This document shows positions 1 to 64,000 of a stretch of 64,000 nt of DNA, in pieces. The translations under genes were made by a program, and so were the position numbers. Each line of letters begins with the position of its first letter. Positions within the stretch are counted from its first letter, which is position 1. Source of the DNA: Bacilli bacterium (GTDB lineage: Bacteria > Bacillota_I > Bacilli_A > RFN20 > CAG-826); NCBI GenBank assembly GCA_017445245.1, contig JAFSUM010000016.1, forward strand, positions 1 to 64,000, in the 5' to 3' direction. Under the pieces are notes generated by a model. It made no database searches and was not told the DNA's origin. It saw nothing but the letters and a program-made list of their open reading frames with translations.

Positions 1-49
1 ATCAGGCATAGAAAAATGCCTCCCTGAACAAGAGCATTTTAACGGAAAA

Positions 50-84
50 GCGCCCGAGGTTCGATTCCTTGGGCGTTTTCTTTG
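50..84. terminator. bidirectional rho-independent terminator
   Basis: A nine-base stem (CGCCCGAGG paired with CCTTGGGCG, one G-T pair) with a seven-base loop is flanked by A-rich sequence on the left and T-rich sequence on the right, so it can end transcripts from either side. It would end the minus-strand rpsF-ssb-rpsR operon. A nearly identical hairpin ends the operon at 33.3 kb. Confidence 0.7.
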
Positions 85-105
85 TTTTGAATGGGCGTAA
101 TTCAG

Positions 106-130
106 TCGAGAGTTATCTCGGCGTTTTTGT
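106..130 (+). terminator. plus-strand terminator hairpin
   Basis: CGAGA-GTTA-TCTCG followed by GCG and TTTTTGTT. It points to the plus strand, where no gene precedes it inside the window, so it probably serves a gene to the left of base 1. Bases 1-227 hold no recognisable gene apart from these two hairpins. Confidence 0.45.
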
Positions 131-227
131 TACAGCCCCTTAATTCGTTTTTGCTTCGTAGCCGAGGTGAATCCGGTTTGTCCTGAATCGGGGAATCGGG
201 TCCGTCTTGCGACAACATCGAATTCCC

Positions 228-452
228 TTACTTAACTTCGGGGAGAAGACCCATGAAGCGGGCGTTCTTGATCGCCACGGCGAGCTGACGCTGATGTTTG
301 GCGCAGGTGCCGGTGACGGAACGCGGGGTGATCTTGCCGTCGGGAGAGATGAATCTCTGAAGGGTTTCCACATCTTTGTAGTCAATGTGCTTGATGTGGT
401 TCTTCGTGAAGAAGCAAACCTTGCGACGGGTGTGCATTTTCTTAAAAGCCAT
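228..452 (-). CDS. rpsR: 30S ribosomal protein bS18
   Basis: Ribosomal protein bS18, which binds the 30S platform next to bS6. The product is 74 residues, the usual length, basic, and carries the family core: RRKVCFF near the start, [16 protein letters not shown] and the TGTCAKHQR motif followed by AIKNAR (seen). It is the last gene of rpsF-ssb-rpsR, an order conserved across most bacteria, and starts 21 bases after the ssb stop behind an AAGGAA ribosome binding site. The hairpin at 50-84 is the likely end of the transcript. Identification is secure. Confidence 0.97.
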
Positions 453-473
453 TGCTTGGAGTTCCTTTCGTGA

Positions 474-920
474 TTACCACGGATAATCGTCGTCGTTGAT
501 GTCAAACGATTCCGTGTTCTGCTTTTCACTGACCGGGTTGGCCTGAGGCTGGAAGCCAGCTTCCTCCACGCCGGGGACTGTCGCGTTGGCTCCGCTCTTC
601 GCGGCCGGTTCGACGAATTCGATACGGTCGCAGTTGATGGAGTAGGCGGTAACGTTAACGCCTTGGCTATTCACGTATTTCCTCGAAGTGAGACGGCCGT
701 AGACGCCGATGAGGTTTCCTTTGTGGAAGAACTTCATCAGGGTGTCCGACTGCGCACCGAAGATCGTGCAGTCCATGAAAAGGGTTTGTTTTTCTCCGTT
801 AGGACCTTTACGTCCGTCGTCACAGGCGATGGTGAAGGCACCGACGCCGACGCCGGAATTGGTTCTGCGGAGTTCGGGCTCGCGGGTAAGGCGGCCGACT
901 AGAGTGATGACATTAAGCAT
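474..920 (-). CDS. ssb: single-stranded DNA-binding protein
   Basis: SSB, a tetrameric OB-fold protein that coats single-stranded DNA during replication and repair. Residues 1-105 form the OB domain, opening MLNVITLVGRLTREPELR and containing the FMDCTIFG and GVYGRLTSRKY strands (seen). Residues 106-140 are a low-complexity linker and the acidic tail ends DDDYPW, where most bacteria have DDDIPF; this tip recruits partner proteins, so Tyr and Trp in place of Ile and Phe is a mild variant. The gene has a strong AGGAGG site and sits between rpsF and rpsR. Confidence 0.96.
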   Translation of the reverse strand: MLNVITLVGRLTREPELRRTNSGVGVGAFTIACDDGRKGPNGEKQTLFMDCTIFGAQSDTLMKFFHKGNLIGVYGRLTSRKYVNSQGVNVTAYSINCDRIEFVEPAAKSGANATVPGVEEAGFQPQANPVSEKQNTESFDINDDDYPW

Positions 921-935
921 CTGTTATCCTCCTGC

Positions 936-1223
936 TTAGTCTTGATCGACGGTGATGAGGAATCGGACAACGTTGTTATCGAGCTTCGCGAGACGAGAGA
1001 ACTCGTTAAGGCCAGCGGGTTCAGCCGTCACCTTGATGACGACGTAGTAGCCTTTGTTGAGCTTCTTCATCGGATAAGCGAAGTCGCGAAGGCCCCACTC
1101 CTTGACATCCTTGACCTGGCATTTCTGCTCGGCGAGGATTCCGTGGAGTTTGGCGATCTCATTCTTGCGCGCTTCGTCTTCGAGCGTCGGGACAAGAATG
1201 TACATGATTTCGTATTTTCCCAT
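936..1223 (-). CDS. rpsF: 30S ribosomal protein bS6
   Basis: Ribosomal protein bS6, partner of bS18 in the 30S platform. The 95-residue product starts MGKYEIMYILVP and has the family's KDVKEWGLRDFAYPMKKLNKGYY segment broken here into KEWGLRDFAYPMKK and NKGYYVV (seen). I place the start at 1223: a perfect AGGAGGT lies seven bases upstream, whereas the upstream in-frame ATG at 1232 would overlap that site. First gene of rpsF-ssb-rpsR; a sigma-A type promoter sits at 1323-1351. Confidence 0.96.
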   Translation of the reverse strand: MGKYEIMYILVPTLEDEARKNEIAKLHGILAEQKCQVKDVKEWGLRDFAYPMKKLNKGYYVVIKVTAEPAGLNEFSRLAKLDNNVVRFLITVDQD

Positions 1224-1351
1224 GTTACGCACCTCCTAGTTTCGGTCTTTGGACCGCCTTGGTCGGGTAACCATGCGGCCATAAGAGTTTGTGCTGCCCC
1301 CAAGCCTTCTTAAGGGCGCCTTATTATATAAGGGGGTCTCGGTGATGGCAA
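1224..1351 (-). promoter_or_regulatory. rpsF operon promoter and structured leader
   Basis: On the minus strand TTGCCA (1346-1351), a 17-base spacer and TATAAT (1323-1328) form a near-consensus sigma-A promoter. The roughly 90-base leader is GC-rich and can fold, with GACC/GGTC pairs around 1250-1267 and an ACCCGACC segment. Many bacteria carry an S6:S18 autoregulatory leader here; I cannot confirm that fold by eye, so only the promoter is firmly supported. Confidence 0.75.
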
Positions 1352-1456
1352 ACGTTTTCTCGAGGAACCTCAAAACCTCCTCTCACTACTCTTATAGTCG
1401 ATTTCTTTCCAACCGGAAAAAGAATCGTATGATTCGCATAAAAAGTGTTCCTATCC

Positions 1457-1468
1457 TAAAATAACGGC
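1457..1468 (+). promoter_or_regulatory. -10 element for leaderless transcript
   Basis: TAAAAT at 1457-1462 lies exactly six bases before the ATG at 1469, so transcription should begin at or within a base of the start codon. There is no Shine-Dalgarno sequence. A 12-base imperfect palindrome, AATCGTATGATT (1423-1434), lies just upstream and also occurs, inverted, in the oppA leader. Confidence 0.6.
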
Positions 1469-1918
1469 ATGACATTCGACCTATCTGAAGTCTTCTTGTT
1501 TCTGGAAACGAGCCAACCCGAGCCTGAACTAAAGCAAGCCCGCCTAGGGAATGCCTTAGCCCTTTTGAAATCCGCCCTCGGGGAAAAGAGTTGGGTCGGT
1601 CTCTACATGGCCACCCCTACCCGTCTTCTCCTCGGTTCCTTCCAAGGCACGCATGCCTGCGAAATCATCGCGTTTGGAAAAGGGGTCGTCGGCACTTGCT
1701 TTGAGCGAAATGAAACGATCGCAGTCGAAGACGTGTCCGCCTTCCCGGGTTACATCTGCTGCGACGAGAGCGCGAAAAGCGAAATCTGCGTGCCCATACG
1801 CAAAGGAAGCAAGGTTCTCGCCATCCTCGATATCGACCTGCCTGAACTGCACAAATTCAACGCAAAAGAGATGGAAGATTTCGAGAAAGTCGCTGCAAAT
1901 CTCGCTTTATTTATCTAA
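1469..1918 (+). CDS. GAF-domain free methionine-(R)-sulfoxide reductase
   Basis: Matches the fRMsr family, single GAF-domain enzymes that reduce free methionine-R-sulfoxide in the cytosol. The 149-residue length is typical. Visible family motifs are the SWVGLY strand, FGKGVVGT, VEDVSAFPGYICCD and SEICVPI. Of the three functional cysteines known in the family, the first (ACE) and the nucleophile (second C of YICCD) are present, but the GVCG cysteine is Val; a Cys occurs three residues later (GVVGTC). The gene is monocistronic, leaderless, and ends at a terminator at 1938. Function likely retained, but the recycling cysteine pair needs rearrangement. Confidence 0.85.
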   Translation: MTFDLSEVFLFLETSQPEPELKQARLGNALALLKSALGEKSWVGLYMATPTRLLLGSFQGTHACEIIAFGKGVVGTCFERNETIAVEDVSAFPGYICCDESAKSEICVPIRKGSKVLAILDIDLPELHKFNAKEMEDFEKVAANLALFI

Positions 1919-1937
1919 AATTGCGCTTTTTCAGAAT

Positions 1938-1970
1938 CATGAGCCCTCGATATGGGGACTCTTTTTTCAT
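1938..1970 (+). terminator. terminator of the fRMsr gene
   Basis: GAGcCC and GGGaCTC arms around a short AT-rich loop are followed by six T residues on the plus strand, 20 bases after the stop codon. Confidence 0.6.
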
Positions 1971-1971
1971 A

Positions 1972-2000
1972 CAAAAAGGCGCCCGTTTCAGGACGCCTTG
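1972..2000 (-). terminator. terminator of the opp-peptidase operon
   Basis: On the minus strand AAGGCGTCC and GGGCGCCTT arms flank a short loop and are followed by TTTTTG. It lies directly after the M13 peptidase stop codon and closes the 12.3 kb opp operon. Confidence 0.75.
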
Positions 2001-2018
2001 GAGGGTAGATTAGAACGA

Positions 2019-4673
2019 TTACCAGATGGCGATACGGTCTTCCGGAGCGACCCACATGGCATCGCCTTCCTTCGTACCGAACGCTTCGTGCCATTCGTCC
2101 ATGGCCTTCATCGCGAGGTTGACGCGAGCACGGCCGAACGGATGTTCGTCCGCGGCCAGACCGTTACCGACGTAGGTGTATTGGGAAGAGTAGCTAGCGA
2201 AGTGCTTGGCGTTGGCTTCGAAGAAGTGAGCGTAATCGAAGTCAGAGACACCCTTGGCCGCTTCAAGCGCGGTGTGGAGGCCGTTGATATCGGCGATCGC
2301 TTCAGTCATGACGGTCGTGCCATCGGTCTTCTGCTCGGGCATGACTTCGTAGCCGTCATAGTAATCCGCGACATCCCTGCAGCGGAGGCTATAGGCATCC
2401 GCGTCTTCGGGGAGGAACCAGCCTTCGGCGTGCTTGGTGCCCTTTTCATCGTAATAGATGCCATTGGAGTCGAAGCCGTGGCTGATTTCGTGTCCGACGA
2501 CCCATCCATAGTCTTCGAGCAACTTCTGGAAGGACGCTTCGCCGGCGCCGTCATAGCAAGCCATATAGCCAAGGGTGATGTTGATGGCGTTATAAGAAGG
2601 CATGTAGAAGGCGTTGGCGGTCAGCGGATCGGAGAGAGCGAAGGCCTGGTCAAAGGTCATGGTGCCGCCAGTCTTGCCGCACTTTTCTTTGGCTTCGTTC
2701 AACGTGACAGCTTCGGAGAGACCGATGTTGCCATAGAGCGTGCCGGTATCCTTATCGAGATATTCGGGGGCCTCGAAGTTGAACGTGGTGCCATTGCTGT
2801 TCTTGCCGCCGATGGAATAGGAGAGTTCGTTGACCTTGAGAGCGGCTTTTGCCTTGGCATCGTCAGAAACCCAGTCGGCGCGCTCGATGCGGGCGAGAAG
2901 AGCTTCCTTGAGGATAGTGACAATACCGATGACGGCATTGGAATCCGCGGTGAAGGTATCCGTGCCAAGCCAGAAGTTGGAGATATTGCGGGAGATATAG
3001 GGCATGCCATAGACATAGAAGGCAGCCTTATTGTCCCAAAGAGTCGCGGCATCGGTGGAATAGCCAGGCTTCCAGGCCCAGGCGTTGACGGCCGGGGTAT
3101 TGGGGAGACAGATGGTGTAATGCTGGAGCATCTGCCAGATGGCGAGGCCCTTGACGAGGGCGAGAGTATCGTCCTTAATCAGGTTGGCGATGACGGTGAG
3201 GTCCTTGGCCGAATTGGCAAGGATGGCGCCGTCTTCGAAACCGAGGTCGTTGAAGAATTTGCCGACCGAAGCGCCGTTGCCAAAGCTGGCGGTGAAATAG
3301 AGTTTCGGGCTCTGCTCAACAAGAGCGGAGTCATCGGTAAGAACCATCAAGGTGTCGTCGACTTTGCTGCCTTCGCGACCTTTGGCCATCTGAATCTTGA
3401 AGTCGGAATAATCGGTCGCGTACTGCTTGCCGACTTCCTCGTCGCAATCAAGAGCTTCGGTGAAGATCGGGCTGAAGCGCGAGATGGAAGTGGCGCGGTT
3501 GCTGGTCGCGGCAGAAGAAGAATCCGAATAGCTATAGGAGGTCAGCCAGAGAAGGGGTTTTCCACCAAGAGAATAAGACGAGCTATCGGCCTCACTCCAA
3601 AGGATGCAGTAGCCGGTTTCCTCAACCATTTCTTTGCAAACCTCAATGAATTCGTCCGCAGTCGTGGCGCCGAGATACTTGTTGATACCAGCGACTAGAC
3701 CCGCGGCATTACCGCTAGAACGGGCATCCCAGTCGGTATAGGTCGAGATGAAGTTCGAAACGGAAGGAATGTCATAGGCAAACTCAAGAGCCCATTCGAC
3801 AATCTCTTCCTCGGGGATGAGGCGGGAATCGTAGATGCTGCTTAGATTTTCTTCGTCATAGGGTTCGTCCCAGCTCTTGCGGCCATCGGAAGGAACGTCG
3901 ACGTTCGGGTTGTCGTCATAGAGATAGTCGTGGTTAACGGCAGAGAAGAAGTCATCAACCTTCGATTCGCCGAAGTAAGCATGAATACGGTCGACGATCT
4001 TGTTGAAGTTCTTGACCGCGTAGGCTTTGCCGGTGGAGAGAGAAGAGGTCGCGGGAAGGTTTACGATACCGGTCTGGCCTAGATACTCGATAGCCTTATA
4101 GATCGCACCGCCGGTGCTAGGATCTTCGGCTTTACGGATTTCGATCTTGTCAGCATCGAAGTAGAAGCCCTGGAAGCTGCGGGCGCCGATGCGCTCGGGC
4201 AAAACCTTTTTGAAGGCTTCGGCATAGACGAGCATGGCGACGGCTTCGTTGAGTTTGGTCGAGGAAGCGGGATCGAAGTCCACCACTTCACCGCTAGCTT
4301 CGACAGCTTTACGGATCTCGTCAAAGGACAAGACGCCAGGGCGATACTTGTCGAGGACGTCGATTAAAGAATGCGTGAAGTTACAGACGTTGAAGACATC
4401 GGTGACGGGTTCGAAGGAAGTCGAGGGTACGGAAGACTCCTCGGAGGATTCTTCAGAAGAAGTGAGTTCGGAAGACGGTTCTTGAGAACTTTCTTCAGAG
4501 GTGCCCTCGGAGGATTCATCTTCGGACGTGCCACCCCGAGAGGAAGTCCCGGTGGTTTGGGAAGACGTACCTTGGCTCGACGTAGCGGAGGAAACGGCAC
4601 TGCTTCCCCCACCGCACGAAGCGAGCATCGCGGTCGTCAGCAACAAAATGAGAGACGATTTTTTGCGTAGCAT
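2019..4673 (-). CDS. M13-family secreted zinc metallopeptidase lipoprotein
   Basis: A cell-surface metallo-endopeptidase of the PepO/neprilysin (M13) family, which cuts oligopeptides. Length is 884 residues against about 630-700 for PepO. Residues 1-20 are a lipoprotein signal with LASC at the lipobox (Cys20); residues 21-90 are a Ser/Glu/Thr-rich stalk that accounts for much of the extra length. Near residue 727 is the HEISH zinc motif (HExxH) and near 790 TEAIAD provides the third zinc ligand (ExxxD). The family's NAxY segment appears as NAFYMPSYNAI. It is the last gene of the opp operon, 15 bases after oppF, so it probably trims peptides for uptake. Confidence 0.9.
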   Translation of the reverse strand: MLRKKSSLILLLTTAMLASCGGGSSAVSSATSSQGTSSQTTGTSSRGGTSEDESSEGTSEESSQEPSSELTSSEESSEESSVPSTSFEPVTDVFNVCNFTHSLIDVLDKYRPGVLSFDEIRKAVEASGEVVDFDPASSTKLNEAVAMLVYAEAFKKVLPERIGARSFQGFYFDADKIEIRKAEDPSTGGAIYKAIEYLGQTGIVNLPATSSLSTGKAYAVKNFNKIVDRIHAYFGESKVDDFFSAVNHDYLYDDNPNVDVPSDGRKSWDEPYDEENLSSIYDSRLIPEEEIVEWALEFAYDIPSVSNFISTYTDWDARSSGNAAGLVAGINKYLGATTADEFIEVCKEMVEETGYCILWSEADSSSYSLGGKPLLWLTSYSYSDSSSAATSNRATSISRFSPIFTEALDCDEEVGKQYATDYSDFKIQMAKGREGSKVDDTLMVLTDDSALVEQSPKLYFTASFGNGASVGKFFNDLGFEDGAILANSAKDLTVIANLIKDDTLALVKGLAIWQMLQHYTICLPNTPAVNAWAWKPGYSTDAATLWDNKAAFYVYGMPYISRNISNFWLGTDTFTADSNAVIGIVTILKEALLARIERADWVSDDAKAKAALKVNELSYSIGGKNSNGTTFNFEAPEYLDKDTGTLYGNIGLSEAVTLNEAKEKCGKTGGTMTFDQAFALSDPLTANAFYMPSYNAINITLGYMACYDGAGEASFQKLLEDYGWVVGHEISHGFDSNGIYYDEKGTKHAEGWFLPEDADAYSLRCRDVADYYDGYEVMPEQKTDGTTVMTEAIADINGLHTALEAAKGVSDFDYAHFFEANAKHFASYSSQYTYVGNGLAADEHPFGRARVNLAMKAMDEWHEAFGTKEGDAMWVAPEDRIAIW

Positions 4674-4688
4674 GGGTTGCTCCTTTTT

Positions 4689-6647
4689 TTATTTTTTAGC
4701 TTTGGCAGCCTGGGCATCGAGTTCTTTGATACGTTCTTGGTATTTCACGAACTCGGCCTCGTTGCAGTAGACGACGTGGCCGGGACAAACCTCGCGGAGT
4801 TCCGGCTTGTCGACGCTGTAATCATGGGCGGTCGCAGGATTATAGAGGATGCGGACACGCTCTTTCTCCGTAAGCGGGTTGGGCTTAGGAATGGCGGAGA
4901 GGAGCGAAATCGTATAGGGATGCAACGGATGGCGGAAGAGCTCGTCGGAAGTCGTGAGCTCAACCAGCTTGCCGAAGTACATAACCGCAATGCGGTTGCA
5001 GAAGTATTTGACGACAGAGAGGTCGTGGGCGATGAAGATGATCGTCAGACCCATCTCGTCCTTCAAATCGTTAAGAAGGTTGATGATTTGCGCGCGAATC
5101 GAGACGTCAAGGGCGGAAATCGGTTCGTCGCAGATGAGCAACTTCGGGTTCATGACCAACGCACGGGCGATGCCGATACGTTGCCTTTGACCACCGGAGA
5201 ATTCGTGCGGGTAACGCGAGGCGTGTTCGGCGACGAGGCCGACCTTCTCGAGCATCTCGACGACCTTCTTGTGGTTTTCGGCCCGGTTATGATGGCCTTG
5301 GATACGAAGGCCTTCCTGAATGATGTCTTCGACGGTCATACGAGGATCGAGCGAGTCGACGGGATCCTGGAAGATCATCTGGATTTCGTTGAGGAGTTTC
5401 TTCGGGGTGTGGGCATTATCGTAACGGATCTGACGGATCTTGCGATGCTGCTCGGAGATGGTCTTGGAGAGGCTTTCGCGAATCGTCTCGATTTCCTTTT
5501 CGGCATCGTAACGAAGCTTAATCGACGGATCGTATTCGGCGACGTCGGCAATATACTTCTCTTCAACCTTCTTGATATCTTCCTCGCACTTAGCAAGGAT
5601 CGGCTTACGGGCATCGAGGCCATCGATTTCGGCGGCGTAACGCTCATTTTCCAAGTCAATGCGCTCGGCGCGGTCCGCGCGGGTGGCGATGACAAGGTAA
5701 TGGCAGGTCTCGGCCTTGGCCTTGAACTCAGAGTCGATGGTGCCTTTGTCCGCGGCGAAGCGTTGGATGGTCTCATCACGGGCGGCAACGGTCTCGGGAT
5801 CTTTGCCAGAGAGGGCGAAGAGTTCTTCGGAGCGCTGCTTCTTCCATTCGTCCAGACGGCGCGTCTTTTCGGCTTTGGCCTCCTGAAGCTGGTTCTGGAT
5901 GTCCTGAAGTTTCGCCTCGGTCTCCTCGTCGATAGTCGCGAGGAGCTTTTCGTGCTCTTCTTTTTTGGCGGCAAGAGTTTCCTCAGAAGGAGCCGGGGTG
6001 GAGGCGAGAAGTTTCTCGCATTCTTCCTTAATCGCGGCTACTTCCTTGTTCTTCTTGTCGAGAAGATCCGCAGCGATATTCGCGTTTTCGGGAGTAATCG
6101 GCGGGAGTTCTGCAATGGATTTCTCCAAATTCTCCTTAATTCCCGCAATCTTCTTACGGCTCTTGATGCGGCTCCACTTGATTTCTTTCTTGTTCCAGCG
6201 CGGGCCGGCGGAGATGCGGTAACCGCGATAGTAGATGGAACCAGAGGTAGCCTCATAGAGTTTGATGATGGTACGGCCGGTCGTGGTCTTACCGCAGCCG
6301 GACTCGCCGACGATACCGAAGCATTCGCCCTTATGGACGTCGAAGGAGACGTTCGAGACAGCCTTCAGCTTCTGGTTGTTGATCTTCGAACCGAAGAAGA
6401 AGAACTGCTTGAGGTAACGGACGGAAAGAAGCGTATCGGAATCGATGAGTTCGTAACGCCTCTTCAGTTTCTTGGGAATGTGATACTGCGCGGAGTATTG
6501 GGCGTCGAGTTGGCGCGCCGACATGCTCGCGAGGGATTCCGCGGCACCGCGATCGACGAAGTCTTCGTGCGCGTCATCGGTGATTTCGGAGCCCTCGTTA
6601 ATCGCGACGTTGATTTCGTCGGCAGATGTATCGGGTTTGATAGGCAT
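4689..6647 (-). CDS. oppF: oligopeptide ABC transporter ATPase OppF with large coiled-coil insert
   Basis: One of two cytoplasmic ATPases driving oligopeptide import. Walker A GESGCGKT is near residue 115, Q-loop IFQDP near 425, signature SGGQRQR near 490, Walker B LLICDEP, and the OppF C-terminal peptide-transporter tail with CPG...C follows. About 240 residues of charged, heptad-like sequence (roughly 150-415) sit between Walker A and the Q-loop, making 652 residues against about 310-330 normally. The start is the ATG at 6647, eight bases after AGGAGGT inside the end of oppD; an in-frame GTG at 6653 is too close to that site. Long OppF proteins are known in Mollicutes. Confidence 0.92.
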   Translation of the reverse strand: MPIKPDTSADEINVAINEGSEITDDAHEDFVDRGAAESLASMSARQLDAQYSAQYHIPKKLKRRYELIDSDTLLSVRYLKQFFFFGSKINNQKLKAVSNVSFDVHKGECFGIVGESGCGKTTTGRTIIKLYEATSGSIYYRGYRISAGPRWNKKEIKWSRIKSRKKIAGIKENLEKSIAELPPITPENANIAADLLDKKNKEVAAIKEECEKLLASTPAPSEETLAAKKEEHEKLLATIDEETEAKLQDIQNQLQEAKAEKTRRLDEWKKQRSEELFALSGKDPETVAARDETIQRFAADKGTIDSEFKAKAETCHYLVIATRADRAERIDLENERYAAEIDGLDARKPILAKCEEDIKKVEEKYIADVAEYDPSIKLRYDAEKEIETIRESLSKTISEQHRKIRQIRYDNAHTPKKLLNEIQMIFQDPVDSLDPRMTVEDIIQEGLRIQGHHNRAENHKKVVEMLEKVGLVAEHASRYPHEFSGGQRQRIGIARALVMNPKLLICDEPISALDVSIRAQIINLLNDLKDEMGLTIIFIAHDLSVVKYFCNRIAVMYFGKLVELTTSDELFRHPLHPYTISLLSAIPKPNPLTEKERVRILYNPATAHDYSVDKPELREVCPGHVVYCNEAEFVKYQERIKELDAQAAKAKK

Positions 6648-6649
6648 GA

Positions 6650-8293
6650 TCACTTACCTCCTTTCTTCTTATCGGTCGTCGGGTTGGGCGACTTGGGGGA
6701 ATGGGGTTTGGGTGTCTTGACGAGCTTTTCCTCGCCTTTTTCTTCGCCGAAGAGTTGGGCGCGGATTTCGGGTCCGCGAGGCGAGGCGTCAAGGCTGTTG
6801 TTGATACGTTCCGAAACGATCTTGGGCATCTCGGCTTTGGGGGCCTTGGGATGCTCTAACCAAGTCGCGGCATAGTGCGTATCCGAGACCTTGAATAGAG
6901 GCGGCTGACGCTCGAAATCGATGTTCATCGCGTACCTGGAACGAGCCGCGAAGGCATCGCCCTTAGGCGGATAGATCATGTTCGGGGGCGTGCCGGGAAT
7001 CGCGTCGAGACGTTCTTTGGAATCGACGTCGGGAATCGAGGAAAGAAGAGCCCAGGTATAGGGATGGCGCGGGTCGAAGAAGACTTCTTCCGCGGTGCCA
7101 TATTCGACGATCTTGCCGGCGTACATGACGGCGACGCGGTCGGCCATGTTGGCGACGACGCCGAGGTCGTGGGTGATGAAGATACAGGAGAGGTTGCGCT
7201 CCTTCTGGATCTTCTTGATGAGCTCAAGGATCTGGCCCTGGATGGTGACGTCAAGGGCGGTCGTGGGCTCGTCGCAGATAAGGATTTCCGGGGTCTCGGT
7301 AAGCGCGATCGCGATAACGATACGCTGACGCATACCGCCAGAGAACTCGAACGGATACTGCTTGAAGCGCTTCTCGGGCTGGGGAATACCGACTTCGGTC
7401 ATGATCGCGAGGGCGCGGCGCTTGGCCTCGGCCTTCGTAATCTTGAGCTGGTCGATTTTTTCCTTCTTGATGCGGGCGAGATTGGCCTTGTGCTCATTCT
7501 TGAGTTCGGTCTTCTTGTCGCTAGAAACAAAGTCCGTTTTCTGCGCAAAAGCCGTTTTTTCTTCGGAAACTTTGCGCTTATATTCCGCGAGGACTTCGAC
7601 CTTGTGGGCGGCGACTTTTTCCTTGGCTTCCTTCTTTTTCGCGTCGAGGTTGGCCTTTAGCGGACCGACCTTGGCTTTGAAGTCAGCTTCGATTTCGGCA
7701 ATAGCGGCCTTGGTCTCCTGCTTCTTTTCCGCAATCGCGGTCTTGCAGGCGGCCTTGGTCTCGGCACTGCCGCTTTTGGCCTTCGCCTTCTGTTCGGCGA
7801 TGAAGGCTTCGCGCTCGTTCTCCAAGCGGTTGATCGCAATGTTCTTGCGGGCGATGGAGTTCTTATAGGCAATCAGGTCATCCGAGATGATGTCCTCGTA
7901 CATCAACTTCAGTTTGTTGTTGTTGATGAGGGTCGCCTCGGTGATCTGTTTGCCGATACGAACGATGGGGTTGAGGGAGGAAAGCGGATCCTGGAAGATC
8001 ATGCCGATCTTGTGGCCGCGGATCTTGTGGAACTGTTCCTCGGCGACTTGGAGCATGTCCTCGCCGCGGTAGATGATGGAGCCCCTCTCGACAACTGCGT
8101 TAGCGGCGAGAATGCCCATGATGGCCTTCGAGGTGACGGATTTGCCAGAGCCGGATTCGCCGACGATACAAAGCGTTTCACCCTTATAAAGGTCGAAGGA
8201 AACATCGCGGACGGCATGGACCATACCGTGGTCCGTCTTGAACGAAATGGTCAAGTCGCGGACTTCGATGATTTTTTCTTTGGAGTCAGCCAT
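6650..8293 (-). CDS. oppD: oligopeptide ABC transporter ATPase OppD with coiled-coil insert
   Basis: Second ATPase of the oligopeptide importer. Walker A GESGSGKS near residue 42, Q-loop IFQDP near 98, signature SGGMRQR near 318, Walker B LICDEP, switch THD. Between the Q-loop and the signature lies an extra stretch of about 140 Lys/Glu/Ala-rich residues (roughly 150-290), predicted to be a helical hairpin; the protein is 547 residues against about 330-360. The insert is at a different place from that in OppF. Starts at the shared A of the oppC stop (TAATG) with AGGAGGT eight bases upstream. A Pro/Lys-rich tail ends the protein. Confidence 0.92.
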   Translation of the reverse strand: MADSKEKIIEVRDLTISFKTDHGMVHAVRDVSFDLYKGETLCIVGESGSGKSVTSKAIMGILAANAVVERGSIIYRGEDMLQVAEEQFHKIRGHKIGMIFQDPLSSLNPIVRIGKQITEATLINNNKLKLMYEDIISDDLIAYKNSIARKNIAINRLENEREAFIAEQKAKAKSGSAETKAACKTAIAEKKQETKAAIAEIEADFKAKVGPLKANLDAKKKEAKEKVAAHKVEVLAEYKRKVSEEKTAFAQKTDFVSSDKKTELKNEHKANLARIKKEKIDQLKITKAEAKRRALAIMTEVGIPQPEKRFKQYPFEFSGGMRQRIVIAIALTETPEILICDEPTTALDVTIQGQILELIKKIQKERNLSCIFITHDLGVVANMADRVAVMYAGKIVEYGTAEEVFFDPRHPYTWALLSSIPDVDSKERLDAIPGTPPNMIYPPKGDAFAARSRYAMNIDFERQPPLFKVSDTHYAATWLEHPKAPKAEMPKIVSERINNSLDASPRGPEIRAQLFGEEKGEEKLVKTPKPHSPKSPNPTTDKKKGGK

Positions 8294-10350
8294 TATTGCT
8301 CACCTCCTTTAAGCGTCGGGTTGAGGGCATCACGCAAGCCGTTGCCGAAGAGGTTGAAGGAAATCATCAGCAACGAAATGATGATGGCGGGGAAGATGAC
8401 GAGGGCGGGGCGGGTCTGCAGGAACTTCTGGTTCTCGGACAAGACGACGCCGAAGGAATCGGTGCCCTGCAAGCCTAGACCCAAGTACGAGAGGGTCGCT
8501 TCCGAGAAGATGGTGGTCGGAATCATGAGAACCGAACCCGTGACGATGGTACCTAAGCCGTTGGGGAGAATGTGGCGGAAGATAAGTCTAGCGTCAGAGG
8601 CGCCCAAGGTACGGGATGCCAATACGTATTCTCGTCCTTTGAAACGATAGAACTGCGTACGTGTACGTGACGATGTGCCAATCCATCCCGTCAAGCAGAC
8701 CGCAATACCAAAGGTAATGTAGGTACGGCCGAGAAGGATCATGACCAGCGTCATGACGACGATCCAAGGAACGCCCGAGAGAATATCGGTGATACGTTCC
8801 ATGATAAGGTCGACGTTGCCACCGAAGTAGCCGGAGATGGAGCCCCAGACAAGACCGATGGACAAACAGATGGCCGAGGTGATGATGGCTAGAAGCAACG
8901 AGTTCTTCAAGCAGGAGAGGGCCAGCGTGAGAAGGTCGCGGCCGCCATTATCGGTACCGAAGACGAATTTCGGGATAGACGTGAATCCGAAATGGCGATA
9001 CCCGAGGACGGTATAGCAATAGCCATCGGGATATTTGGCAGCCATGTCGGGCTCTTCTACCGGGTCGAAGTCCATCTTGACGATCGAGCGAACCGGGCAT
9101 TCGTCGGAATCGGGGTTCACAAGAGCAAAGGTGGAAAGATCGTCGGGATCAGAGAGGGTCGCAAGGCCGCGCTCGACGAAACGCATGATGATCTTTTTAC
9201 CATAGTAGGCGTTGAGATTTTCGCGTAGGCCGAAGATCGCGACGTATTGGTCGTAACGGAACGTGCACATCTGGCAGCGGGCTTTGTAAAGATTGCTCTT
9301 CACGTTGGATTGCCAATAACCGGTGTGTTTTTTCGAATGCTGGTTGTTAGGACCCATCTCGAACGCATTGCCGCCGGCATCGGTGAAGGAGATTTCCGCA
9401 AGGCGCTGCTTGGCGTGATCGGTGGCCGTTTCCTCGCAAGTGAACTCCATCTTTTCGATGAGGATGTAGTCCGGGATGACGGTTTCGACTTCCTTGCCGT
9501 TTTCATCGAGAGTCTTCTCGGTCTCAATCGGGAATTCGATGGAGATTTGTGCATAATAGGCACTGGTTACGGAAGCTTCGGTCATCGCGGCGCCGATATC
9601 GATGTCAAAGCTTTCTTCCTCTTTGTCGGTGATGATGTCCGTGGCGAGGGGGAGAAGCTTTTCCGTGTCATAGAAGTCGTTGTATTTGCGGTAACGGAGG
9701 TTGATGTCGAAGGGCCTGACGTGGTTGCCATTGATACCGTCGGTACCGCCGATGGTGATCTTGAGTTTGGCACCGTCGGTGTCCTTGAGGTTCAGGTACG
9801 GACCTTTTTCCACCGAGTAGTTCTGGAAGAAGGCAAAGCCACGCTTGGTCTGAGCGGCAGTAAGGTGATAGAAACCGAAATGGCCGTTCGCATTGGGCTC
9901 GGTGTAATACTCGTATTCGGGAAGAACTTGCAAGGATTCCTTGATGACCGCGCGCTGATTGAATTTCTCATCGCTGGCAATGGGCATGCCGGTCTCGGCA
10001 TCATAGGCCTTTTTGTAGGTCTCGGTGCCATCCCAGAAGCCATCCCCGCCATCGCGAATCTTCGGAAGCATCAAGCCATAACCGGGGTCCGCTTCGGAAA
10101 TCTTGTATGGGGAAAGGGCCGAAAGGAAAGAAGAGAGCAAAAGCACGCCGATGATAATGGCGCCGACGACGGAAGCCTTGTTTTTGACAAAGCGACGGAA
10201 GGCGTCTTTGGCAAAGGTCGTGGGTTTGGACTGGAATTTTTCGTCGTGGATTTTGGCGTCCTTGTCCGTATGTACGAACTCAAAATCCGAATCGAGGAAT
10301 TCCTCGTCGACGATCGTATCGATTGGACGCTGTTTGTTGTCGTTTTTCAT
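8293..10350 (-). CDS. oppC: oligopeptide ABC transporter permease OppC with large extracellular domain
   Basis: Inner permease of the importer. TM1 is near residues 58-80; the conserved FGTDNGGRD segment that begins the permease core is near residue 462, followed by five further membrane helices and the EAA loop (GASDARLIFRHILPNG). Normally about 50 residues separate TM1 from that segment; here there are about 375, which must lie outside the cell. The inserted domain is rich in aromatic and acidic residues, with several Cys (RCQMC, CEET, ECPV), and I do not recognise it. Its place suggests a docking or substrate-gating role with OppA. Overlaps neighbours by one base at each end. Confidence 0.9.
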   Translation of the reverse strand: MKNDNKQRPIDTIVDEEFLDSDFEFVHTDKDAKIHDEKFQSKPTTFAKDAFRRFVKNKASVVGAIIIGVLLLSSFLSALSPYKISEADPGYGLMLPKIRDGGDGFWDGTETYKKAYDAETGMPIASDEKFNQRAVIKESLQVLPEYEYYTEPNANGHFGFYHLTAAQTKRGFAFFQNYSVEKGPYLNLKDTDGAKLKITIGGTDGINGNHVRPFDINLRYRKYNDFYDTEKLLPLATDIITDKEEESFDIDIGAAMTEASVTSAYYAQISIEFPIETEKTLDENGKEVETVIPDYILIEKMEFTCEETATDHAKQRLAEISFTDAGGNAFEMGPNNQHSKKHTGYWQSNVKSNLYKARCQMCTFRYDQYVAIFGLRENLNAYYGKKIIMRFVERGLATLSDPDDLSTFALVNPDSDECPVRSIVKMDFDPVEEPDMAAKYPDGYCYTVLGYRHFGFTSIPKFVFGTDNGGRDLLTLALSCLKNSLLLAIITSAICLSIGLVWGSISGYFGGNVDLIMERITDILSGVPWIVVMTLVMILLGRTYITFGIAVCLTGWIGTSSRTRTQFYRFKGREYVLASRTLGASDARLIFRHILPNGLGTIVTGSVLMIPTTIFSEATLSYLGLGLQGTDSFGVVLSENQKFLQTRPALVIFPAIIISLLMISFNLFGNGLRDALNPTLKGGEQ

Positions 10351-11396
10351 TATTTCTTAGCCCCCATACGAATACGCGGATCGATCAAACCATAGGAGAG
10401 ATCGAGGAAGACGCCGGAGACCAACGAGATGGTCGTGAACAAAGCCATGTCGACGAACAAGACGTTGTAGTCTTTTGCGTTCAAGGCGTCGTAGAACAAG
10501 CCGCCGATACCAGGAATGCCATAGAGACGTTCGAGGATCGTGGAGCCGCCGAGGATGCCGATGAATTCCGCCAAGATTGCTGGAACGATCGGGACCATGG
10601 CGTTGCGGAGCGCGTGACGGATGATGGCCTGACGCTTGGTAAGGCCTTTGGTACGCGCGAGAAGGAGATATTCGGATTCCATGACTTCGCATAGCTCGGC
10701 ACGGACGAAACGGCAATAACCGCAGACAGAGCCGAACGAGAGGGCGAAGACAGGGATGACGTAAGACGCGATTTTGACGGAAGTAGGATCCGTTGGTTTG
10801 GCCCACGCGGCCGGGAGCCAGTTGAGTTGGTAGGCGAATAGCCACACCGAGAAGACGATGAGAACGAAGCTGGGGATGGAGATGAAGACCATGACGAGGG
10901 TCGAAATGATGTGGTCGACCGGTTTGTTCTTGTTCAAGGCCGCGACGATACCGAGGATGATACCAAGCGGGACGGAGAAGATGACGGAGATGATATTCAA
11001 CGACATCGAGACCGGCAGACGCTCGGTGATAATCGCGATCGCGCTGCGGTTCATCTCAACTTTAACGGAGGTGCCCCAGTTCCATTCGGTGAAGATATTC
11101 TTCAGCCAACTGAAATACTGTTGCCAAATCGGGGTCTGATAGTAATAAGCCTGAATCTTCGGGCCCGAGCCAGAAGACACGTAATGGAACAAGCAATCGC
11201 CATATCCCGAGACCTCGTGGTCAAAGGAGACGACGTAGCCCAGATGGATCTGCTGCGAATAGTATGCGAGCTTGGCATCTGTCATACCCACAGGCTGTTC
11301 AAAAGGCAGCAATTTGATCAGGATAAAGGTCAGGGACAGGATGATCACGAGGGTCACCACGGCCAACGCAAGCCTTTTTAAGATGTATTTGCCCAT
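10350..11396 (-). CDS. oppB: oligopeptide ABC transporter permease OppB
   Basis: Second permease of the importer, 348 residues, six membrane helices. It opens MGKYILKRLAL and has the family's ILIKLLPFEQP segment after TM1, an extracellular loop of about 90 residues and an EAA loop (AKDYxxx region preceded by RTKGLTKRQAIIRHALRN) for ATPase contact. Unlike OppC it has nearly normal length. An AAAGGA site precedes the ATG; the stop overlaps the oppC start by one base, indicating translational coupling. Confidence 0.93.
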   Translation of the reverse strand: MGKYILKRLALAVVTLVIILSLTFILIKLLPFEQPVGMTDAKLAYYSQQIHLGYVVSFDHEVSGYGDCLFHYVSSGSGPKIQAYYYQTPIWQQYFSWLKNIFTEWNWGTSVKVEMNRSAIAIITERLPVSMSLNIISVIFSVPLGIILGIVAALNKNKPVDHIISTLVMVFISIPSFVLIVFSVWLFAYQLNWLPAAWAKPTDPTSVKIASYVIPVFALSFGSVCGYCRFVRAELCEVMESEYLLLARTKGLTKRQAIIRHALRNAMVPIVPAILAEFIGILGGSTILERLYGIPGIGGLFYDALNAKDYNVLFVDMALFTTISLVSGVFLDLSYGLIDPRIRMGAKK

Positions 11397-11412
11397 GTTT
11401 TTCCTTTCCGGG

Positions 11413-11466
11413 GCTTAGACCCCTAAGCGTGGAAGGATTAGCGCGAGATTGCGCTAATCCTTCCAC
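11413..11466 (-). promoter_or_regulatory. tandem hairpins between oppA and oppB
   Basis: A perfect 16-base-pair stem (11429-11444 with 11451-11466, six-base loop) is followed on the minus strand by a six-base-pair stem (11413-11418 with 11423-11428). No T-run follows, so this is more likely an mRNA stabiliser or partial terminator that leaves oppA mRNA more abundant than the membrane components, as is common after ABC-transporter binding proteins. Confidence 0.7.
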
Positions 11467-11524
11467 AAAAGTGTGTTGTTTGTGCACTAGCCGAGGCTAG
11501 CGCATTTGCCAATCGGCCAGCGAA

Positions 11525-14275
11525 TTAGTCGTTGACGGCAGGGGGAATGCTGCCAGGAGTGATGTAAATGGAGCCGTTGTAGGAGAGAGCGAGAGCGCTG
11601 CCGAGCATCGAGGAAGCGATGTAGAGGTCGAATCCAAGGCGATCGGTGTCCGCTTCGTACTCAGCGACAACAGCGGCCGGGATGGTGCAGATGAAGCCAG
11701 TGTTGAAGTTGACGTCATTGATCGGGAAGGTTTCAAGGCCTTCGCCGAGGAAGATCGGGTCGCTTTCGTGATAGGTATCACCGGTCTGACCGAAGATGAC
11801 GAAGCCGTAGAGCATCGAGATGGCGGCATAGTCATCCAAACCTTCAGGAGTTTCAACGCCGTCCTTGAGAACAGCAACTTCGTTGCAACGGCCGGCGACG
11901 ATGAGGTCGTTGTTTTCGCCACGGCCCATCTCGACTTCGTCGGAGAAGCTGAAGAGCGGGCTGTTGGCACCCTTGACAACGTAGGCGCCGTGGTCAGCGG
12001 CAGTCCAGAGAGCGTCGAAGGACCAGAGCTTTTCATCATATTCGATGAGGTGATCGAGGTCGGTGGCGTTGGTGTCAAGGCCCCAGTTGAGGGTGAAGCC
12101 AGAGGAGTTGTCGGACTTGAGGACCTCAAGGAAGTTGAGGGGGTCAAGCGTGTTGCCGGAGATCGAGCCGAAGCCGATGTCGAACTGACCGAGCATCATC
12201 TTGTAGTAGTAGACGTCGGACCAGCTGGTACCAACCCAGTTCTTGATCTTGAGGGTCAAGGGGTTCTCGTCGGTGTTGAAGGCCTTTTCGAGGTAGCCAG
12301 CGATGACAGCACCTTCACGGGTGATCTGGGCGTTGGTCTGCCAGGCGATTTCGACTTCGATTTCGTCGCCTTCTTCATAGAAGCCCTGTTCGATGAGCTC
12401 TTCGGAAGCCTTGAGGAAGGATTCCTGAGCCTTTTCGAGGGAGAAGCCATAGCCGTCGGTGCCTGCCATCAAGGGAGCAACGGCGTCTTTGTGGGCCTGG
12501 GTGTTGTTGTAGGCGATACCACCTTCGGGGTCAGACATGTAAGCAGAGCCGAAGTAGTTGCCAGAGGGGGTACGGCCGAGGTAGTCGGCGAGGCCCTTAC
12601 GGTCAAGGGCGAAGGAGAGACCGGAGACGAAGTTCTTGTTGGCCATGGCGGGCTTGACCTTCCAGTAGTTGGCCTTCTGGGTCTGAGTAACGCTGCCGTT
12701 GACGCCGAAGAGATCTTCCCAGGCTTCTTCGTCGCAGGTGTTGAGGTTGAGCTTGTAGGTGGAGCTATCGGAGGTCATCGTGGTACGAGGATCGTCACGG
12801 TAGGCTTCAAGCTGAGTGGAGGGGATGCGGGCGGCATGGAGCTTGTCAGCGAGGAATTCCTTGAAGCCAGCTTCAGGATCGTCCTGAGCGGCGGTAAGGA
12901 TGTTGACGTGGACGCCTTGGATCTTGTAGCGGCCCTGGTCATCATAGTTGGGGTTCTTCTGGAAGACGATCTGCTGATTCTTGTCCCAGCGCTCGAACAT
13001 ATAAGGTCCGGTGCAGAGCCAGTGGTCGGCGATGGTTTCGTCATCGGTGAAGGTGCCCCAGTTCTTGACGCCCTGAGCGAAGTCGCCACCACCGATTTCT
13101 TCGATGAACTCAGCCGGGACGGGAGCGAACATCGCAGAAGCGAGGTAGTACATCGCATAGAAGCGAGTGCAGGCATTGTTGAAGGTGAATTCGAGGAAGG
13201 ATTCGCCACCTTCTTCGACGGCTTTGATGCCAATGTTCTCCCAGGCTTTTTCGTTGAATCCGTCAGCGGAAGCATTGTAGTAAGCTTCGGAGCCGGCGAT
13301 GGAAGAGGCGCCAGTCAGATTTTCGCCACCACGTTCCATACCGAAGGCCTTGGTGTAGTAGATCTTATAGGGAGTGATGTAGTCTTCGAGAGCGACTTCG
13401 CGGTTGTTGTAGGCCGCGTATTTCTCGGAAGTGGTCGAATACTTGAGATCAGCACCGACTTTGACCTGGACACGATAGGTGGTGGTGAAGCCACTGTCAT
13501 CCGCGTTAACGGGGATCGGACGGGCACGGGGCGAGAGGTCACCGACCCAGTCATAGCCGTCTTTGGTTTCGTTCATGTGGATGTCGAAGTAAGAGGCACT
13601 GACGTAGCCGATGAGGTCACCGACGACGGAACCCTTATCGTTCTGGTAGTTGATGTTGAGGGGATCCTCAGGCTCATAGGTGTGGTAATAACGCTTCCAC
13701 GCTTCGTTGGTCTCACCAGCAAGATCAGCGGTGAGTTCACCTTCGCCTAAGATACCGAAGCCGTAACCCGGGATGTAGGCGTTGGAGCCTTTGGTGACGA
13801 TCGGGTTGTACATGACATAGCCGCCATCGCCATAAAGGGTAAGACCGGTGAGCTTGTTATCAACGGCATAGCCTTCGAGCAAGCCAAGGATCTTGGTGCG
13901 CTCTTCGCCATCTTCATACTTGTAGTTGAAGACGCCGTCCGCGATGTTCTCGGGAAGTTGCTCAGAACTGGAGGGCTCGGGAGCGGGTTCCGAAGAAGGT
14001 TCGGGTTCGGAAGAGGGTTCGGAAGCGGGTTCCGAAGAAGGCTCCGAAGAAGGTTCGGGTTCGGAAGAGGGTTCTTCAGAAGTCTTTGCAGGCTCAGAAG
14101 AGGGCTGCTCCTCGGTGGTCTGGGCTTTGGAGGAAGTCCCTTCGGAGGTAGCCTTAGAGCTAGTACCAGCAGAAGAGGACTTGCTTCCTTCGGCAGAAGA
14201 AGAACTTCCGCCGCCGCAAGCGGTCAAAGCCAGCAAAGAACCGGTGAGCAATAGAAGTAGACCATGCTTTTTCAT
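11525..14275 (-). CDS. oppA: oligopeptide-binding lipoprotein OppA
   Basis: Surface receptor of the oligopeptide importer (SBP family 5). Residues 1-20 are a lipoprotein signal (LTAC, Cys20); residues 21-115 are a Ser/Glu/Pro/Thr stalk with repeated SSEPEPSSEP units; the rest is the peptide-binding fold, including the FTNDETIADHWL-like region and a long C-terminal lobe with EVLKSDNSSGF. At 916 residues it is much longer than the usual 540-600, even allowing for the stalk. First gene of the operon, with GGAGG before the ATG and a strong promoter at 14355-14382. Confidence 0.9.
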   Translation of the reverse strand: MKKHGLLLLLTGSLLALTACGGGSSSSAEGSKSSSAGTSSKATSEGTSSKAQTTEEQPSSEPAKTSEEPSSEPEPSSEPSSEPASEPSSEPEPSSEPAPEPSSSEQLPENIADGVFNYKYEDGEERTKILGLLEGYAVDNKLTGLTLYGDGGYVMYNPIVTKGSNAYIPGYGFGILGEGELTADLAGETNEAWKRYYHTYEPEDPLNINYQNDKGSVVGDLIGYVSASYFDIHMNETKDGYDWVGDLSPRARPIPVNADDSGFTTTYRVQVKVGADLKYSTTSEKYAAYNNREVALEDYITPYKIYYTKAFGMERGGENLTGASSIAGSEAYYNASADGFNEKAWENIGIKAVEEGGESFLEFTFNNACTRFYAMYYLASAMFAPVPAEFIEEIGGGDFAQGVKNWGTFTDDETIADHWLCTGPYMFERWDKNQQIVFQKNPNYDDQGRYKIQGVHVNILTAAQDDPEAGFKEFLADKLHAARIPSTQLEAYRDDPRTTMTSDSSTYKLNLNTCDEEAWEDLFGVNGSVTQTQKANYWKVKPAMANKNFVSGLSFALDRKGLADYLGRTPSGNYFGSAYMSDPEGGIAYNNTQAHKDAVAPLMAGTDGYGFSLEKAQESFLKASEELIEQGFYEEGDEIEVEIAWQTNAQITREGAVIAGYLEKAFNTDENPLTLKIKNWVGTSWSDVYYYKMMLGQFDIGFGSISGNTLDPLNFLEVLKSDNSSGFTLNWGLDTNATDLDHLIEYDEKLWSFDALWTAADHGAYVVKGANSPLFSFSDEVEMGRGENNDLIVAGRCNEVAVLKDGVETPEGLDDYAAISMLYGFVIFGQTGDTYHESDPIFLGEGLETFPINDVNFNTGFICTIPAAVVAEYEADTDRLGFDLYIASSMLGSALALSYNGSIYITPGSIPPAVND

Positions 14276-14328
14276 ATTGTTCCTCCTTTAGCCAATGGGT
14301 ATTGGCCGTAGTTTTTGCATGTCCCCTA

Positions 14329-14382
14329 AATCATACGATTTTAGAGGTGCGCCTATATTAGGGTAAAAAGGAAAATTGTCAA
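14329..14382 (-). promoter_or_regulatory. opp operon promoter and leader palindrome
   Basis: On the minus strand TTGACA (14377-14382), a 16-base spacer and TAATAT (14355-14360) form a near-perfect sigma-A promoter. Just after the expected start of transcription is AATCGTATGATT (14329-14340), an imperfect palindrome also present upstream of the gene at 1469. The remaining bases to 14275 are the leader with a GGAGG site. Confidence 0.8.
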
Positions 14383-14502
14383 GCAAACTTTTTATGCGAA
14401 AAAAGTCAGTATTTATCGAGGTTTTTCTAATTCCCTGAATGACATTTTAAAGAAGGATCATCGTCACGCGCACATAATGCGCGCGATACATCGATAAAGA
14501 AG

Positions 14503-14528
14503 AAAAGGAGAGGTCGAGCCTCCCCTTT
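14503..14528 (-). terminator. terminator after the PIN / small membrane protein pair
   Basis: On the minus strand GGGGAGG-CTCGA-CCTCTCC is followed by TTTTCTTC. The 14383-14556 gap otherwise holds only a short GCGC hairpin near 14466 and no gene. Confidence 0.7.
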
Positions 14529-14556
14529 GGTCAAAATGGCATGAAAGCGGTTCCAC

Positions 14557-14949
14557 TCAGGCGGTCGGAATGCAATAAAAGGTAACAATGCCAGCGATAA
14601 TGTACAAAATGCCGACGATGACATAGGGCAAAAATCCCATGCGCGTTTTCGCGTGATCGTCCGCACGCCTTGTCACATACTCGCCATAGTTTTCCTTGCG
14701 CGTCTCATCGACTCGCTTACGCAGGAAATAAAACGAAGCGAGGTCAAAAGCACCAAAGCTCCCCACGAGGGACAATAGGCCGACTAGGAACAAGACAGCC
14801 CCGCCGATAAAAGCTCCATTGGAATAAGAAGCAAGCGTATGCCAGTTCCCGGCGGCGGAGTTATAGATCGCCATCAAGCCAAATCCGACGAGGATGCAGA
14901 CAACGAACTTGATCCAGTGTTTTTGGAGAAAGAGGAGGATGCGCTGCAT
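14557..14949 (-). CDS. small membrane protein, DUF3899-like
   Basis: A 130-residue protein with three likely membrane helices (about 12-30, 45-68, 107-127) and a basic cytoplasmic segment between the second and third (RKRVDETRKENYGEYVTRR). The arrangement and the GLLSLVGSFGAFDL segment resemble DUF3899 proteins of Firmicutes, of unknown function; this match is from memory and tentative. It overlaps the stop of the PIN-domain gene by one base, so the two are translated from one message. Confidence 0.7.
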   Translation of the reverse strand: MQRILLFLQKHWIKFVVCILVGFGLMAIYNSAAGNWHTLASYSNGAFIGGAVLFLVGLLSLVGSFGAFDLASFYFLRKRVDETRKENYGEYVTRRADDHAKTRMGFLPYVIVGILYIIAGIVTFYCIPTA

Positions 14950-16682
14950 TATTGTTTATCCCCCTGCTCCTGCTGGCTGTTCTCGTTAGCCTTTAGCCAC
15001 GCGTCGATTTCTTGGACCCCGTACTTGAGTTTTCCTAGGTCCGTGCCTTCAAGCGAGGCAAGGAGTTTGCGCTGGGCCTTCATATCGACGACTTTGTCCT
15101 TGAGGGCATAGTTCGGGTTCGGGACGACTGCGCTAAGACGGCGATCGGCGTCCTTGGCCTTTTTGATATCTTCGGCGGACGGTTCGGCCTTTTTGGCCTT
15201 GGCAGTTTTTTTAGGTTTGGGTTCCGATTTGGGAGCTTCCTTAGAAGCAGTTTTTCCTTTAGGCGTAGCTTTTGCCTTAGGCGTGACAGGCTTTTCGGTC
15301 GCGGCGGGTTTGGCTTCGGCCTTTTTAGCTTTGGGCTCTGCCTTAACAGGTTTCGCTTCGGCCTTAGGCTCTTTTTTCGCCTTAGGGGCCGGCTTTTCCG
15401 CCTCGGGTTTGGCCACTTCTTTCTTGGCGACAGTCTTCTTGGCGGGTTTCGGAGCGGGTTTTTCTTCCACCGGGGCGGCGGCCTTGAAATGGACGTCGAT
15501 CCAATATTTGAAACGCTCCTCGGAAGCCTTCTGCACCCACATGGGGATGTCCTTGTAGGTGAAGGCAATCTTGTTTCCACCCGAAATAGACTTCGTTGCC
15601 GCATCGAGAACGGCATCGAAATCCTTGGTCGTGAAATCGAAAGGACCATGAGCCTGGGGGAAGTACTTCACCGCGGGTTCGCGGAAAATGATCCCATAAT
15701 GGGCCGCGCAGTCCTCGATGGCGGCTTTCAAGTTTTTACCTGCGCCATAATAAAGGCGTTCTGCGGCCCCTTCTTCCGGTTTTGCAGGTTTTTGCGCGGT
15801 TTCCTTTTTGGGGGAAGGAGCCGGTTTTTCCGACTTTTTAGGAGCGGGTTTAGGCTCTTCATTGGGTTGAGGTTTGGCGTCGAGGCTACCAGAAGAGAGA
15901 TATTCTTTCAGGCGCTCGGAGCCGAGTTTGAGGTTCAGTTTGGTCTTCGCGAAGGAAGGAAGGCTTTCGATGGCCTTGAGTTGAGCCTCCGCGTCAGCGC
16001 GTTTCTTCGCCTCAGGGTAGTTGGGGTTGCTCAAAACGGCGCATAGGCGCAGATCCGCGGCTTGGATTTCCGTGGGAGTCAATCCTCCTTTGGCCGGTTG
16101 GGCGGGTTTGGGTTTTTGTTGGGACGTTGTCGGTTTAGGGTGTCCTTGGACCCTAGGCTCTCTGCGGTCATCGTTGGCCTCGCCTAAATTCGGCACCATT
16201 TTGCCGTCATTGACGAGTTTGTAGACTTCGACCGGGCGTCCTTGCTGCGAGCGTAATTTGTTTAAAGCCAGCAAGTCCGAAGCTAAGGATTTATCTTGCG
16301 TGATGATCAAGATTCTGGAAAAAAGGCGATCGGCGCAGACTTGGACGTAAATGGCGTTATCGGCGAAATTCTCGTTTTTGTCTTTTTTGGCGACGGCCAA
16401 TAGGCGATCCCATTTGGCCTTTCGGAGAATTTTGAGCCCCCGCTTTGCGGCGATTCGTTTGGAATCGACACTTTTGTCACGGGCATGTTTCTTCAGTTCG
16501 TCATAGCAGCGTCTAGGAACGATGATCGGTTGCTTCTTTTTTCGGTAATCCTTCGCATTATGGAGCGCGTCCATCCAAATGGGACAGGCGGGATCCATCA
16601 GAGAGCAAGTGTCGATGAGCACGTAGTCGAAACGATTGAGTATCGCGGCCACGGCGGACGACTTGTTCTCGTCGCTATACAT
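14949..16682 (-). CDS. PIN-domain protein with duplicated C-terminal module
   Basis: 577 residues. The first ~150 form a PIN-type nuclease domain: YVLIDTCSLMD provides the first acidic residue, NENFADNAIY the central pair and ITQDKSL the last, as expected for a metal-dependent ribonuclease fold. The remainder alternates Lys/Ala/Pro-rich linkers with globular pieces. Two pieces are clearly duplicated: DLRLCAVLSNPNYPEAKKRA... (about 210-280) and DRRLSAVVPNPNY... near the C terminus. The middle piece (about 330-420) is unrelated. Start at 16682 has AGGAGGT ten bases upstream. No antitoxin neighbour is evident; target RNA unknown. Confidence 0.75.
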   Translation of the reverse strand: MYSDENKSSAVAAILNRFDYVLIDTCSLMDPACPIWMDALHNAKDYRKKKQPIIVPRRCYDELKKHARDKSVDSKRIAAKRGLKILRKAKWDRLLAVAKKDKNENFADNAIYVQVCADRLFSRILIITQDKSLASDLLALNKLRSQQGRPVEVYKLVNDGKMVPNLGEANDDRREPRVQGHPKPTTSQQKPKPAQPAKGGLTPTEIQAADLRLCAVLSNPNYPEAKKRADAEAQLKAIESLPSFAKTKLNLKLGSERLKEYLSSGSLDAKPQPNEEPKPAPKKSEKPAPSPKKETAQKPAKPEEGAAERLYYGAGKNLKAAIEDCAAHYGIIFREPAVKYFPQAHGPFDFTTKDFDAVLDAATKSISGGNKIAFTYKDIPMWVQKASEERFKYWIDVHFKAAAPVEEKPAPKPAKKTVAKKEVAKPEAEKPAPKAKKEPKAEAKPVKAEPKAKKAEAKPAATEKPVTPKAKATPKGKTASKEAPKSEPKPKKTAKAKKAEPSAEDIKKAKDADRRLSAVVPNPNYALKDKVVDMKAQRKLLASLEGTDLGKLKYGVQEIDAWLKANENSQQEQGDKQ

Positions 16683-16735
16683 TGGGTAGCGTACCTCCTT
16701 TCTGGCTGAATTATACGCGAACGCATGAAAATTGG

Positions 16736-16747
16736 TACAATACCGGC
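16736..16747 (+). promoter_or_regulatory. -10 element for leaderless transcript
   Basis: TACAAT (16736-16741) is followed by ACCGGC and the ATG at 16748, the same six-base spacing seen at 1457. No Shine-Dalgarno site precedes the ATG. The 65-base gap is shared with the divergent PIN-domain gene. Confidence 0.65.
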
Positions 16748-17374
16748 ATGTCAATCAAGCTGACCGTCGCCCATAACCTCGCCGCGTTACGCAAACAGGC
16801 GGGCCTCACCCAAGGGGAACTGGCCGAGAAATTCAACTACTCGGACAAATCGATTTCCAAATGGGAACACGGGGAGACCATGCCGGATATCGAGGTTCTT
16901 AAAGACCTGTGTGACTTTTATGGTGTCACGCTCGACTATCTGGTCACCGAAGACGAACGGGCCCGCAAGAAAATGGTCAAACACCGCGAACGCATCGCGA
17001 ACAAATGGGTCATCGCCGCTCTATCGGTCATGGCCGTATGGCTATTTGCCATATTCGCCTTCGTCCTAGGACAAGTCGTCGTCGGTAAGGAGACCTGGGA
17101 TTCCAAAGGGTGGGTCTGCTTCCTCTATGCCGTCCCTGCCTCCTCGATCGTCCTGCTCATCTTCAATAGCATCTGGGGCAGATCCCTATGGAGAGCAATC
17201 CTAATCATCCTACTCGTATGGACGTTATTGGCGGCCCTATATATCTCGTTTGGCCTCTTTATGGAAGAAGGGCGCGGATGGGGACTATGGCCGATCTTCC
17301 TCATCGGCATCCCCTGCACCATCGCCGCGATTCTATGGAATCACGTCATCATCAAACCGGCGAATATAGACTAA
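16748..17374 (+). CDS. XRE-type HTH regulator with membrane domain
   Basis: 208 residues. Residues 3-65 are a Cro/cI-type helix-turn-helix (LAALRKQAGLTQGELAEKFN, ISKWEHGE, LCDFYGVTLDYLV). After a basic linker come four predicted membrane helices (about 85-105, 120-142, 150-172, 182-202). Such membrane-bound XRE proteins are common in Firmicutes and are thought to sense envelope state; the ligand is unknown. It is divergent from the PIN-domain gene and may regulate it. Its last 23 bases overlap the convergent mutY gene. Confidence 0.85.
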   Translation: MSIKLTVAHNLAALRKQAGLTQGELAEKFNYSDKSISKWEHGETMPDIEVLKDLCDFYGVTLDYLVTEDERARKKMVKHRERIANKWVIAALSVMAVWLFAIFAFVLGQVVVGKETWDSKGWVCFLYAVPASSIVLLIFNSIWGRSLWRAILIILLVWTLLAALYISFGLFMEEGRGWGLWPIFLIGIPCTIAAILWNHVIIKPANID

Positions 17375-18368
17375 GCAATTTGGCAAAGGCCGTCGGTAAG
17401 GCGGCCTTTTCTTTTAGTTCCGTCATGGGCATGTATGTAAAATCGGGCAATTCCCCTACTGCTAAATACACGTCCATTTTCCATTCGATGTGCGAAAAGA
17501 TGTGGGTAACCTTACTTAAATGTCGTAACGAGAGACCCGGGTAGGCTTTTTGCAATTCTTCTTGGTCACCTAGGACATTTGGGAATTCGTCCATCGAAGC
17601 GAGCAAACCCTTTGAGGGTCTTTTCCGCACCGCGATATTGCCTTTCCCATCGAGCAAGAGGAGGACAGCTCGATGTTCAACGGGCCGTACTTGCTTTGTC
17701 TTCTTAAGCGGATAAAGCGTTTCTTCCCCTTTGGCATGGGCGTGGCATTGAAAACGTAAGGGGCATGTCTCGCATTTCGGTGTCCCATTCGGTAAACAAA
17801 TCAGTTCGCCTAAATCCATTAACGCCTGGCCGAATTCGCGTGGCGAATCGAGGCGCTTCATGAAATAGGTTTCGGCCTTTTTCTTTTCTTTGGGGTCGTC
17901 AGGATAAATCGCAAGAGCTTCCAAACGGGAATAGACGCGCATCAGGTTTCCGTCGATCGGCACCGCAGGCAAATCAAAGGCAAACGCGCGGATGGCCTTT
18001 TCCATATACGGCCCGATTCCGGGCATTTCGGATAGCTTTTTGGAATCGAAAGGAAGGCAACCCTGTTCGGATTCGAGGCATTTGTGTGCGGTTTTCTTTA
18101 AATTCCTAGCCCGGGAATAATAACCTAGGCCCTGCCAATGACGGAGCACTTCTCCTTCCTCGGCCTTAGCCAAATCAGTAAGACTCGGAAAGCGTTCCAT
18201 GAAACGGTTGAAATATGGGATGACCGTATCGACCCGTGTCTGTTGCAGCATGAACTCGCTGACGAGAACGGCATAGGGCGTAGGATTCTTCCGCCAAGGC
18301 AAATCACGGCCGTGGTTCCGATACCATTCAAGCAAGGCAGTGGCGAAATTCGTATCATCCCGATTCAT
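17352..18368 (-). CDS. mutY: A/G-specific adenine glycosylase MutY
   Basis: Removes adenine mispaired with 8-oxoguanine. 338 residues: catalytic domain with EFMLQQT (catalytic Glu), helix-hairpin-helix MPGIGPYMEKAI and the catalytic Asp in VPIDGNLMRV; [4Fe-4S] cluster cysteines CLPNGTPKCETCPLRFQC; and a C-terminal NUDIX-like 8-oxoG recognition domain from about residue 225. The first cluster spacing is C-x7-C rather than the usual C-x6-C (seen). Convergent with and overlapping the HTH gene by 23 bases. Upstream has only a weak TAGGAT element and no clear ribosome binding site. Confidence 0.95.
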   Translation of the reverse strand: MNRDDTNFATALLEWYRNHGRDLPWRKNPTPYAVLVSEFMLQQTRVDTVIPYFNRFMERFPSLTDLAKAEEGEVLRHWQGLGYYSRARNLKKTAHKCLESEQGCLPFDSKKLSEMPGIGPYMEKAIRAFAFDLPAVPIDGNLMRVYSRLEALAIYPDDPKEKKKAETYFMKRLDSPREFGQALMDLGELICLPNGTPKCETCPLRFQCHAHAKGEETLYPLKKTKQVRPVEHRAVLLLLDGKGNIAVRKRPSKGLLASMDEFPNVLGDQEELQKAYPGLSLRHLSKVTHIFSHIEWKMDVYLAVGELPDFTYMPMTELKEKAALPTAFAKLLSLYSPV

Positions 18369-18473
18369 CGGCTACTATCCTAAGCCTTCTTCGATTTCTT
18401 GCACATGGTCTAGTAAATGCCTCTATCACGCGTCAGCCCACAAGTTCCTGCCTATGCGAACAAGGCGCCTGCG

Positions 18474-18541
18474 TGGTATACTCCCCCTAGAGAAACCAAA
18501 GCCTTCACTGCGCGTAAAGCGGTTTTTCTACCCTTAGGAGG
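18474..18541 (+). promoter_or_regulatory. extended -10 promoter and ribosome binding site
   Basis: TGGTATACT at 18474-18482 is an extended -10 element; a good -35 is not visible. The leader of about 55 bases ends with TTAGGAGG (18534-18541), seven bases before the ATG at 18549. Confidence 0.55.
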
Positions 18542-18548
18542 CCCCCAT

Positions 18549-21455
18549 ATGGAGCAAAACGAAAAAGCCAGGTCCAAATACCAAGGCGAAAAAGACTTCA
18601 AGGAAAAATACGCCAAGCTCGGCCGTAAGATTACCGACGTCGTCGTTCACAAACTAAAAGGCGTCAAGGCCGAGGATCCCGAATATTGGGGACTCCGGGA
18701 AATGCTTACCGAGGAGATGGTCGACATCCTTCTCAAGATGAAGCAGCGCAAATTCTATTCGCCCGAAGATCTCATTAAGATGAACCCGGAATTCGAACCG
18801 GCCCATCTGCAAGAGCTCCTCGACCAGATGGCCGTCATCGGTATCCTCGAGTACGACTATGGCGATAACTACACCCCCGAGACCAAGAACAATCCCAGAG
18901 TAAAACGCTGGAGACTTTGCTATTTCGTTCCCGGTTCGGCCGAGCTCTTCAACTCCTCGGTCGACCGCATTCAGAAAAACCCCGCCGTCACCAACTTCTT
19001 TGAACGCATGACGTTTATTCCCCTTGCGGGCGTCACCGAGATGATCCGCCCCGGTGGAAATGGCATCGGCATGCATGTCATTCCAGTCGAAAAAGCGATC
19101 GCCCACGAAAACCAAGCCATCGACATCGAAAAGATTTCCTATTGGCTCGATAAGTATGATGGCCACATCTCCGCTGGAATCTGCTCTTGCCGCGCTTCCC
19201 GCGCTGTGCTAGGCGATGGCTGCGCGGATGATGTCAACGACTGGTGCATCCAGGTCGGCGACATGGCCGACTATACCGTCGAAACCGGCCGTGCCCATTA
19301 CATCACCAAAGAACAAGCCCTCGAAATCTGCCGCCAGGCCGAAAAGAACGGCTACGTGCATCAGATTACCAACATCGACGGCAAGGAAAAGATCTTCGAC
19401 ATCTGCAACTGCAACGTCGAAATCTGCAACGCCCTCCGTACCTCGATGCTCTTCAATACCCCGAACCTCTCCCGTTCGGCCTATACCGCCAAAGTCGACC
19501 CCAAGAAGTGCGTCGCCTGCGGTTATTGCGTCGAGGTTTGCCCTGGCGGTGCCGTCAAACTCGGCCAGAAACTCTGCCATAAGGACGGAAGCGAAGTCAA
19601 ATATCCTCAGGCACCCCTACCCGACAAACTCAAATGGGGCCGTTATGCGTGGGATGAGAATTATCGCGACACCGCAAGGCGTCAGAACACCTATAATTCC
19701 GGCACTGCGCCCTGCAAGGTCGCTTGCCCTGCCCACGTTCCCGTCCAAGCCTATTTGAAGAAGGCCCATGAAGGCAAATACCGAGAAGCCCTCGCCCTCA
19801 TCAAAAAGGAAAACCCCTTCCCCGCCGTCTGCGGACGCGTCTGCAATAAGCGCTGCGAAGAAGCCTGCACCCGTGGCAACGTCGATAACCCCGTCGCCAT
19901 CGACGCGGTCAAGAAGTTCGTGGCCGATTTCGACTTAAAGGCCGAAACCCGTTATGTCCCCGAAAAGACCATTTCCATCGCCATGGATTATGAAAAAGGC
20001 TGGGACGAGAAGATCGCCATCATCGGCGCGGGCCCCGCTGGTTTAAGCGCGGCCTACTACCTCGCCGAAATGGGATATAAGCCCACCGTCTTCGAAAAGC
20101 ATGAGAAGCCGGGCGGCATGCTGATGTACGGTATTCCCGAGTACAAACTCGAGAAAGATGTCATCGAAGCCGAAATCGAAGTCATGCGCGAGTTAGGCGT
20201 CGAAATCAAATGCGGCGTCGAAGTCGGCAAAGACGTCACCATCGAAGAACTCAAGAAGCAAGGCTACAAGGCCTTCTACGTCGCGATCGGTTGCCAAGGC
20301 GGCCGCCGTCCTGGTGTGCCTAACGATAACGCAAAAGGCACGCATATCGCCGTCGAATATCTCGAAAACGCCCTCGCCAAGAAAGTTCCGTTCAAAGAAG
20401 ACGTTGTCGTCGTCGGTGGCGGTAACGTGGCCGTCGACTGCGCCCGCACCGCTTCTCGCCTCGGCGCGAAGAAGGTCACGATGGTCTGCCTCGAAACCCG
20501 CGAGACCATGCCGGCCTCCAAAGACGAAATCACCGAAACCCTTGAAGAAGGAATCGAAATCTCCAACGCCTGGGGACCCAAGGAAGTCCTCGTCGACGAA
20601 AAGGGCAACGTGACAGGAATCGTATTCAAGCGTTGCACGCGCACCATCGATCCCGAAACCGGCCGTTTCTCCCCGCTTTATAACGAAGAAGAAACCATCA
20701 CCATCCCCGCGAAGAAGATTATCTTCGCCATCGGCCAAGCCATCGAATGGGGAAAACTCCTCGAAGGCACGAAGGTCACTCTCCGTCAAAACGGTGCGCC
20801 CATCGCCGACAAATGGACCTATCAGACCGCCGATCCCGATGTTTATGTCGGCGGCGACGTCCTCACTGGTCCGCGCTTTGTCATCGATGCGATCGCGGCT
20901 GGCCACTTCGTCGCGGAATCGCTCCACCGCCACGTCCGTCCCGATGCCCACCCGACCATCGCGCTTCCCCACCGCAAATTCATCCCGCTCGATAAAGAAG
21001 ACATCACTCTCCCCTCTTATGACACCGCTGGTCGTCAGGAAGAAGGAATGGATGAAACCATCGACTACAAGCATTCCTTCGTGGACGCCCATAAGACGTT
21101 TACCGAGGAACAGGTCAAGATAGAGACCGGCCGCTGCCTCTCTTGCGGCGCGTCCGTCGTCGATCCCAATAAGTGCATCGGCTGCGGTTTGTGCACCACG
21201 CGCTGCGAATTCGATGCCATCCATCTCGTCCGCGACCATCCGAAGTGTTCCGATATGCGCCGGGCCGAAGACAAAGTGACCGGCCTTCTCGGCTACGCCC
21301 TTAAGCGCGAATTCAAGATCATCTTCCACTCACTTTCCAAAGAAGCCAGGGAGATGCGCCGGAAGCGCAAAGAGTTCAACAAGCGTACCAAGAAGGGCGG
21401 CGACCTCTATGGCAAGCCCTACACGGGCAACGCCATCGAAGACCCCGATGCATGA
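18549..21455 (+). CDS. multidomain Fe-S / FAD-NAD(P) oxidoreductase (GltD-like fusion)
   Basis: A 968-residue cytoplasmic electron-transfer protein. Residues 1-310 form an Fe-S module with CSCR, CNCNVEIC and a ferredoxin motif CVACGYCVEVCP. Residues about 375-470 match the GltD N-terminal domain with its cysteines (CPAHVPVQAY, CGRVCNKRCEEAC). Then come an FAD-binding GAGPAG, the NADPH-binding VVGGGNVAVDCAR and a GGDVLTGP segment. A second ferredoxin lies near 880 (CIGCGLCTTRC). GltD-type proteins usually work with a larger partner, but no gltB is nearby; a role in moving electrons between NAD(P)H and ferredoxin is inference. Overlaps hypA by eight bases. Confidence 0.88.
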   Translation: MEQNEKARSKYQGEKDFKEKYAKLGRKITDVVVHKLKGVKAEDPEYWGLREMLTEEMVDILLKMKQRKFYSPEDLIKMNPEFEPAHLQELLDQMAVIGILEYDYGDNYTPETKNNPRVKRWRLCYFVPGSAELFNSSVDRIQKNPAVTNFFERMTFIPLAGVTEMIRPGGNGIGMHVIPVEKAIAHENQAIDIEKISYWLDKYDGHISAGICSCRASRAVLGDGCADDVNDWCIQVGDMADYTVETGRAHYITKEQALEICRQAEKNGYVHQITNIDGKEKIFDICNCNVEICNALRTSMLFNTPNLSRSAYTAKVDPKKCVACGYCVEVCPGGAVKLGQKLCHKDGSEVKYPQAPLPDKLKWGRYAWDENYRDTARRQNTYNSGTAPCKVACPAHVPVQAYLKKAHEGKYREALALIKKENPFPAVCGRVCNKRCEEACTRGNVDNPVAIDAVKKFVADFDLKAETRYVPEKTISIAMDYEKGWDEKIAIIGAGPAGLSAAYYLAEMGYKPTVFEKHEKPGGMLMYGIPEYKLEKDVIEAEIEVMRELGVEIKCGVEVGKDVTIEELKKQGYKAFYVAIGCQGGRRPGVPNDNAKGTHIAVEYLENALAKKVPFKEDVVVVGGGNVAVDCARTASRLGAKKVTMVCLETRETMPASKDEITETLEEGIEISNAWGPKEVLVDEKGNVTGIVFKRCTRTIDPETGRFSPLYNEEETITIPAKKIIFAIGQAIEWGKLLEGTKVTLRQNGAPIADKWTYQTADPDVYVGGDVLTGPRFVIDAIAAGHFVAESLHRHVRPDAHPTIALPHRKFIPLDKEDITLPSYDTAGRQEEGMDETIDYKHSFVDAHKTFTEEQVKIETGRCLSCGASVVDPNKCIGCGLCTTRCEFDAIHLVRDHPKCSDMRRAEDKVTGLLGYALKREFKIIFHSLSKEAREMRRKRKEFNKRTKKGGDLYGKPYTGNAIEDPDA

Positions 21456-21810
21456 ACTAGGCCTCGTCCTCGAGACAATATCCTCCGTCGAACAAATCGC
21501 GAAGGAACATGACGTCAAATCCGTCACGTCAGTGACACTGGAGATCGGTGAGGTCTCCGGCGTCGTCCCAAGCCTATTCGAAGAATGCTTCGACTGGGCG
21601 AAAAAGAAAACCGAGTACATGCGCGAATGCAAGCTCGACGCCGTCGTCATCCAAGGCATCACTTATTGCCGAAATTGCAAAAAGACCTACCCTACCGTCG
21701 AACACGGAAAGATATGTCCGCACTGCAAAAGCGAAGACACGTATCTACTAACGGGAAACGAACTCACCATCCACGACATTAAAGTCGAAAGCAAAGACGA
21801 GGCCGCTTGA
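21448..21810 (+). CDS. hypA: HypA/HybF-type nickel metallochaperone
   Basis: 120 residues starting MHELGLVLE; the family's nickel site is formed by the N-terminal Met-His-Glu, which fixes the start at 21448 inside the end of the previous gene. The zinc site is CRNC and CPHC, 20 residues apart. HypA delivers nickel to [NiFe] hydrogenase (and in some bacteria urease). No hydrogenase or other hyp genes are in the window; tight coupling to the flavoprotein fusion is the notable point. The 3' end overlaps a terminator hairpin. Confidence 0.92.
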   Translation: MHELGLVLETISSVEQIAKEHDVKSVTSVTLEIGEVSGVVPSLFEECFDWAKKKTEYMRECKLDAVVIQGITYCRNCKKTYPTVEHGKICPHCKSEDTYLLTGNELTIHDIKVESKDEAA

Positions 21811-21822
21811 CCTCGTCTTTTC
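21796..21822. terminator. bidirectional terminator between convergent genes
   Basis: GACGAGG (21796-21802) pairs with CCTCGTC (21811-21817) and is followed by TTTTC on the plus strand. The left arm is within the last codons of hypA. Confidence 0.7.
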
Positions 21823-24800
21823 TTAGGACAACAGGAACTTGTAATCTTCTTCGGTCAAGGCGCTTTCCAAAGACGCTTCGTCCGTCAAATCGATAAGCAT
21901 GCCCTTCATCTTTTGAAGCGCGATGACCTTCTCTTCGATCGAATCCTTGATGATGTATTTAAACACCGTAACCTTGTTTTTCTGCCCGATGCGGTGCGCG
22001 CGGTCTTCGGCCTGACGTTCGGCCGCGATGTTCCACCAGGGGTCGAGATGGAAAACCGTATCCGCGCCAGTTAGGTTCAATCCTGTCCCGCCGGCCTTAA
22101 GCGAGACGAGCATAACGTCGATTAGAGAATCTTCTTCGTTAAAACGGTCCGCGAGGATAATACGCACCTTGGCGGATGTCTTACCCGTGATGGATTCGCT
22201 TGCTAGGCCAACCTTTTTCAATTCTTCTTTGATTAAATCAAGTGCGGTGACAAAGCTCGAGAACACGATGGCACGCCTCCCCGACTGCTTGAGTTCGCAT
22301 AACGCTTTTACGAGGGATTCGATTTTGGTGGACGGATAGGTTCCTTCCAAGAACAAAGAGGGCGTGATACAGATTTGGCGTAATCTCGTCATCATCGAAA
22401 TGGCTTTGAACATGCCGCCTTTTTCTTCGAGATATTGTCTAGCCATTGCTAGATGAGACTCATAAACGACGCGTTGTTCGTCGTCCATTGGCAGGATGAC
22501 GTCGATATTCTCTTTATCGGGCAATTCTTTAAGGACGTCGCTCTTCTTTCGACCCAAAAGGAACGGCTTGATTTTGGCCAATAGCCGCGCCCTTGCTTCT
22601 TCGGAAGAGAATTCGAGCTCCCCGAATTGTTCGCGGTATTTCCGTAAAGGCGGGAAATAGCCAGGCAAGAGGAAATCGAAGACGGACCAAAGATCGATCA
22701 AAGAGTTTTGGACTGGCGTACCCGTAAGCACGATACGGGAGGTCGCGTGTAACTCTTTTACGGCGCGCGTCTTCAGCGCGTTCGCGTTCGCGATATATTG
22801 CCCTTCGTCGAGAAGGACCAACGAGAACTCCGTGTCCTTGATGGATTCGATGTCGTTACGAAGCGTGTCATAGGAAACGAAATAGACCGTTTTCTTCGCT
22901 TCCTTCATCTGCTTGTAAAGAGCCTTCCGCTCCTTGGGGGAACCAATTAAAACATAGGCGGGAAGTTTAGGCGCCCACTTATTTCGTTCGTCGAGCCAGT
23001 TATAAATCAATGATTTCGGGCAGACGACCAAAATCGGCAATTCTGCGTCGATATTGTGGAAAAGACCAAAAGACTGCAACGTTTTTCCTAAACCCATATC
23101 GTCGGATAAAATGCCGGAAAGTTTGTTCCGATAGAGATTCGTCATGAAGCGAATGCCTTGCTTTTGATAAGGGCGAGACGCTTCTTCGATTTCCGGCGTG
23201 AGGGCAATCGGGATGTCTTCGTAAGATTGGATGGAAGCGATAAGGTCCTTAACCCGATCATCGGTATCCGCACCTAGATAAGGTAATTTAAGAGCCTGGT
23301 ATAAGGGCAATTCGGCCCCGAGGTCTTCGTCTTGGAAGGAATCGGCAATCGCGGAGAGTGATTCGTCCCCTTGGTCAAGAAGGATGAACTCATTATTGAA
23401 GCGGACGTATTTCTTTTTCTTGTGGTAGGCCGCGACCATGGCAATGAGTTGTTCCTCGCTATAACCGGAAGAATAGAGTTCGATGGAAAACCAATCCTGT
23501 CCCGAGGACGTACGAATGCCGATTTGGGGAACATCCTTTACGCGCATCGACTGGAGTTCCTCACTGACATAGACGGAGGCAAATGCATTGACCTTGCTTA
23601 AATCCGCGCGCAAGAAGGAAAGAATCTCATCCGCACCCTCAATGGCCCCATTCTCGGGAAAACCATACGCTTTCAAAACATCGAGGAAACCCTGACGCTT
23701 GATGCGGCAGAGGTCGCTTTTGGCAGCAAAGCCATCCCCACTCACCTCTTCCGGGCCAAAACGGTACTTAGTCTTGGCCGAAAGGACATCAGGGTTTTCT
23801 AAACCGACATAGTATTCAATGCACGGGCGATAAATCGGATATTTTTCCTCGAATGCAGGATCGATGCGGATTTCGTTTTCGCGAATGCTTGGGAGGACTT
23901 TTGCAGCGATTTCCTGCGAAAGGAAAGCAGAATTCACGTTATTAAGCGATTGATAGAAATCAAAAATGGCACCCGCTTTTTCGGAAGCAAACGAATAAAG
24001 TTCGATGTTTCCGTCATGAAGGCGATAGGCCTTGCTACCACAGAGATGAAATCCCTTCTTGCTGATTTCCACCGAAGGAACAAGTTCGCCTTTTTCGTTA
24101 AGGAAGAGCTCGACTTCTTTATGCGGTTGGATGTGATAAGGGACTTTGTTGATTTCAAAGTCATGGTTTTCGAGCAGGAAAAGCAATTCGGCCAATTCCT
24201 CTTCGCTCATCTCAATCGGAGAACCCATGCCCCAATAACCGTGGGTCGTCCCGACGTTATAGGCATATTGGAAGGCGGCTTCCTCCTGCCCGTCGAAAGA
24301 ATGAGGGGCAAGGCGAAGGTATTCTTTTTGAATCTGGACTAGTTGGCTGGTTTGATATGCTTGGAAGAACTGCATGGGCTTCCGGTTGACGTAATACTTC
24401 TCAAACCCGATTTTGATGAATACCTGGCACCAGGAACGGTTGATATCCGCGCAGAAGAGGATGTGCGGCTTCCGCGAACTGACGCTTTGTTCCATCGTCG
24501 CGAGGAATTGGGCCAACGTGTTAACTTTCTTTACGGCTTCCAAATAGGCTTCCGCCCCTTTTGGGCCTAACTCCATCATGCTTTTCATGGTGGCGTAATC
24601 GTTTCCGTATCTAAGCCTTAACGCTTCTTCGTCCGCATTGATATCTTTCTCGTAAACATATTCCAGCAAGGCGATGGAGATTTCGTTTCGCAAGGCCTTA
24701 ACGTCTTTATCAAGAGGAATGATAAGCGAGGCGACTTCGTTATCCAAGACGGCGTAATAACGAATTTCCGTGTCGGAGAATGTGAAATAAACATGCGCAC

Positions 24801-24900
24801 GTCCCTGCTCAAACGCCTCTTTGAGGCTTGCGTAACGTTCAGGGTCGACCTTTAAGATTTGCCGGTCGACGAACTCTCTTGTCAACAAACGGGCAAACAT
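21823..24900 (-). CDS. SNF2-family DNA-dependent ATPase/helicase
   Basis: 1025 residues. The C-terminal half is a two-lobed SNF2 motor: motif I DDMGLGKT near residue 600, motif Ia VVCPKSLIYNW, motif II DEGQ near 698, motif III LTGTPVQN, and in lobe 2 FSSFVTAL, VSLKAGGTGLNLT, DPWWN and QAEDRAHRIGQ. Motif II is usually DEAQ or DEAH; DEGQ is seen here. The first 550 residues resemble the SNF2-associated region of bacterial proteins but have no SWIM zinc motif. One base separates it from the upstream gene, so the two form a pair; the role may be DNA repair or remodelling, which the sequence does not settle. Confidence 0.92.
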   Translation of the reverse strand: MFARLLTREFVDRQILKVDPERYASLKEAFEQGRAHVYFTFSDTEIRYYAVLDNEVASLIIPLDKDVKALRNEISIALLEYVYEKDINADEEALRLRYGNDYATMKSMMELGPKGAEAYLEAVKKVNTLAQFLATMEQSVSSRKPHILFCADINRSWCQVFIKIGFEKYYVNRKPMQFFQAYQTSQLVQIQKEYLRLAPHSFDGQEEAAFQYAYNVGTTHGYWGMGSPIEMSEEELAELLFLLENHDFEINKVPYHIQPHKEVELFLNEKGELVPSVEISKKGFHLCGSKAYRLHDGNIELYSFASEKAGAIFDFYQSLNNVNSAFLSQEIAAKVLPSIRENEIRIDPAFEEKYPIYRPCIEYYVGLENPDVLSAKTKYRFGPEEVSGDGFAAKSDLCRIKRQGFLDVLKAYGFPENGAIEGADEILSFLRADLSKVNAFASVYVSEELQSMRVKDVPQIGIRTSSGQDWFSIELYSSGYSEEQLIAMVAAYHKKKKYVRFNNEFILLDQGDESLSAIADSFQDEDLGAELPLYQALKLPYLGADTDDRVKDLIASIQSYEDIPIALTPEIEEASRPYQKQGIRFMTNLYRNKLSGILSDDMGLGKTLQSFGLFHNIDAELPILVVCPKSLIYNWLDERNKWAPKLPAYVLIGSPKERKALYKQMKEAKKTVYFVSYDTLRNDIESIKDTEFSLVLLDEGQYIANANALKTRAVKELHATSRIVLTGTPVQNSLIDLWSVFDFLLPGYFPPLRKYREQFGELEFSSEEARARLLAKIKPFLLGRKKSDVLKELPDKENIDVILPMDDEQRVVYESHLAMARQYLEEKGGMFKAISMMTRLRQICITPSLFLEGTYPSTKIESLVKALCELKQSGRRAIVFSSFVTALDLIKEELKKVGLASESITGKTSAKVRIILADRFNEEDSLIDVMLVSLKAGGTGLNLTGADTVFHLDPWWNIAAERQAEDRAHRIGQKNKVTVFKYIIKDSIEEKVIALQKMKGMLIDLTDEASLESALTEEDYKFLLS

Positions 24901-24901
24901 C

Positions 24902-26269
24902 TTAATGCCACTCCTTCAGCCCGATCGCCTCGGGACAATGGAAACGGTCCGCGAGAATCAGGCGAACCCTCATGCTCTCGACTCGCTCGTTTTCTAGCGC
25001 GTTTCGCACGAGGTCGGCAAAAGCGGGATGTTCCAAACGAAGGAGATAATCCTCCGTCCCAGCCAAACGATAACGGAGCATCTCTCGCACGTAGGAAACG
25101 GCTTGGCGGCGGTTATCATCGATTTCTAGATTCATGTGGGGTAACAAAGCAAAGAATGTCTCCGTATCCACGCGCCGCAAAAAGAATTCTTCGCCCGCGA
25201 GAATCTTTCCGATGTCATCCCAGCCCGCCTCTTTGCAGGTCTTAATGAAGCGAAGCTGTTCGTCGGTGTCCTTTAATTGGTCGAATCGGGAAACGACGTC
25301 GTATCCCCTCCGTTGGGAAAGTAACCACTCCTTCCACTGGAGTTCTTCAAGCTTATGGGGATCAAGCGTGGAAAAGGCAGGCGTGTTGAGTACGACACCA
25401 GCATCGCAGTCGCGGTTCTTTTGATAGGCTTCGAGATAGTCGGGGTCGCAGGTTTCTCCTAGAAGGGCGAAGACTTCTCCGACTTTTTCAGAGTAAAGAG
25501 GACTCACCCATTGGAAGAATTGGAGAAGGGAAGTTTTAGGGAAAGCGGCCAATAACGAGGCCGGGATCTCTTTGGCGTGATTGGTCCGGAAATGATACGG
25601 GTCAGTAAAAAGGGTCACGGCAAAATCGGTGACGCTAGGCCAAATCGAAGAGGGCATGGCATGTTCTAAAAAATCGATGAAAAGCCGCGGGGTCGATTTC
25701 TCTTCAATGTCTTCGAAGAGGGAATCGGAATCGGTTGGGATAAGTTTTGATTCTTCGATAAAACTCACGATAGAGGACATCAATCCATCGATATCGCGGT
25801 TCACGTTTTTGTTATAGGCGAGATAAACCCCCAAGATCAAATCGTGAAGCATGTATGGGAAAAGGCACTTCCCCATATGCTTATCGATTAAGTCGCGGGC
25901 GAGACTAACGAAACGCTCCCCGCCGAAATTCTGATCAAAGCCGCGGAAAGTCTTCGTGATTTCGAACTGAGAGCCATAAGACTTGTCTAAAGCTTCCGCA
26001 TCAACCGCATCCGCCTTTTCTAATAAATCGAGAATGCGGGAGAGGCACATTTTCTCGGGTTCAGTTAGATTGGCGTTCCGATATCCTTCTTCGTCCAGAG
26101 GAACCTCTACCTGTCTCATTCCGTCCGCGTAATTGGCGAAAAAGATAATCCGATCGCTTTTTCGGATCGCATTTTTACCCAATCGGGCGATATTGGAATC
26201 CACGTGGATGGGAGCAAGATTCGTCTCGATATACGGGTAGTCTTTCAGTTTGAACGGAACAAAACGCAT
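24902..26269 (-). CDS. uncharacterised partner of the SNF2 protein
   Basis: 455 residues, mostly helical, no membrane segment or recognisable catalytic motif. I do not recognise the family. The N terminus (MRFVPFKLKDYPYIETN) and two-part build with a leucine-rich C-terminal third suggest an adaptor. In other Firmicutes a SWIM-type zinc protein is often encoded beside the SNF2 gene; this gene holds that position but lacks the CxC...CxH motif. It ends one base before the SNF2 start and follows the tcdA terminator. Confidence 0.7.
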   Translation of the reverse strand: MRFVPFKLKDYPYIETNLAPIHVDSNIARLGKNAIRKSDRIIFFANYADGMRQVEVPLDEEGYRNANLTEPEKMCLSRILDLLEKADAVDAEALDKSYGSQFEITKTFRGFDQNFGGERFVSLARDLIDKHMGKCLFPYMLHDLILGVYLAYNKNVNRDIDGLMSSIVSFIEESKLIPTDSDSLFEDIEEKSTPRLFIDFLEHAMPSSIWPSVTDFAVTLFTDPYHFRTNHAKEIPASLLAAFPKTSLLQFFQWVSPLYSEKVGEVFALLGETCDPDYLEAYQKNRDCDAGVVLNTPAFSTLDPHKLEELQWKEWLLSQRRGYDVVSRFDQLKDTDEQLRFIKTCKEAGWDDIGKILAGEEFFLRRVDTETFFALLPHMNLEIDDNRRQAVSYVREMLRYRLAGTEDYLLRLEHPAFADLVRNALENERVESMRVRLILADRFHCPEAIGLKEWH

Positions 26270-26287
26270 ACACTACATAATGGCAAA

Positions 26288-26336
26288 TAAAAAAGAGGCG
26301 TTCAACCCCTTCCCTTCATTTAAGTAGTTACGCCTC
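26288..26336 (-). terminator. terminator of the tcdA operon
   Basis: GAGGCGT (minus strand 26336-26330 side) pairs with ACGCCTC (26301-26295) and is followed by TTTTTTATT. The first arm includes the last codons of tcdA. Confidence 0.7.
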
Positions 26337-27050
26337 GAGCTTTTCCAATAGAATTCGCACCGCTTCGTAAGCAAGAGAATATCCGGCAACAGGCGGAACA
26401 AAAGGCAACGAACCCGGCACGTCGCGACGGGATGGCGAATCGGATTCCACCTTGAACAAGGGTTCCATCGGCTCTTCGACGGAGTAGACAACTGGTAGGA
26501 ATTTAATCCCAAGCTCACGGCACTTCTTCCGCATGATTTTGGCTAGAGGATCGCCCGAGGTTTCATATAAATCCCCAATGCGGACCTTGCTTGGATCCAT
26601 GCGGTTACCCATGCCTAGACACATGACTTCGGGGATGCCGCGGAGATGACATTCTTCGGCGATCGCCACTTTAGCGGACACCGTATCAATCGCATCAATG
26701 ACGATATCGAACTGGTCGAAGGGAATTGAGGTATCCCCGGGAAGATAAAACGTGGGATAGGTAAACACCTTCGCGTTTTCGTTGATTTGCAAAATCCGTT
26801 GCTTCCCAATATCGACTTTCTTTTGACCAATGGTTACGTGGCTTGCAAGCAGTTGGCGGTTGATATTGGAAAGGGCAAACGAATCCGCGTCGATAAGATG
26901 GAACTCGCCGATACCAGAACGAGCAAGCGCTTCTAAGGCCGCGCCCCCTACCCCGCCTAAACCGAATATGGCGACATGACAATGCGAAAGCTTCTCGAGT
27001 TTTTCTTCCCCGAGTAGCATCGCGCTGCGTTCGAATTCGGGCTGAATCAT
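26328..27050 (-). CDS. tcdA: tRNA threonylcarbamoyladenosine dehydratase TcdA
   Basis: E1/ThiF-fold enzyme that uses ATP to cyclise t6A to ct6A at position 37 of tRNAs. 240 residues with the nucleotide loop GLGGVGGAALEALARSG near residue 30, the DADSFALSNINRQ motif, and the family-specific GMGNRMDPSKV, ARIMRK-like (LAKIMRKKCRE) and VYSVEEPMEP segments. Starts at the shared base of the upstream stop, so it is coupled to the flavin-reductase-like gene. Confidence 0.92.
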   Translation of the reverse strand: MIQPEFERSAMLLGEEKLEKLSHCHVAIFGLGGVGGAALEALARSGIGEFHLIDADSFALSNINRQLLASHVTIGQKKVDIGKQRILQINENAKVFTYPTFYLPGDTSIPFDQFDIVIDAIDTVSAKVAIAEECHLRGIPEVMCLGMGNRMDPSKVRIGDLYETSGDPLAKIMRKKCRELGIKFLPVVYSVEEPMEPLFKVESDSPSRRDVPGSLPFVPPVAGYSLAYEAVRILLEKLEA

Positions 27051-27985
27051 TATTTCTTCTTTTTCTTTTCGTTGGCTCGCTTGTCCGCGATGATCTTCAT
27101 CTCGACTTCAGTCAACGTCTTCACACCGTTTTTATTGGCCCAGTCCACACACCCTTGAAGGACGAGCTTCACGAATGGTCTAGGCACTTTGACAATCGTC
27201 TTGAGAGCATCGTCGGTAAAGACGACATCGGTATTCAAACGGTCGGCTGCGTAGCGAAGAGAGGAGATATCGACCTCGCGGTTAGGGATGCCGATCGCAT
27301 CCGGCTTATGGAAAGGGCTGCACCAGAAGTTTTTGGAATCGCGATACCCCCAATTTGTTGGAAGCGGGCAAAAATTCCCGCGATTTGCACCGTAAATAAT
27401 GGCTTGTTCGTATTTTTCTTTTACGAGAATATGGTCGATTCGAAGAATAAAATGGGCACCGAATTTCGAGGTGATGCCGTTGAAATCGTGATAAGGGCCT
27501 TCGTATTCATCAAGGACCGGATCGTTCTCGGCATGGTCGAGTTCTTTAATCCACGTGCACTCGAAAACCTGTAAGGCTTCCTTTAGGATCTTCGGGTATT
27601 TCTCGTTCGGATGCTCTTCCTGGCTTAGTCCATCGATCGGGGTGAAGCGGAAGTTCTTCATCTTCTCTTCGGGCGTGTCGCCAGGGAACCCGTTATCGAC
27701 ATGCTGGGCGAAGTTCTTTTTGGTATAGGGTAAAAAGTTGATCGTGCATTTGCCGTGTCGCAACAAACCCTTGGCCGTATTGGACGTATTCCGGCATTCC
27801 AGAACCATCGCGTAAGATGCCTTCCCCGCGATGTAATAAGGAAAGATGAGGGAATAGGCCCCATAGGAAGTGAGTTCACCTTTTTCATCCAAGGTGCCGA
27901 TAAGGGTCAACGGCATCGGAAAGAAGCAGGAAGATTGGTAAAAATTGTCTTTGATGACAATGGACTTGAATGATTCGTCGAGCAT
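27050..27985 (-). CDS. flavin-reductase-like FMN-binding protein with helical C-terminal domain
   Basis: 311 residues from the ATG at 27985, which has AGAGG seven bases upstream; an earlier in-frame start at 28009 lacks a site. Residues 1-235 resemble the flavin reductase-like FMN-binding split barrel (PMPLTLIGTLDEKG, NTAKGLLRHGKCTINF). The last 60 residues (FVKLVLQGCVDWANKNG...) look like the PCP_red domain found at the end of some light-independent protochlorophyllide reductases and Fe-S proteins. Both assignments are by eye. Substrate unknown; operon with tcdA. Confidence 0.65.
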   Translation of the reverse strand: MLDESFKSIVIKDNFYQSSCFFPMPLTLIGTLDEKGELTSYGAYSLIFPYYIAGKASYAMVLECRNTSNTAKGLLRHGKCTINFLPYTKKNFAQHVDNGFPGDTPEEKMKNFRFTPIDGLSQEEHPNEKYPKILKEALQVFECTWIKELDHAENDPVLDEYEGPYHDFNGITSKFGAHFILRIDHILVKEKYEQAIIYGANRGNFCPLPTNWGYRDSKNFWCSPFHKPDAIGIPNREVDISSLRYAADRLNTDVVFTDDALKTIVKVPRPFVKLVLQGCVDWANKNGVKTLTEVEMKIIADKRANEKKKKK

Positions 27986-28036
27986 GCAGATACCTCTATT
28001 CCATATCATACACGCCTGCGCGAAGAAGGGCTCTTT

Positions 28037-28618
28037 CTATTTCCTCCCACGGATCCAAAAATGGGTATCGGATTCATCGCATTCGAGGACGGTCAAACGT
28101 TTGGAAAAAGCTCTGGCCTCTTCTTCGACTGGCCCGAGGTTACGAGAAATCGTTGGTCCTAGACCGTCGTGATGGCTTTGGAGTTTAACCCTTCCTAAGG
28201 AATGGAAGACCACGAACTCCCCGCCTGGGACAAGCGCGTCCGCGATATGGTCCACGAAGCGTTCCACATCGACAAAATGCGGAAAGGCGTTATGACAAAC
28301 AATGTAATCAAACTCCTGATGGAACAAGGTTTCATAGAAGTCGTCACATTCGAAACAGACGCCATCTTTCCCAGCGTATTTAGCTCTAGCGATTTCGATC
28401 ATCTTCGGCGAGACGTCTAGTCCCAAGACCTCCGCCCCGTAACGATCATGAAGAACGCCAGAAATAATCCCGGTACCGCAGGCGAGGTCGAGCACACGGC
28501 TACCCGAGCTGATATGCACGCGGTCAAGTAAAGAGATGATATGGGGCAATTTTTCCTCCGAGTGCTCGTCCCAATTCGGGGCGAGTGAATCGAAGAAGTC
28601 GCGGACGTCATTCGGCAT
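28037..28618 (-). CDS. class I SAM-dependent methyltransferase
   Basis: 193 residues. Motif I VLDLACGTGIISG, the acidic end of strand 2 in VLGLDVSPKMIEIA, and FDYIVCHNAFPHF are all typical of small-molecule methyltransferases. The start at 28618 shares a base with the stop of the upstream binding-protein gene, so it is the fourth gene of the FecCD-type transport operon. A substrate imported by that transporter (corrinoid, tetrapyrrole or chelate) is a reasonable guess but not shown by sequence. Confidence 0.85.
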   Translation of the reverse strand: MPNDVRDFFDSLAPNWDEHSEEKLPHIISLLDRVHISSGSRVLDLACGTGIISGVLHDRYGAEVLGLDVSPKMIEIARAKYAGKDGVCFECDDFYETLFHQEFDYIVCHNAFPHFVDVERFVDHIADALVPGGEFVVFHSLGRVKLQSHHDGLGPTISRNLGPVEEEARAFSKRLTVLECDESDTHFWIRGRK

Positions 28619-29811
28619 TAGGCGAAGAACTCCGCAGGATTGGTAATCTGCTTGTATCCGCCATAGGAGAACGGGTACTCCAAGACGCTGGAATAGAGGG
28701 TTTTGCCGAGGAATTTCTGATAAACTTCGTCGGCTTTTGCAGAGATTTCGAGATTTTGAAAGCGTTCTGGATAAACCGCTTTCGCGACAAACCAGCAATT
28801 GATAAGGCTCGTTTCAACGTTCGTATAGTAGGCGTTATAGGCCATCTGCAAATAGACCTGTCCGTTCTTGAATGCGGCGCAGGAAGAGAAGTCGAGCCCC
28901 TGCCCTTTGATATTCTTTACCGAGGCCGCATCGAAGACCATGATGTCCATTTCGGAGGCAAGGCTTAGGAAGAGTTCCGGATCGATGGTCTGAACTCCGC
29001 CCGTCGGACGGTTCTTCACGACATTATCGACGTGCGCGTAAATAAACGCTTCATAATTCGGCGAGGTGCTATAAGCGTTCGCGGTGCCCCAGTTGCCAAG
29101 CCCGGCGACATAGGCTTTCTTTTTCGTCACGCCTTTCGTGGTTTCAAAAATGGCCTTCACGGAATCGTTGCAATAGGTGACGAGGGACTTTGCTTTCGCT
29201 TCTGTTCCAAGCGCTTTGCCTAACATCACCAACGAACCATAAACCGAAGCGTTAAGGGAAGAGCCAGAGCCATAATCCAGCGTCAAAACGGGGACGCCGG
29301 CAGTCGCCTGCAGGTCATCGGATTTTTCGGCATCCTCGTATTCCGAGATGATGAGGTCCGGATTGCAGGCAAGGATCTTTTCCTTTTCGATTCTTTGATT
29401 CTGAGGTCCGCCGATACCGCAGCTTGGAAGGCCCTTTAAGTCTTCACCATACGCGACCATATAGGGACGAGCGACGCCATCGAACATCTTCGGGCGTTCG
29501 GTCAATGCAAGGTTATCGATGTCTTCGACCGCGCAGATTTTGTCGATATCGCCGACATAGGAATAAAGACGAAGGGCCCCCGCGCCGATGCAAAGGACGC
29601 GTTCATAGCTGCCAGGAGTAACCTCCACCTTGCGGCCGACCATATCGGTAAGGCGAAGTTTCCCGCCTTCAAGGGTTTCGCTCGGAGCAAGAGCGTTCCA
29701 ATCGAGCGTTTCGATATAAGGAATCTCCTCGCTTGTGCTCTCTGACGAGTTTCCGCCGCCGCAGCCAAAAAGCAACGGGAGCAAGAAGGCTAATTTCCAT
29801 ATCTTATTCAT
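28618..29811 (-). CDS. metal/cofactor ABC transporter binding lipoprotein
   Basis: 397 residues with a lipoprotein signal ending LFGC (Cys17) and then GGGNSS, like the other lipoproteins here. The body is a class III binding-protein fold: ERVLCIGAGALRL, ACNPDLIISEY and VPVLTLDYG are landmarks of the FecB/BtuF group. Ligands of this group are ferric siderophores, haem or cobalamin; the sequence does not separate them. Third gene of the permease-ATPase-receptor-methyltransferase operon, overlapping the ATPase gene by eight bases. Confidence 0.88.
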   Translation of the reverse strand: MNKIWKLAFLLPLLFGCGGGNSSESTSEEIPYIETLDWNALAPSETLEGGKLRLTDMVGRKVEVTPGSYERVLCIGAGALRLYSYVGDIDKICAVEDIDNLALTERPKMFDGVARPYMVAYGEDLKGLPSCGIGGPQNQRIEKEKILACNPDLIISEYEDAEKSDDLQATAGVPVLTLDYGSGSSLNASVYGSLVMLGKALGTEAKAKSLVTYCNDSVKAIFETTKGVTKKKAYVAGLGNWGTANAYSTSPNYEAFIYAHVDNVVKNRPTGGVQTIDPELFLSLASEMDIMVFDAASVKNIKGQGLDFSSCAAFKNGQVYLQMAYNAYYTNVETSLINCWFVAKAVYPERFQNLEISAKADEVYQKFLGKTLYSSVLEYPFSYGGYKQITNPAEFFA

Positions 29812-30571
29812 TCTTATTGCCTCCTATGATGAATAATGGTTTTCCGTTTATGTAATGAATCTCACCGCGCACCCCAAAGGTTGCTTCGATGGTTTCTTTC
29901 GTACATGCCAAAAGATCCCCTTCGGCATAAATATGGTTTTCTTTAATAAAGAAGAAGCAATCACCGAGTTCTAAAGCCTCGTTGATGTCGTGCATCGAGA
30001 GAAGAATCGTTAGGCCTTTTTCCGCTAGTTTCTTAATTTGGTCGAGGACGAGACGTTGGTTGGCGATATCCAAATTCGATGTCGGCTCATCGAAAACAAG
30101 AATCGATGCCCCTTGGACATAGGCCCTTGCGATAGCCACGATCTGTTGCTCGCCGCCAGAGAGTTCCAATACGTTTCGCGGGGCGAGCGGGGTTAAGCCA
30201 AATTCTTCTAAGGCGTCCACTACCGCTTCGTGATCTTTGGCTTTAGGTGAAATTCCAAAATAGGGAATCCGCCCTAACATCACCGCGTCATAGACCGTCA
30301 ACGGGGCAAAGGAAACCTTTTGGGGAACATAGGCAATCTGTAACGCCCGTTCCCTCGCTTTGAGTTCTGCCAGGCTCTTTCCATTAAGAAGAATCTCTCC
30401 TTCTTGCGCTTTGACAAATCCTAAGATGCAGCGAATCAACGTGGATTTACCTGCCCCATTTGGACCGAGCAAGATTCCGATTTTTCCACTTGGAAGGGAA
30501 AAGGAAACATCCTGAAGGATATCGGATCCTTTCTTCGCGTAACGGAAACAAAGGTGACGCACATCGATCAT
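29804..30571 (-). CDS. FecE/FhuC-type ABC transporter ATPase
   Basis: 255 residues: Walker A GPNGAGKS near 37, Q-loop YVPQ, signature LSGGEQQ, Walker B ILVFDEP and the switch His in SMHD. It powers the permease encoded just upstream (four-base ATGA overlap) and belongs to the iron-siderophore/haem/B12 import class. Length and motifs are fully normal. Confidence 0.93.
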   Translation of the reverse strand: MIDVRHLCFRYAKKGSDILQDVSFSLPSGKIGILLGPNGAGKSTLIRCILGFVKAQEGEILLNGKSLAELKARERALQIAYVPQKVSFAPLTVYDAVMLGRIPYFGISPKAKDHEAVVDALEEFGLTPLAPRNVLELSGGEQQIVAIARAYVQGASILVFDEPTSNLDIANQRLVLDQIKKLAEKGLTILLSMHDINEALELGDCFFFIKENHIYAEGDLLACTKETIEATFGVRGEIHYINGKPLFIIGGNKNE

Positions 30572-31650
30572 GCTTTGTCTCCTTTCTTCGCGAAGATGAG
30601 ATAGACAAAGAACGGACCGCCGAATAACGCGGTAACCGCCCCAACGGGCAAGACCGTTCCATTGCCGATAAGTCGAACGAGAATGTCGCTAAGCAAAAGA
30701 AGAGTAGACCCAGAAAGAATCGAAGCCGGGATCAGATATTTATGGTTATTGCCAATGATGCGGCGCATCGCATGGGGGCAAACGACGCCAAGGAAGCCGA
30801 TGATTCCGACGAACGAAACCGCGACAGCAGTAAGAAGAGAAGATAAGAACAAAGCGATGAACCGTAGAGGGCGTACCCTGATACCAAAACTCGTCGCCAC
30901 ATCATCTCCGCTCGCTAAGGCGTTTAGCCGCCACGAGAGCAAACAGAACACAATAATCGCGACCAAAAGACCGCCACCCATGATTCCTAAGTTCGTCCAA
31001 TTCGCACGCCCAAGGTCACCAAAGCTCCATAAAACAGACGCAGCCAATCCGACATCGGTCGCATAGAACTGCAGAACCGTCGTGCCAGCTGTCCACATCA
31101 TTCCTAGGGCGATGCCCGCAAGGACCACCGCTTCGCTAGAGAAGGAACGGATGCGGCATAAAGCCAAAACCAATAGCGTTGACAATACGGCAAACAATAA
31201 AGCGAACGAAGACGTCGTGAAAGGGTTCGAGCCCACCCCATAGTTGTTCGCATTTCCCCCAACGCTTAAGAAGCCACCCGCGAAAACGATAATCGCGACA
31301 TTGGCCCCAAAGGCAGCCGCATTAGAAACACCTAGAGTCGAGGGGCTCGCCATCGGATTATGGAGAGTCGATTGCATGATGAGACCCGAAAGAGAAAGCG
31401 CGCCACCCACGACAAGCGCAGCAATCATTCTGGGCAAACGAACTTGTTGAACAATCGTAACCGAGGCGGAGGATCCATTCCCAAATAAGGCATTAAATGT
31501 TTCCGCAAACCCCAGATGGGCCGAACCGATAAATATAGATGCAAAAGCAAGAAGGACGAGGACGATGCCAAGGCCGAGAAGAAAAAAGCCTTTCTTCCGA
31601 TTTAGCAACGCCCGTTGTTCCAACGGACCGCGATGGAGTTCGTCTTCCAT
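30568..31650 (-). CDS. FecCD-type ABC transporter permease
   Basis: 360 residues, about ten membrane helices, with LPRMIAALVVGGALSLSGL, NPMASPSTLGVSNAAAFGA and a GIIGFLGVVCPH segment, all hallmarks of the FecCD/BtuC family. First gene of the operon. TAATAT lies exactly six bases before the ATG with no Shine-Dalgarno site, so the operon message is probably leaderless. The divergent TetR gene at 31786 also starts this way. Confidence 0.92.
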   Translation of the reverse strand: MEDELHRGPLEQRALLNRKKGFFLLGLGIVLVLLAFASIFIGSAHLGFAETFNALFGNGSSASVTIVQQVRLPRMIAALVVGGALSLSGLIMQSTLHNPMASPSTLGVSNAAAFGANVAIIVFAGGFLSVGGNANNYGVGSNPFTTSSFALLFAVLSTLLVLALCRIRSFSSEAVVLAGIALGMMWTAGTTVLQFYATDVGLAASVLWSFGDLGRANWTNLGIMGGGLLVAIIVFCLLSWRLNALASGDDVATSFGIRVRPLRFIALFLSSLLTAVAVSFVGIIGFLGVVCPHAMRRIIGNNHKYLIPASILSGSTLLLLSDILVRLIGNGTVLPVGAVTALFGGPFFVYLIFAKKGDKA

Positions 31651-31662
31651 GCGGCCATATTA
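31651..31662 (-). promoter_or_regulatory. extended -10 for leaderless FecCD operon
   Basis: On the minus strand TGCTAATAT (extended -10) is followed by GGCCGC and the ATG at 31650, a six-base gap. Confidence 0.65.
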
Positions 31663-31678
31663 GCAAATCAACACGAAT

Positions 31679-31709
31679 AAACAAACGAATTCGCTTTTTT
31701 CGTTCGTTT
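31679..31709. promoter_or_regulatory. inverted repeat, likely operator of the TetR regulator
   Basis: AAACAAACGAA (31679-31689) and TTCGTTCGTTT (31699-31709) form an 11-base inverted repeat with one mismatch and a nine-base centre. It lies between the divergent transporter and TetR promoters and is the best operator candidate. Assignment to the TetR protein is inference. Confidence 0.5.
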
Positions 31710-31770
31710 TTCTACTACTTATCAAACAATATGTTTCTTTTACTTAGAAGTAATCGAACATTTTGTATTG

Positions 31771-31785
31771 TGGTATTCTACTCCT
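31771..31785 (+). promoter_or_regulatory. extended -10 for leaderless tetR transcript
   Basis: TGGTATTCT (31771-31779) is an extended -10; ACTCCT (six bases) then precedes the ATG at 31786. No ribosome binding site is present. Confidence 0.65.
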
Positions 31786-32340
31786 ATGGACAAACGAATA
31801 CTCAAAACGAAAGCCGCGATTTACTCCTCGCTGGCAGACCTCCTCCTAGAAAAGGATTTTGATGACCTAAGCGTAGAAGACATCCTCGAACGTTCGGGCG
31901 TTTCCCGTTCGACCTTCTACGCCCATTTCAAAACGAAGGGCGACGTGTTGGACTCTATCTCCCGTAACATCTTTGATCACGTCTTTTCGCACGGATTATC
32001 CAAAGAGCATAGCCACGACTTTTCGGCGGCATCGATCTTCGAATACGAGACCTTCTTCGTCCACATCCTCTATCATCTTAAGGACGAGGAGAAACTCATT
32101 CACGCCATCTTGCTTAGCAGCTGCAAGCAGCGTTTTTTCAAAGATCTTCGGGAGAAGATGACAAGTCTTGTCCACCATTGTATTCACGATGGCCTCTTCA
32201 CACGAAAAGACGTTCCAGAAGACTATCAAGTCCGTTCAATCGTCGAGTCTTTCCTCTCTCTTATTGAATATTGGTTCGCCACAAATCTAGCGGAAACTCC
32301 AGAAAAAACCGCATCCTATTTCATCGCGATAAACAAATAG
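31786..32340 (+). CDS. TetR/AcrR-family transcriptional regulator
   Basis: 184 residues. The N-terminal HTH is clear: TKAAIYSSLADLLLEKDFDD followed by VEDILERSGVSRSTFYAHF. The C-terminal ligand domain is diverse and does not reveal the effector. Start chosen at 31786 because the family normally begins a few residues before the first helix and because of the leaderless promoter spacing; an in-frame TTG at 31768 lies inside that promoter. Divergent from the metal/cofactor transporter, which it probably represses. Confidence 0.9.
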   Translation: MDKRILKTKAAIYSSLADLLLEKDFDDLSVEDILERSGVSRSTFYAHFKTKGDVLDSISRNIFDHVFSHGLSKEHSHDFSAASIFEYETFFVHILYHLKDEEKLIHAILLSSCKQRFFKDLREKMTSLVHHCIHDGLFTRKDVPEDYQVRSIVESFLSLIEYWFATNLAETPEKTASYFIAINK

Positions 32341-32434
32341 AAAGGACGTTTTTGCGCGAAAAACAAACAAATTGCGCTTTTTAAGGCATTTAATACTCCG
32401 TCGCTTTCCGTTGCGGGATAATCCGACCGCGTCC

Positions 32435-32789
32435 TCAATTCTTCTTAATACTCACCAACTTGTTTCGTATGGCCAAAAATTCCGTTTTTAGGAGAGACAA
32501 ATCCCCGTGGATGGTTGAATAGATCTGCTGACATCTGCATGCCCGTAATCGTGAACAATGACGTTTCTCATCCTTCTGGCACCAACCCAGGGAAGGCTTG
32601 GATAAGCTGCCTGCAAACTTTTTTCTAGTTGATTCATAATCTCACCAATTTGCGCGATGGAAAAGAAGTGGCGCGAAGCAACAGGTCAGATTTCTTTAAT
32701 TGTTCAAGCGTTAACGCATCCGTGTCTTCTAGGACTCGGTCGATATGTTTTAAGAGGGAATCAATCCTCAATAACGTTTTGTCATCCAT
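32435..32789 (-). pseudogene. hepT: hepT (HEPN-domain toxin), two frameshifts
   Basis: Reading the minus strand from the ATG at 32789 (which overlaps the mntA stop by eight bases) gives a HepT-like start, MDDKTLLRIDSLLKHIDRV, that runs to about 32660. A one-base deletion near 32659-32664 (a T-run in TCTTTTCC) shifts the frame; the next frame gives IAQIGEIMNQLEKSL and the HEPN motif RNVIVHDY (RxxxxH). A second one-base deletion near 32520-32528 shifts again, and the third frame gives the C terminus ending SIKKN. Restoring both bases yields 118 residues, the family length. The gene is broken as written; sequencing error is the alternative. Confidence 0.85.
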
Positions 32790-33255
32790 AAATCTTCACA
32801 CCCTCCTTTAATATTTCTTCCAAAAGCCGTTCGTTTTCTAATAGTTGCCTATGCGTGTGCAAATCGACTTGCTTGTGCAGCCGTTCTTCGAGTTCGGCAG
32901 CAATGGCATAAAACCTCATTCCCATTGGAGGGCATAGCACCAAGATGTCAATGTCGCTTTTCCCGGTTGCTTCCCCTCGTGCATAGCTGCCAAACAAATA
33001 GGCGCATTTGATTTCGGGGTATTTTTCTTGGAACAATTGTCCGCACACTTTCTTTATGTATTTGGGGTTAGAAATGTAGTTGCTTCCATCGAGAATCCCC
33101 ATCTCATCAAGTTTTTGTAGCAACGCATCGTAAGTGGAGTTTGGAACATTGCTCTCTTCATAGGTTTGATAAGTGCGACGTGAAACCCCGCATGCATTCG
33201 CGGCCTGAATCTGCGTGATGCCCAATTCTTTTCTTTTACGCCTTAGTTCATTCAT
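32782..33255 (-). CDS. mntA: MntA-type nucleotidyltransferase antitoxin with HTH domain
   Basis: 157 residues. An N-terminal XRE-like HTH (KRKELGITQIQAANACGVSR) is joined to a minimal nucleotidyltransferase domain with GSYARGEATGKSDID, the GSx10DxD motif used by MntA proteins to add AMP to HepT and silence it. The start at 33255 is six bases after TATCAT and has no Shine-Dalgarno site, so the message is probably leaderless. The downstream overlapping partner hepT is frameshifted, leaving the antitoxin alone. The HTH probably gives autoregulation (inference). Confidence 0.9.
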   Translation of the reverse strand: MNELRRKRKELGITQIQAANACGVSRRTYQTYEESNVPNSTYDALLQKLDEMGILDGSNYISNPKYIKKVCGQLFQEKYPEIKCAYLFGSYARGEATGKSDIDILVLCPPMGMRFYAIAAELEERLHKQVDLHTHRQLLENERLLEEILKEGVKIYG

Positions 33256-33267
33256 GCCTAAATGATA
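33256..33267 (-). promoter_or_regulatory. -10 element for leaderless mntA transcript
   Basis: On the minus strand TATCAT (33267-33262), TTAGGC, then the ATG at 33255: again a six-base gap. Confidence 0.6.
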
Positions 33268-33309
33268 TCTGCGCATTTCATTTTGCGCAACCACCCCACG
33301 GCATTACAA

Positions 33310-33340
33310 AAGCGCCCGAGGTCTCCCTTGGGCGCTCAAA
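33310..33340 (-). terminator. terminator of the cyclic di-GMP surface operon
   Basis: GCGCCCGAGG and CCTTGGGCGC form a ten-base stem with a four-base loop, with TTTTG after it on the minus strand. It closes the ten-gene operon that begins near 49.4 kb and resembles the hairpin at 50-84. Confidence 0.75.
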
Positions 33341-33368
33341 AGACGAGTACATGGTCTTCTAAACAGAC

Positions 33369-36300
33369 TTAATCGTCTTTTCCGATTTGGGCGTTATGGG
33401 TACGGACCGTATCGACCAAGACGGCTTTTTCAAGCGGCTGGTAGAAATAGAAGCCCTGCATATCAATCTTCGGATTGATTTGGAGAAGCAGGTTGTACTG
33501 GTCGATGTTTTCAACACCGACGACGGAGGTATCGATGCCCTTCTCCATCGCTTCCTGTAACAAGGCCTGTAGGGCGGAGAAACGGTTACGATCGACGTCG
33601 ATATTGTGGACGAGATTGCGGCTGACCTTAATTTGAGTAAAGCCAAGGCGAGAGAGGTCATCCATTGAGAAGTTCGAGCCGGTGTATTGGTCGATGACCA
33701 GCGGAATCTGGAAACGCTTGAGCATATCCGTGGCTTTCCTAAACTCTTCGAGATGGTTCGCGACATCGCGTTCCCCGATTTCAAAGGAGAGGAAACCATG
33801 AGGAAGATTTGCTTCTTTGATAAAGGATTCAAAGAACCCCTCAAACGTCGGATCGGCGAACAAGGAGACGTCGGTATTAAGACCAAGGCGCGTAAAGCCC
33901 ATCTGTTTGAGCGTGGCCGCACCGATAGAGGAATAGAAAGACGAGACGTAACGGAGCAACGCTTTGGTGATGGTCGGGATCTTTCCGTTCTCACTCGCGA
34001 CGCGAACGAGCTCATCCGCGAAGAAGACGATGTGGCGTTGTTCGTCTTGGATACGAAGAAGGATTTCAGCACCAAAGATACGCTTGTTTTTGCCGTGGAC
34101 GATCGGTTGTAACAAAACGTGGAAGGTCTCTTCGCCAAACTGTTGGTCGATGACTTGGAGCATGAATTCCCTACGAGACGCAGGACGCGTGTAAGAGGAA
34201 TCGTCGAAGAAGATGTAGTCCTTCTTGGCCTCGCGCTTGCCGCGGGTAAACTCCACGCCGACATGACGGAGGAAGTCTTCCGCCGAGGCAAAGCCTTGCG
34301 GATAATGCATCGGGAGGTAGGTCAAGTCGAGGTCGTATCTCTTCTCGCGGTCATAGACGAGGTTCTTGGTCAATTTGAAGATGTCCTCGCAACGGTTTAG
34401 CACGTCGGTTTGACCATAAGAGGAGAAGAGGACGGCGAAAGTCTGTGGGTCATAAAGGTAAATGTTTTCAGCATGGCCCCAAACCCGTTTCATCGCATCG
34501 ACGAAGTTGCGGTAGATGAGCAACGTACCCTCGCTATGGTAGTCATTAACCAAGGCGGAGTGATTATCCACGCGGAGCAAAAGGATATACCCCGTGTCGC
34601 CGATTAAGTACTTGCCACGGAGATCTTCCACCAAGGTCGGGAAGGAGTTGACCAGGACGTCGTGATTGAAACGGTCGATGGCCACTTCGCCCGTCTTTTG
34701 GCGTTGCAAGAGGATGGTGGCGAGGCTTCCTAACTTCGAATTCAGCGTTAACGAAGACACGTAGTTCTTGTTTTTGATAAGACTCGTCTTCTTCTCACCC
34801 GTAATAAGGGGGCAATCCGGGCAGGGAGCGGATAAACCATAGAATGTCTTGTAACAAGGCGTATTGAGTTCCGATTTGGGGAAGACGCGGCGAAGTGACT
34901 GCGACATGCTACGCAACATATAGGAGCCCTTCTCGGTTTGATACGTACCGGAATCGGTATAGGTCAAAAGGGCATCTAAACGACGATCGGATTCCACGAC
35001 GTCTTCGATAATCTCCCCTATCACAAAGCTTGAGGTGAGGTGATAGGCGCAGGCGCATAAGGCTTCCTGAAGGTAGCTATCGAGCCGCAATCCCTCAGAA
35101 TAGCGGACCAGGTAGATGAAACCATGGGGCTTTCCTTCCTTCGTAAGCACGTAGAAGAAACCGCTTTGAATTCCATATTTATCCGCGTAACGGCCCATCG
35201 TCGGACCGCATAAGGTGCGCTTGGAAAAGAAATAAGAATGGTCGGGATCTTGGGCGCGGCTAAGTGTCTTGACCATCATGTCATCGACGGTTTGGCCGAC
35301 GCTAAAAAGCACACTCTTGCCGACCGAATCCTTGCAGACAAAGCCATTCACCTCGGGGTCAAAGGCGACGATACCAGCAGCTTCGAAACCAAATTCTTGG
35401 TCGATATCTTCCAAAAACGAGGCCACCATCTGGCGGATGTTCTCTTTGTTGGTGCGGGTCGCTTCGACTGCTTCGATGCGGCGTAAGAGTTTCGACATCT
35501 GGTTGAAATACATCGTGCTCTTGGCCGTGGAATCGGTTTTGATGTGGCGGCGGGAAGGCATGTAGATGTTGACCATCTTGCCCTGGCGCTTGGCATAACG
35601 GAGGTCTTGGAAGATCTCGTGGACCGAGGAGTACGGATACATGACCAGCGAATAACAGGCCGGAATCGAAACGTGCCCTTCGATGGTCTGTCTAGCGATG
35701 GAAAGGTTCGGGAGCATCAAATTCAGGTGATCGCAGATGGACGAAAGCGAATCGATGCGCGGGAGATAGAGGTAGATCGAACGGCGGTCATCTGGAAGGA
35801 TGAGAAGCGGGTTTTCGTATTCTTTAAACCGTTCCGCGAGAGCTTGAATAAGGCGGCGTAATTCCTGCTCGGGCAACGCTTCTTCCGTGTTCTCGTAGAA
35901 GATTTCGATGAAAGCATTTCTAAAGTTAAGTGAGATGCCGACGAGTTCGTGTACCACCGCTTTCACGGAATTCAACGTGACGGTATTGGGGTAGTCAGGA
36001 ACCCATTCTAGAGGCAAGGAAGAATAGTCGCGCTTTTCGTAAATAACGGTGACATTGCGGAGAGTTTCGCGCAAAGTATCGACTTCTTCGTTCAATTGCT
36101 TGAATTCGCTGATGGAGGATTCTGGATAGTTTTCTAGCCCAGCATCGCCGGTGTTGATGATACGGTAATTCTTCAGGGTCGTGCCGTAGAGACCATCGCG
36201 GTAATTACGGGTGATACGACGGATAAGATAAAGCGAGCCACCCAAAAGGAAGGCCACGTAAAGAAGCGTGACGACGATCATGACGATGAGGACGGCGCGG

Positions 36301-36428
36301 TTGTTGTCACGGCCATACCACGTGCCCATGACGATGATAAACGCCAATAGGCCAAGGATGGCGATGACGAGGGTAACCGTCGCGGCGACGATGGTATGCC
36401 TTAGGGAACGTTGATTCCGTTTCATCAT
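33369..36428 (-). CDS. membrane protein with degenerate GGDEF and EAL domains
   Basis: 1019 residues, last gene of the ten-gene operon. Two membrane helices (about 12-35 and 45-68) are followed by a GGDEF-like region (140-300), a GAF-like region (330-470), a Cys-rich PAS-like segment (CYKTFYGLSAPCPDCP, near 520), a second GGDEF-like domain lacking the motif (570-760) and an EAL-like domain (770-1010). In the EAL part, EAL reads EIL, DDFG reads DQYTG, the KxD motif reads KVS and the AEGVE Glu is lost, so it should not cut cyclic di-GMP. It may bind the nucleotide as a receptor. Overlaps the previous gene by four bases. Confidence 0.85.
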   Translation of the reverse strand: MMKRNQRSLRHTIVAATVTLVIAILGLLAFIIVMGTWYGRDNNRAVLIVMIVVTLLYVAFLLGGSLYLIRRITRNYRDGLYGTTLKNYRIINTGDAGLENYPESSISEFKQLNEEVDTLRETLRNVTVIYEKRDYSSLPLEWVPDYPNTVTLNSVKAVVHELVGISLNFRNAFIEIFYENTEEALPEQELRRLIQALAERFKEYENPLLILPDDRRSIYLYLPRIDSLSSICDHLNLMLPNLSIARQTIEGHVSIPACYSLVMYPYSSVHEIFQDLRYAKRQGKMVNIYMPSRRHIKTDSTAKSTMYFNQMSKLLRRIEAVEATRTNKENIRQMVASFLEDIDQEFGFEAAGIVAFDPEVNGFVCKDSVGKSVLFSVGQTVDDMMVKTLSRAQDPDHSYFFSKRTLCGPTMGRYADKYGIQSGFFYVLTKEGKPHGFIYLVRYSEGLRLDSYLQEALCACAYHLTSSFVIGEIIEDVVESDRRLDALLTYTDSGTYQTEKGSYMLRSMSQSLRRVFPKSELNTPCYKTFYGLSAPCPDCPLITGEKKTSLIKNKNYVSSLTLNSKLGSLATILLQRQKTGEVAIDRFNHDVLVNSFPTLVEDLRGKYLIGDTGYILLLRVDNHSALVNDYHSEGTLLIYRNFVDAMKRVWGHAENIYLYDPQTFAVLFSSYGQTDVLNRCEDIFKLTKNLVYDREKRYDLDLTYLPMHYPQGFASAEDFLRHVGVEFTRGKREAKKDYIFFDDSSYTRPASRREFMLQVIDQQFGEETFHVLLQPIVHGKNKRIFGAEILLRIQDEQRHIVFFADELVRVASENGKIPTITKALLRYVSSFYSSIGAATLKQMGFTRLGLNTDVSLFADPTFEGFFESFIKEANLPHGFLSFEIGERDVANHLEEFRKATDMLKRFQIPLVIDQYTGSNFSMDDLSRLGFTQIKVSRNLVHNIDVDRNRFSALQALLQEAMEKGIDTSVVGVENIDQYNLLLQINPKIDMQGFYFYQPLEKAVLVDTVRTHNAQIGKDD

Positions 36429-37165
36429 TCCTGCCCTCCCAAAAGATCGCTTCTTCCGATATCGCCGATCGTCGAGACAACAGCTTTACCAAGATCGATA
36501 TATTTCCGAAGCGTGGTCGCATATTCTTCGACGGTATAAGGCTCGTCGAGGAAGCGCGAGACGACCTTAACTCCAAGGAAGGGAACGTGACCGAAATGGC
36601 AGGCCACGGCAATGCCGCCCAAGGCATTATCCATGACGAGGTTATCGTTCGTTCCGAAGGCGCGGTCGCCACTTAGCATCACGTCGAGCTGCGAACGCGA
36701 GGCATAGGAAGAGTTCATAGAAACGTAGGTCGAATGATGGAACGAGGCATTGATACGTCTTTCGGCCTGCATCGAGAAATAACGGACGATGTCTTCCTGC
36801 GAGACGAAATAGGCCGGGCAGCCCGGAATCTGGCCTAGACGCGATTCGCATTCAAGCATCAAATCCACGTCGCCCGTAACCGTGTAACGCGAAATGGCAA
36901 TATCTCCGAGCTTCCAGTTTCTAGTAAGCGCGGTGCAGCGTCCGACCGCGAAGACGAGGATGACGTAATACTTATGGATGAGTTCGAGCGTCAGCATGCT
37001 CGAAACATAGTTGGAATAAACCCCTTCGACGAGGCAGACTTCCTGATTGAAGATGTTGCCGAAGACGGCGGGAAAGTGATCGAGAATCTTTTCTTCCCTG
37101 CGCCTGGTCATGACCGACTCGAAATAGAGTACGTCGTCATGGGTGGAACCGATGATGAGAATCAT
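36425..37165 (-). CDS. nucleoside-phosphorylase-fold protein lacking catalytic residues
   Basis: 246 residues with the PNP/MTAN fold: MILIIGSTHDD at the start, GDIAISRY in the middle and GGIAVACHFGHVPFLGVKVVS near the end, matching the family's EGAAIAHVC...VPF...ISD region. The catalytic Glu of MEGAA is replaced (DNALGG), the catalytic Asp after IS is Arg, and the N-terminal EEE is HDD. A nucleosidase reaction is therefore unlikely; a nucleotide-binding role beside the two EAL proteins is inference. Four-base overlaps on both sides. Confidence 0.75.
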   Translation of the reverse strand: MILIIGSTHDDVLYFESVMTRRREEKILDHFPAVFGNIFNQEVCLVEGVYSNYVSSMLTLELIHKYYVILVFAVGRCTALTRNWKLGDIAISRYTVTGDVDLMLECESRLGQIPGCPAYFVSQEDIVRYFSMQAERRINASFHHSTYVSMNSSYASRSQLDVMLSGDRAFGTNDNLVMDNALGGIAVACHFGHVPFLGVKVVSRFLDEPYTVEEYATTLRKYIDLGKAVVSTIGDIGRSDLLGGQE

Positions 37166-38706
37166 GAATGCCTCCTTCCTTCGAACGGGTTATCGAGCAA
37201 GAACTTGTCGTAAGCCTCCTTGGGGATGGCTTGCGAATAATAGAAGCCTTGGATGGTGTCGCAGTGGATCTTGCGAAGGATTTCGACTTCGGCCCTGTTG
37301 TCGACGCCTTCCGCGATGGCTTCATGGCCAGTCGCGCGGCAGAGCTCGATTATGGTCGCGACGATGTTCCTCGCCGCTTCGTCCTCGACGATGCCATCGA
37401 TGAACGATTTATCGATTTTGACGGCATCGAATGGGATTTTGCGTAAATTACCGATGTTCGAATAGCCGATTCCGAAGTCGTCCATCAAAACGCGGATGCC
37501 GTTTTCGCGGAGCTTTTTGATAATCGAGATGGAGAGGAATTGGTTCGCCTGCGAAGTGGTTTCGACGATTTCGACTTCGATGAGGCGCGGATCGATTTTG
37601 TACTGATGGATAGTGTCCATAATCTTGGAAAGGAAGTCCATGGAATAGAATTCGTAAAGGGAGAAGTTGATGGAGACCGGGATGACGCGACGTCCTTTGC
37701 GGATGGAGTCCGCGAGATCTTCGCAGACGTGCTGGAAGACATAGAAATCGAGCTCGTGAAGAAGGCCCGCGGCCTCGATACGGTCCATAAAACGACCCGG
37801 CCCGAGAACGCCGTAAATCGGGGACTCCCAACGGATGAGAGCTTCCGAAGAGACGAACTGACGCTTGGTGAGTGAGAACTTCGGCTGGTAGTAGACGACA
37901 AACTCGCCACGTTCATACGCCTGAACGACTTCTTTGACTTCGCTATTGTCCTTATGGCCACTGATTCTTTCATCGTAGAAGGCAATGGATTCGAAGGTGC
38001 GCTCTGCCTGTTTTCTAGCCGCGAGGACTTTGTCGATACATTCGTTAAGCGCCGCGTCCTGTGGGGCTTTGGCGATGCCGAAGAAGGGTTGGACGTAGAT
38101 GTGGTAATGCTTTCTTTCGAGAATGGAATAAATCTCGTCGCGGATGGAAACGGCGAGGTCGTTCACGTACTCTGAGTTGTGATTGAACACAAAGACCAGG
38201 AAGATGCCATGGTCAAAGCAGAAGACGTGGCGGTGCTTTTCGCTTCTAGGCGCACGGGCGATAAGCAGGTTCTTTAACGCCCCGGCGACCGTTAGATTCA
38301 AGTCGTTGATTTCATCGCCCGAAGCCGTGCTCTTGTCCGTAAACGAGGAAGGAGAAGCCGTGAAGGCCATGATGTAGTTTTCCTTTTTCGCAAAGCGGAA
38401 CGAATTGCGCTTGGCGGTGACCCTCTGCTGGAAAGCGTAAAGGTTGAAGAAATAGGATTCCGAGCCAAGCGAGTATTTGTTTTCCGTTTCAAGCGATTCG
38501 AAAATCGTACGGGAACGAAGATACGCGATAACGGTGTGGGTAAAAATGGCTGCGAAGAAAGCGTTGTAGACCACCATGGCGACCTGAAGCCAGTGCGAGA
38601 GATCCATGACGCCCGTCACGATAAGGACGACCGAAGCGATGATCGCGAGACTATAGACGATCGTGGCAGCGACCGCAAAAGCGAATAACCGTTTATGCCT
38701 TCCCAT
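37162..38706 (-). CDS. membrane-anchored EAL-domain cyclic di-GMP phosphodiesterase
   Basis: 514 residues: two membrane helices (about 8-32, 40-62), a GGDEF-like domain without the motif (75-240) and a complete EAL domain (255-505). All metal and catalytic residues of active EAL enzymes are visible: EALIRW, the Asn in SINFS, EIVETT, DDFGIG, KIDKSF, AEGVDN and QGFYYS. It should hydrolyse cyclic di-GMP to pGpG at the membrane. It lies downstream of a GEMM-I riboswitch in the same operon, so the enzyme that removes the signal may be induced by it. Overlaps the SipW-like gene by 14 bases. Confidence 0.93.
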   Translation of the reverse strand: MGRHKRLFAFAVAATIVYSLAIIASVVLIVTGVMDLSHWLQVAMVVYNAFFAAIFTHTVIAYLRSRTIFESLETENKYSLGSESYFFNLYAFQQRVTAKRNSFRFAKKENYIMAFTASPSSFTDKSTASGDEINDLNLTVAGALKNLLIARAPRSEKHRHVFCFDHGIFLVFVFNHNSEYVNDLAVSIRDEIYSILERKHYHIYVQPFFGIAKAPQDAALNECIDKVLAARKQAERTFESIAFYDERISGHKDNSEVKEVVQAYERGEFVVYYQPKFSLTKRQFVSSEALIRWESPIYGVLGPGRFMDRIEAAGLLHELDFYVFQHVCEDLADSIRKGRRVIPVSINFSLYEFYSMDFLSKIMDTIHQYKIDPRLIEVEIVETTSQANQFLSISIIKKLRENGIRVLMDDFGIGYSNIGNLRKIPFDAVKIDKSFIDGIVEDEAARNIVATIIELCRATGHEAIAEGVDNRAEVEILRKIHCDTIQGFYYSQAIPKEAYDKFLLDNPFEGRRHS

Positions 38707-39871
38707 CGTCTTTGTCCTCCTGCTTCACTTCTTTGGCTTCCTTCGCCGCTTTCTTCTCAGCCATAATCTGGGCGAGCATCTGCTGACGGAGGCGTTGCTT
38801 CTCTTCGTCGCTATAGCCGGCTAGGGCGCTTTTGTCTTCTTTGGGCGCTTCGGCCTTGGCTGGTTTTTCTTTCTTTTCCTTCGCGGGCTTTTCGCCTTTT
38901 TCCTGGGCGCGCTCGGCCATAATCTGCGCCAGCATTTGCTGACGGAGGCGTTGTTTTTCCTCGTCGCTATAACCGCTTAAGGCTTCCTTTTTCTCTTCTT
39001 TTTGTTCCGTTTCTGCAGGCTTGTTTTCCGATTCAACGGGTTTTTCGGCATTTTCTTCCTGCTGCTTTTCCGCTTTAGCTTTCTTCTTTTCCTCTAACAT
39101 CTGCAAAAGCATTTCCTGCTTGAGACGTTCGCGGTCCGCGTCGGAGATTTCGCCGACGGTACCACTACCCCCATTCGCGGTCGCTTCTTCAGGTTCTTTC
39201 AAGGTGCGGAAGATATCAATCGTGCTGGAGATGACTAAATAGAAAGCGGGAATCAGCAATAGACCGAATAGGCCCCAAGGAGAGGCGATGAATAAAAGAA
39301 CTTTACCAAGGGCATCACTATTGAGGATGACGGTGCCGAGGATATAACGCTCGTCGAGCACCTGATATTGGTTCGCCTTCCATTCCTCGGATTGGGTGTT
39401 GATACCAGCAACGACGAAGATATAACGTCCCTGCCCTACTTCTTTTGTGGTGTCTTCGTGAATTTCGCGGATACGGTGGGTCATCGGAACACCATAGTAC
39501 TTGCTGCGAGAGACAACGTTTGTCTGGTTGTTCAAAGTCGTGTCATCAGGCAAGAAAGCGGCGTATTGCTGGTAGGAAAACGTGATATCGATCGGAGCGG
39601 TCTTATCCGCGTTCCAGCGGGCAAAGATTTCCTTGGGATCCTGCTTTTGAGTCACGATGGCCGATTCGACTTTGTAATCGGGTTCCATAGAATCGGTTTG
39701 GACGACAAAGTTGCCGATGCCAAAGCGGAGTTGCTGGCCCCAGTTTTGGTCTTTGTGAACCATCGCATCGATTTGGGCGACCATAGCAAAGCAGAAAACG
39801 ACAGCGAGGATGCCAAAACCGACCCATTCAAGGATCTTACGCGTTTTGCTCTTCTCGCGGCGCTTCCTCAT
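38693..39871 (-). CDS. SipW-like signal peptidase I with repeat-bearing cytoplasmic tail
   Basis: 392 residues. TM1 about 13-34, catalytic Ser61 in TDSMEP, His132 in MTHRI (the Ser-His arrangement of SipW and eukaryotic-type signal peptidases), TM2 about 188-216. SipW enzymes process TasA/camelysin-type precursors, and six such precursors are encoded nearby. After TM2 is an unusual 170-residue Lys/Glu-rich cytoplasmic tail with three copies of a helical motif: ISDADRERLKQEML, and twice YSDEEKQRLRQQMLAQIM. SipW itself is about 190 residues. A related motif ends the small membrane protein at 49521. Four-base overlap with the upstream gene. Confidence 0.92.
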   Translation of the reverse strand: MRKRREKSKTRKILEWVGFGILAVVFCFAMVAQIDAMVHKDQNWGQQLRFGIGNFVVQTDSMEPDYKVESAIVTQKQDPKEIFARWNADKTAPIDITFSYQQYAAFLPDDTTLNNQTNVVSRSKYYGVPMTHRIREIHEDTTKEVGQGRYIFVVAGINTQSEEWKANQYQVLDERYILGTVILNSDALGKVLLFIASPWGLFGLLLIPAFYLVISSTIDIFRTLKEPEEATANGGSGTVGEISDADRERLKQEMLLQMLEEKKKAKAEKQQEENAEKPVESENKPAETEQKEEKKEALSGYSDEEKQRLRQQMLAQIMAERAQEKGEKPAKEKKEKPAKAEAPKEDKSALAGYSDEEKQRLRQQMLAQIMAEKKAAKEAKEVKQEDKDDGKA

Positions 39872-42800
39872 TGTTCATCCTTTCCGAGGACATCGTTCAT
39901 CATGTCTTCGAGCAGTTTCAATGCGCGGCGTAATGACAAACCCGAACGCACGCGTAAGAGAAGCGGCGTTTCGGCATACATTTTCTTGTCGGAAACGTCT
40001 TCAAACGGAAGGGTTGTGCCTTCAAAGTCCTTGGGATTCAAACGGAAATAGGCACGCAAGGTCTTACCAACGATGTTAAGTTTTAGATAAATGCCTTTGT
40101 GTTCGCCGTTGAGCTTAAAGGTATCGCCAAAATTCGAAATACGGGAACGGAGGCCAAATCCCAAAGCGGCTTCTTTGATCTGGTTATAGGCGTCTTTGAT
40201 ATCGTCATCTGCCTTTTCAAACTTCTCTTCGAAAGACTGACGTTCGATATTCGCAAGTGCGGCAAATCCACCCTGGCTAGGCGCTTCCGCTTCTTCTACG
40301 GACTCCTCACCCATCGGTTCGACGGGGAGAGGTACGGGTTCAGGAATCGGTTCAGGCTGAACTTCAGGAACAATTGCAGGTTCCTTCTTTTCTTCGATAG
40401 GCGTACCTTCTTCGGCTGGAACGGCGAGTTCGTCTTCGCTGACTGCACGCTTCGTAAGCGCTAAGGGATCAAGCATGTCTTCGAGAAGCTTGATGGCGCG
40501 TCTAATAGACAAGCCAGAACGCACGCGGAAGAGGAACGGAACCTCGGCGTACATCTTCTTGTCCGAAGCGTCCTCAAAGGGAATCGTGGACCCTTCATAA
40601 GCTTTTGGATCAAGTTTGTAGTAAGCACGTAAGGTCTTGCCGACGATGTTGAGTTTCAAATACACGCCTTTGTTCGCGCCGTTTAGCTTATACGTGTCAC
40701 CGAAATTGGAGAAACGGGAACGAAGGCCATAAGAGAGGGCCTCTTTACGGATTTCCATGTAGGCTGCTTTTAAATCCTCGTCTGCATTCGCGAATTTGGT
40801 GAGGAAGGGCTGTCTTTCGTAGGCATCCAAAGCCGAGCCTGCCGGAAGGACGGGGACGGCCTGAACGGGTTCTTCTTCGATCGGAGCAACGATGGGCAAA
40901 GGTTCCGGCTCGATATAGGGTTCGAATTCGGGAACGGGTTCAGTCTTCGCTTCCTGCGCGGCCTGGATAAGCGATTCGGGAAGAGGTTCTTCAAAAGGCT
41001 CGTTCTGTTCGGGCTCGGAAACAGGAATCGCCGCTTGTCCGGGAATTGGTAGAGGCGGAGGCGCGATGCGGTTGGCTTTGTCTTCGCGAGGCAAGGCGAG
41101 TTCTTCTTCGCTGACTTCGTGCGGAACGATGGCCAAAGGCTCCATCATGTCGTCGATGAGTTTGAGGGCACGCCTTAACGAAAGGCCCGAACGGACGCGG
41201 AAGAGGAACGGTACCTCGGCATAGGATTTCTTCTTGGAAGCATCTTCGAAGGGAATCGTAGAGCCCTCGTAGGCTTTGGGATCGAGGTTGTAATAGGCCT
41301 TGATGGTCTTGCCGACGATGGTGAGTTTGAGATAGACGCCGCGATTCTCGCCGGTGAGCTTGTACGTATCACAGGAATTCGAAAGGCGGGAATGCATGCC
41401 ATAGGAAAGGGCGTGGCGGCGGAGGGCCATATAGGCTTCCTTGAGTTCGGGATCGGCCCTGTCGTATTTCTGCACGAAGGTAAGGCGTTCGTAATCGTCG
41501 AGGGATAAGCCGCCTTTGTCGCCTTCGCTTTCCGCGGGAGCGGGCGCGATAAAAGGCACGGGCTCGATGGGTTTTTCTTGCTGTTCGCCTAGGATTTGCG
41601 GGAATTCGTTTACAAATGCAGAGGGTTTCTCCTTCTCGTCGAGCTCCACCGAATCCACATCGAAACGGCTTTGGTTCGGAATGAAGGTCGGACGGACTTC
41701 GTTGGGCCGCTCGTCCTGGGGTGGGATTTCAAGTTTCTCGCCCGTTTGGTCAAAGCCTTCATAACCATAGCCGAAGGAGGCCCTGGCAGAGCGGACGATT
41801 TCGGCGCGGATCTTGTTGAGCATGTCCTCTTCTTGCTGCGCGGCGATTTCTTCTTGGGCTTCCTGCAGCTTGATGCGGGCGAGTTCACGCTCCTCGATGA
41901 TCTTCTGGGCGTGCTTTTCGAAGCGCTCCGCTTCTTTTTCCTTGCGGCGAAGAAGGGCGGCTACCTCGCGGTCGAACTGTTTGAGATCGCGCCCTTGTCC
42001 GAGTTCCTGCGCATAATATTCGCGCTCGGCCGCGGAAGGGCGTTCTGGCAAATCTTTGTAACGGAGGGTTTCCAAGTACTGACGGTATCCCTCGTCGATA
42101 CGGACAAAGGAAACGGGGCCCTTTAGATAATTGCCATAGACAAACGATTCGTCATCTAGCGAACTGAGGATGCGGGGTTTGTATTCGCGGGCAAAGGTCT
42201 TGCCGTGGACGGATTTCGTCTGGCCCTGCACGGCGAGATAAGACGAGAAGAAGGCATAGTTCAACTTCGCCATCTCCGCTTCGGTGAGATCGCTATAACG
42301 TTCTTCAACGCGGAACTTAACGCCTAAACGCGTATAGGATTCGATGTAGCGATAGACGTCATAGCAGTGTTTGTATTTGACGTTTTTGCGGAGGATATTC
42401 GTTTTGACGATCGGGTTACGGACGTTATGGTCGGTCTTGAAAGCCTTCATAAACGGCGAGCCGTAATAGTAGGTCACGTATCGCCTGATTTCCTCGATGC
42501 GGGCAAAGGCTTCGTTATGCTTTTGGGCCATTAACGATTCCGTCTCGGTCGAAACGCGTACCTTGGTCTCGATTTCGATATCCGTCTTCCCCATGCGGGA
42601 TTTGTTCTTCATGTAGAGAACTTCTTCGTCGTGGAGAGAAGCAAATGCTTTCGCGAATTCGTAACGCTTCTCGATGAAGAGGACCAGCTTACGGATGAAG
42701 GTGGCGATGAAGCGGTTCTCGTAGGTGAAGATTTCGTCTTCGTTGGCGATGTTCAAAACCTTGGAGGGGATGACGTTGCCATAGTCGTCGATTTCCTTCA

Positions 42801-43119
42801 CGTACTGCGTATGCGAGGCAAGGTGCTGGATGGATACGCTGGTGGTCTTCCTGGCGAGTTCGACAGGCGCCAAATCGGCGACCTGCTTCGTAGTAAGGCG
42901 CGGGGCTTTGATGATTTCGCCTAGGTCATAAAGGACTTCTTCGATCTTGTCGATCCACGACAAATCGAAGTCCGAAGACTCCAGACGGTCCATGCGGAGA
43001 TACGTGTTTTTGCCATGCGAAAGAGCGTCGAGGACGATTCCCTCTTCGCCATTAGCGGTGAGGTTTTGCATCCGTTCGACGAATTTCGAATAGATTTTCT
43101 TTTCGTCGATCTCCGCCAT
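39868..43119 (-). CDS. DUF2357-like protein with three ~125-residue repeat domains
   Basis: 1083 residues, cytoplasmic. Residues 1-370 resemble the DUF2357 proteins that accompany McrB-like ATPases (ENRFIATFIRKLVLFIE, and NPIVKTNILRKNVKYKHCY), consistent with the AAA gene ten bases upstream. Residues 375-455 are a charged coiled coil. Then three copies of one domain occur at about 536-660, 760-884 and 950-1080, each with SYG-RSR-SN, YLKL-IVGKT-(K/R)AY, DPKAYEGSTIPFED and a final RSGLSLRRALKL. Similar repeats occur in clostridial proteins of unknown function. No PD-(D/E)xK nuclease motif was seen. Confidence 0.75.
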   Translation of the reverse strand: MAEIDEKKIYSKFVERMQNLTANGEEGIVLDALSHGKNTYLRMDRLESSDFDLSWIDKIEEVLYDLGEIIKAPRLTTKQVADLAPVELARKTTSVSIQHLASHTQYVKEIDDYGNVIPSKVLNIANEDEIFTYENRFIATFIRKLVLFIEKRYEFAKAFASLHDEEVLYMKNKSRMGKTDIEIETKVRVSTETESLMAQKHNEAFARIEEIRRYVTYYYGSPFMKAFKTDHNVRNPIVKTNILRKNVKYKHCYDVYRYIESYTRLGVKFRVEERYSDLTEAEMAKLNYAFFSSYLAVQGQTKSVHGKTFAREYKPRILSSLDDESFVYGNYLKGPVSFVRIDEGYRQYLETLRYKDLPERPSAAEREYYAQELGQGRDLKQFDREVAALLRRKEKEAERFEKHAQKIIEERELARIKLQEAQEEIAAQQEEDMLNKIRAEIVRSARASFGYGYEGFDQTGEKLEIPPQDERPNEVRPTFIPNQSRFDVDSVELDEKEKPSAFVNEFPQILGEQQEKPIEPVPFIAPAPAESEGDKGGLSLDDYERLTFVQKYDRADPELKEAYMALRRHALSYGMHSRLSNSCDTYKLTGENRGVYLKLTIVGKTIKAYYNLDPKAYEGSTIPFEDASKKKSYAEVPFLFRVRSGLSLRRALKLIDDMMEPLAIVPHEVSEEELALPREDKANRIAPPPLPIPGQAAIPVSEPEQNEPFEEPLPESLIQAAQEAKTEPVPEFEPYIEPEPLPIVAPIEEEPVQAVPVLPAGSALDAYERQPFLTKFANADEDLKAAYMEIRKEALSYGLRSRFSNFGDTYKLNGANKGVYLKLNIVGKTLRAYYKLDPKAYEGSTIPFEDASDKKMYAEVPFLFRVRSGLSIRRAIKLLEDMLDPLALTKRAVSEDELAVPAEEGTPIEEKKEPAIVPEVQPEPIPEPVPLPVEPMGEESVEEAEAPSQGGFAALANIERQSFEEKFEKADDDIKDAYNQIKEAALGFGLRSRISNFGDTFKLNGEHKGIYLKLNIVGKTLRAYFRLNPKDFEGTTLPFEDVSDKKMYAETPLLLRVRSGLSLRRALKLLEDMMNDVLGKDEQ

Positions 43120-43129
43120 AAACGCCTAA

Positions 43130-44662
43130 TTAGTTGTTCTTGATGAATCCGTCGATGGTGGCTTTGGCACGCGGGAAGGCATCCTTGCCATAGAGTTTGT
43201 CGAGGAAGGTGATGAGGCTCTTGAGTTCTTCTTTGAGGAAGGCGAGGTTCAGGGCTTCGAACTTCTTCAAGATCTTGTTGGTGAAGATGAAGTCAAAGCC
43301 ATCGACTTCGCGGCCACCGCAGCCGACATAGACCGGGATGAAGGATTCGAGTTGCTTCATGATACGGTTACCGAAGGCGAGCTTGAATTTCTTGATGACG
43401 TAGTTGTCGAGTTCTTCAAATTTCTGGAGCATGCTCTCGGAAATCGGGTGCTGACGAATAGAGTCGTCATAGAGCCCGCGGATCTGCGTGTACGGGATGA
43501 CCATCGGGTCTTGGCTAGCGGCTTGGAAGGGACGGCCCTTGTCATCGAAGAAGAGAGTGATGGCACGGTCATAGACCTTATCGGCGATCGTGAAGGTCGA
43601 GTCGTCGTTATTCGCGGTGCCGAAGAAGACGACGTTCTGCGGGATGGAAAGTTTGCCGCCTTTAAGTAAGACGGGGTCGCCTTCGATATTGGTCGGGATG
43701 AGGTCGATTTCCCACGCCGAGGTATCGCGAAGTTCCATGATGGAGAGGAACTCGGCGAAGTAGTACTCGATACGGGCGAGGTTCATTTCGTCGAGGGTGA
43801 TGACGACGAGGTCTTTGCGGTATCCGACGCCATAGAGAGCTTTCAAGAATTCGGATTCGTTGAACTTCTTTGTGAATTCGTTGTAATAACCAAGCAATTC
43901 GGAGCGGTCTTTCCAAGAAGGCTGGACCGGGATAAGCGCGGCTTCCGAGCCGAAGAAACGGCCGAGGGCGAATGCCAACGAAGTTTTACCAGTACCGGAG
44001 ATACCTTCGAGGATGATAAGTTTCGAGGCCGCCATACCAGCGAAGAGTTCGCGTACGACGTCCATACGGTAGTAGAGGCCTAACTGCGATGCCGCGAAGT
44101 TACGGAAGGCATTGCAGAGTTCTTCAAGTGATAAGCCAGGGCGATAGGGAATATCCATGTCGACGCCGCGGTACTTGGCATCGACAGTGGCGAGTTTCGG
44201 GAAGCGGCTCGCGGCGGCTTCGGTAACGACTTCGCCTTCTTGGCCTTCCCCCGCTTCTTCGCCGGTCTTAAGGCCCATGTAACCGACTTTGAGGTTCAGG
44301 ATCTTATCGCGTTCCTGGGTGGCCATGTAGAGCTCGTAGTTGAGGCGTTCGACCTGGCGGCGGAGTTCTTCTTTGTCGAGCTCGCGGCGGACGAAACGGA
44401 TGTACTTACGGAGCAAGATGAACAGGAAGAAACAAATACCGCCGATAAGGGCGATGAACAAAATCAGGAACAAGACCCAGAAGAACCAGCCCCAGAAACC
44501 CCAATCGGGTGCCTGCGAGGCAACCGTGAGCATGGAGTGGTAGTCCCCAAAATTGGAGGGAACGTCAGACCAGGGTGGTACAAAGGTTTTCGTGAAAAAC
44601 CTTCCCACGTCGGTGAAGAAGCGGATGATCATCTCCCGCAAATATTCAAAGTAAGCTGTCAT
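43130..44662 (-). CDS. membrane-anchored McrB-like AAA+ ATPase
   Basis: 510 residues. One or two hydrophobic segments (57-86) followed by positive charges anchor it with the ATPase inside. A coiled coil covers about 88-125. The AAA+ domain has Walker A GISGTGKT (220-227), Walker B VVITLDEMN (286-293) with the McrB/MoxR-type MNLARIEYYFAEFL, and a sensor FFGTANNDDS. Related ATPases act in McrBC restriction or as MoxR-type chaperones. Here it sits among surface-protein and signal-peptidase genes and overlaps the upstream gene by four bases, so a role in secretion or assembly is more likely than DNA restriction (inference). Confidence 0.88.
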   Translation of the reverse strand: MTAYFEYLREMIIRFFTDVGRFFTKTFVPPWSDVPSNFGDYHSMLTVASQAPDWGFWGWFFWVLFLILFIALIGGICFFLFILLRKYIRFVRRELDKEELRRQVERLNYELYMATQERDKILNLKVGYMGLKTGEEAGEGQEGEVVTEAAASRFPKLATVDAKYRGVDMDIPYRPGLSLEELCNAFRNFAASQLGLYYRMDVVRELFAGMAASKLIILEGISGTGKTSLAFALGRFFGSEAALIPVQPSWKDRSELLGYYNEFTKKFNESEFLKALYGVGYRKDLVVITLDEMNLARIEYYFAEFLSIMELRDTSAWEIDLIPTNIEGDPVLLKGGKLSIPQNVVFFGTANNDDSTFTIADKVYDRAITLFFDDKGRPFQAASQDPMVIPYTQIRGLYDDSIRQHPISESMLQKFEELDNYVIKKFKLAFGNRIMKQLESFIPVYVGCGGREVDGFDFIFTNKILKKFEALNLAFLKEELKSLITFLDKLYGKDAFPRAKATIDGFIKNN

Positions 44663-45729
44663 TCGTAAGCCTCCCTTAAAATTTTGAATTGTAGTCCAGC
44701 CAAGAAGGACGCGCCCATGACCGCGTTAACGCAGTCATGGTCCCATCCTTCGAGGTAAATGGTGAATTGAAATGCCTTCGGGGTGTCGCGTTTTAGATAC
44801 ACCGCAAAAGGATTATTCTCGACGTGAGGATCGTCGGATAAATCGCTTAAGGCAAGCGAAGGCTCGGCCTTAAATTTCAGGCCCGCATCCGCGGAGGCCT
44901 GCGCATCGAACATGCACGTAAACGCATGATGACCCGCGTTGAAGCTCGTCGGCTCTCCCACCACAGGGATAGCTTTCTCGGTCGGCTCGGTATAACGGAT
45001 GAAACTCGCATCGTTATATTCGCCGTAAATCACTTCACGGGATATTCCATTTTGATCGACGTAGGAATCGAAGTACTCGTCTTTGAACGTATCGAGAACG
45101 CCGCCGTAATAAGTCATTCCTTCCTTGGTGGGATCGAGGATGAAATATTGATCGTCGTCCATGAAATAAAACGACATACGGGATGCATTATTGATTTGGT
45201 TGAGGCGGTTATAGATTTCCTCTTCCGTCCAGTTTTTGTAGAGGGTCGTTCTCGCGAGCTCGGCGGCCGTGCGCCTATTCGCGAGTTCGTACGCGCGCAC
45301 ATAAGAAAAATCGCGGTCGAGCGTAACATACACGTCGTCGTCGGATTTTAGATAGAGCGTCTGGGTGAAAAAGCCCGTGGTGATTTTATCGGGTGGGTAG
45401 GGTTTGCCGGTGGATGGAGTGTAGTAGCCGCGGTACTCGTAAAACTCGGGAAGCTTGGTCCCATCACGCCACCTGGATTCGAACATCGTCGACACGGGAT
45501 AGAACTTTCCATGCATCGGATTTAGGTCAGATGTGCCGAGTTCACTGACATATTCCCCGTCAATTTCGGTGGAAATAAGGAGGTTGTGTTCGGTTTTTAG
45601 TTTGACTTCGAGGTTCTCAACGGCTACCGAAGACGAGGAAACATACCATGCTAACGAGGTCGAAAAAGAGGCGGCCGTCAAGGCGGTTAGACCAATCAGC
45701 ATTGCCAAAACCCAACCCTTCCGTTCCAT
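44659..45729 (-). CDS. SipW-type surface protein with YLEGWD C-terminal motif
   Basis: 356 residues. The N terminus has a SipW-type signal: a hydrophobic stretch ending in STSLAWYVSSSS, as in TasA/camelysin precursors. The mature part is acidic, rich in Tyr and Asp, and ends with FTIYLEGWDHDCVNAVMG...FLAGLQFKI, a motif shared with the next two upstream surface proteins. No enzyme motif is seen. Probably secreted and attached or polymerised outside the cell after cleavage by the SipW-like enzyme of the operon. Confidence 0.8.
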   Translation of the reverse strand: MERKGWVLAMLIGLTALTAASFSTSLAWYVSSSSVAVENLEVKLKTEHNLLISTEIDGEYVSELGTSDLNPMHGKFYPVSTMFESRWRDGTKLPEFYEYRGYYTPSTGKPYPPDKITTGFFTQTLYLKSDDDVYVTLDRDFSYVRAYELANRRTAAELARTTLYKNWTEEEIYNRLNQINNASRMSFYFMDDDQYFILDPTKEGMTYYGGVLDTFKDEYFDSYVDQNGISREVIYGEYNDASFIRYTEPTEKAIPVVGEPTSFNAGHHAFTCMFDAQASADAGLKFKAEPSLALSDLSDDPHVENNPFAVYLKRDTPKAFQFTIYLEGWDHDCVNAVMGASFLAGLQFKILREAYE

Positions 45730-45731
45730 GG

Positions 45732-46862
45732 TTATACCCTGTTGATCTGGAAGCGTAAGCCAAGGTTAAAAGAGTGACCGATTTCGTTATCAATGACGGC
45801 ATGGTCCCATCCTTCTAGGTAAATAGTTACGTCAAGGCGCGCAACCGCATCAGCTGTGTTGCTGGTGCGCGTAAGAGGCGTGCCGCCGCTGAGGTTGCCA
45901 TCGCCATCGTCAGTCGGTTTGATCGTCTCAAGTGTCTGATATTGGGCTAGTTTCGGCGCACAGGCGGTTACGGCGGACGTGTTGTAATAATTCACGCCCT
46001 TCTTATGCTCGGCCACGAAAGTCGATTTCGCCGTCTGACCGGTCTGATTTACGTCATCGAAGACGCTAGGGTTATCAAAATCATTTTCCGCGCTGGCGAT
46101 ACCGGTAACGACCGGAGTATTCGTGTAATCCCCATAAATGATTTCGGTACCGTCGTCATCGTCATAGGCGCCATTCACGTCAAGATCCAGAGGGCCGGCA
46201 ACTTTCGTATAGCCGAGAACCGTCGATTCCGAAGAAGGATTCAAGACAAAGTCGTTGCTGCCTTCCGAAAAATAAAGGCGGACGGCTTCACGGATGTGTT
46301 CCGTTGAGCCAGAAGCGGCGATGTTGACGCCTGTAAGCCAAATATCGGCCTGCTTAGCATAGTTGCCGTTCGCATCGATGATGCGGAAAACAAAGGGGAC
46401 GTGCGAATAGTTTGCCGGGGAGGCGAGCTGTGTCATCAAAGGCGTGCCACGCACCGGCGAACGATACAAAGCAAAAGAGGTGCCGTCGTATTCGCGGGTA
46501 GTGACTGGTTTGAGCTCGTTTATCGCATACCTATTCTCTTTTATCAGGTAGGCCTGGATGATTTCAGAACTAAAACCAGAGCCGGCCTTAGCCCAATAAT
46601 ACTTGTAGCTCTCCCCTGCCACGTCTTCTACGGTCAGGTTAAAGCCACGGTCGTCACCATGATCATCTACGGTGAAATCTTGATCGCTGACTAGTCCGAT
46701 CTGCAATTGGATGGATTCGGCGACCGAGGTGCCACTGTAGGTGATTGCAACTCGGGTGGAGTATGCATACCAAGCGATACTACCGGAAATGGTACCGGCA
46801 AAAGCGGCGACAAGTCCCATGGACATCAAAGCGACAAGCGCACGACGTGTGGTCTTCTTCAT
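45732..46862 (-). CDS. SipW-type surface protein with YLEGWD C-terminal motif
   Basis: 376 residues from the ATG at 46862, which has AGGAGG nine bases upstream. Signal region GTISGSIAWYAYSTRV closely resembles that of the next upstream gene (GSISGTVAWFQYSTRS), so the two are related. The mature part is Ser/Thr/Asp-rich, and the C terminus reads VTIYLEGWDHAVIDNEIG...FNLGLRFQI. Function as a structural surface protein is inferred from the signal type and operon. Two bases separate it from the downstream gene. Confidence 0.82.
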   Translation of the reverse strand: MKKTTRRALVALMSMGLVAAFAGTISGSIAWYAYSTRVAITYSGTSVAESIQLQIGLVSDQDFTVDDHGDDRGFNLTVEDVAGESYKYYWAKAGSGFSSEIIQAYLIKENRYAINELKPVTTREYDGTSFALYRSPVRGTPLMTQLASPANYSHVPFVFRIIDANGNYAKQADIWLTGVNIAASGSTEHIREAVRLYFSEGSNDFVLNPSSESTVLGYTKVAGPLDLDVNGAYDDDDGTEIIYGDYTNTPVVTGIASAENDFDNPSVFDDVNQTGQTAKSTFVAEHKKGVNYYNTSAVTACAPKLAQYQTLETIKPTDDGDGNLSGGTPLTRTSNTADAVARLDVTIYLEGWDHAVIDNEIGHSFNLGLRFQINRV

Positions 46863-46903
46863 GCTAGTACCTCCTTTCCTAAAGTATACGTGTAACAAAA
46901 CCC

Positions 46904-46942
46904 GTGCGCGGGCAAAGTCGCGTATGCGGCCTTGCCCGGCAC
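46904..46942 (-). promoter_or_regulatory. intergenic hairpin after the second surface-protein gene
   Basis: In the 120-base gap, GTGC-CGGGCAAG (minus strand) pairs with CTTTGCCCG-CGCAC to give a strong GC-rich hairpin, followed by GGGTTTTG. It could stabilise the upstream mRNA or act as a partial terminator, making the first two surface proteins more abundant than the rest. A TATACT that could serve an internal promoter follows near 46883. Confidence 0.6.
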
Positions 46943-46982
46943 AAATTCGTTTTATGAAATCAAAGAATGATTCAAAAGCTGA

Positions 46983-48416
46983 TTAGTGATCAGCGTGGGC
47001 GTCAGCGCTGAAACGAACACCGACGTTGAACTGGGAACCAATGTACTTGGCAGCATCCCAGAGAGCGGACGGGGTTCCGCCAAGCTCTTTCCAACCTTCG
47101 AGATAAATCTTGAGTTCAACACGGAGGTTGTTGGTGGCGGAAGTCGCACCGATGGGCTGGCCAACGATGGCATAGGGATCAGAATCATCCGCAATGCCTT
47201 TGACAGCGGTCGCAACAGGGCTCAAGCCATAGGAAACCGCGGAATTGGTGTGCGTGTTGGCGGGAACGGTAACGACAAGGGTGTTGCCGTTATCGGGCGT
47301 GCCGGTCACGGCGATACCATATTGAGAGAGTTCGACATTTGTCGATTCAAGTTGCCAATGCTTTTCAGCCTGAACATAAGTGAAGGTGTAATCTCCGGCC
47401 GTCGTGCCGTTTTTGGCGAGGAACCAGTCCGTATCAACGGTCGGAGCGGAAAGGCCGGCACCAGAACCAACGGCAATCGTGGCGGCGTCGTGCTGGTGGC
47501 CATAAAGAATCTGGCCGCCCTTATCCCAAGCAAAATCGCCAAAGGTATCAATCACATCGTCTTTGTTCAAATCGAGAGTGCCATAAGTCTGAACGGCAAG
47601 ACCATCTTTGGAGAAGGTTCCGTAGTCGGACCAGTGGGCACCATCATCGGCGCTGGCACGGATGGCGACACGAAGAGCAGAAGTGATATCTTCTTTGCCA
47701 TCGACGGCCTTAAGAGCCATGTCGATTTTGGAGACATAGATGTTTTTCGCCAAAGTGGAAACAGAGGCTTCGCCGTCGACATCTTTGACACGAAGTTCAA
47801 GAGGAATAGTAACGAAGTCCGAGGTCTTGGCCTTCTTCCAAGAAGACATGCTCGGATACTGGTAGACGGGATTGCGATAGAGGTCACCAGCAATGGCGCC
47901 TTCCGCGAGTTCGCCGGAAGTGACCGGCCTAACGGTGTCCCAGGCGTCAGAGATGACGAGGATATATCCATTGGCAGCGGGGCTGGTGGGGGGAGTGATG
48001 CCATAGGTCGCGAGGTTCACTTCAGCGCCGTTGAAGAGCCACTTGGCTCCGTCATAGCTGAATTTGTACTCGCCACCATGGGCAAGCTGGGTGAGGAAAG
48101 TGGCTTGGGTAATGGTCACATCGGTTCCGCTGGATGCGCCAGGGGCAAAATACTCGCCCTTGACGGCCTGCAAAGCAGTTTTGATGGTATCGGAATTGAG
48201 GTCAGAAGCCCAACCGACTTCGGCACCTTGTCCGCTCTTATAGAGACGGATCTGAAGGTTTTCCGTGCAGTGGGTGGAGGCACCGGTGAAAGCAACGGTG
48301 CTACGAGTGCTGTATTGGAACCAAGCCACAGTGCCCGAGATGGAGCCGACAACGCCGGCACCAAGGGCCACGGTCATCATCGTGACCGCAACTTTACTGA
48401 AAAGATTAGTTTTCAT
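46983..48416 (-). CDS. SipW-type surface protein, major subunit candidate
   Basis: 477 residues. N-terminal KTNLFSKVAV then a hydrophobic segment with GSISGTVAWFQYSTRS, the SipW-type signal. The mature protein is rich in Ala, Gly, Thr and Asp, and includes two similar segments (GGEYKFSYDGAKWLFNGAEV... and GDYTFTYVQAEKHWQLESTNV...), each ending in a short YGI strand, which look like a duplicated beta unit. The C terminus is LKIYLEGWKELG...FNVGVRFS. Second gene of the riboswitch operon and followed by a hairpin, suggesting high expression. Confidence 0.82.
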   Translation of the reverse strand: MKTNLFSKVAVTMMTVALGAGVVGSISGTVAWFQYSTRSTVAFTGASTHCTENLQIRLYKSGQGAEVGWASDLNSDTIKTALQAVKGEYFAPGASSGTDVTITQATFLTQLAHGGEYKFSYDGAKWLFNGAEVNLATYGITPPTSPAANGYILVISDAWDTVRPVTSGELAEGAIAGDLYRNPVYQYPSMSSWKKAKTSDFVTIPLELRVKDVDGEASVSTLAKNIYVSKIDMALKAVDGKEDITSALRVAIRASADDGAHWSDYGTFSKDGLAVQTYGTLDLNKDDVIDTFGDFAWDKGGQILYGHQHDAATIAVGSGAGLSAPTVDTDWFLAKNGTTAGDYTFTYVQAEKHWQLESTNVELSQYGIAVTGTPDNGNTLVVTVPANTHTNSAVSYGLSPVATAVKGIADDSDPYAIVGQPIGATSATNNLRVELKIYLEGWKELGGTPSALWDAAKYIGSQFNVGVRFSADAHADH

Positions 48417-49221
48417 AAGCGTTAATATTAACTCCTAATTTAAGACTTGCTCCTTTTGGGGGGTCGCCAACGGATTGGGGGTCGTAACCTTCCAACCACA
48501 TGACTACCGTAACGCGACGCACATCGTTAGGCGCGAACATGGGGACGATATAGTCTGTCACCACTTCCGAGGATTTAAATTTCTCGGAGAGCGGGTGATC
48601 CTCGTCTTCAGTGTCGTTAAACGGATATTCAGCAACGAACTCCTGCATCGTCGGCGTGCCGTCGGCTTTGTAATTCACCTCGGCGGCCTCCTTTGCAAAG
48701 ACACTTACGTTCGAATGATCGTCAGGGTCACTCTTGTTGTCATAAATCATGACTCTGATGGTGTCTTCAAGCGATCGTCCATCAGACGCCGGCTTGTTCT
48801 CGACGATGTTGTAACTGATCTTGTATTGAGCAATGTTCGTTCCAACATTCTTAACGAAGAACGTGTATTTGAAGTAGTTGAAGGACGTGACTTCATTCGT
48901 CGTCGGGTTGCGATTCGCCCCATAGGTATACGGGGTGTCCTCGTTATCGAGGATGGTCGCATCGGGAAGACGTCCGTACGTCCACTCTTCGTAAGCAGGC
49001 AAACTTTCAAGACGAAGCAAGGACTGCGGATTATCAAACGTGGAGGATTCGCATAGTGCCAGGTTCACGTCGCCATTGTTGACGGTAACCGTGAATGTCC
49101 CAACGAATCGGCCAAGGAAAGCAACGATCGCGAATACCGAAACACCCATAGCTCCTATGGATGTGCCGATAGCCACGACACGCTTCCTTTTCCGTTTTTT
49201 CACGTAGTCGAGTTCGTACAT
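48406..49221 (-). CDS. SipW-type surface protein, first gene of the riboswitch operon
   Basis: 271 residues from the ATG at 49221. A GTG at 49251 is an alternative start; neither has an ideal ribosome binding site (AGGAG lies 14 bases before the ATG), so the start is uncertain. After a basic segment (KKRKRKRVV) comes a membrane segment ending FLGRFVGTFTVTV, the SipW-type signal pattern. The mature domain has TasA-like features (FFVKNVGTNIAQYKISY) and ends VVMWLEGYDPQSVG, a variant of the C-terminal motif of its neighbours. Overlaps the next gene by 11 bases. Confidence 0.75.
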   Translation of the reverse strand: MYELDYVKKRKRKRVVAIGTSIGAMGVSVFAIVAFLGRFVGTFTVTVNNGDVNLALCESSTFDNPQSLLRLESLPAYEEWTYGRLPDATILDNEDTPYTYGANRNPTTNEVTSFNYFKYTFFVKNVGTNIAQYKISYNIVENKPASDGRSLEDTIRVMIYDNKSDPDDHSNVSVFAKEAAEVNYKADGTPTMQEFVAEYPFNDTEDEDHPLSEKFKSSEVVTDYIVPMFAPNDVRRVTVVMWLEGYDPQSVGDPPKGASLKLGVNINAYEN

Positions 49222-49267
49222 AAACGATTTGCGCGCTCCTTTTTGGAGCACATTTGTCCCATTGAGA

Positions 49268-49307
49268 ATAAATAAACGCCAGTGCCTATCATCCAGTGTT
49301 ACTGGCG
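49268..49307 (-). terminator. riboswitch-controlled terminator
   Basis: On the minus strand CGCCAGT and ACTGGCG arms are followed by TTTATTTATT. The 3' arm region (AGGCACTGGC) can alternatively pair with GCCAGCTGCCT at the end of the aptamer, so terminator formation and aptamer folding compete. Confidence 0.7.
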
Positions 49308-49317
49308 GGATTTACTC

Positions 49318-49395
49318 CCTTAAGGCAGCTGGCTATCTATCTCTAGACCCTTTAGCTTTGCGTCGCCAGGTCGCCCTGGGTTTGCTTTTAGCTCG
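49318..49395 (-). ncRNA. GEMM-I cyclic di-GMP riboswitch aptamer
   Basis: On the minus strand the GEMM-I core is clear: AAAGCAAACC, a P2 stem CCAGG-GCGA-CCTGG with a GNRA tetraloop, GACGCAAAGC, AAAGGGTC and GATAGCCAGCTGCC. A promoter lies immediately upstream and a terminator just downstream. The 3' strand of the aptamer is also the 5' arm of an alternative terminator, so ligand binding should favour read-through. It precedes ten co-directional genes ending at 33369. Sequence match is strong; the ON direction is inference. Confidence 0.93.
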
Positions 49396-49400
49396 CGTTT

Positions 49401-49429
49401 AATATACACACCTGATTTTCGATTGACAA
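49401..49429 (-). promoter_or_regulatory. promoter of the ten-gene surface operon
   Basis: On the minus strand TTGTCA (49429-49424), a 17-base spacer and TATATT (49406-49401) form a good sigma-A promoter, placing the transcript start just before the riboswitch. Confidence 0.8.
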
Positions 49430-49472
49430 TAGTTAAATTTCCCCTATCAAAGATAGAGATGGATTGATCCAT

Positions 49473-49508
49473 AAAGAAAGGCGCCCCACCTCATTCGGGG
49501 GCGCCTTT
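49473..49508 (-). terminator. terminator after the small membrane protein gene
   Basis: GGCGCCCC and GGGGCGCC form an eight-base stem with a ten-base loop and TTTCTTT follows on the minus strand. It separates this gene from the riboswitch promoter. Confidence 0.8.
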
Positions 49509-49520
49509 GGCGATTGTGTC

Positions 49521-49877
49521 TTACTTTTCGTCGGTCTGACCGAGTTCCTCAAGAAGTTCCTTGCGGAGGGCTTCTTTTTGTTCATCGGACAGATCTTCAA
49601 CCTTAACCGGTTCCTTGCGCGTGGACTTACGAACATACCAAACAAGAAGAATAATATTGCCCGCAAGAAGCAAGAACAGAGGAACGACAAAGGCCGGAAG
49701 ATAGACGTTCGTCGCATTCTGAGCAAGATAAGCGAAGAGACCACCTTGCGCTACGATGTCTTGGATGTCTTTGCCAACGACGTTCGCTAACATGATGATG
49801 TTAAAGACGGACAGACCGAGGGTTAGGATCGCGTCCAAGGCGAGCAGCGTAATATATAGAGGTTTCTTGTTTTTCAT
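49521..49877 (-). CDS. small membrane protein with SDEQK helical tail
   Basis: 118 residues, two membrane helices (about 8-33 and 58-82) and a cytoplasmic tail ending LSDEQKEALRKELLEELG. That tail matches the motif repeated three times in the SipW-like peptidase tail (SDEEKQRLRQQML), which suggests a shared partner or self-association. No family recognised. It lies 84 bases after a SipW-type surface-protein gene on the same strand; co-transcription is possible but a TATGAT element in the gap could give it its own promoter. Confidence 0.75.
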   Translation of the reverse strand: MKNKKPLYITLLALDAILTLGLSVFNIIMLANVVGKDIQDIVAQGGLFAYLAQNATNVYLPAFVVPLFLLLAGNIILLVWYVRKSTRKEPVKVEDLSDEQKEALRKELLEELGQTDEK

Positions 49878-49961
49878 TTTGCTCAGGAAATTGGGCTATT
49901 CATTATCATAATCGTGGCTCTAACGAAATTCCACAACCATTTTTGCCCACAAAACAACGGA

Positions 49962-50882
49962 TTACCCGTTGGTACGAGTGTAGAAGGCCAGCGAGGTCGC
50001 AACGGTATCCAAAGAGGCAGCGTTGACAACGTTGGCGTCAGTGCCTTCGAACCAAGCGACACAGGTGAAGCCAAGTTTGCTCGAACCGGAAGTGTAGTTC
50101 CTGAAACCACCAAGGCAGATGTCAGCGGTCGCAGAACCGGTGTTGCCGTCTGTGATTACCGTGGTGTTGTTCATGTCGATGAGGGTGGGGGCGGCGTAGG
50201 AAGCCGGGGTCGTTGCGCCAGCGCCGCTAACATAGGTGCAGCCGGTGGACTCCTGCTTATCCGCCCAAACACGGGTGTTTTCCACATTAGTGGAAGTGGT
50301 AACGTTCGTGTCAGTGTTCGGATAGAACGCGATGCGGAAGCCTTTGTTCGTGTTTAAGGTATAGGTTCCGGTCGGAACAGTCGGGGTCATCGAGCTACCC
50401 GCCATATCGAGGTAGAGGTTCATCGCAGTACCAGCGGAGGCCGAAACGGGAAGAGTATACGTAAAGTTCATTTGCCAGGTGATGGCGTAATAAACGGTAT
50501 GGGATCCCGCGGTATCAGTATAACGACCAGCTTCGATCGTGCCAGAGACGGCGCCGCCATTGGCGGCAACCGAAGCCTTTTCGGCGAAGTTGCCAGCACT
50601 CGTCTGAACGTAAACCTTGCCATTCGTATGGTTAAAAGAGCCATGGGTGAGCTCGGCGCCTTCAGTAACGGAAATCGTCTCACCGGTCAGCGTCGTACCC
50701 GTTCCTGCAACCATCGCGCAGCTAAGGTCACCGTCCAAACGAACAACTTTGAAGGTCGAAATGTTCGTACTGAACGTGGTAGTTGCGGAGAACCATGCGA
50801 CGGTTCCTCCAACAGAGCCAGCCGCTGCAAGGAGCAGGGTGGCCATTGCAGGAACTATCAACAATGACTTTTTAAGTTTCAT
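49962..50882 (-). CDS. SipW-type surface protein (solo unit)
   Basis: 306 residues with AAGGAG before the ATG. Signal region AAAGSVGGTVAWFSATTTF is a textbook SipW-type signal. The mature part is very rich in Thr, Gly and Ala, with Asn-Thr runs, and ends CVAWFEGTDANVVNAAS...LAFYT, a variant of the YLEGWD ending. It has its own promoter (51030-51058) and a 140-base structured leader. Likely a secreted structural protein. Confidence 0.8.
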   Translation of the reverse strand: MKLKKSLLIVPAMATLLLAAAGSVGGTVAWFSATTTFSTNISTFKVVRLDGDLSCAMVAGTGTTLTGETISVTEGAELTHGSFNHTNGKVYVQTSAGNFAEKASVAANGGAVSGTIEAGRYTDTAGSHTVYYAITWQMNFTYTLPVSASAGTAMNLYLDMAGSSMTPTVPTGTYTLNTNKGFRIAFYPNTDTNVTTSTNVENTRVWADKQESTGCTYVSGAGATTPASYAAPTLIDMNNTTVITDGNTGSATADICLGGFRNYTSGSSKLGFTCVAWFEGTDANVVNAASLDTVATSLAFYTRTNG

Positions 50883-50982
50883 ATTGTTTTAACTCCTTAG
50901 AATGAAATGTCGTTATTAACGACAAAATCGTCCAAAGATTTCTCTAAGAACGGATGATAGGTGTTAGAACATGCATCGCACA

Positions 50983-51058
50983 TACCGTCGGAGCTTGGGA
51001 CTTCCCCGCCGCTTTTGCTTTGCGAGAACAATTTACCCTGCCTTTTTCCTATCGTCAA
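50983..51058 (-). promoter_or_regulatory. promoter and structured leader of unknown class
   Basis: On the minus strand TTGACG (51058-51053), a 17-base spacer and TAAATT (51035-51030) make a good promoter. The transcript would start with TCGCAAAGCAAAAGC then GGCGGGGAAGTCCC, and TCGCA can pair with TGCGA some 50 bases on. Nearer the gene a TGTCGTTA/TAACGACA inverted repeat precedes the AAGGAG site. It is not the GEMM-I consensus and I do not recognise it. The 50883-51156 gap holds no gene. Confidence 0.5.
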
Positions 51059-51116
51059 CCCTTTTTCTTCATACTAGTTTTTCTTCGATGGCATCTGATA
51101 AATTCAGCAAGCAAAA

Positions 51117-51146
51117 AGAAAACGCCGGGTCAATCGACGTTACAAA
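51117..51146 (-). terminator. terminator of the GGDEF gene
   Basis: On the minus strand AACGTCG pairs with CGGCGTT (one G-T pair) and TTCTTTTTG follows, ten bases after the stop codon. Confidence 0.65.
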
Positions 51147-51156
51147 CCGCCCTCCC

Positions 51157-52233
51157 CTACTCGGCGGAGACCATGTCTTTGCCACTGTGCTTGCTGATGT
51201 AGAGTTGCTTGTCCGCCGCTTTGACGAATTCGTCCAAATCGGCTGGCACGGTAACCCTGCCGACGTAAAGACCAATCGAAATCGATAGTCTTAATTCGGG
51301 CACGGATTTTAGCCTGATGTCTTCCACCGCTTTAATCAGGCGGTTGGCTTCTTCCAATAAGGGCTCTTTCTCTGCCTTGGGCTCGAGGACGAGGAATTCA
51401 TCCCCTGCATAACGGATCAGGGTTGTCGGATTACAAGAACGCATCGCATTGGCAACGGCGATCAACGCATCATTCCCGACGGGATGACCGTATTTATCAT
51501 TGATTTGTTTTAGGCCATCCAAGTCGATAAAGAGTACGCCTAGGTTTTCACCATAATGGACATGCTGTTCCAGGGTCGCCCCGTAATGAACGTAATACGA
51601 ATGGTTTAACAAATCCGTTAACGAATCCTTGAAAGCGAGTTCGCGATATTTGACCGCGTATTGACGCACGGAGTTCTCAATCATTTGCCTCGTCGCGGCC
51701 GTAATGAAGGAAATAATGGCCGCGAAGACCAAGACGATGATAAACGTACAGCGGAAGCCGGTATCGATCGCGGGGTTGTTTCCATTGAAGGCGGGGATGG
51801 CCAAATAAAAAATGGATTGGATAATCACCAGCCCCGAAACGACGAGGCCTGGAACGATTTCGAACAAAAGGATGGCCGCCATGATCGCGCCAGGGAGATA
51901 GAAGAGCAGATATACCATCTCGTTCGAGACAATGAGAAGGCAGAAGGTGCTCAACGCGCCGATAACAACCCCAACCCAGGACAATACATCATAGATTGTC
52001 TTGTTGAACCGTTTCCAGCAAATGATCGTGGCTAAGATCCCGAGGAAGCACGCGGACGCACAAAGGAAAGTGATACCCGTGTAGATAGGATTGTAGTCAT
52101 GAATGACATCGACGATCGCACAATAAAGGGAGCAGCCGAAAAGCAATGTAAAGATGCTGACGAGGCATACGGCTTGCCGCCGTTCGCGGCTCGTCAAATA
52201 AAAACCGACTTTTCCCCAGAAATGGTGCATGGT
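51157..52233 (-). CDS. membrane GGDEF-domain diguanylate cyclase
   Basis: 358 residues from the ATG at 52233; upstream in-frame codons lie within the promoter (TGGTATGAT near 52256). Six membrane helices occupy residues 20-190. The GGDEF domain follows (DSLTDLLNHSYY, FIDLDGLKQINDKYGHPVGND, RYAGDEFLVL, SISIG). The active loop is AGDEF instead of GGDEF, a variant found in some active cyclases. It probably makes cyclic di-GMP from two GTP in response to a membrane cue. Lies between the two surface-protein operons. Confidence 0.9.
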   Translation of the reverse strand, partial: TMHHFWGKVGFYLTSRERRQAVCLVSIFTLLFGCSLYCAIVDVIHDYNPIYTGITFLCASACFLGILATIICWKRFNKTIYDVLSWVGVVIGALSTFCLLIVSNEMVYLLFYLPGAIMAAILLFEIVPGLVVSGLVIIQSIFYLAIPAFNGNNPAIDTGFRCTFIIVLVFAAIISFITAATRQMIENSVRQYAVKYRELAFKDSLTDLLNHSYYVHYGATLEQHVHYGENLGVLFIDLDGLKQINDKYGHPVGNDALIAVANAMRSCNPTTLIRYAGDEFLVLEPKAEKEPLLEEANRLIKAVEDIRLKSVPELRLSISIGLYVGRVTVPADLDEFVKAADKQLYISKHSGKDMVSAE

Positions 52234-52298
52234 ATTTGTTTTCGCCCAATCATCATACCACTTTAGGAAAAGCGCGGGCAAACGCGTACGTACGGATA

Positions 52299-53261
52299 CT
52301 AACCGCCGAACCGTTCGAAGAACGTGTCGTCGATAACGAAATCACGATGCTCTTTTATGGCCTTTTCAATCGCCATTTCTTCCGCAGAAGTCGTTTCAAT
52401 CATCTCGTTTTGCAGGTTTTTCTTGATTTCGTAATCCTCTAAAAACGTATGTTCCGAACCTTCGGAAACATAGCCGAGAATCTTTCCGAGCTCGACGTTT
52501 CCAGCCGCGGCAAAGATATTCTTTTCGACTCTGGGGTTATAAGTGTCCTTTAGCTTAGCAATGAGTTCTTTCGTAGCCTGACGTTGGCTGGTGAGCGTTC
52601 CGTCTTCGTGACCTTTGGTGAAACGGCATGCGCAACGAATGAATTGGATATCGGCCGTCTTGCCGAACGCAATAATATCCGCCTCACGGATAAGATACAT
52701 CGGGCGGATGACTTCCATCCCTTTGTAATGGGTGGAGGGCAGTTTCGGGAGCATGGTCTGGAAAGATCCTGCATTGAGCATATTCATCAAGGTCGTTTCG
52801 ATAACGTCATCGTAATGGTGGCCCAATGCAATCTTGTTGCACCCCCACATCTTCGCGATCCGATATAAGGCCCCGCGGCGCATCTTGGCGCACAAATAGC
52901 AAGGAGACCGCGTCTGCATATATGCGATCTGGAAGATATCGGTTGAGACGATTCGGGCGGGGATCTCCATTTTCTCCAAGTTGGACTTAATTAGATTCAG
53001 GTGCTCCTCTTCATAGCCTGGATTCATCACGAGATAAGTAACTTGAAATGGAAAATCGCTATAACGCTGCAAATGTTTGAGGAGCAATGCCATGACCATC
53101 GAATCCTTGCCGCCGGAAATACAGCAGCAGATGTGATCCCCCGGCTGAATGAGTTCATATGTTTTGGCGGCTTTGGTGAACTTGCACCACAAAGGAACGC
53201 GGTACTCCGTGGTAAGTAGGCGTTCTAGTTCCTGTCCGTGAGTGAAAGTTCGCTTTCCCAT
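52299..53261 (-). CDS. TtcA-family tRNA 2-thiolation ATP pyrophosphatase
   Basis: 320 residues. PP-loop SGGKDSMVM near 50 activates the tRNA base as an adenylate; SPCYLCAKMRRG and the later RCACRF supply the cysteines that in TtcA hold a [4Fe-4S] cluster. The closest family is TtcA, which makes 2-thiocytidine at tRNA position 32, but some members act on other sulfurations. The last 70 residues (SEGSEHTFLEDYE...) are an extension. Promoter TGCTATACT lies ten bases before the ATG, leaving almost no leader. Confidence 0.85.
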   Translation of the reverse strand: MGKRTFTHGQELERLLTTEYRVPLWCKFTKAAKTYELIQPGDHICCCISGGKDSMVMALLLKHLQRYSDFPFQVTYLVMNPGYEEEHLNLIKSNLEKMEIPARIVSTDIFQIAYMQTRSPCYLCAKMRRGALYRIAKMWGCNKIALGHHYDDVIETTLMNMLNAGSFQTMLPKLPSTHYKGMEVIRPMYLIREADIIAFGKTADIQFIRCACRFTKGHEDGTLTSQRQATKELIAKLKDTYNPRVEKNIFAAAGNVELGKILGYVSEGSEHTFLEDYEIKKNLQNEMIETTSAEEMAIEKAIKEHRDFVIDDTFFERFGG

Positions 53262-53270
53262 GTTCGGCGA

Positions 53271-53280
53271 GAGTATAGCA
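53271..53280 (-). promoter_or_regulatory. extended -10 element close to a start codon
   Basis: On the minus strand TGCTATACT ends ten bases before the ATG at 53261, so the leader can be only about three bases long and contains no ribosome binding site. Confidence 0.55.
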
Positions 53281-53351
53281 CGTCAAACAAGGTTCTCTAG
53301 ATGGGATAAACAAACAGGCTAGGGCCGCGCTAAGCGCTTACATAGATATCG

Positions 53352-53460
53352 CGGAGTTCATTGTAAACAAAATCGGTTACAATGTTCCCCAATATAAAAG
53401 TCGTGCAGTCTGATTCTGCTTCTATTTCACATCCAGATTCCGGCAGCAAAGGAGGAGACC
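53352..53460 (+). promoter_or_regulatory. guaB promoter, operator-like repeat and ribosome binding site
   Basis: CATTGTAA (53359-53366) and TTACAATG (53377-53384) form a perfect eight-base inverted repeat. TACAAT inside the right arm is a plausible -10, so a bound repressor would block the promoter. The 75-base leader ends AAAGGAGG before the ATG at 53461. Confidence 0.55.
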
Positions 53461-54594
53461 ATGAAACTTCAAAACCTTAGACTCTGCTTAACCTTCGACG
53501 ATTTGCTTCTAGTTCCCCAAAAATCGGAAGTCGTCCCTTCCGAGGTAAAAATCGGAACGCAGTTATGTGAGGGTGTCTATCTCCCCTCCCCTGTCCTCTC
53601 GGCCGCAATGGACACCGTCACTGAAAAGGAGATGGCCATCGCGATGGCATTAGAAGGCGGCCTTGGCGTCATTCACAAAAACATGCCGGCCGAAGAAGAA
53701 GCCAAACAAGTTCGGGCGGTAAAAGATTACGTCTTTGATCTAACCAAATACCCCAATGCGGCTGTCGATAAAGAAGGAAAGCTCCTCGCATCCGCCGCGG
53801 TTGGCGTGGGCCAAGATTCGCTCGAACGGGCTGCCCTTCTCGTGAAAGCAGGTATTGATCTACTCATCGTCGATTCGGCTCATGGTCACAGCAAAAATAT
53901 CCTGCAAACCGTTGCGAATCTGCGCAAAAGTTTCCCAAAATTGCCAATTATTGCGGGAAACGTCGTCACCGGTGAGGGTGCTTTGGAATTGATTCGTGCC
54001 GGCGCAACAGGTGTCAAAGTTGGCATCGGCGCAGGCTCCATTTGCACCACCCGTGTGGTCTCTGGCGTCGGCATGCCCCAAGCTACGGCAATCGATGATG
54101 TCGTTAACTCTCTCAAAGGTACAGGGCACCCCGTCATCGCTGACGGCGGACTTAAATACTCGGGTGACATCGTCAAGGCTCTGGCCCTAGGCGCATCCGC
54201 CGTTATGCTCGGCTCGATGCTTTCTGGTACCGACGAAGCGCCAGGTGAAGTGTTTGAAGAATGCGGCAAGACATACAAAACCTATGTCGGCATGGGCTCT
54301 CTCGCTGCGATGAAACGCGGTTCGGCGGATCGTTACTTCCAGAACGCGGCCGACCGTAAAGAAAAGCTCGTTCCAGAAGGAATCGAAGCCAAAGTCCCAT
54401 ATAAGGGAAGCCTCGGGACCGTTCTTTATCAAGTCCTCGGCGGTCTTCGTTCTGGCATGGGCTACTGCGGTGCCCGTGATCTCTCCGAGCTCCATGAGAA
54501 GGCGGTTTTTATCCGCATTACCACCTCTGGTCTCATCGAATCGCACCCCCACGACGTTATACAAAACGTCGAGTCTCCGAATTACCAAAAGTAA
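53461..54594 (+). CDS. guaB: IMP dehydrogenase lacking the CBS regulatory domain
   Basis: Converts IMP to XMP with NAD+, the committed step to GTP. 377 residues with all catalytic elements: [19 protein letters not shown], the Cys loop [21 protein letters not shown], the flap [18 protein letters not shown] and the [15 protein letters not shown] segment. The tandem CBS (Bateman) domain of about 110 residues that normally interrupts the barrel near residue 95 is absent; the chain goes directly from AVKDYVF to LLASAAVG. Loss of CBS is known in a few bacteria and removes nucleotide feedback. Monocistronic, upstream of the second surface operon. Confidence 0.95.
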
Positions 54595-54723
54595 GTTTTC
54601 GAAAAAGTCTTTTTCAATAGCCAAAGGCTAATTTCCTTCGACCGCTTCGGATAAAAACGGAATTGGTCATCTCGTAGGTTGACGTTTTTGAGCAAGATTC
54701 CCTTTGCATATAACTTTTAGAGT

Positions 54724-54738
54724 TATAAAATGTGCCCG
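54724..54738 (+). promoter_or_regulatory. -10 element of the second riboswitch operon
   Basis: TATAAA at 54724-54729 would start transcription just before the GEMM-I aptamer. The -35 region is weak (CCTTTG with a 17-base spacer), and a TTGACG at 54679 is too far away. Bases 54595-54720 otherwise contain only short hairpins such as TAGCC-AAA-GGCTA near 54618. Confidence 0.5.
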
Positions 54739-54806
54739 TCAAAAGCAAACCTAGGGCGACCTAGGGACGCAAAGCTAAAGGGTCTAGAAATAGATAGCCA
54801 GTTGCC
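54739..54806 (+). ncRNA. GEMM-I cyclic di-GMP riboswitch aptamer
   Basis: Plus strand: AAAAGCAAACC, P2 stem CCTAGG-GCGA-CCTAGG with a GNRA tetraloop, GGACGCAAAGC, TAAAGGGTC and GATAGCCAGTTGCC. It is nearly identical in its core to the aptamer at 49318-49395. AGCCAGTTGCC at its 3' end pairs with GGGAGCTGGCT to make the terminator at 54796-54833, so binding of cyclic di-GMP should release transcription. Confidence 0.93.
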
Positions 54807-54833
54807 AAATCAAAATTGGGAGCTGGCTTTTTT
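54796..54833 (+). terminator. riboswitch-controlled terminator
   Basis: AGCCAG (54796-54801) pairs with CTGGCT (54823-54828), extended inward by several further pairs, and a run of six T follows. The 5' arm is part of the aptamer, giving mutually exclusive folds. Confidence 0.8.
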
Positions 54834-54846
54834 GAAAAGAACGAAC

Positions 54847-55689
54847 GTGAACTTGCTGAAAATCGCCGCTGGCACTGCCATGTGTATTTTTTCGCTTTTT
54901 TCCGTTTTCGCCGGCTCTACCGCTTGGTTCCTCTCGGTTCAGAACGTCGATAACAGCGCGGACAGCATGAAGGTCAAGGAAGCCATCCGCCAATTCAAAA
55001 GCATCTCAATTCACCGTTTTGTGACTTCCACCACCGTCAGTTCCACCACCACGTATTATTTCGATCAGGTTGTTGCCTCTTCCGCGACGGTCGATCAAAT
55101 CAAAGACGGCACCGCCTCCATCCGTTTCACCATGGACAAGTACACCTTGCTCCGTCAGACGAACCCGACCTTGGCCTTAATCGAACTGAGCGATACATTC
55201 ACCGCCAGCGCATCCGAGCCAGTTTCCTTAACCCTCACCACGGAAACCACTACGTTTTTGACTTCCTACACCGCAGAACAAGTAAGCGAAATGACAACGC
55301 GGCCGCTCAGCAACGTCATCAAGGCAACCGCCGGTTACCTTACATCCGCCGATAGTGGCGATGCCGCCAGTACCTTATCCGATATCTCGCACTCCGGAAC
55401 TATGACTTATGCCATCGACGGCGTAACCACTTCGGCAAACCAGTACGTCTTCACCGCGCCAAGCGAAAGCGCCTACTCTAAATTCGTAACGTTTACCGAT
55501 GACACGCCCTCCACCCCCACTACCACGCTGAGCCTTTTAAACAAAACCGGTGGTGAAAAAGTGAAATTCATGTACATCATCTTCGATTACAACTCCGATG
55601 CGTTGCAGTCGATTTATAATCATTTCCTTGGACAACCCTTCCTCGAAGAGAATATGAGCTTTCAGTGCGATTGGACCTTGACCGTATGA
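54847..55689 (+). CDS. SipW-type surface protein of the second riboswitch operon
   Basis: 280 residues from a GTG at 54847, the first plausible start after the terminator; the upstream TTG at 54832 overlaps the T-run. No strong ribosome binding site is visible (GAAAAG). The signal segment ends FSVFAGSTAWFLSVQN, a SipW-type pattern. The mature part is Thr/Ser-rich beta sequence and ends with IIFDYNSDAL...FQCDWTLTV, a remote variant of the ending in the other surface proteins. Its stop overlaps the next start (ATGA), so the two proteins are made together. Confidence 0.75.
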   Translation: MNLLKIAAGTAMCIFSLFSVFAGSTAWFLSVQNVDNSADSMKVKEAIRQFKSISIHRFVTSTTVSSTTTYYFDQVVASSATVDQIKDGTASIRFTMDKYTLLRQTNPTLALIELSDTFTASASEPVSLTLTTETTTFLTSYTAEQVSEMTTRPLSNVIKATAGYLTSADSGDAASTLSDISHSGTMTYAIDGVTTSANQYVFTAPSESAYSKFVTFTDDTPSTPTTTLSLLNKTGGEKVKFMYIIFDYNSDALQSIYNHFLGQPFLEENMSFQCDWTLTV

Positions 55690-58600
55690 AGTTAAAATTG
55701 TGGCAAAAAATCGCATTACCGGCTTTGTTAGTCGTTTCGTTTGGCATCGGACTTGGTGGTTCGATCGCTTGGTTTGACACGCGCACAAATCTGACTCCCC
55801 AAACCAGTTTTGAAGGGGTCTCGGAAGGCGCTTATTTCGCCTATGGAAATGGCAAACCCCGTGGCAGCGGCAACGATGAACCTTATGGCATTTCCTCGCC
55901 CCGCCACCTCTACAACCTTGCATGGTTGCAATACCTCGGTCTCATCGATGACGTCTTCAACCAAAATCCCGCGACTTCCGAAGCCTATTTTGAACTCGCC
56001 AACGATATCGACATGACCGGCTGGAACTTGCCCCCAATCGGTACGACCAGCAACCCCTTCATGGGCCATTTCAACGGAAACGGCTACACCATCACGGGTC
56101 TGACCGTCAGTAATCTTGAATCTGATTTCTCTTCTGGGAGTTCAAAAAAACCAGAAAGGGCCAGCAGCTATTCTAGTGACGTTCCGCACATCGTCGGCTT
56201 ATTTGGCGTCGTCGGTCCCTATTACGGAAGCGGACTTGCCTATTCGAGTTCGGCCGACGCAATCACCGATCTAAACGTCTCCGGCATCACGGTCAAGTCT
56301 TCCGTCGATAATGGTACTCTCGCCGGCCTCGTCGCCGGTTATGTAAACGGCCCGATTTCTTCGGTCGCCATCACGGACGCAACGACCTCAAGCGGAACAC
56401 AAAAATCTACGCTTGATCTGCACGCCGCTAACGGCAGCAGCGCAACTTCCGCCTATTCTGCAGGGAAAAACGCCGCAGGAAACTCCTTTTCTAGGATTTC
56501 CGAATTCGGAACAGTGGGCTACGCAGAGAACACATATATCGACCAGGCCAAACGCAAAACCTCCTCTGTTTATGGTTATGCGAAAGACACGGATGATAAC
56601 TTCAGCGCCCAAAGCCAAGGCGAACAATCTGGTTTTGGTGGCTCCATTGACATGAAGACCATGTATAACGGCATCCGCGCTGTTTGGGACACGTATTCCA
56701 GCACTGCCGATGGCATTGCGGAATATCCAACAAAAAGAACCATTGTCTATGACGTAAACGGAAGCCTCGTCAGTGATACCTATTCCGATAACGTCGACGT
56801 CCCCGCGGTAACCGTCGGCAGTGGCTCCAACCGCTGGTCCTACCAATATTTTCAAGCTGAACAAAAGGATGGTGGCAAGGTCACCTCTTCCTACACCTTC
56901 GCAAGAAGAACTGCCTCAAACTATTACATGTACCTCTACGGAGATAAGACTCACAGCGTTTCCAACGCCCTCACAACGACAACGTTACGGCAAACAGAAG
57001 GAACCGTCATTACCATCAGTAGAGAGGTTAGTGGCACGACTTATTATCTATGTTATGACAACGGGATCACCTACACCACTTCCGCCGCTTCCGCCACGGA
57101 ATGGGTGTTTAAAAACGGGAAAATCTTCTACCCAGACAATTCAGGGAACACAACAAGCAAGACCTATTTGTACAAAAACGGAACAAATCTTGGAACAAAC
57201 GCATCTGGCAGTACGTTTGTCTACGATTCGATTAACCAGTCTTATTACGTCACCGAGTCCGCGACAAATTACTACTTGTCGTTTAACACATCATCTAGAT
57301 CGTGGGTATTCGTAAACGACCGCACAGCCACTCTTATTCATTCTGGCAGCCATTATTTGACCGCTTCCAGCTGGAGCAACAATGCTAGCCTTGCAGACAC
57401 CACATTAGATAGCGCTCCAAGTTGGGAGATTCCCGCCAATGGAAGCAGCGGAAAAATTTACACTACACAAAATGGCACATATTATTACTTGCGCCTGAAC
57501 GGAAACAATATCGTTATTACAACCAGTAACGGCAACGCTACGACTTGGAACGTTTCTTCAGACGGAAGCGTCATTTACAACGGTCGGTATTGTCTCACCT
57601 ACGACAGCGGCTGGAAGACATTTTACAAGGCCTTAAAATATAAGATTCGGGACGCAGACAATCATTATTTATCTGCAGACGGCACGAGTTCACTCGCTGT
57701 TACCGATGCCGCTTCCGCGACAGAATGGTATACCGATGATAACAGCACCTATTACTACAAATATAACGGCAACAATTATTTCATCGTGAACGCCACTAGC
57801 GGAAATTATTATTCTTTAAGCACGTCTGGAACAAAATATTCAAAAACCAACGAATCCTATTTTTACAGCACATATACAGAAGGCATGTGGTTCTGGGAAA
57901 CCACGTATTACCTTTATTTGAAGTATGCAAATAATTCTTGGTCTATTTCAATCGACGACAATAACACCACGGCCAAGAACGGCGGAACCAAACTGACATT
58001 TGAAGAAATCAATAACCCCTTCCCCACCATCACGATCGAACGAGACTACGACATTATTTGCGATAAGAATACCGTTTCTACCACCACGGGGACATCTTAT
58101 AACGAGAAGTCAACATCTACCGGCAATTCTTCCTATACCACAAAACCCACCTATTTCCCGCTGCGCCAGGAAAAGACCGGCGACGTGCCAAACGGTATTC
58201 CGCAGCAATCCAACACTGGTTATGTAATCAGTGGTGCTAACGATACCACTGGCGATATTCGTATTTCAGACTATAACGCCAACAGCGGCGGTTCGACATT
58301 TATTGGCCGTTACGGTTCTAAAGGCATCCCGCTTGTTTATTCGCGTAATGATGGTGGCGATTTTAAAATCTATGACACCGAAAATAGCATCGACCTTTCC
58401 GCGAACTATGAGAAATTCAGCACGACCCGTGATAGCCTCGAGAAGATTTTCAAAGCGGACTCCGCAAATATTTATGGTTTGCACTTTGTCGGCGCAACGG
58501 TTTCCTATTCCGGCGGAACCGGATCATATGCCGGTAGCTCGGTTTACGCCGAAAAGGCCATTATTAACAAAGAAACCTATACCAATTACGAGCTCCCAAA

Positions 58601-59939
58601 AGACTGCATCGACTTCAACTTAAAAGAAAAGGGCTACGTTAATTTCATCGCTGGTACGTATTTCTCCGGATCTGATAACTGCTTCTTCTCACTGCACGAT
58701 ATTGGCCGCAACGCAAACCAGTCGTTGAATTACATCAAAGAAATCATCGAAATCTACCGCCCAAAGAGTAATCAAACTTATTCATATCAATATAAGTATT
58801 CCGATAACACGTATTCGGTTCCTTTCAAATACGTTACCGGCGTCAAAAAGAAACTCGATGGCAGTGATTATGTTGCGAACCAATTCCTCCCTGCATTGGA
58901 TTCCGCAAATTACAATTCCACACCGCTTTTTAAAACGGCATGGATTAAGAAAAACACTTTGCAGCAAAACTACGCTTATTATTTTGAAATTCCAATTAAT
59001 GCAGGCGAGTATTGTCTTTCTTCCGTTGCAGACACCAAGGGTGCGTACATGATGTACCTCGATATCGGCGCCAACGCAGCCAAAATGAACCGCACGGTCA
59101 TTGCAGAGTATATCAAAGAAATCACCACAACTTGGAACTTCCCGAAAGGTTTGGCTTTGGTTGCTACGGGAACCTCCCCCGCTAGTGTCAACGCCTATAA
59201 CTCCTATTGCGTCGTCATTGATTCAAGTTACGGAGGCACCGTAACGCTTTCGCGCGAAAGTGACACAGCCGGCACGGCCACCTATAGCGATACGACCAAT
59301 AAAATTAAAATGGGGTACTATAACGATGACATTGCGGTCACTGGCAGCCCTAATACCCTCGAGGAAATTGCCCCGATAGCTACCCAAACCGACAATATTC
59401 GTCGCATTACTTATTTCGATTACAACACGGGCGATGGCGGCCTTACCAAGATCATTGTCACCAGAAAGAATAGCGAAACTCCGACCATCGAGCGCTTCCT
59501 TTACGACTCGCAAAGCTCTACATGGGTCATCGAAACCGATCCAGAAAAGGCCATCCTTTATGATAGCCAAGGCGTAACTGTCGAATCTGCGGCCGACGCG
59601 GTGCGCCTATACACCGAAGCCACCATGGCGGCCTGCTTTACGACCATGGAAAACAATGGCACTGTCGTCCTCGGCTTCAAGGCACTGTCCTATGCTTCGG
59701 GAACTCTGACAATTTCCTATAATCTCAACGGCGCGATGCAACAAACCGGAAACGGTCAATTCTTCGTTGTTTCGGATTACACAATCAACATGACCTATAC
59801 CGGGCCAGACGGCACTTCGGCTAGGGTCACCGTGCTTTCTGTCGTGAGCACCTACAATACGCTGTCCATAACATTTACGATCAATGGCACAACAGTTAGC
59901 GCCGCCAATCAAAAGATTACCATCCCCATTTCTTCCTAA
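55686..59939 (+). CDS. giant SipW-type surface protein with beta-helix and repeat regions
   Basis: 1417 residues from the ATG at 55686. Signal segment FGIGLGGSIAWFDTRTN is SipW-type. Residues 50-260 contain a GLUG-like beta-helix module (YFELANDIDM, PIGTTSNPFMGHFNGNG, TITGLTV, GLVAGYVNG). Residues 380-760 contain repeated units built on a YYL...W pattern (TTYYLCY, NYYLSF, TYYYLRLNG, YKIRDADNHYLS, NYFIV), possibly a ricin-like or beta-trefoil array. The remainder is Thr/Asn/Tyr-rich with no recognised fold. Likely an adhesin or matrix protein. It has far more Asn, Thr and Tyr than neighbouring genes. Confidence 0.82.
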   Translation: MKLKLWQKIALPALLVVSFGIGLGGSIAWFDTRTNLTPQTSFEGVSEGAYFAYGNGKPRGSGNDEPYGISSPRHLYNLAWLQYLGLIDDVFNQNPATSEAYFELANDIDMTGWNLPPIGTTSNPFMGHFNGNGYTITGLTVSNLESDFSSGSSKKPERASSYSSDVPHIVGLFGVVGPYYGSGLAYSSSADAITDLNVSGITVKSSVDNGTLAGLVAGYVNGPISSVAITDATTSSGTQKSTLDLHAANGSSATSAYSAGKNAAGNSFSRISEFGTVGYAENTYIDQAKRKTSSVYGYAKDTDDNFSAQSQGEQSGFGGSIDMKTMYNGIRAVWDTYSSTADGIAEYPTKRTIVYDVNGSLVSDTYSDNVDVPAVTVGSGSNRWSYQYFQAEQKDGGKVTSSYTFARRTASNYYMYLYGDKTHSVSNALTTTTLRQTEGTVITISREVSGTTYYLCYDNGITYTTSAASATEWVFKNGKIFYPDNSGNTTSKTYLYKNGTNLGTNASGSTFVYDSINQSYYVTESATNYYLSFNTSSRSWVFVNDRTATLIHSGSHYLTASSWSNNASLADTTLDSAPSWEIPANGSSGKIYTTQNGTYYYLRLNGNNIVITTSNGNATTWNVSSDGSVIYNGRYCLTYDSGWKTFYKALKYKIRDADNHYLSADGTSSLAVTDAASATEWYTDDNSTYYYKYNGNNYFIVNATSGNYYSLSTSGTKYSKTNESYFYSTYTEGMWFWETTYYLYLKYANNSWSISIDDNNTTAKNGGTKLTFEEINNPFPTITIERDYDIICDKNTVSTTTGTSYNEKSTSTGNSSYTTKPTYFPLRQEKTGDVPNGIPQQSNTGYVISGANDTTGDIRISDYNANSGGSTFIGRYGSKGIPLVYSRNDGGDFKIYDTENSIDLSANYEKFSTTRDSLEKIFKADSANIYGLHFVGATVSYSGGTGSYAGSSVYAEKAIINKETYTNYELPKDCIDFNLKEKGYVNFIAGTYFSGSDNCFFSLHDIGRNANQSLNYIKEIIEIYRPKSNQTYSYQYKYSDNTYSVPFKYVTGVKKKLDGSDYVANQFLPALDSANYNSTPLFKTAWIKKNTLQQNYAYYFEIPINAGEYCLSSVADTKGAYMMYLDIGANAAKMNRTVIAEYIKEITTTWNFPKGLALVATGTSPASVNAYNSYCVVIDSSYGGTVTLSRESDTAGTATYSDTTNKIKMGYYNDDIAVTGSPNTLEEIAPIATQTDNIRRITYFDYNTGDGGLTKIIVTRKNSETPTIERFLYDSQSSTWVIETDPEKAILYDSQGVTVESAADAVRLYTEATMAACFTTMENNGTVVLGFKALSYASGTLTISYNLNGAMQQTGNGQFFVVSDYTINMTYTGPDGTSARVTVLSVVSTYNTLSITFTINGTTVSAANQKITIPISS

Positions 59940-60024
59940 AGATTTGTCGTCCCGAAAGCGCTACCACGCTCAATCCTATTTGGGTTGTTGTATTTTGTTA
60001 TACGCCGCAAGGCTAAGTAAACCG

Positions 60025-61176
60025 ATGGAATTCTTCTACAGCTATTTCATTAACTACTTCTACTTGCTCTGCATCGTTATCGTTCTAACGATCATCTGCA
60101 TCCAGAAATTGCACGAGCACAAGAGGCTCAGCATTTCCGTTTTCACCATCATGGGTTGCACGGTTTTGCTCTCTTTGTCCGACTCGTTGAAGATCTATTT
60201 CCAAGAAACGTTAAAGACTGGAATCTTCTGGATCACCTTCTTCGCATGTCTTTCCTACGTCGTGCGCCCCGCGTGCTTATTACTCTTTATCTTATTGAGC
60301 GAGAACCGTCGGAAATCTAAATGGTTCTATGTCTTGCTCGTCCCGATGGCAATCTGCGTCATCATTTATATCTTGCCGCTGATCCCGGGATGCGAAGATC
60401 TTGTCTTCTCGTATCACTATAACGAGTTAGGCGGCATCTCCTGGAAGGGCGCGGACAACCCTCTTCGTTTCACCTCTCATATTGTCGCAGCCATTTATCT
60501 TGGTTATTTGGTCTATCGCTCTATTGCTACCCTTCAGGCCAAACATTTCAGTCACTCCCTTTCCATCCTCTTCTGCGCCGCGATTATCGTTGTAGCCGTC
60601 GTTATCGAGACCTTCTTCAACGAGAAAGGAAACATTAACCTTTTAACTACGACAATCGCGATTTGCGTTGTTTTCTATTATCTATTCCTCTACGCAGAAC
60701 ACATGCAATACAGCGTTCTTACTGGGTTATTGAACCGGACCGCCTATTTTGCCGATATCCGCAAAATGGGCAAGGAAGTCACCGGGGTCATCCAGGTTGA
60801 TATGAACGGCCTCAAGTACTGGAACGACACCTTCGGCCATCTTGAAGGCGACCTCGCCTTGAAGACCATCTCCGACATCCTCCGCCGTTCGTGCACGCGT
60901 CGCATGTATGCCTATCGCCTTGGTGGCGATGAGTTTACGATCCTCGCCGTCAAAGAAAGTGAAGAAGCCCTTATCGAAACCATCCACCGTATCAAAGATG
61001 GCCTGGCCAAGTCCAAATACCGTTGTTCCATCGGCTCTTCGTATCGCCGCGATAACGAAACAACCTTCGGCGCTCTCGTCAAAGAAGCGGAAAAGCGGAT
61101 GTACGAAGACAAATCAGAATTCTATAAGAACTCCAAGATCGAACGCCGTAGGACCCTTAACCCTACCGATAACTAA
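60025..61176 (+). CDS. membrane GGDEF-domain diguanylate cyclase
   Basis: 383 residues from the ATG at 60025. Seven membrane helices fill residues 1-225; the cyclase domain follows with LTGLLNRTAYF, IQVDMNGLKYWNDTFGHLEGD and an intact RLGGDEFTIL, then SIGSSYR. It should make cyclic di-GMP. It lies 85 bases after the giant surface protein on the same strand; read-through from the riboswitch operon or an own promoter (TTATAC near 59998) are both possible. If it is in the operon, the cyclase would feed the riboswitch positively. Confidence 0.92.
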   Translation: MEFFYSYFINYFYLLCIVIVLTIICIQKLHEHKRLSISVFTIMGCTVLLSLSDSLKIYFQETLKTGIFWITFFACLSYVVRPACLLLFILLSENRRKSKWFYVLLVPMAICVIIYILPLIPGCEDLVFSYHYNELGGISWKGADNPLRFTSHIVAAIYLGYLVYRSIATLQAKHFSHSLSILFCAAIIVVAVVIETFFNEKGNINLLTTTIAICVVFYYLFLYAEHMQYSVLTGLLNRTAYFADIRKMGKEVTGVIQVDMNGLKYWNDTFGHLEGDLALKTISDILRRSCTRRMYAYRLGGDEFTILAVKESEEALIETIHRIKDGLAKSKYRCSIGSSYRRDNETTFGALVKEAEKRMYEDKSEFYKNSKIERRRTLNPTDN

Positions 61177-61200
61177 AACCGGGCACGTCCCTGTTTTATT
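61175..61200. terminator. bidirectional terminator between convergent genes
   Basis: AAAAC (61175-61179) and GTTTT (61193-61197) with an inner GGG/CCC give a hairpin flanked by A-rich and T-rich sequence; it overlaps the stop codon of the convergent GNAT gene. Confidence 0.6.
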
Positions 61201-61732
61201 CTTCCAGCACCTTTTCGAAGACCATGCGGTCTTTATTCGGTGTCAATATAGCACGCCCACAGAATACAAAACCAGCCTCGACAAGAAGGTGACGCATGAT
61301 CGCGTTTCCTTCGTGCGTATCAATACGTAGCGACGGATATCCCTCTACCTTAGCCTGGGCTTCGAACACTTCGAAAAGACGTTTTCCATACCCATGCCCT
61401 CGATATTCTTTCCTGATGGCCACGCGGTGCATGACCATGTAGGGCAAATTAGTAAGCCATGCCCCTTCATATAGGTGTTCCTAATCGGCTTCGTGATAGG
61501 TTAAGGCGCATAGACCTACGATAACGGCAGGCTGATCAGGGTCAGGGATAACAAATAGGCGCCCCTTGCTAATGTCATTCAACAAGTCATCGCGATTAGG
61601 ATACCCGTCTTGCCACTGGCCATTACCTTGCAAACGCAAAAGATCGCGCGCATCCTCGATGGCAACCATCACTTGGTCGATGTCTTCAAGGGCAGCCTTT
61701 CGATATCCGTTTATCGCCGTTACATTTACCAC
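61196..61732 (-). pseudogene. GNAT acetyltransferase interrupted by an in-frame TAG
   Basis: One continuous minus-strand frame encodes a GNAT protein: IDQVMVAIEDARDLL, DISKGRLFVI and VGLCALTYHEAD, then TAG at 61483-61481, then EHLYEGAWLTNLPYMVMHRVAI, RGHGYGKRLFEVFE (acetyl-CoA loop RGHGYG) and GFVFCGRAIL. No base is missing; a single nonsense codon separates the halves. The likely start is a GTG at 61732, seven bases after TATAAT (61745-61740), so the message would be leaderless. The N-terminal half alone lacks the cofactor site. Substrate unknown. Confidence 0.85.
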
Positions 61733-61921
61733 GGCCTTAATTATACGGGCAGGAGCATAAAGGCAAAGGACAATGCCCTGCGGAAGAATAGGACAGGCAA
61801 TTGAAATTGCTTTCAAAACCGCGATAATCCGTCAAATAACCGTTTGGAAATGTGAGTTTTGCGCATTTTTGTTCATTTTTGCCGTGAAAATTGAATTTGA
61901 CTCTAAAATGGTCAGAAAGAC

Positions 61922-61962
61922 AAAAGGGTTTAATCCTTTTGAAGAGCCACTAAAATAATCTC
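61922..61962 (+). promoter_or_regulatory. promoter region of the phosphate symporter gene
   Basis: AAAAGG (61922-61927) and CCTTTT (61935-61940) form a small inverted repeat, possibly an operator. TAAAAT (61951-61956) lies six bases before an in-frame TTG (61963) and nine before the ATG (61966). No ribosome binding site is seen. Confidence 0.5.
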
Positions 61963-61965
61963 TTG

Positions 61966-63621
61966 ATGGAACTAGCAAAAACAATCATCTACCTTTTGGT
62001 AGGCCTTGTCGTATTCGTCACCGGTATGAATATGATGTCGCGCGGTTTGAAAAACGCCGCGGGCAAATCCATTCGTCGTCTCTTCAAGAAAATCGGGGAT
62101 AACAAAATCGCCGCCGCCTCCATCGGCGCCGGTACCACCGCCATTATCCAATCTAGCGGCGCGACCACCGTCATGGTCGTCGGTTTCTTAAGCGCGGGAG
62201 CTTTGACATTCGCCCAAGGCTTTTCATTGATGTTAGGCGCCTTCGTCGGTACCACGATCACCGGCGTCCTGGTCTCGTTATCCTCCTTCTCTTTCTCCAT
62301 GTTCCTCATGGCGTTGGCCTTTGTGGGATTTGTCCTAGGTTTCTTCAAATCCCCGACCGTGAAAAGCATCGGCGAAGTCCTCGTCGGTTTCGGTATCCTC
62401 TTCTTCGGTTTGGAAGCGATGAAAACCTCCTTCAACGACGCGACCATCCAGAAAGCCCTCATCGAGATGCTTTCGACCATCAACTTTCCCCTCTTGCTGA
62501 TGCTCATCGGCGCCGTCTTGACCGCGATTACCCAGTCTAGCAGCGCCACCGATGGTATCGTCATCATCATGGTCGCCGCCAACCCGAGCCTCCTCTCCTC
62601 CGGCTTCTATCTCGTCATCGGCGCCACCGTCGGCGCCCTCATGCCGACGATTTTGGCCACGCTAAAAAGCGGCATCCTCGCCAAACGCGTCACCTGCAGC
62701 ATCCTCATCGCCAGGATTCTCGGCGCCTTGCTATTTACCGTTCTCATCTGGGCCATTTCCGTGCCTTTGTTCAATTGGCTAGAGACCTTCCCGACCGAGG
62801 ACGTCGGTATGATTCTGGCGTTGTTCAACGTCATCTATAGTCTCGTCTTCATCCTCGTCTTCCTCCCTCTTTCCAAACCCATGGAAGCCTTGGCGATGCG
62901 TTTGTTCAAGGACCGCGACGCCGAAAGGAAGAAACAGGCTCTTCGCTTCATCAACGACAACATGTTGAACACCCCTTCCACCGCCATCCTCCAAGTCAAA
63001 AAGGAAATCGAGTCGATGCTCGAACTCTCCCGCATCAATTTCTTCCTCGGCATGGATGCCGTGTTCACGTTAGATCTTTCCAAGGCAAAGGAAATCGAAG
63101 ACCGCGAGGAAAACATCGACTACATCAACGAGCAGATCAGCGATTACCTCATCAAGCTCTCCAGCCGTGCGAACATGCGCGACGAAGCCCACATCGGTGC
63201 CTATTACCACGTCATTAATGACATCGAGCGTATCGGCGACCACGCGTATAACTTCCTCGAAATGGCCCGTTCCCTAAAAGACGAAGAACTCGCCTTCTCC
63301 GACCTCGCGAAAGAAGAGTTCCTCCGCTTCCGCAAGATATTGGAAGAGATGTTCGCCTTGTCGGATAAGATCTTCATGAATTCTTCGACAAAAGACCTGG
63401 CCAAGCTCCATGACCTCGAAGGGCAGACGGATACCCTTAAAGACGAGCTCAGCAACGCCCATTTCGAACGCATCAAAAATAATCAATGCAAGAACGAGCT
63501 CTCGCCCTTCCATAGCACCTTCTTAAGCGAAATGGAGCGCGTCGCGGACCACCTTACGAACATCGGTTACTCCATCGTTAGCCCCACCGGCGACGACATC
63601 AAACACACCAAAAAGCGCTAA
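61966..63621 (+). CDS. Na+/phosphate symporter with C-terminal PhoU domain
   Basis: 551 residues. The N-terminal 330 residues are a Na/Pi cotransporter domain with two inverted repeats, each carrying the QSS motif (IIQSSGATTVMVVG and ITQSSSATDGIVII). Residues 340-545 are a PhoU-like helical domain (RIGDHAYNFLEMA and RVADHLTNIGYS, the metal-binding repeats). Members import phosphate with sodium, or limit its level. Start at the ATG 61966 or the adjacent TTG 61963. Ends at a strong terminator. Confidence 0.92.
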   Translation: MELAKTIIYLLVGLVVFVTGMNMMSRGLKNAAGKSIRRLFKKIGDNKIAAASIGAGTTAIIQSSGATTVMVVGFLSAGALTFAQGFSLMLGAFVGTTITGVLVSLSSFSFSMFLMALAFVGFVLGFFKSPTVKSIGEVLVGFGILFFGLEAMKTSFNDATIQKALIEMLSTINFPLLLMLIGAVLTAITQSSSATDGIVIIMVAANPSLLSSGFYLVIGATVGALMPTILATLKSGILAKRVTCSILIARILGALLFTVLIWAISVPLFNWLETFPTEDVGMILALFNVIYSLVFILVFLPLSKPMEALAMRLFKDRDAERKKQALRFINDNMLNTPSTAILQVKKEIESMLELSRINFFLGMDAVFTLDLSKAKEIEDREENIDYINEQISDYLIKLSSRANMRDEAHIGAYYHVINDIERIGDHAYNFLEMARSLKDEELAFSDLAKEEFLRFRKILEEMFALSDKIFMNSSTKDLAKLHDLEGQTDTLKDELSNAHFERIKNNQCKNELSPFHSTFLSEMERVADHLTNIGYSIVSPTGDDIKHTKKR

Positions 63622-63636
63622 AGGCATTTTCATAGC

Positions 63637-63668
63637 AAAGCCTAGGCCCCGCTTGGTCTAGGCTTTTT
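63637..63668 (+). terminator. terminator of the phosphate symporter gene
   Basis: AAAGCCTAG (63637-63645) pairs with CTAGGCTTT (63658-63666), followed by TT. Confidence 0.75.
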
Positions 63669-63726
63669 GCTACAAAAAGCAGTAACACTTTCTATAAGAA
63701 AGGCGCAAAATACGGCTCGTGCGTTT

Positions 63727-64000
63727 ATGGTAGCCACGATCGTCATTTCCATCATCACCTTCCTGCTGGTCACCCTCTCCATCCTCTTTTACCCACAAAT
63801 CAAGATTGGGAAGGTGCGCCTAGGAACCTATTGGATCATCGCGTTAGTCGGCGCGCTCATCTTGCTCGCCTTTGGCCTAGCCCCCATTCAGGAAGTCTTC
63901 CGCGAGCTCACCGCGAATACCAGCGTGAACCCGCTTAAGATCATCGTTCTCTTCTTCTCCATGACGATGCTTTCCATCTTCCTGGACGAAGTCGGTTTAT
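63727..64000 (+). CDS. SLC13/ArsB-type permease, N-terminal part (cut by window end)
   Basis: 91 residues to the window edge. It has a first membrane helix, an amphipathic KIGKVRLGTYW segment, a second helix, then LTANTSVNPLKIIVLFFSMTML and FLDEVG, typical of the start of SLC13-type anion or ArsB/NhaD-like permeases. Substrate (dicarboxylate, sulfate, arsenite) cannot be told from this part. Start at the ATG 63727, though no clear ribosome binding site precedes it. Confidence 0.75.
   Translation, partial: MVATIVISIITFLLVTLSILFYPQIKIGKVRLGTYWIIALVGALILLAFGLAPIQEVFRELTANTSVNPLKIIVLFFSMTMLSIFLDEVGL

Follow-up and report, generated by a model that had tools for sequence, protein, structure and literature searches.

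We suggest that a ten-gene operon of the analysed window (a 64,000-nt stretch of DNA from a Bacilli bacterium) probably forms a negative feedback loop in cyclic di-GMP (c-di-GMP) signalling: a transcriptional ON riboswitch would place the output of surface proteins under the control of c-di-GMP, and the EAL phosphodiesterase encoded by the eighth gene would be produced from the same transcript.

In the proposed mechanism, the 3' strand of the aptamer helix P3 (GCCAG.UGCCU) would pair, when the ligand is absent, with AGGCA.CUGGC located before the U-tract, which would give an intrinsic terminator. The folded aptamer would occupy this strand, leaving the U-tract free to base-pair with the A-rich strand that follows the aptamer. 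Presumably, c-di-GMP stabilises the aptamer, and transcription would then read on through the genes for four secreted surface proteins, an AAA/repeat-protein pair, a SipW-like signal peptidase and finally the membrane EAL phosphodiesterase. Since read-through is expected under c-di-GMP, its high level would give both the surface structure and the signal-removing enzyme from one transcript, and the resulting negative feedback may cap the level or the duration of the surface-building state. A second, matching loop may operate in related genomes, where the same aptamer class is predicted to form an OFF switch before a diguanylate cyclase gene.

The ON polarity and the co-transcription of the EAL gene, both proposed in the initial annotation, are well supported by mutually exclusive helices, covariation, preserved gene order and overlaps, and the lack of a promoter at the EAL gene; the identity of the ligand, a rise in phosphodiesterase output large enough to matter, given the other EAL genes of the genome and the hairpin after gene 2, and the hypothetical dynamics of a pulse or homeostat are what we infer.

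Operon organisation

The GEMM-I (c-di-GMP-I) riboswitch aptamer was located by cmscan at 49396-49321(-) with a score of 53.5 bits, the gathering score being 35 (RF01051, E 1.2e-7), so that the previously annotated span of 49318-49395 was right to within 3 nt. Both aptamers of the window match the RF01051 model over its full length (1-87). Immediately 5' of the operon aptamer lies a sigma-70-like promoter, TTGTCA-17-TATATT (49401..49429, minus strand), which agrees with the consensus at 10 of 12 positions. A terminator that belongs to the preceding gene, AAGGCGCCCC..GGGGCGCCTT followed by TCTTT (49478..49507, minus strand; core hairpin at 49500-49484 in the terminator scan), sets the operon apart from the upstream genes.

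The operon, all genes of which are on the minus strand, primarily encodes surface proteins. It begins with four genes for secreted proteins: gene 1 (48406..49251, likely start ATG 49221), encoding a secreted or surface protein, gene 2 (46983..48416), identified by a SipW-type signal-like N-terminus (GSISGTVAWF), gene 3 (45732..46898, probable start ATG 46862), with a signal of the same type as gene 2, and gene 4 (44659..45729), encoding a further secreted protein. These genes gave no Pfam or NCBIfam match, including the TasA/camelysin family, and their membership in the TasA family was dropped for this reason; calling them “TasA-like” means nothing more than a signal-like N-terminus and an adjoining SipW-like peptidase. 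They are followed by gene 5 for a membrane-anchored AAA ATPase (43130..44662, weak AAA_5 match), which is the best conserved gene of the operon, and by its partner in all relatives, gene 6 for a large repeat protein of no assigned family (39868..43119). Gene 7 (38693..39871) encodes a SipW-like signal peptidase, which matched the NCBIfam SipW model with E 9e-7 and 28.6 bits, below the cut-off of 190. The EAL phosphodiesterase gene (ORF 37162-38706(-), 514 aa, Pfam EAL 208 bits) is the eighth after the leader, as had been annotated. Pfam and a residue check showed that gene 9 (36425..37165) is MTA/SAH-nucleosidase-like and devoid of the conserved catalytic motifs, and that the EAL domain of the large membrane protein encoded by gene 10 (33369..36428) is degenerate and presumably inactive. 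A terminator recognised by eye, GCGCCC..GGGCGC TTTTG (33307..33335), closes the operon.

The tight spacing of nearly all genes, noted in the initial annotation, was borne out: the genes overlap by 4-14 nt or are 2-10 nt apart, except for genes 2 and 3, where the sole sizeable gap (84-120 nt) holds a strong hairpin, GTGCCGGGCAAG..CTTTGCCCGCGCAC, with a weak T-tail (46901..46942, minus strand, z -4.8). Analogous hairpins occur in L131, L133, L135, L148, L149, and L179. The hairpin of the window operon may reduce the level of parts of the message or make them more stable, and it may cut the expression of the EAL gene. A promoter of its own would separate the EAL gene from the riboswitch; the promoter scan of the operon strand revealed no promoter-like site in the vicinity of this gene.

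Leader structure and polarity

The 5' arm of the leader terminator, GCCAGCTGCCT (49333-49323, minus strand), is the 3' strand of aptamer P3, and it pairs with one bulged base with the 3' arm AGGCACTGGC (49287-49278, minus strand), revealed by sequence and folding, after which GTTTATTTATTCTC follows. The pairing of the aptamer with the region before the T-rich run, suggested earlier, is thus real. Because the two uses of this strand are mutually exclusive, the aptamer cannot coexist with the terminator, and the leader has the anatomy of an ON attenuator, in which a terminator stem with its U-tract excludes the aptamer. The whole leader folds better than its shuffles (z -3.05). Of the 24 window-type leaders, 23 preserve the terminator helix; in the exception, L062, both the helix and the U-tract are lost. 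The terminator pairing reached p<=0.05 in 13 of 21 operon leaders, all 13 having a U-rich tract, and in 35 of 47 distinct leaders of the operon in named genomes, and 30 of these 35 have the U-tract; leaders L181-L183 keep the pairing and have no U-tract.

Comparison of the leaders indicates that the U-rich tract TTTATTTATTCTC (49264..49276, minus strand), which ends the terminator, doubles as strand a' and pairs in the read-through state with the A-rich strand a, GGGAGTAAAT (49310..49319, minus strand), located 3' of the aptamer. This putative a:a' helix is supported by covariation: in the window-type leaders, the within-leader energy is -11.5 kcal/mol vs -6.5 across leaders, and in the second clade the respective values are -12.6 and -8.5 kcal/mol, with 0/5000 permutations reaching the observed difference in either group.

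The polarity of the leader is therefore best read as transcriptional ON, with ligand-dependent read-through predicted. The opposite reading, in which termination would increase with c-di-GMP and the tail pairing would act as the antiterminator, recalls the class I switches of C. difficile, which are OFF without exception (PMC6366702), and when the aptamer is forced, the window leader can adopt a suitable hairpin, CGCCAGU:ACUGGCG, which shares the 3' arm. However, conservation of this alternative terminator is lacking, and most relatives use its 5' strand in a small local hairpin of variable sequence (CCAAU:AUUGG, CAACG:CGUUG, or CCAG:CUGG). Moreover, the helix adjoining the U-tract uses the aptamer strand, while the a:a' hairpin has no U-run behind it, and the OFF-type platforms look different from the operon leaders within the same genomes. 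Given the position of the U-tract and this contrast, OFF polarity was rejected for the operon, and we regard it as very improbable.

The phosphodiesterase and its conservation

Gene 8, which overlaps gene 7 by 14 nt, encodes two N-terminal transmembrane helices, a degenerate GGDEF fold and an EAL domain with all catalytic residues. The complete metal- and substrate-binding set (E288, N347, E379, D409, D410, K430, E466, Q486) is invariant in 15 aligned operon EALs. Since genes 9 and 10 have lost their catalytic residues or motifs, this invariance suggests that the activity of gene 8 was specifically retained. The nearest solved proteins are active GGDEF-EAL phosphodiesterases, for example, MorA and MucR, with the phosphodiesterase domains of which the EAL fold of gene 8 has a TM-score of about 0.92-0.94 by target length. 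These data support the prediction that gene 8 is competent to destroy c-di-GMP, as supposed in the initial annotation.

All 31 genomes of the genus set were included, and the aptamers were located with a purpose-built covariance model, a regular expression having missed some leaders. Among the operons of named genomes with both ends visible, 40 combine the riboswitch with an intact EAL, while none of the four riboswitch-less operons has an intact EAL. In these paralogous operons, the EAL slot is occupied by a remnant without active-site residues or by a truncated protein; probably, this group represents one or two evolutionary events. Gene order is conserved, and the SipW and EAL genes overlap by 4-20 nt in nearly all relatives. 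The slot is without an EAL in L201, L203 and L204, the most distant of the riboswitch-led operons, where EAL genes lie upstream. Judging from these genomes, the riboswitch–operon–EAL arrangement is old and conserved across many species of uncultured gut Bacilli.

One can suggest that the EAL protein is the operon's own c-di-GMP module, serving the signal peptidase or the fibre machinery as a local phosphodiesterase or as a receptor, with co-transcription serving stoichiometry and global feedback being negligible. The N-terminal membrane helices, the gene overlap with the signal peptidase, and the two genes that follow, whose products are related to nucleotide enzymes and catalytically dead, are suggestive of a membrane complex, and the genome encodes further phosphodiesterases: with 6-7 EAL and 8-9 GGDEF domains, one more such enzyme might matter little. 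However, the complete active site suggests a catalytic function rather than sensing alone. In addition, where paralogous operons have no riboswitch, the other genes are retained and the EAL activity is lost, indicating that the active enzyme tracks c-di-GMP control rather than the machinery. We consider this local role unlikely as the sole explanation, although with more weight than the other alternatives, and prefer the feedback loop.

Ligand of the aptamer

Both window aptamers belong to the GEMM-I class and carry A at nucleotide 20 (position 49386 in the operon aptamer), where the Rfam consensus and the c-di-GMP-selective subtype have G. In Geobacter, A20 is associated with cGAMP selectivity (PMC6456294). 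The operon aptamer might therefore sense 3',3'-cGAMP, either alone or along with c-di-GMP; the substrate of the EAL enzyme would then be another molecule, giving cross-talk instead of closed feedback. In line with this, A20 occurs in 18 of 21 operon leaders, while the leaders of diguanylate cyclase genes have G20 in 13 of 13, and the mutation A20G converts Gmet_0970 from cGAMP to c-di-GMP (PMC6456294). In one relative, G023, the Hypr position of a GGDEF (L214) is occupied by Ser.

However, two relatives with A20 leaders, G009 and G028 (94% complete; leaders L084 and L085), have two GGDEFs each, all with the Asp of ordinary diguanylate cyclases. The seven GGDEFs read in the window's own genome have Asp in six cases and Asn in one (GGDEF_L of the window), with Ser/Thr in none; among possible cGAMP synthases, this survey covered those of the GGDEF type. 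Moreover, orthologous operon leaders vary between A and G at nucleotide 20 (G in 11 of 47), as if the same ligand served both. Sensing of cGAMP thus seems improbable, and c-di-GMP is the likeliest ligand of the window aptamer because the two near-complete relatives with A20 leaders encode ordinary diguanylate cyclases only.

Comparison with known systems

The tapA-sipW-tasA operon of Bacillus subtilis likewise combines secreted proteins having hydrophobic signals with a SipW-like signal peptidase, although the window genes do not match the TasA/camelysin family. We know of no riboswitch, AAA pair or EAL gene in the tapA-sipW-tasA operon. Gene 8 shares domain order, EAL fold and catalytic residues with the Pseudomonas GGDEF-EAL phosphodiesterases MorA, MucR and PA0575 at 23-30% identity; it differs from them in that its GGDEF part is degenerate and its N-terminus has two membrane helices.

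The transcriptional GEMM-I ON riboswitch of Geobacter metallireducens pilM is similar in that the aptamer and terminator compete for one strand, are mutually exclusive, and control surface structures (PMC9262584). It differs in that its ligand is cGAMP, it governs pilus genes, and no phosphodiesterase is present in the operon as described (PMC9262584), while the window leader has an extra covarying helix that pairs the U-tract. Transcriptional attenuation by the same aptamer class in a Gram-positive bacterium is represented by Cd1 (flgB) and other class I switches of C. difficile (PMC6366702, PMC9262584); Cd1 is an OFF switch, and the window operon has the opposite polarity.

Metabolite riboswitches mostly control the metabolism of their own ligand, and c-di-GMP riboswitches have been called unusual because they rarely do so (PMC6366702). 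In the literature searched, outside of which many subscription papers and preprints remained, we found neither this operon nor a c-di-GMP riboswitch upstream of a phosphodiesterase described as a feedback loop.

Second switch and diguanylate cyclase leaders

The window contains a second GEMM-I riboswitch of the ON type (54734..54809, plus strand), which scored 61.5 bits against the gathering score of 35 and also has A20. Its terminator is formed by GCCAGTTGCCAA (54797-54808) and TTGGGAGCTGGC (54816-54827) followed by TTTTTT. The genes behind it (54832..61176, plus strand) encode a small secreted protein, a surface protein of 1424 aa (55665-59939(+)), and a diguanylate cyclase with an intact GGDEF (ORF 59884-61176(+)).

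Eight sister genomes carry both kinds of leaders, namely the ON leader of the operon and a leader in which an aptamer of this class precedes a diguanylate cyclase gene. Of the diguanylate cyclase leaders, 9 of 13 contain a 7-mer that is complementary to the core of the aptamer, vs 0 of 58 other leaders (Fisher p 1e-8). From this pairing, the diguanylate cyclase leaders of the sister genomes are predicted to be an OFF platform, opposite in sign to that of the operon, and they share the logic of Cd1: the terminator and aptamer coexist, and the antiterminator takes an aptamer strand. What is new here is the combination of degradation switched on and synthesis switched off, which would give two negative loops. 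A whole lineage would thus use riboswitches to control ligand turnover in both directions, with removal under an ON switch and, in the sister species, synthesis under an OFF switch, and second-messenger feedback at the RNA level becomes directly testable with two short leaders placed in a reporter strain.

We tentatively propose, at somewhat less than even chances, that in the Alloenteromonas group the c-di-GMP level is set by a G20 OFF switch of the diguanylate cyclase gene, presumably of high affinity, together with an A20 ON switch of the phosphodiesterase gene in the surface-protein operon, presumably of lower affinity. If this is true, the level that shuts off synthesis would be below the one needed to trigger destruction and fibre output, making an RNA-only set-point circuit. 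As A20 and G20 aptamers thus form a natural pair, one can ask if this base tunes affinity within one cell.

Leader structure and polarity

Two c-di-GMP-I riboswitches were found in the window by Rfam, at 49396-49321(-) and 54734-54809(+), and an Rfam search of the whole draft source genome (1.35 Mb, 74% complete) revealed no others. A promoter (TTGTCA-17-TATATT) lies directly 5' of the first aptamer, and a terminator separates this riboswitch from the preceding gene.

In the Rfam alignment, the 3' strand of aptamer helix P3 lies at CC-AGCU, and it is overlain by the 5' arm of the terminator, GCCAGCTGCCT. The initial annotation had proposed that an aptamer strand pairs ahead of the T-rich run, and this pairing is well preserved: the terminator is retained in 23/24 leaders of the window's own type. 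More broadly, terminator pairing beyond that of shuffled sequences, with a U-tract behind it, was detected in 13 of the 21 relatives' operon leaders and in 30 of the 47 distinct operon leaders from named genomes. During stepwise folding, P2 and P3 persist as long as CUGGC, the 3' arm, has not yet emerged; once it has, the terminator displaces them. A second helix, formed by an A-rich strand 3' of the aptamer with the U-tract, crosses the terminator helix and covaries, since its sequence changes while the pairing stays. Its energy is -11.5 kcal/mol within the own leader vs -6.5 kcal/mol across leaders (-12.6 vs -8.5 in a second clade), with 0/5000 permutations as good in either case. The leader is therefore predicted to hold two alternative structures, the choice between them being made by the aptamer. 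Because only the aptamer-breaking structure is an intrinsic terminator, we consider the leader an ON switch, in line with the polarity suggested earlier.

In three relatives' leaders (L131, L133, and L179), the aptamer 3' strand is duplicated; the first copy, ending GCCAGCAACCTCA, makes a small terminator of its own, and the second, GCCAGTTGCCT, supplies the usual one.

The operon and its EAL gene

Downstream of this riboswitch, ten same-strand genes are closed by a terminator at ~33335-33307, and their spacing suggests one continuous operon. Genes 1-4 encode secreted proteins, several with SipW-type signal-like N-termini; they are followed by a membrane AAA ATPase (gene 5, 43130-44662(-)), a large repeat protein without a Pfam match (gene 6, 39868-43119(-)), a SipW-like signal peptidase (gene 7), the EAL protein (gene 8, 37162-38706(-)), an MTA/SAH-nucleosidase-like protein (gene 9, 36425-37165(-)), and, as gene 10, a large membrane protein whose EAL domain is degenerate. 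The strongly conserved AAA ATPase and the repeat protein form a constant pair within the surface-protein operon.

Gene 8 was previously described as intact, and indeed its metal- and substrate-binding residues are complete and invariant among the relatives' operon EALs. Its structure model (mean pLDDT 81) combines two membrane helices, a degenerate GGDEF fold, and the EAL domain, the nearest solved structures being MorA, PA0575, and MucR. Catalytic motifs of genes 9 and 10 are lost throughout, which suggests that gene 8 is the member kept active. The nucleosidase-like protein, in the window as in relatives, always adjoins the EAL gene and is possibly a nucleotide sensor.

A strong hairpin without a proper U-tract is located between genes 2 and 3 (46942-46901(-)). 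It may reduce EAL output, and it is a candidate element for setting the stability of the fibre-gene segment apart from that of the rest of the message. Hairpins of varying sequence occur at this position in L131, L133, L135, L148, L149, and L179.

Conservation of the riboswitch and the EAL gene

Throughout the genus, an RF01051 aptamer is followed by secreted proteins, AAA, repeat protein, SipW-like, EAL, and nucleosidase-like genes in this sequence. The arrangement extends to a second genus of the same family (L047) and to further families within the order (L048 and L063; a variant arrangement occurs in L051). We surveyed 80 loci from named genomes, retrieved via the AAA protein. Among operons visible at both ends, riboswitch and EAL occur together in 40; three distant operons, including that of Paracholeplasma vituli, have the riboswitch with EAL genes upstream instead, four lack both the riboswitch and an intact EAL, and no intact EAL without a riboswitch was found. 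In the riboswitch-less paralogous surface-protein operons (L180, L187, L195, and L200, the leader of the last being truncated by the contig end), the EAL slot is occupied by a membrane protein whose EAL part is missing or lacks the active site, and L195 shares its genome with a normal riboswitch and EAL operon, L130. Since the riboswitch-less cases probably represent one or two events, we take the pattern as a consistent contrast, not as a statistic.

In distant Bacilli/Tenericutes, this kind of operon is preceded by GEMM-I aptamers in tandem, spaced by about 150 nt (L201, at 5146 and 5295; L204, at 3665 and 3815). A GEMM-I aptamer from a different family of the order (L056, 301-383) stands directly 5' of a single 744-aa EAL gene.

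Probable switches of diguanylate cyclase genes

In sister genomes, 13 leaders (L066, L087, L098, L101, L102, L103, L105, L106, L109, L110, L111, L114, and L115) carry an RF01051-class aptamer directly ahead of a gene of about 500 aa, which in nearly all is a diguanylate cyclase with intact GGDEF (L110 is truncated where its contig stops). The terminators of these leaders are entirely 3' of the aptamer and contain GCTTTGCG, the complement of the aptamer core CGCAAAGC; this core-complementary 7-mer is present in 9/13 of them vs 0/58 other leaders (Fisher p 1e-8), and the core-terminator duplex, where present, has a predicted energy of -16 to -27 kcal/mol. As the folded aptamer would leave the terminator free, these leaders are probably OFF switches. 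None was seen in the window's own genome, an incomplete draft (74%). Both kinds of leader co-occur in eight genomes, so that in this genus c-di-GMP should switch the synthase gene off and the hydrolase gene on.

The second switch of the window (54734-54809(+)) is of the ON type by its anatomy: its T-run abuts the start codon, and a ribosome-site-like GGGAG falls within the terminator arm. The operon (54734-61176(+)) ends in a GGDEF gene, its motif intact, which possibly creates positive feedback, opposite to the proposed negative feedback of the first operon, a loop that might yield a pulse, a set point, or a small correction. The arrangement with a terminal GGDEF gene is not conserved among the relatives examined.

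Ligand of the aptamers

Nucleotide 20 (Vc2 numbering), the base immediately before P2, matches A14 of the cGAMP riboswitch (PMC6274999) by our alignment, and in Geobacter A20 is associated with cGAMP selectivity (PMC6456294). This base is A in both window aptamers and in 18/21 operon leaders; the 13 diguanylate cyclase leaders all have G here. Two relatives with A20 operon leaders (94% complete) possess just two GGDEFs each, all ordinary, and c-di-GMP is therefore the likely ligand, although this is the weakest step of our reasoning; the affinity of an A20 aptamer for c-di-GMP is perhaps reduced.

Asp at one GGDEF position separates ordinary from Hypr (cGAMP-making) proteins. The residue is Asn in the GGDEF proteins of the window (51157-52281(-)) and of G002 (L209), and Ser in that of G023 (L214).
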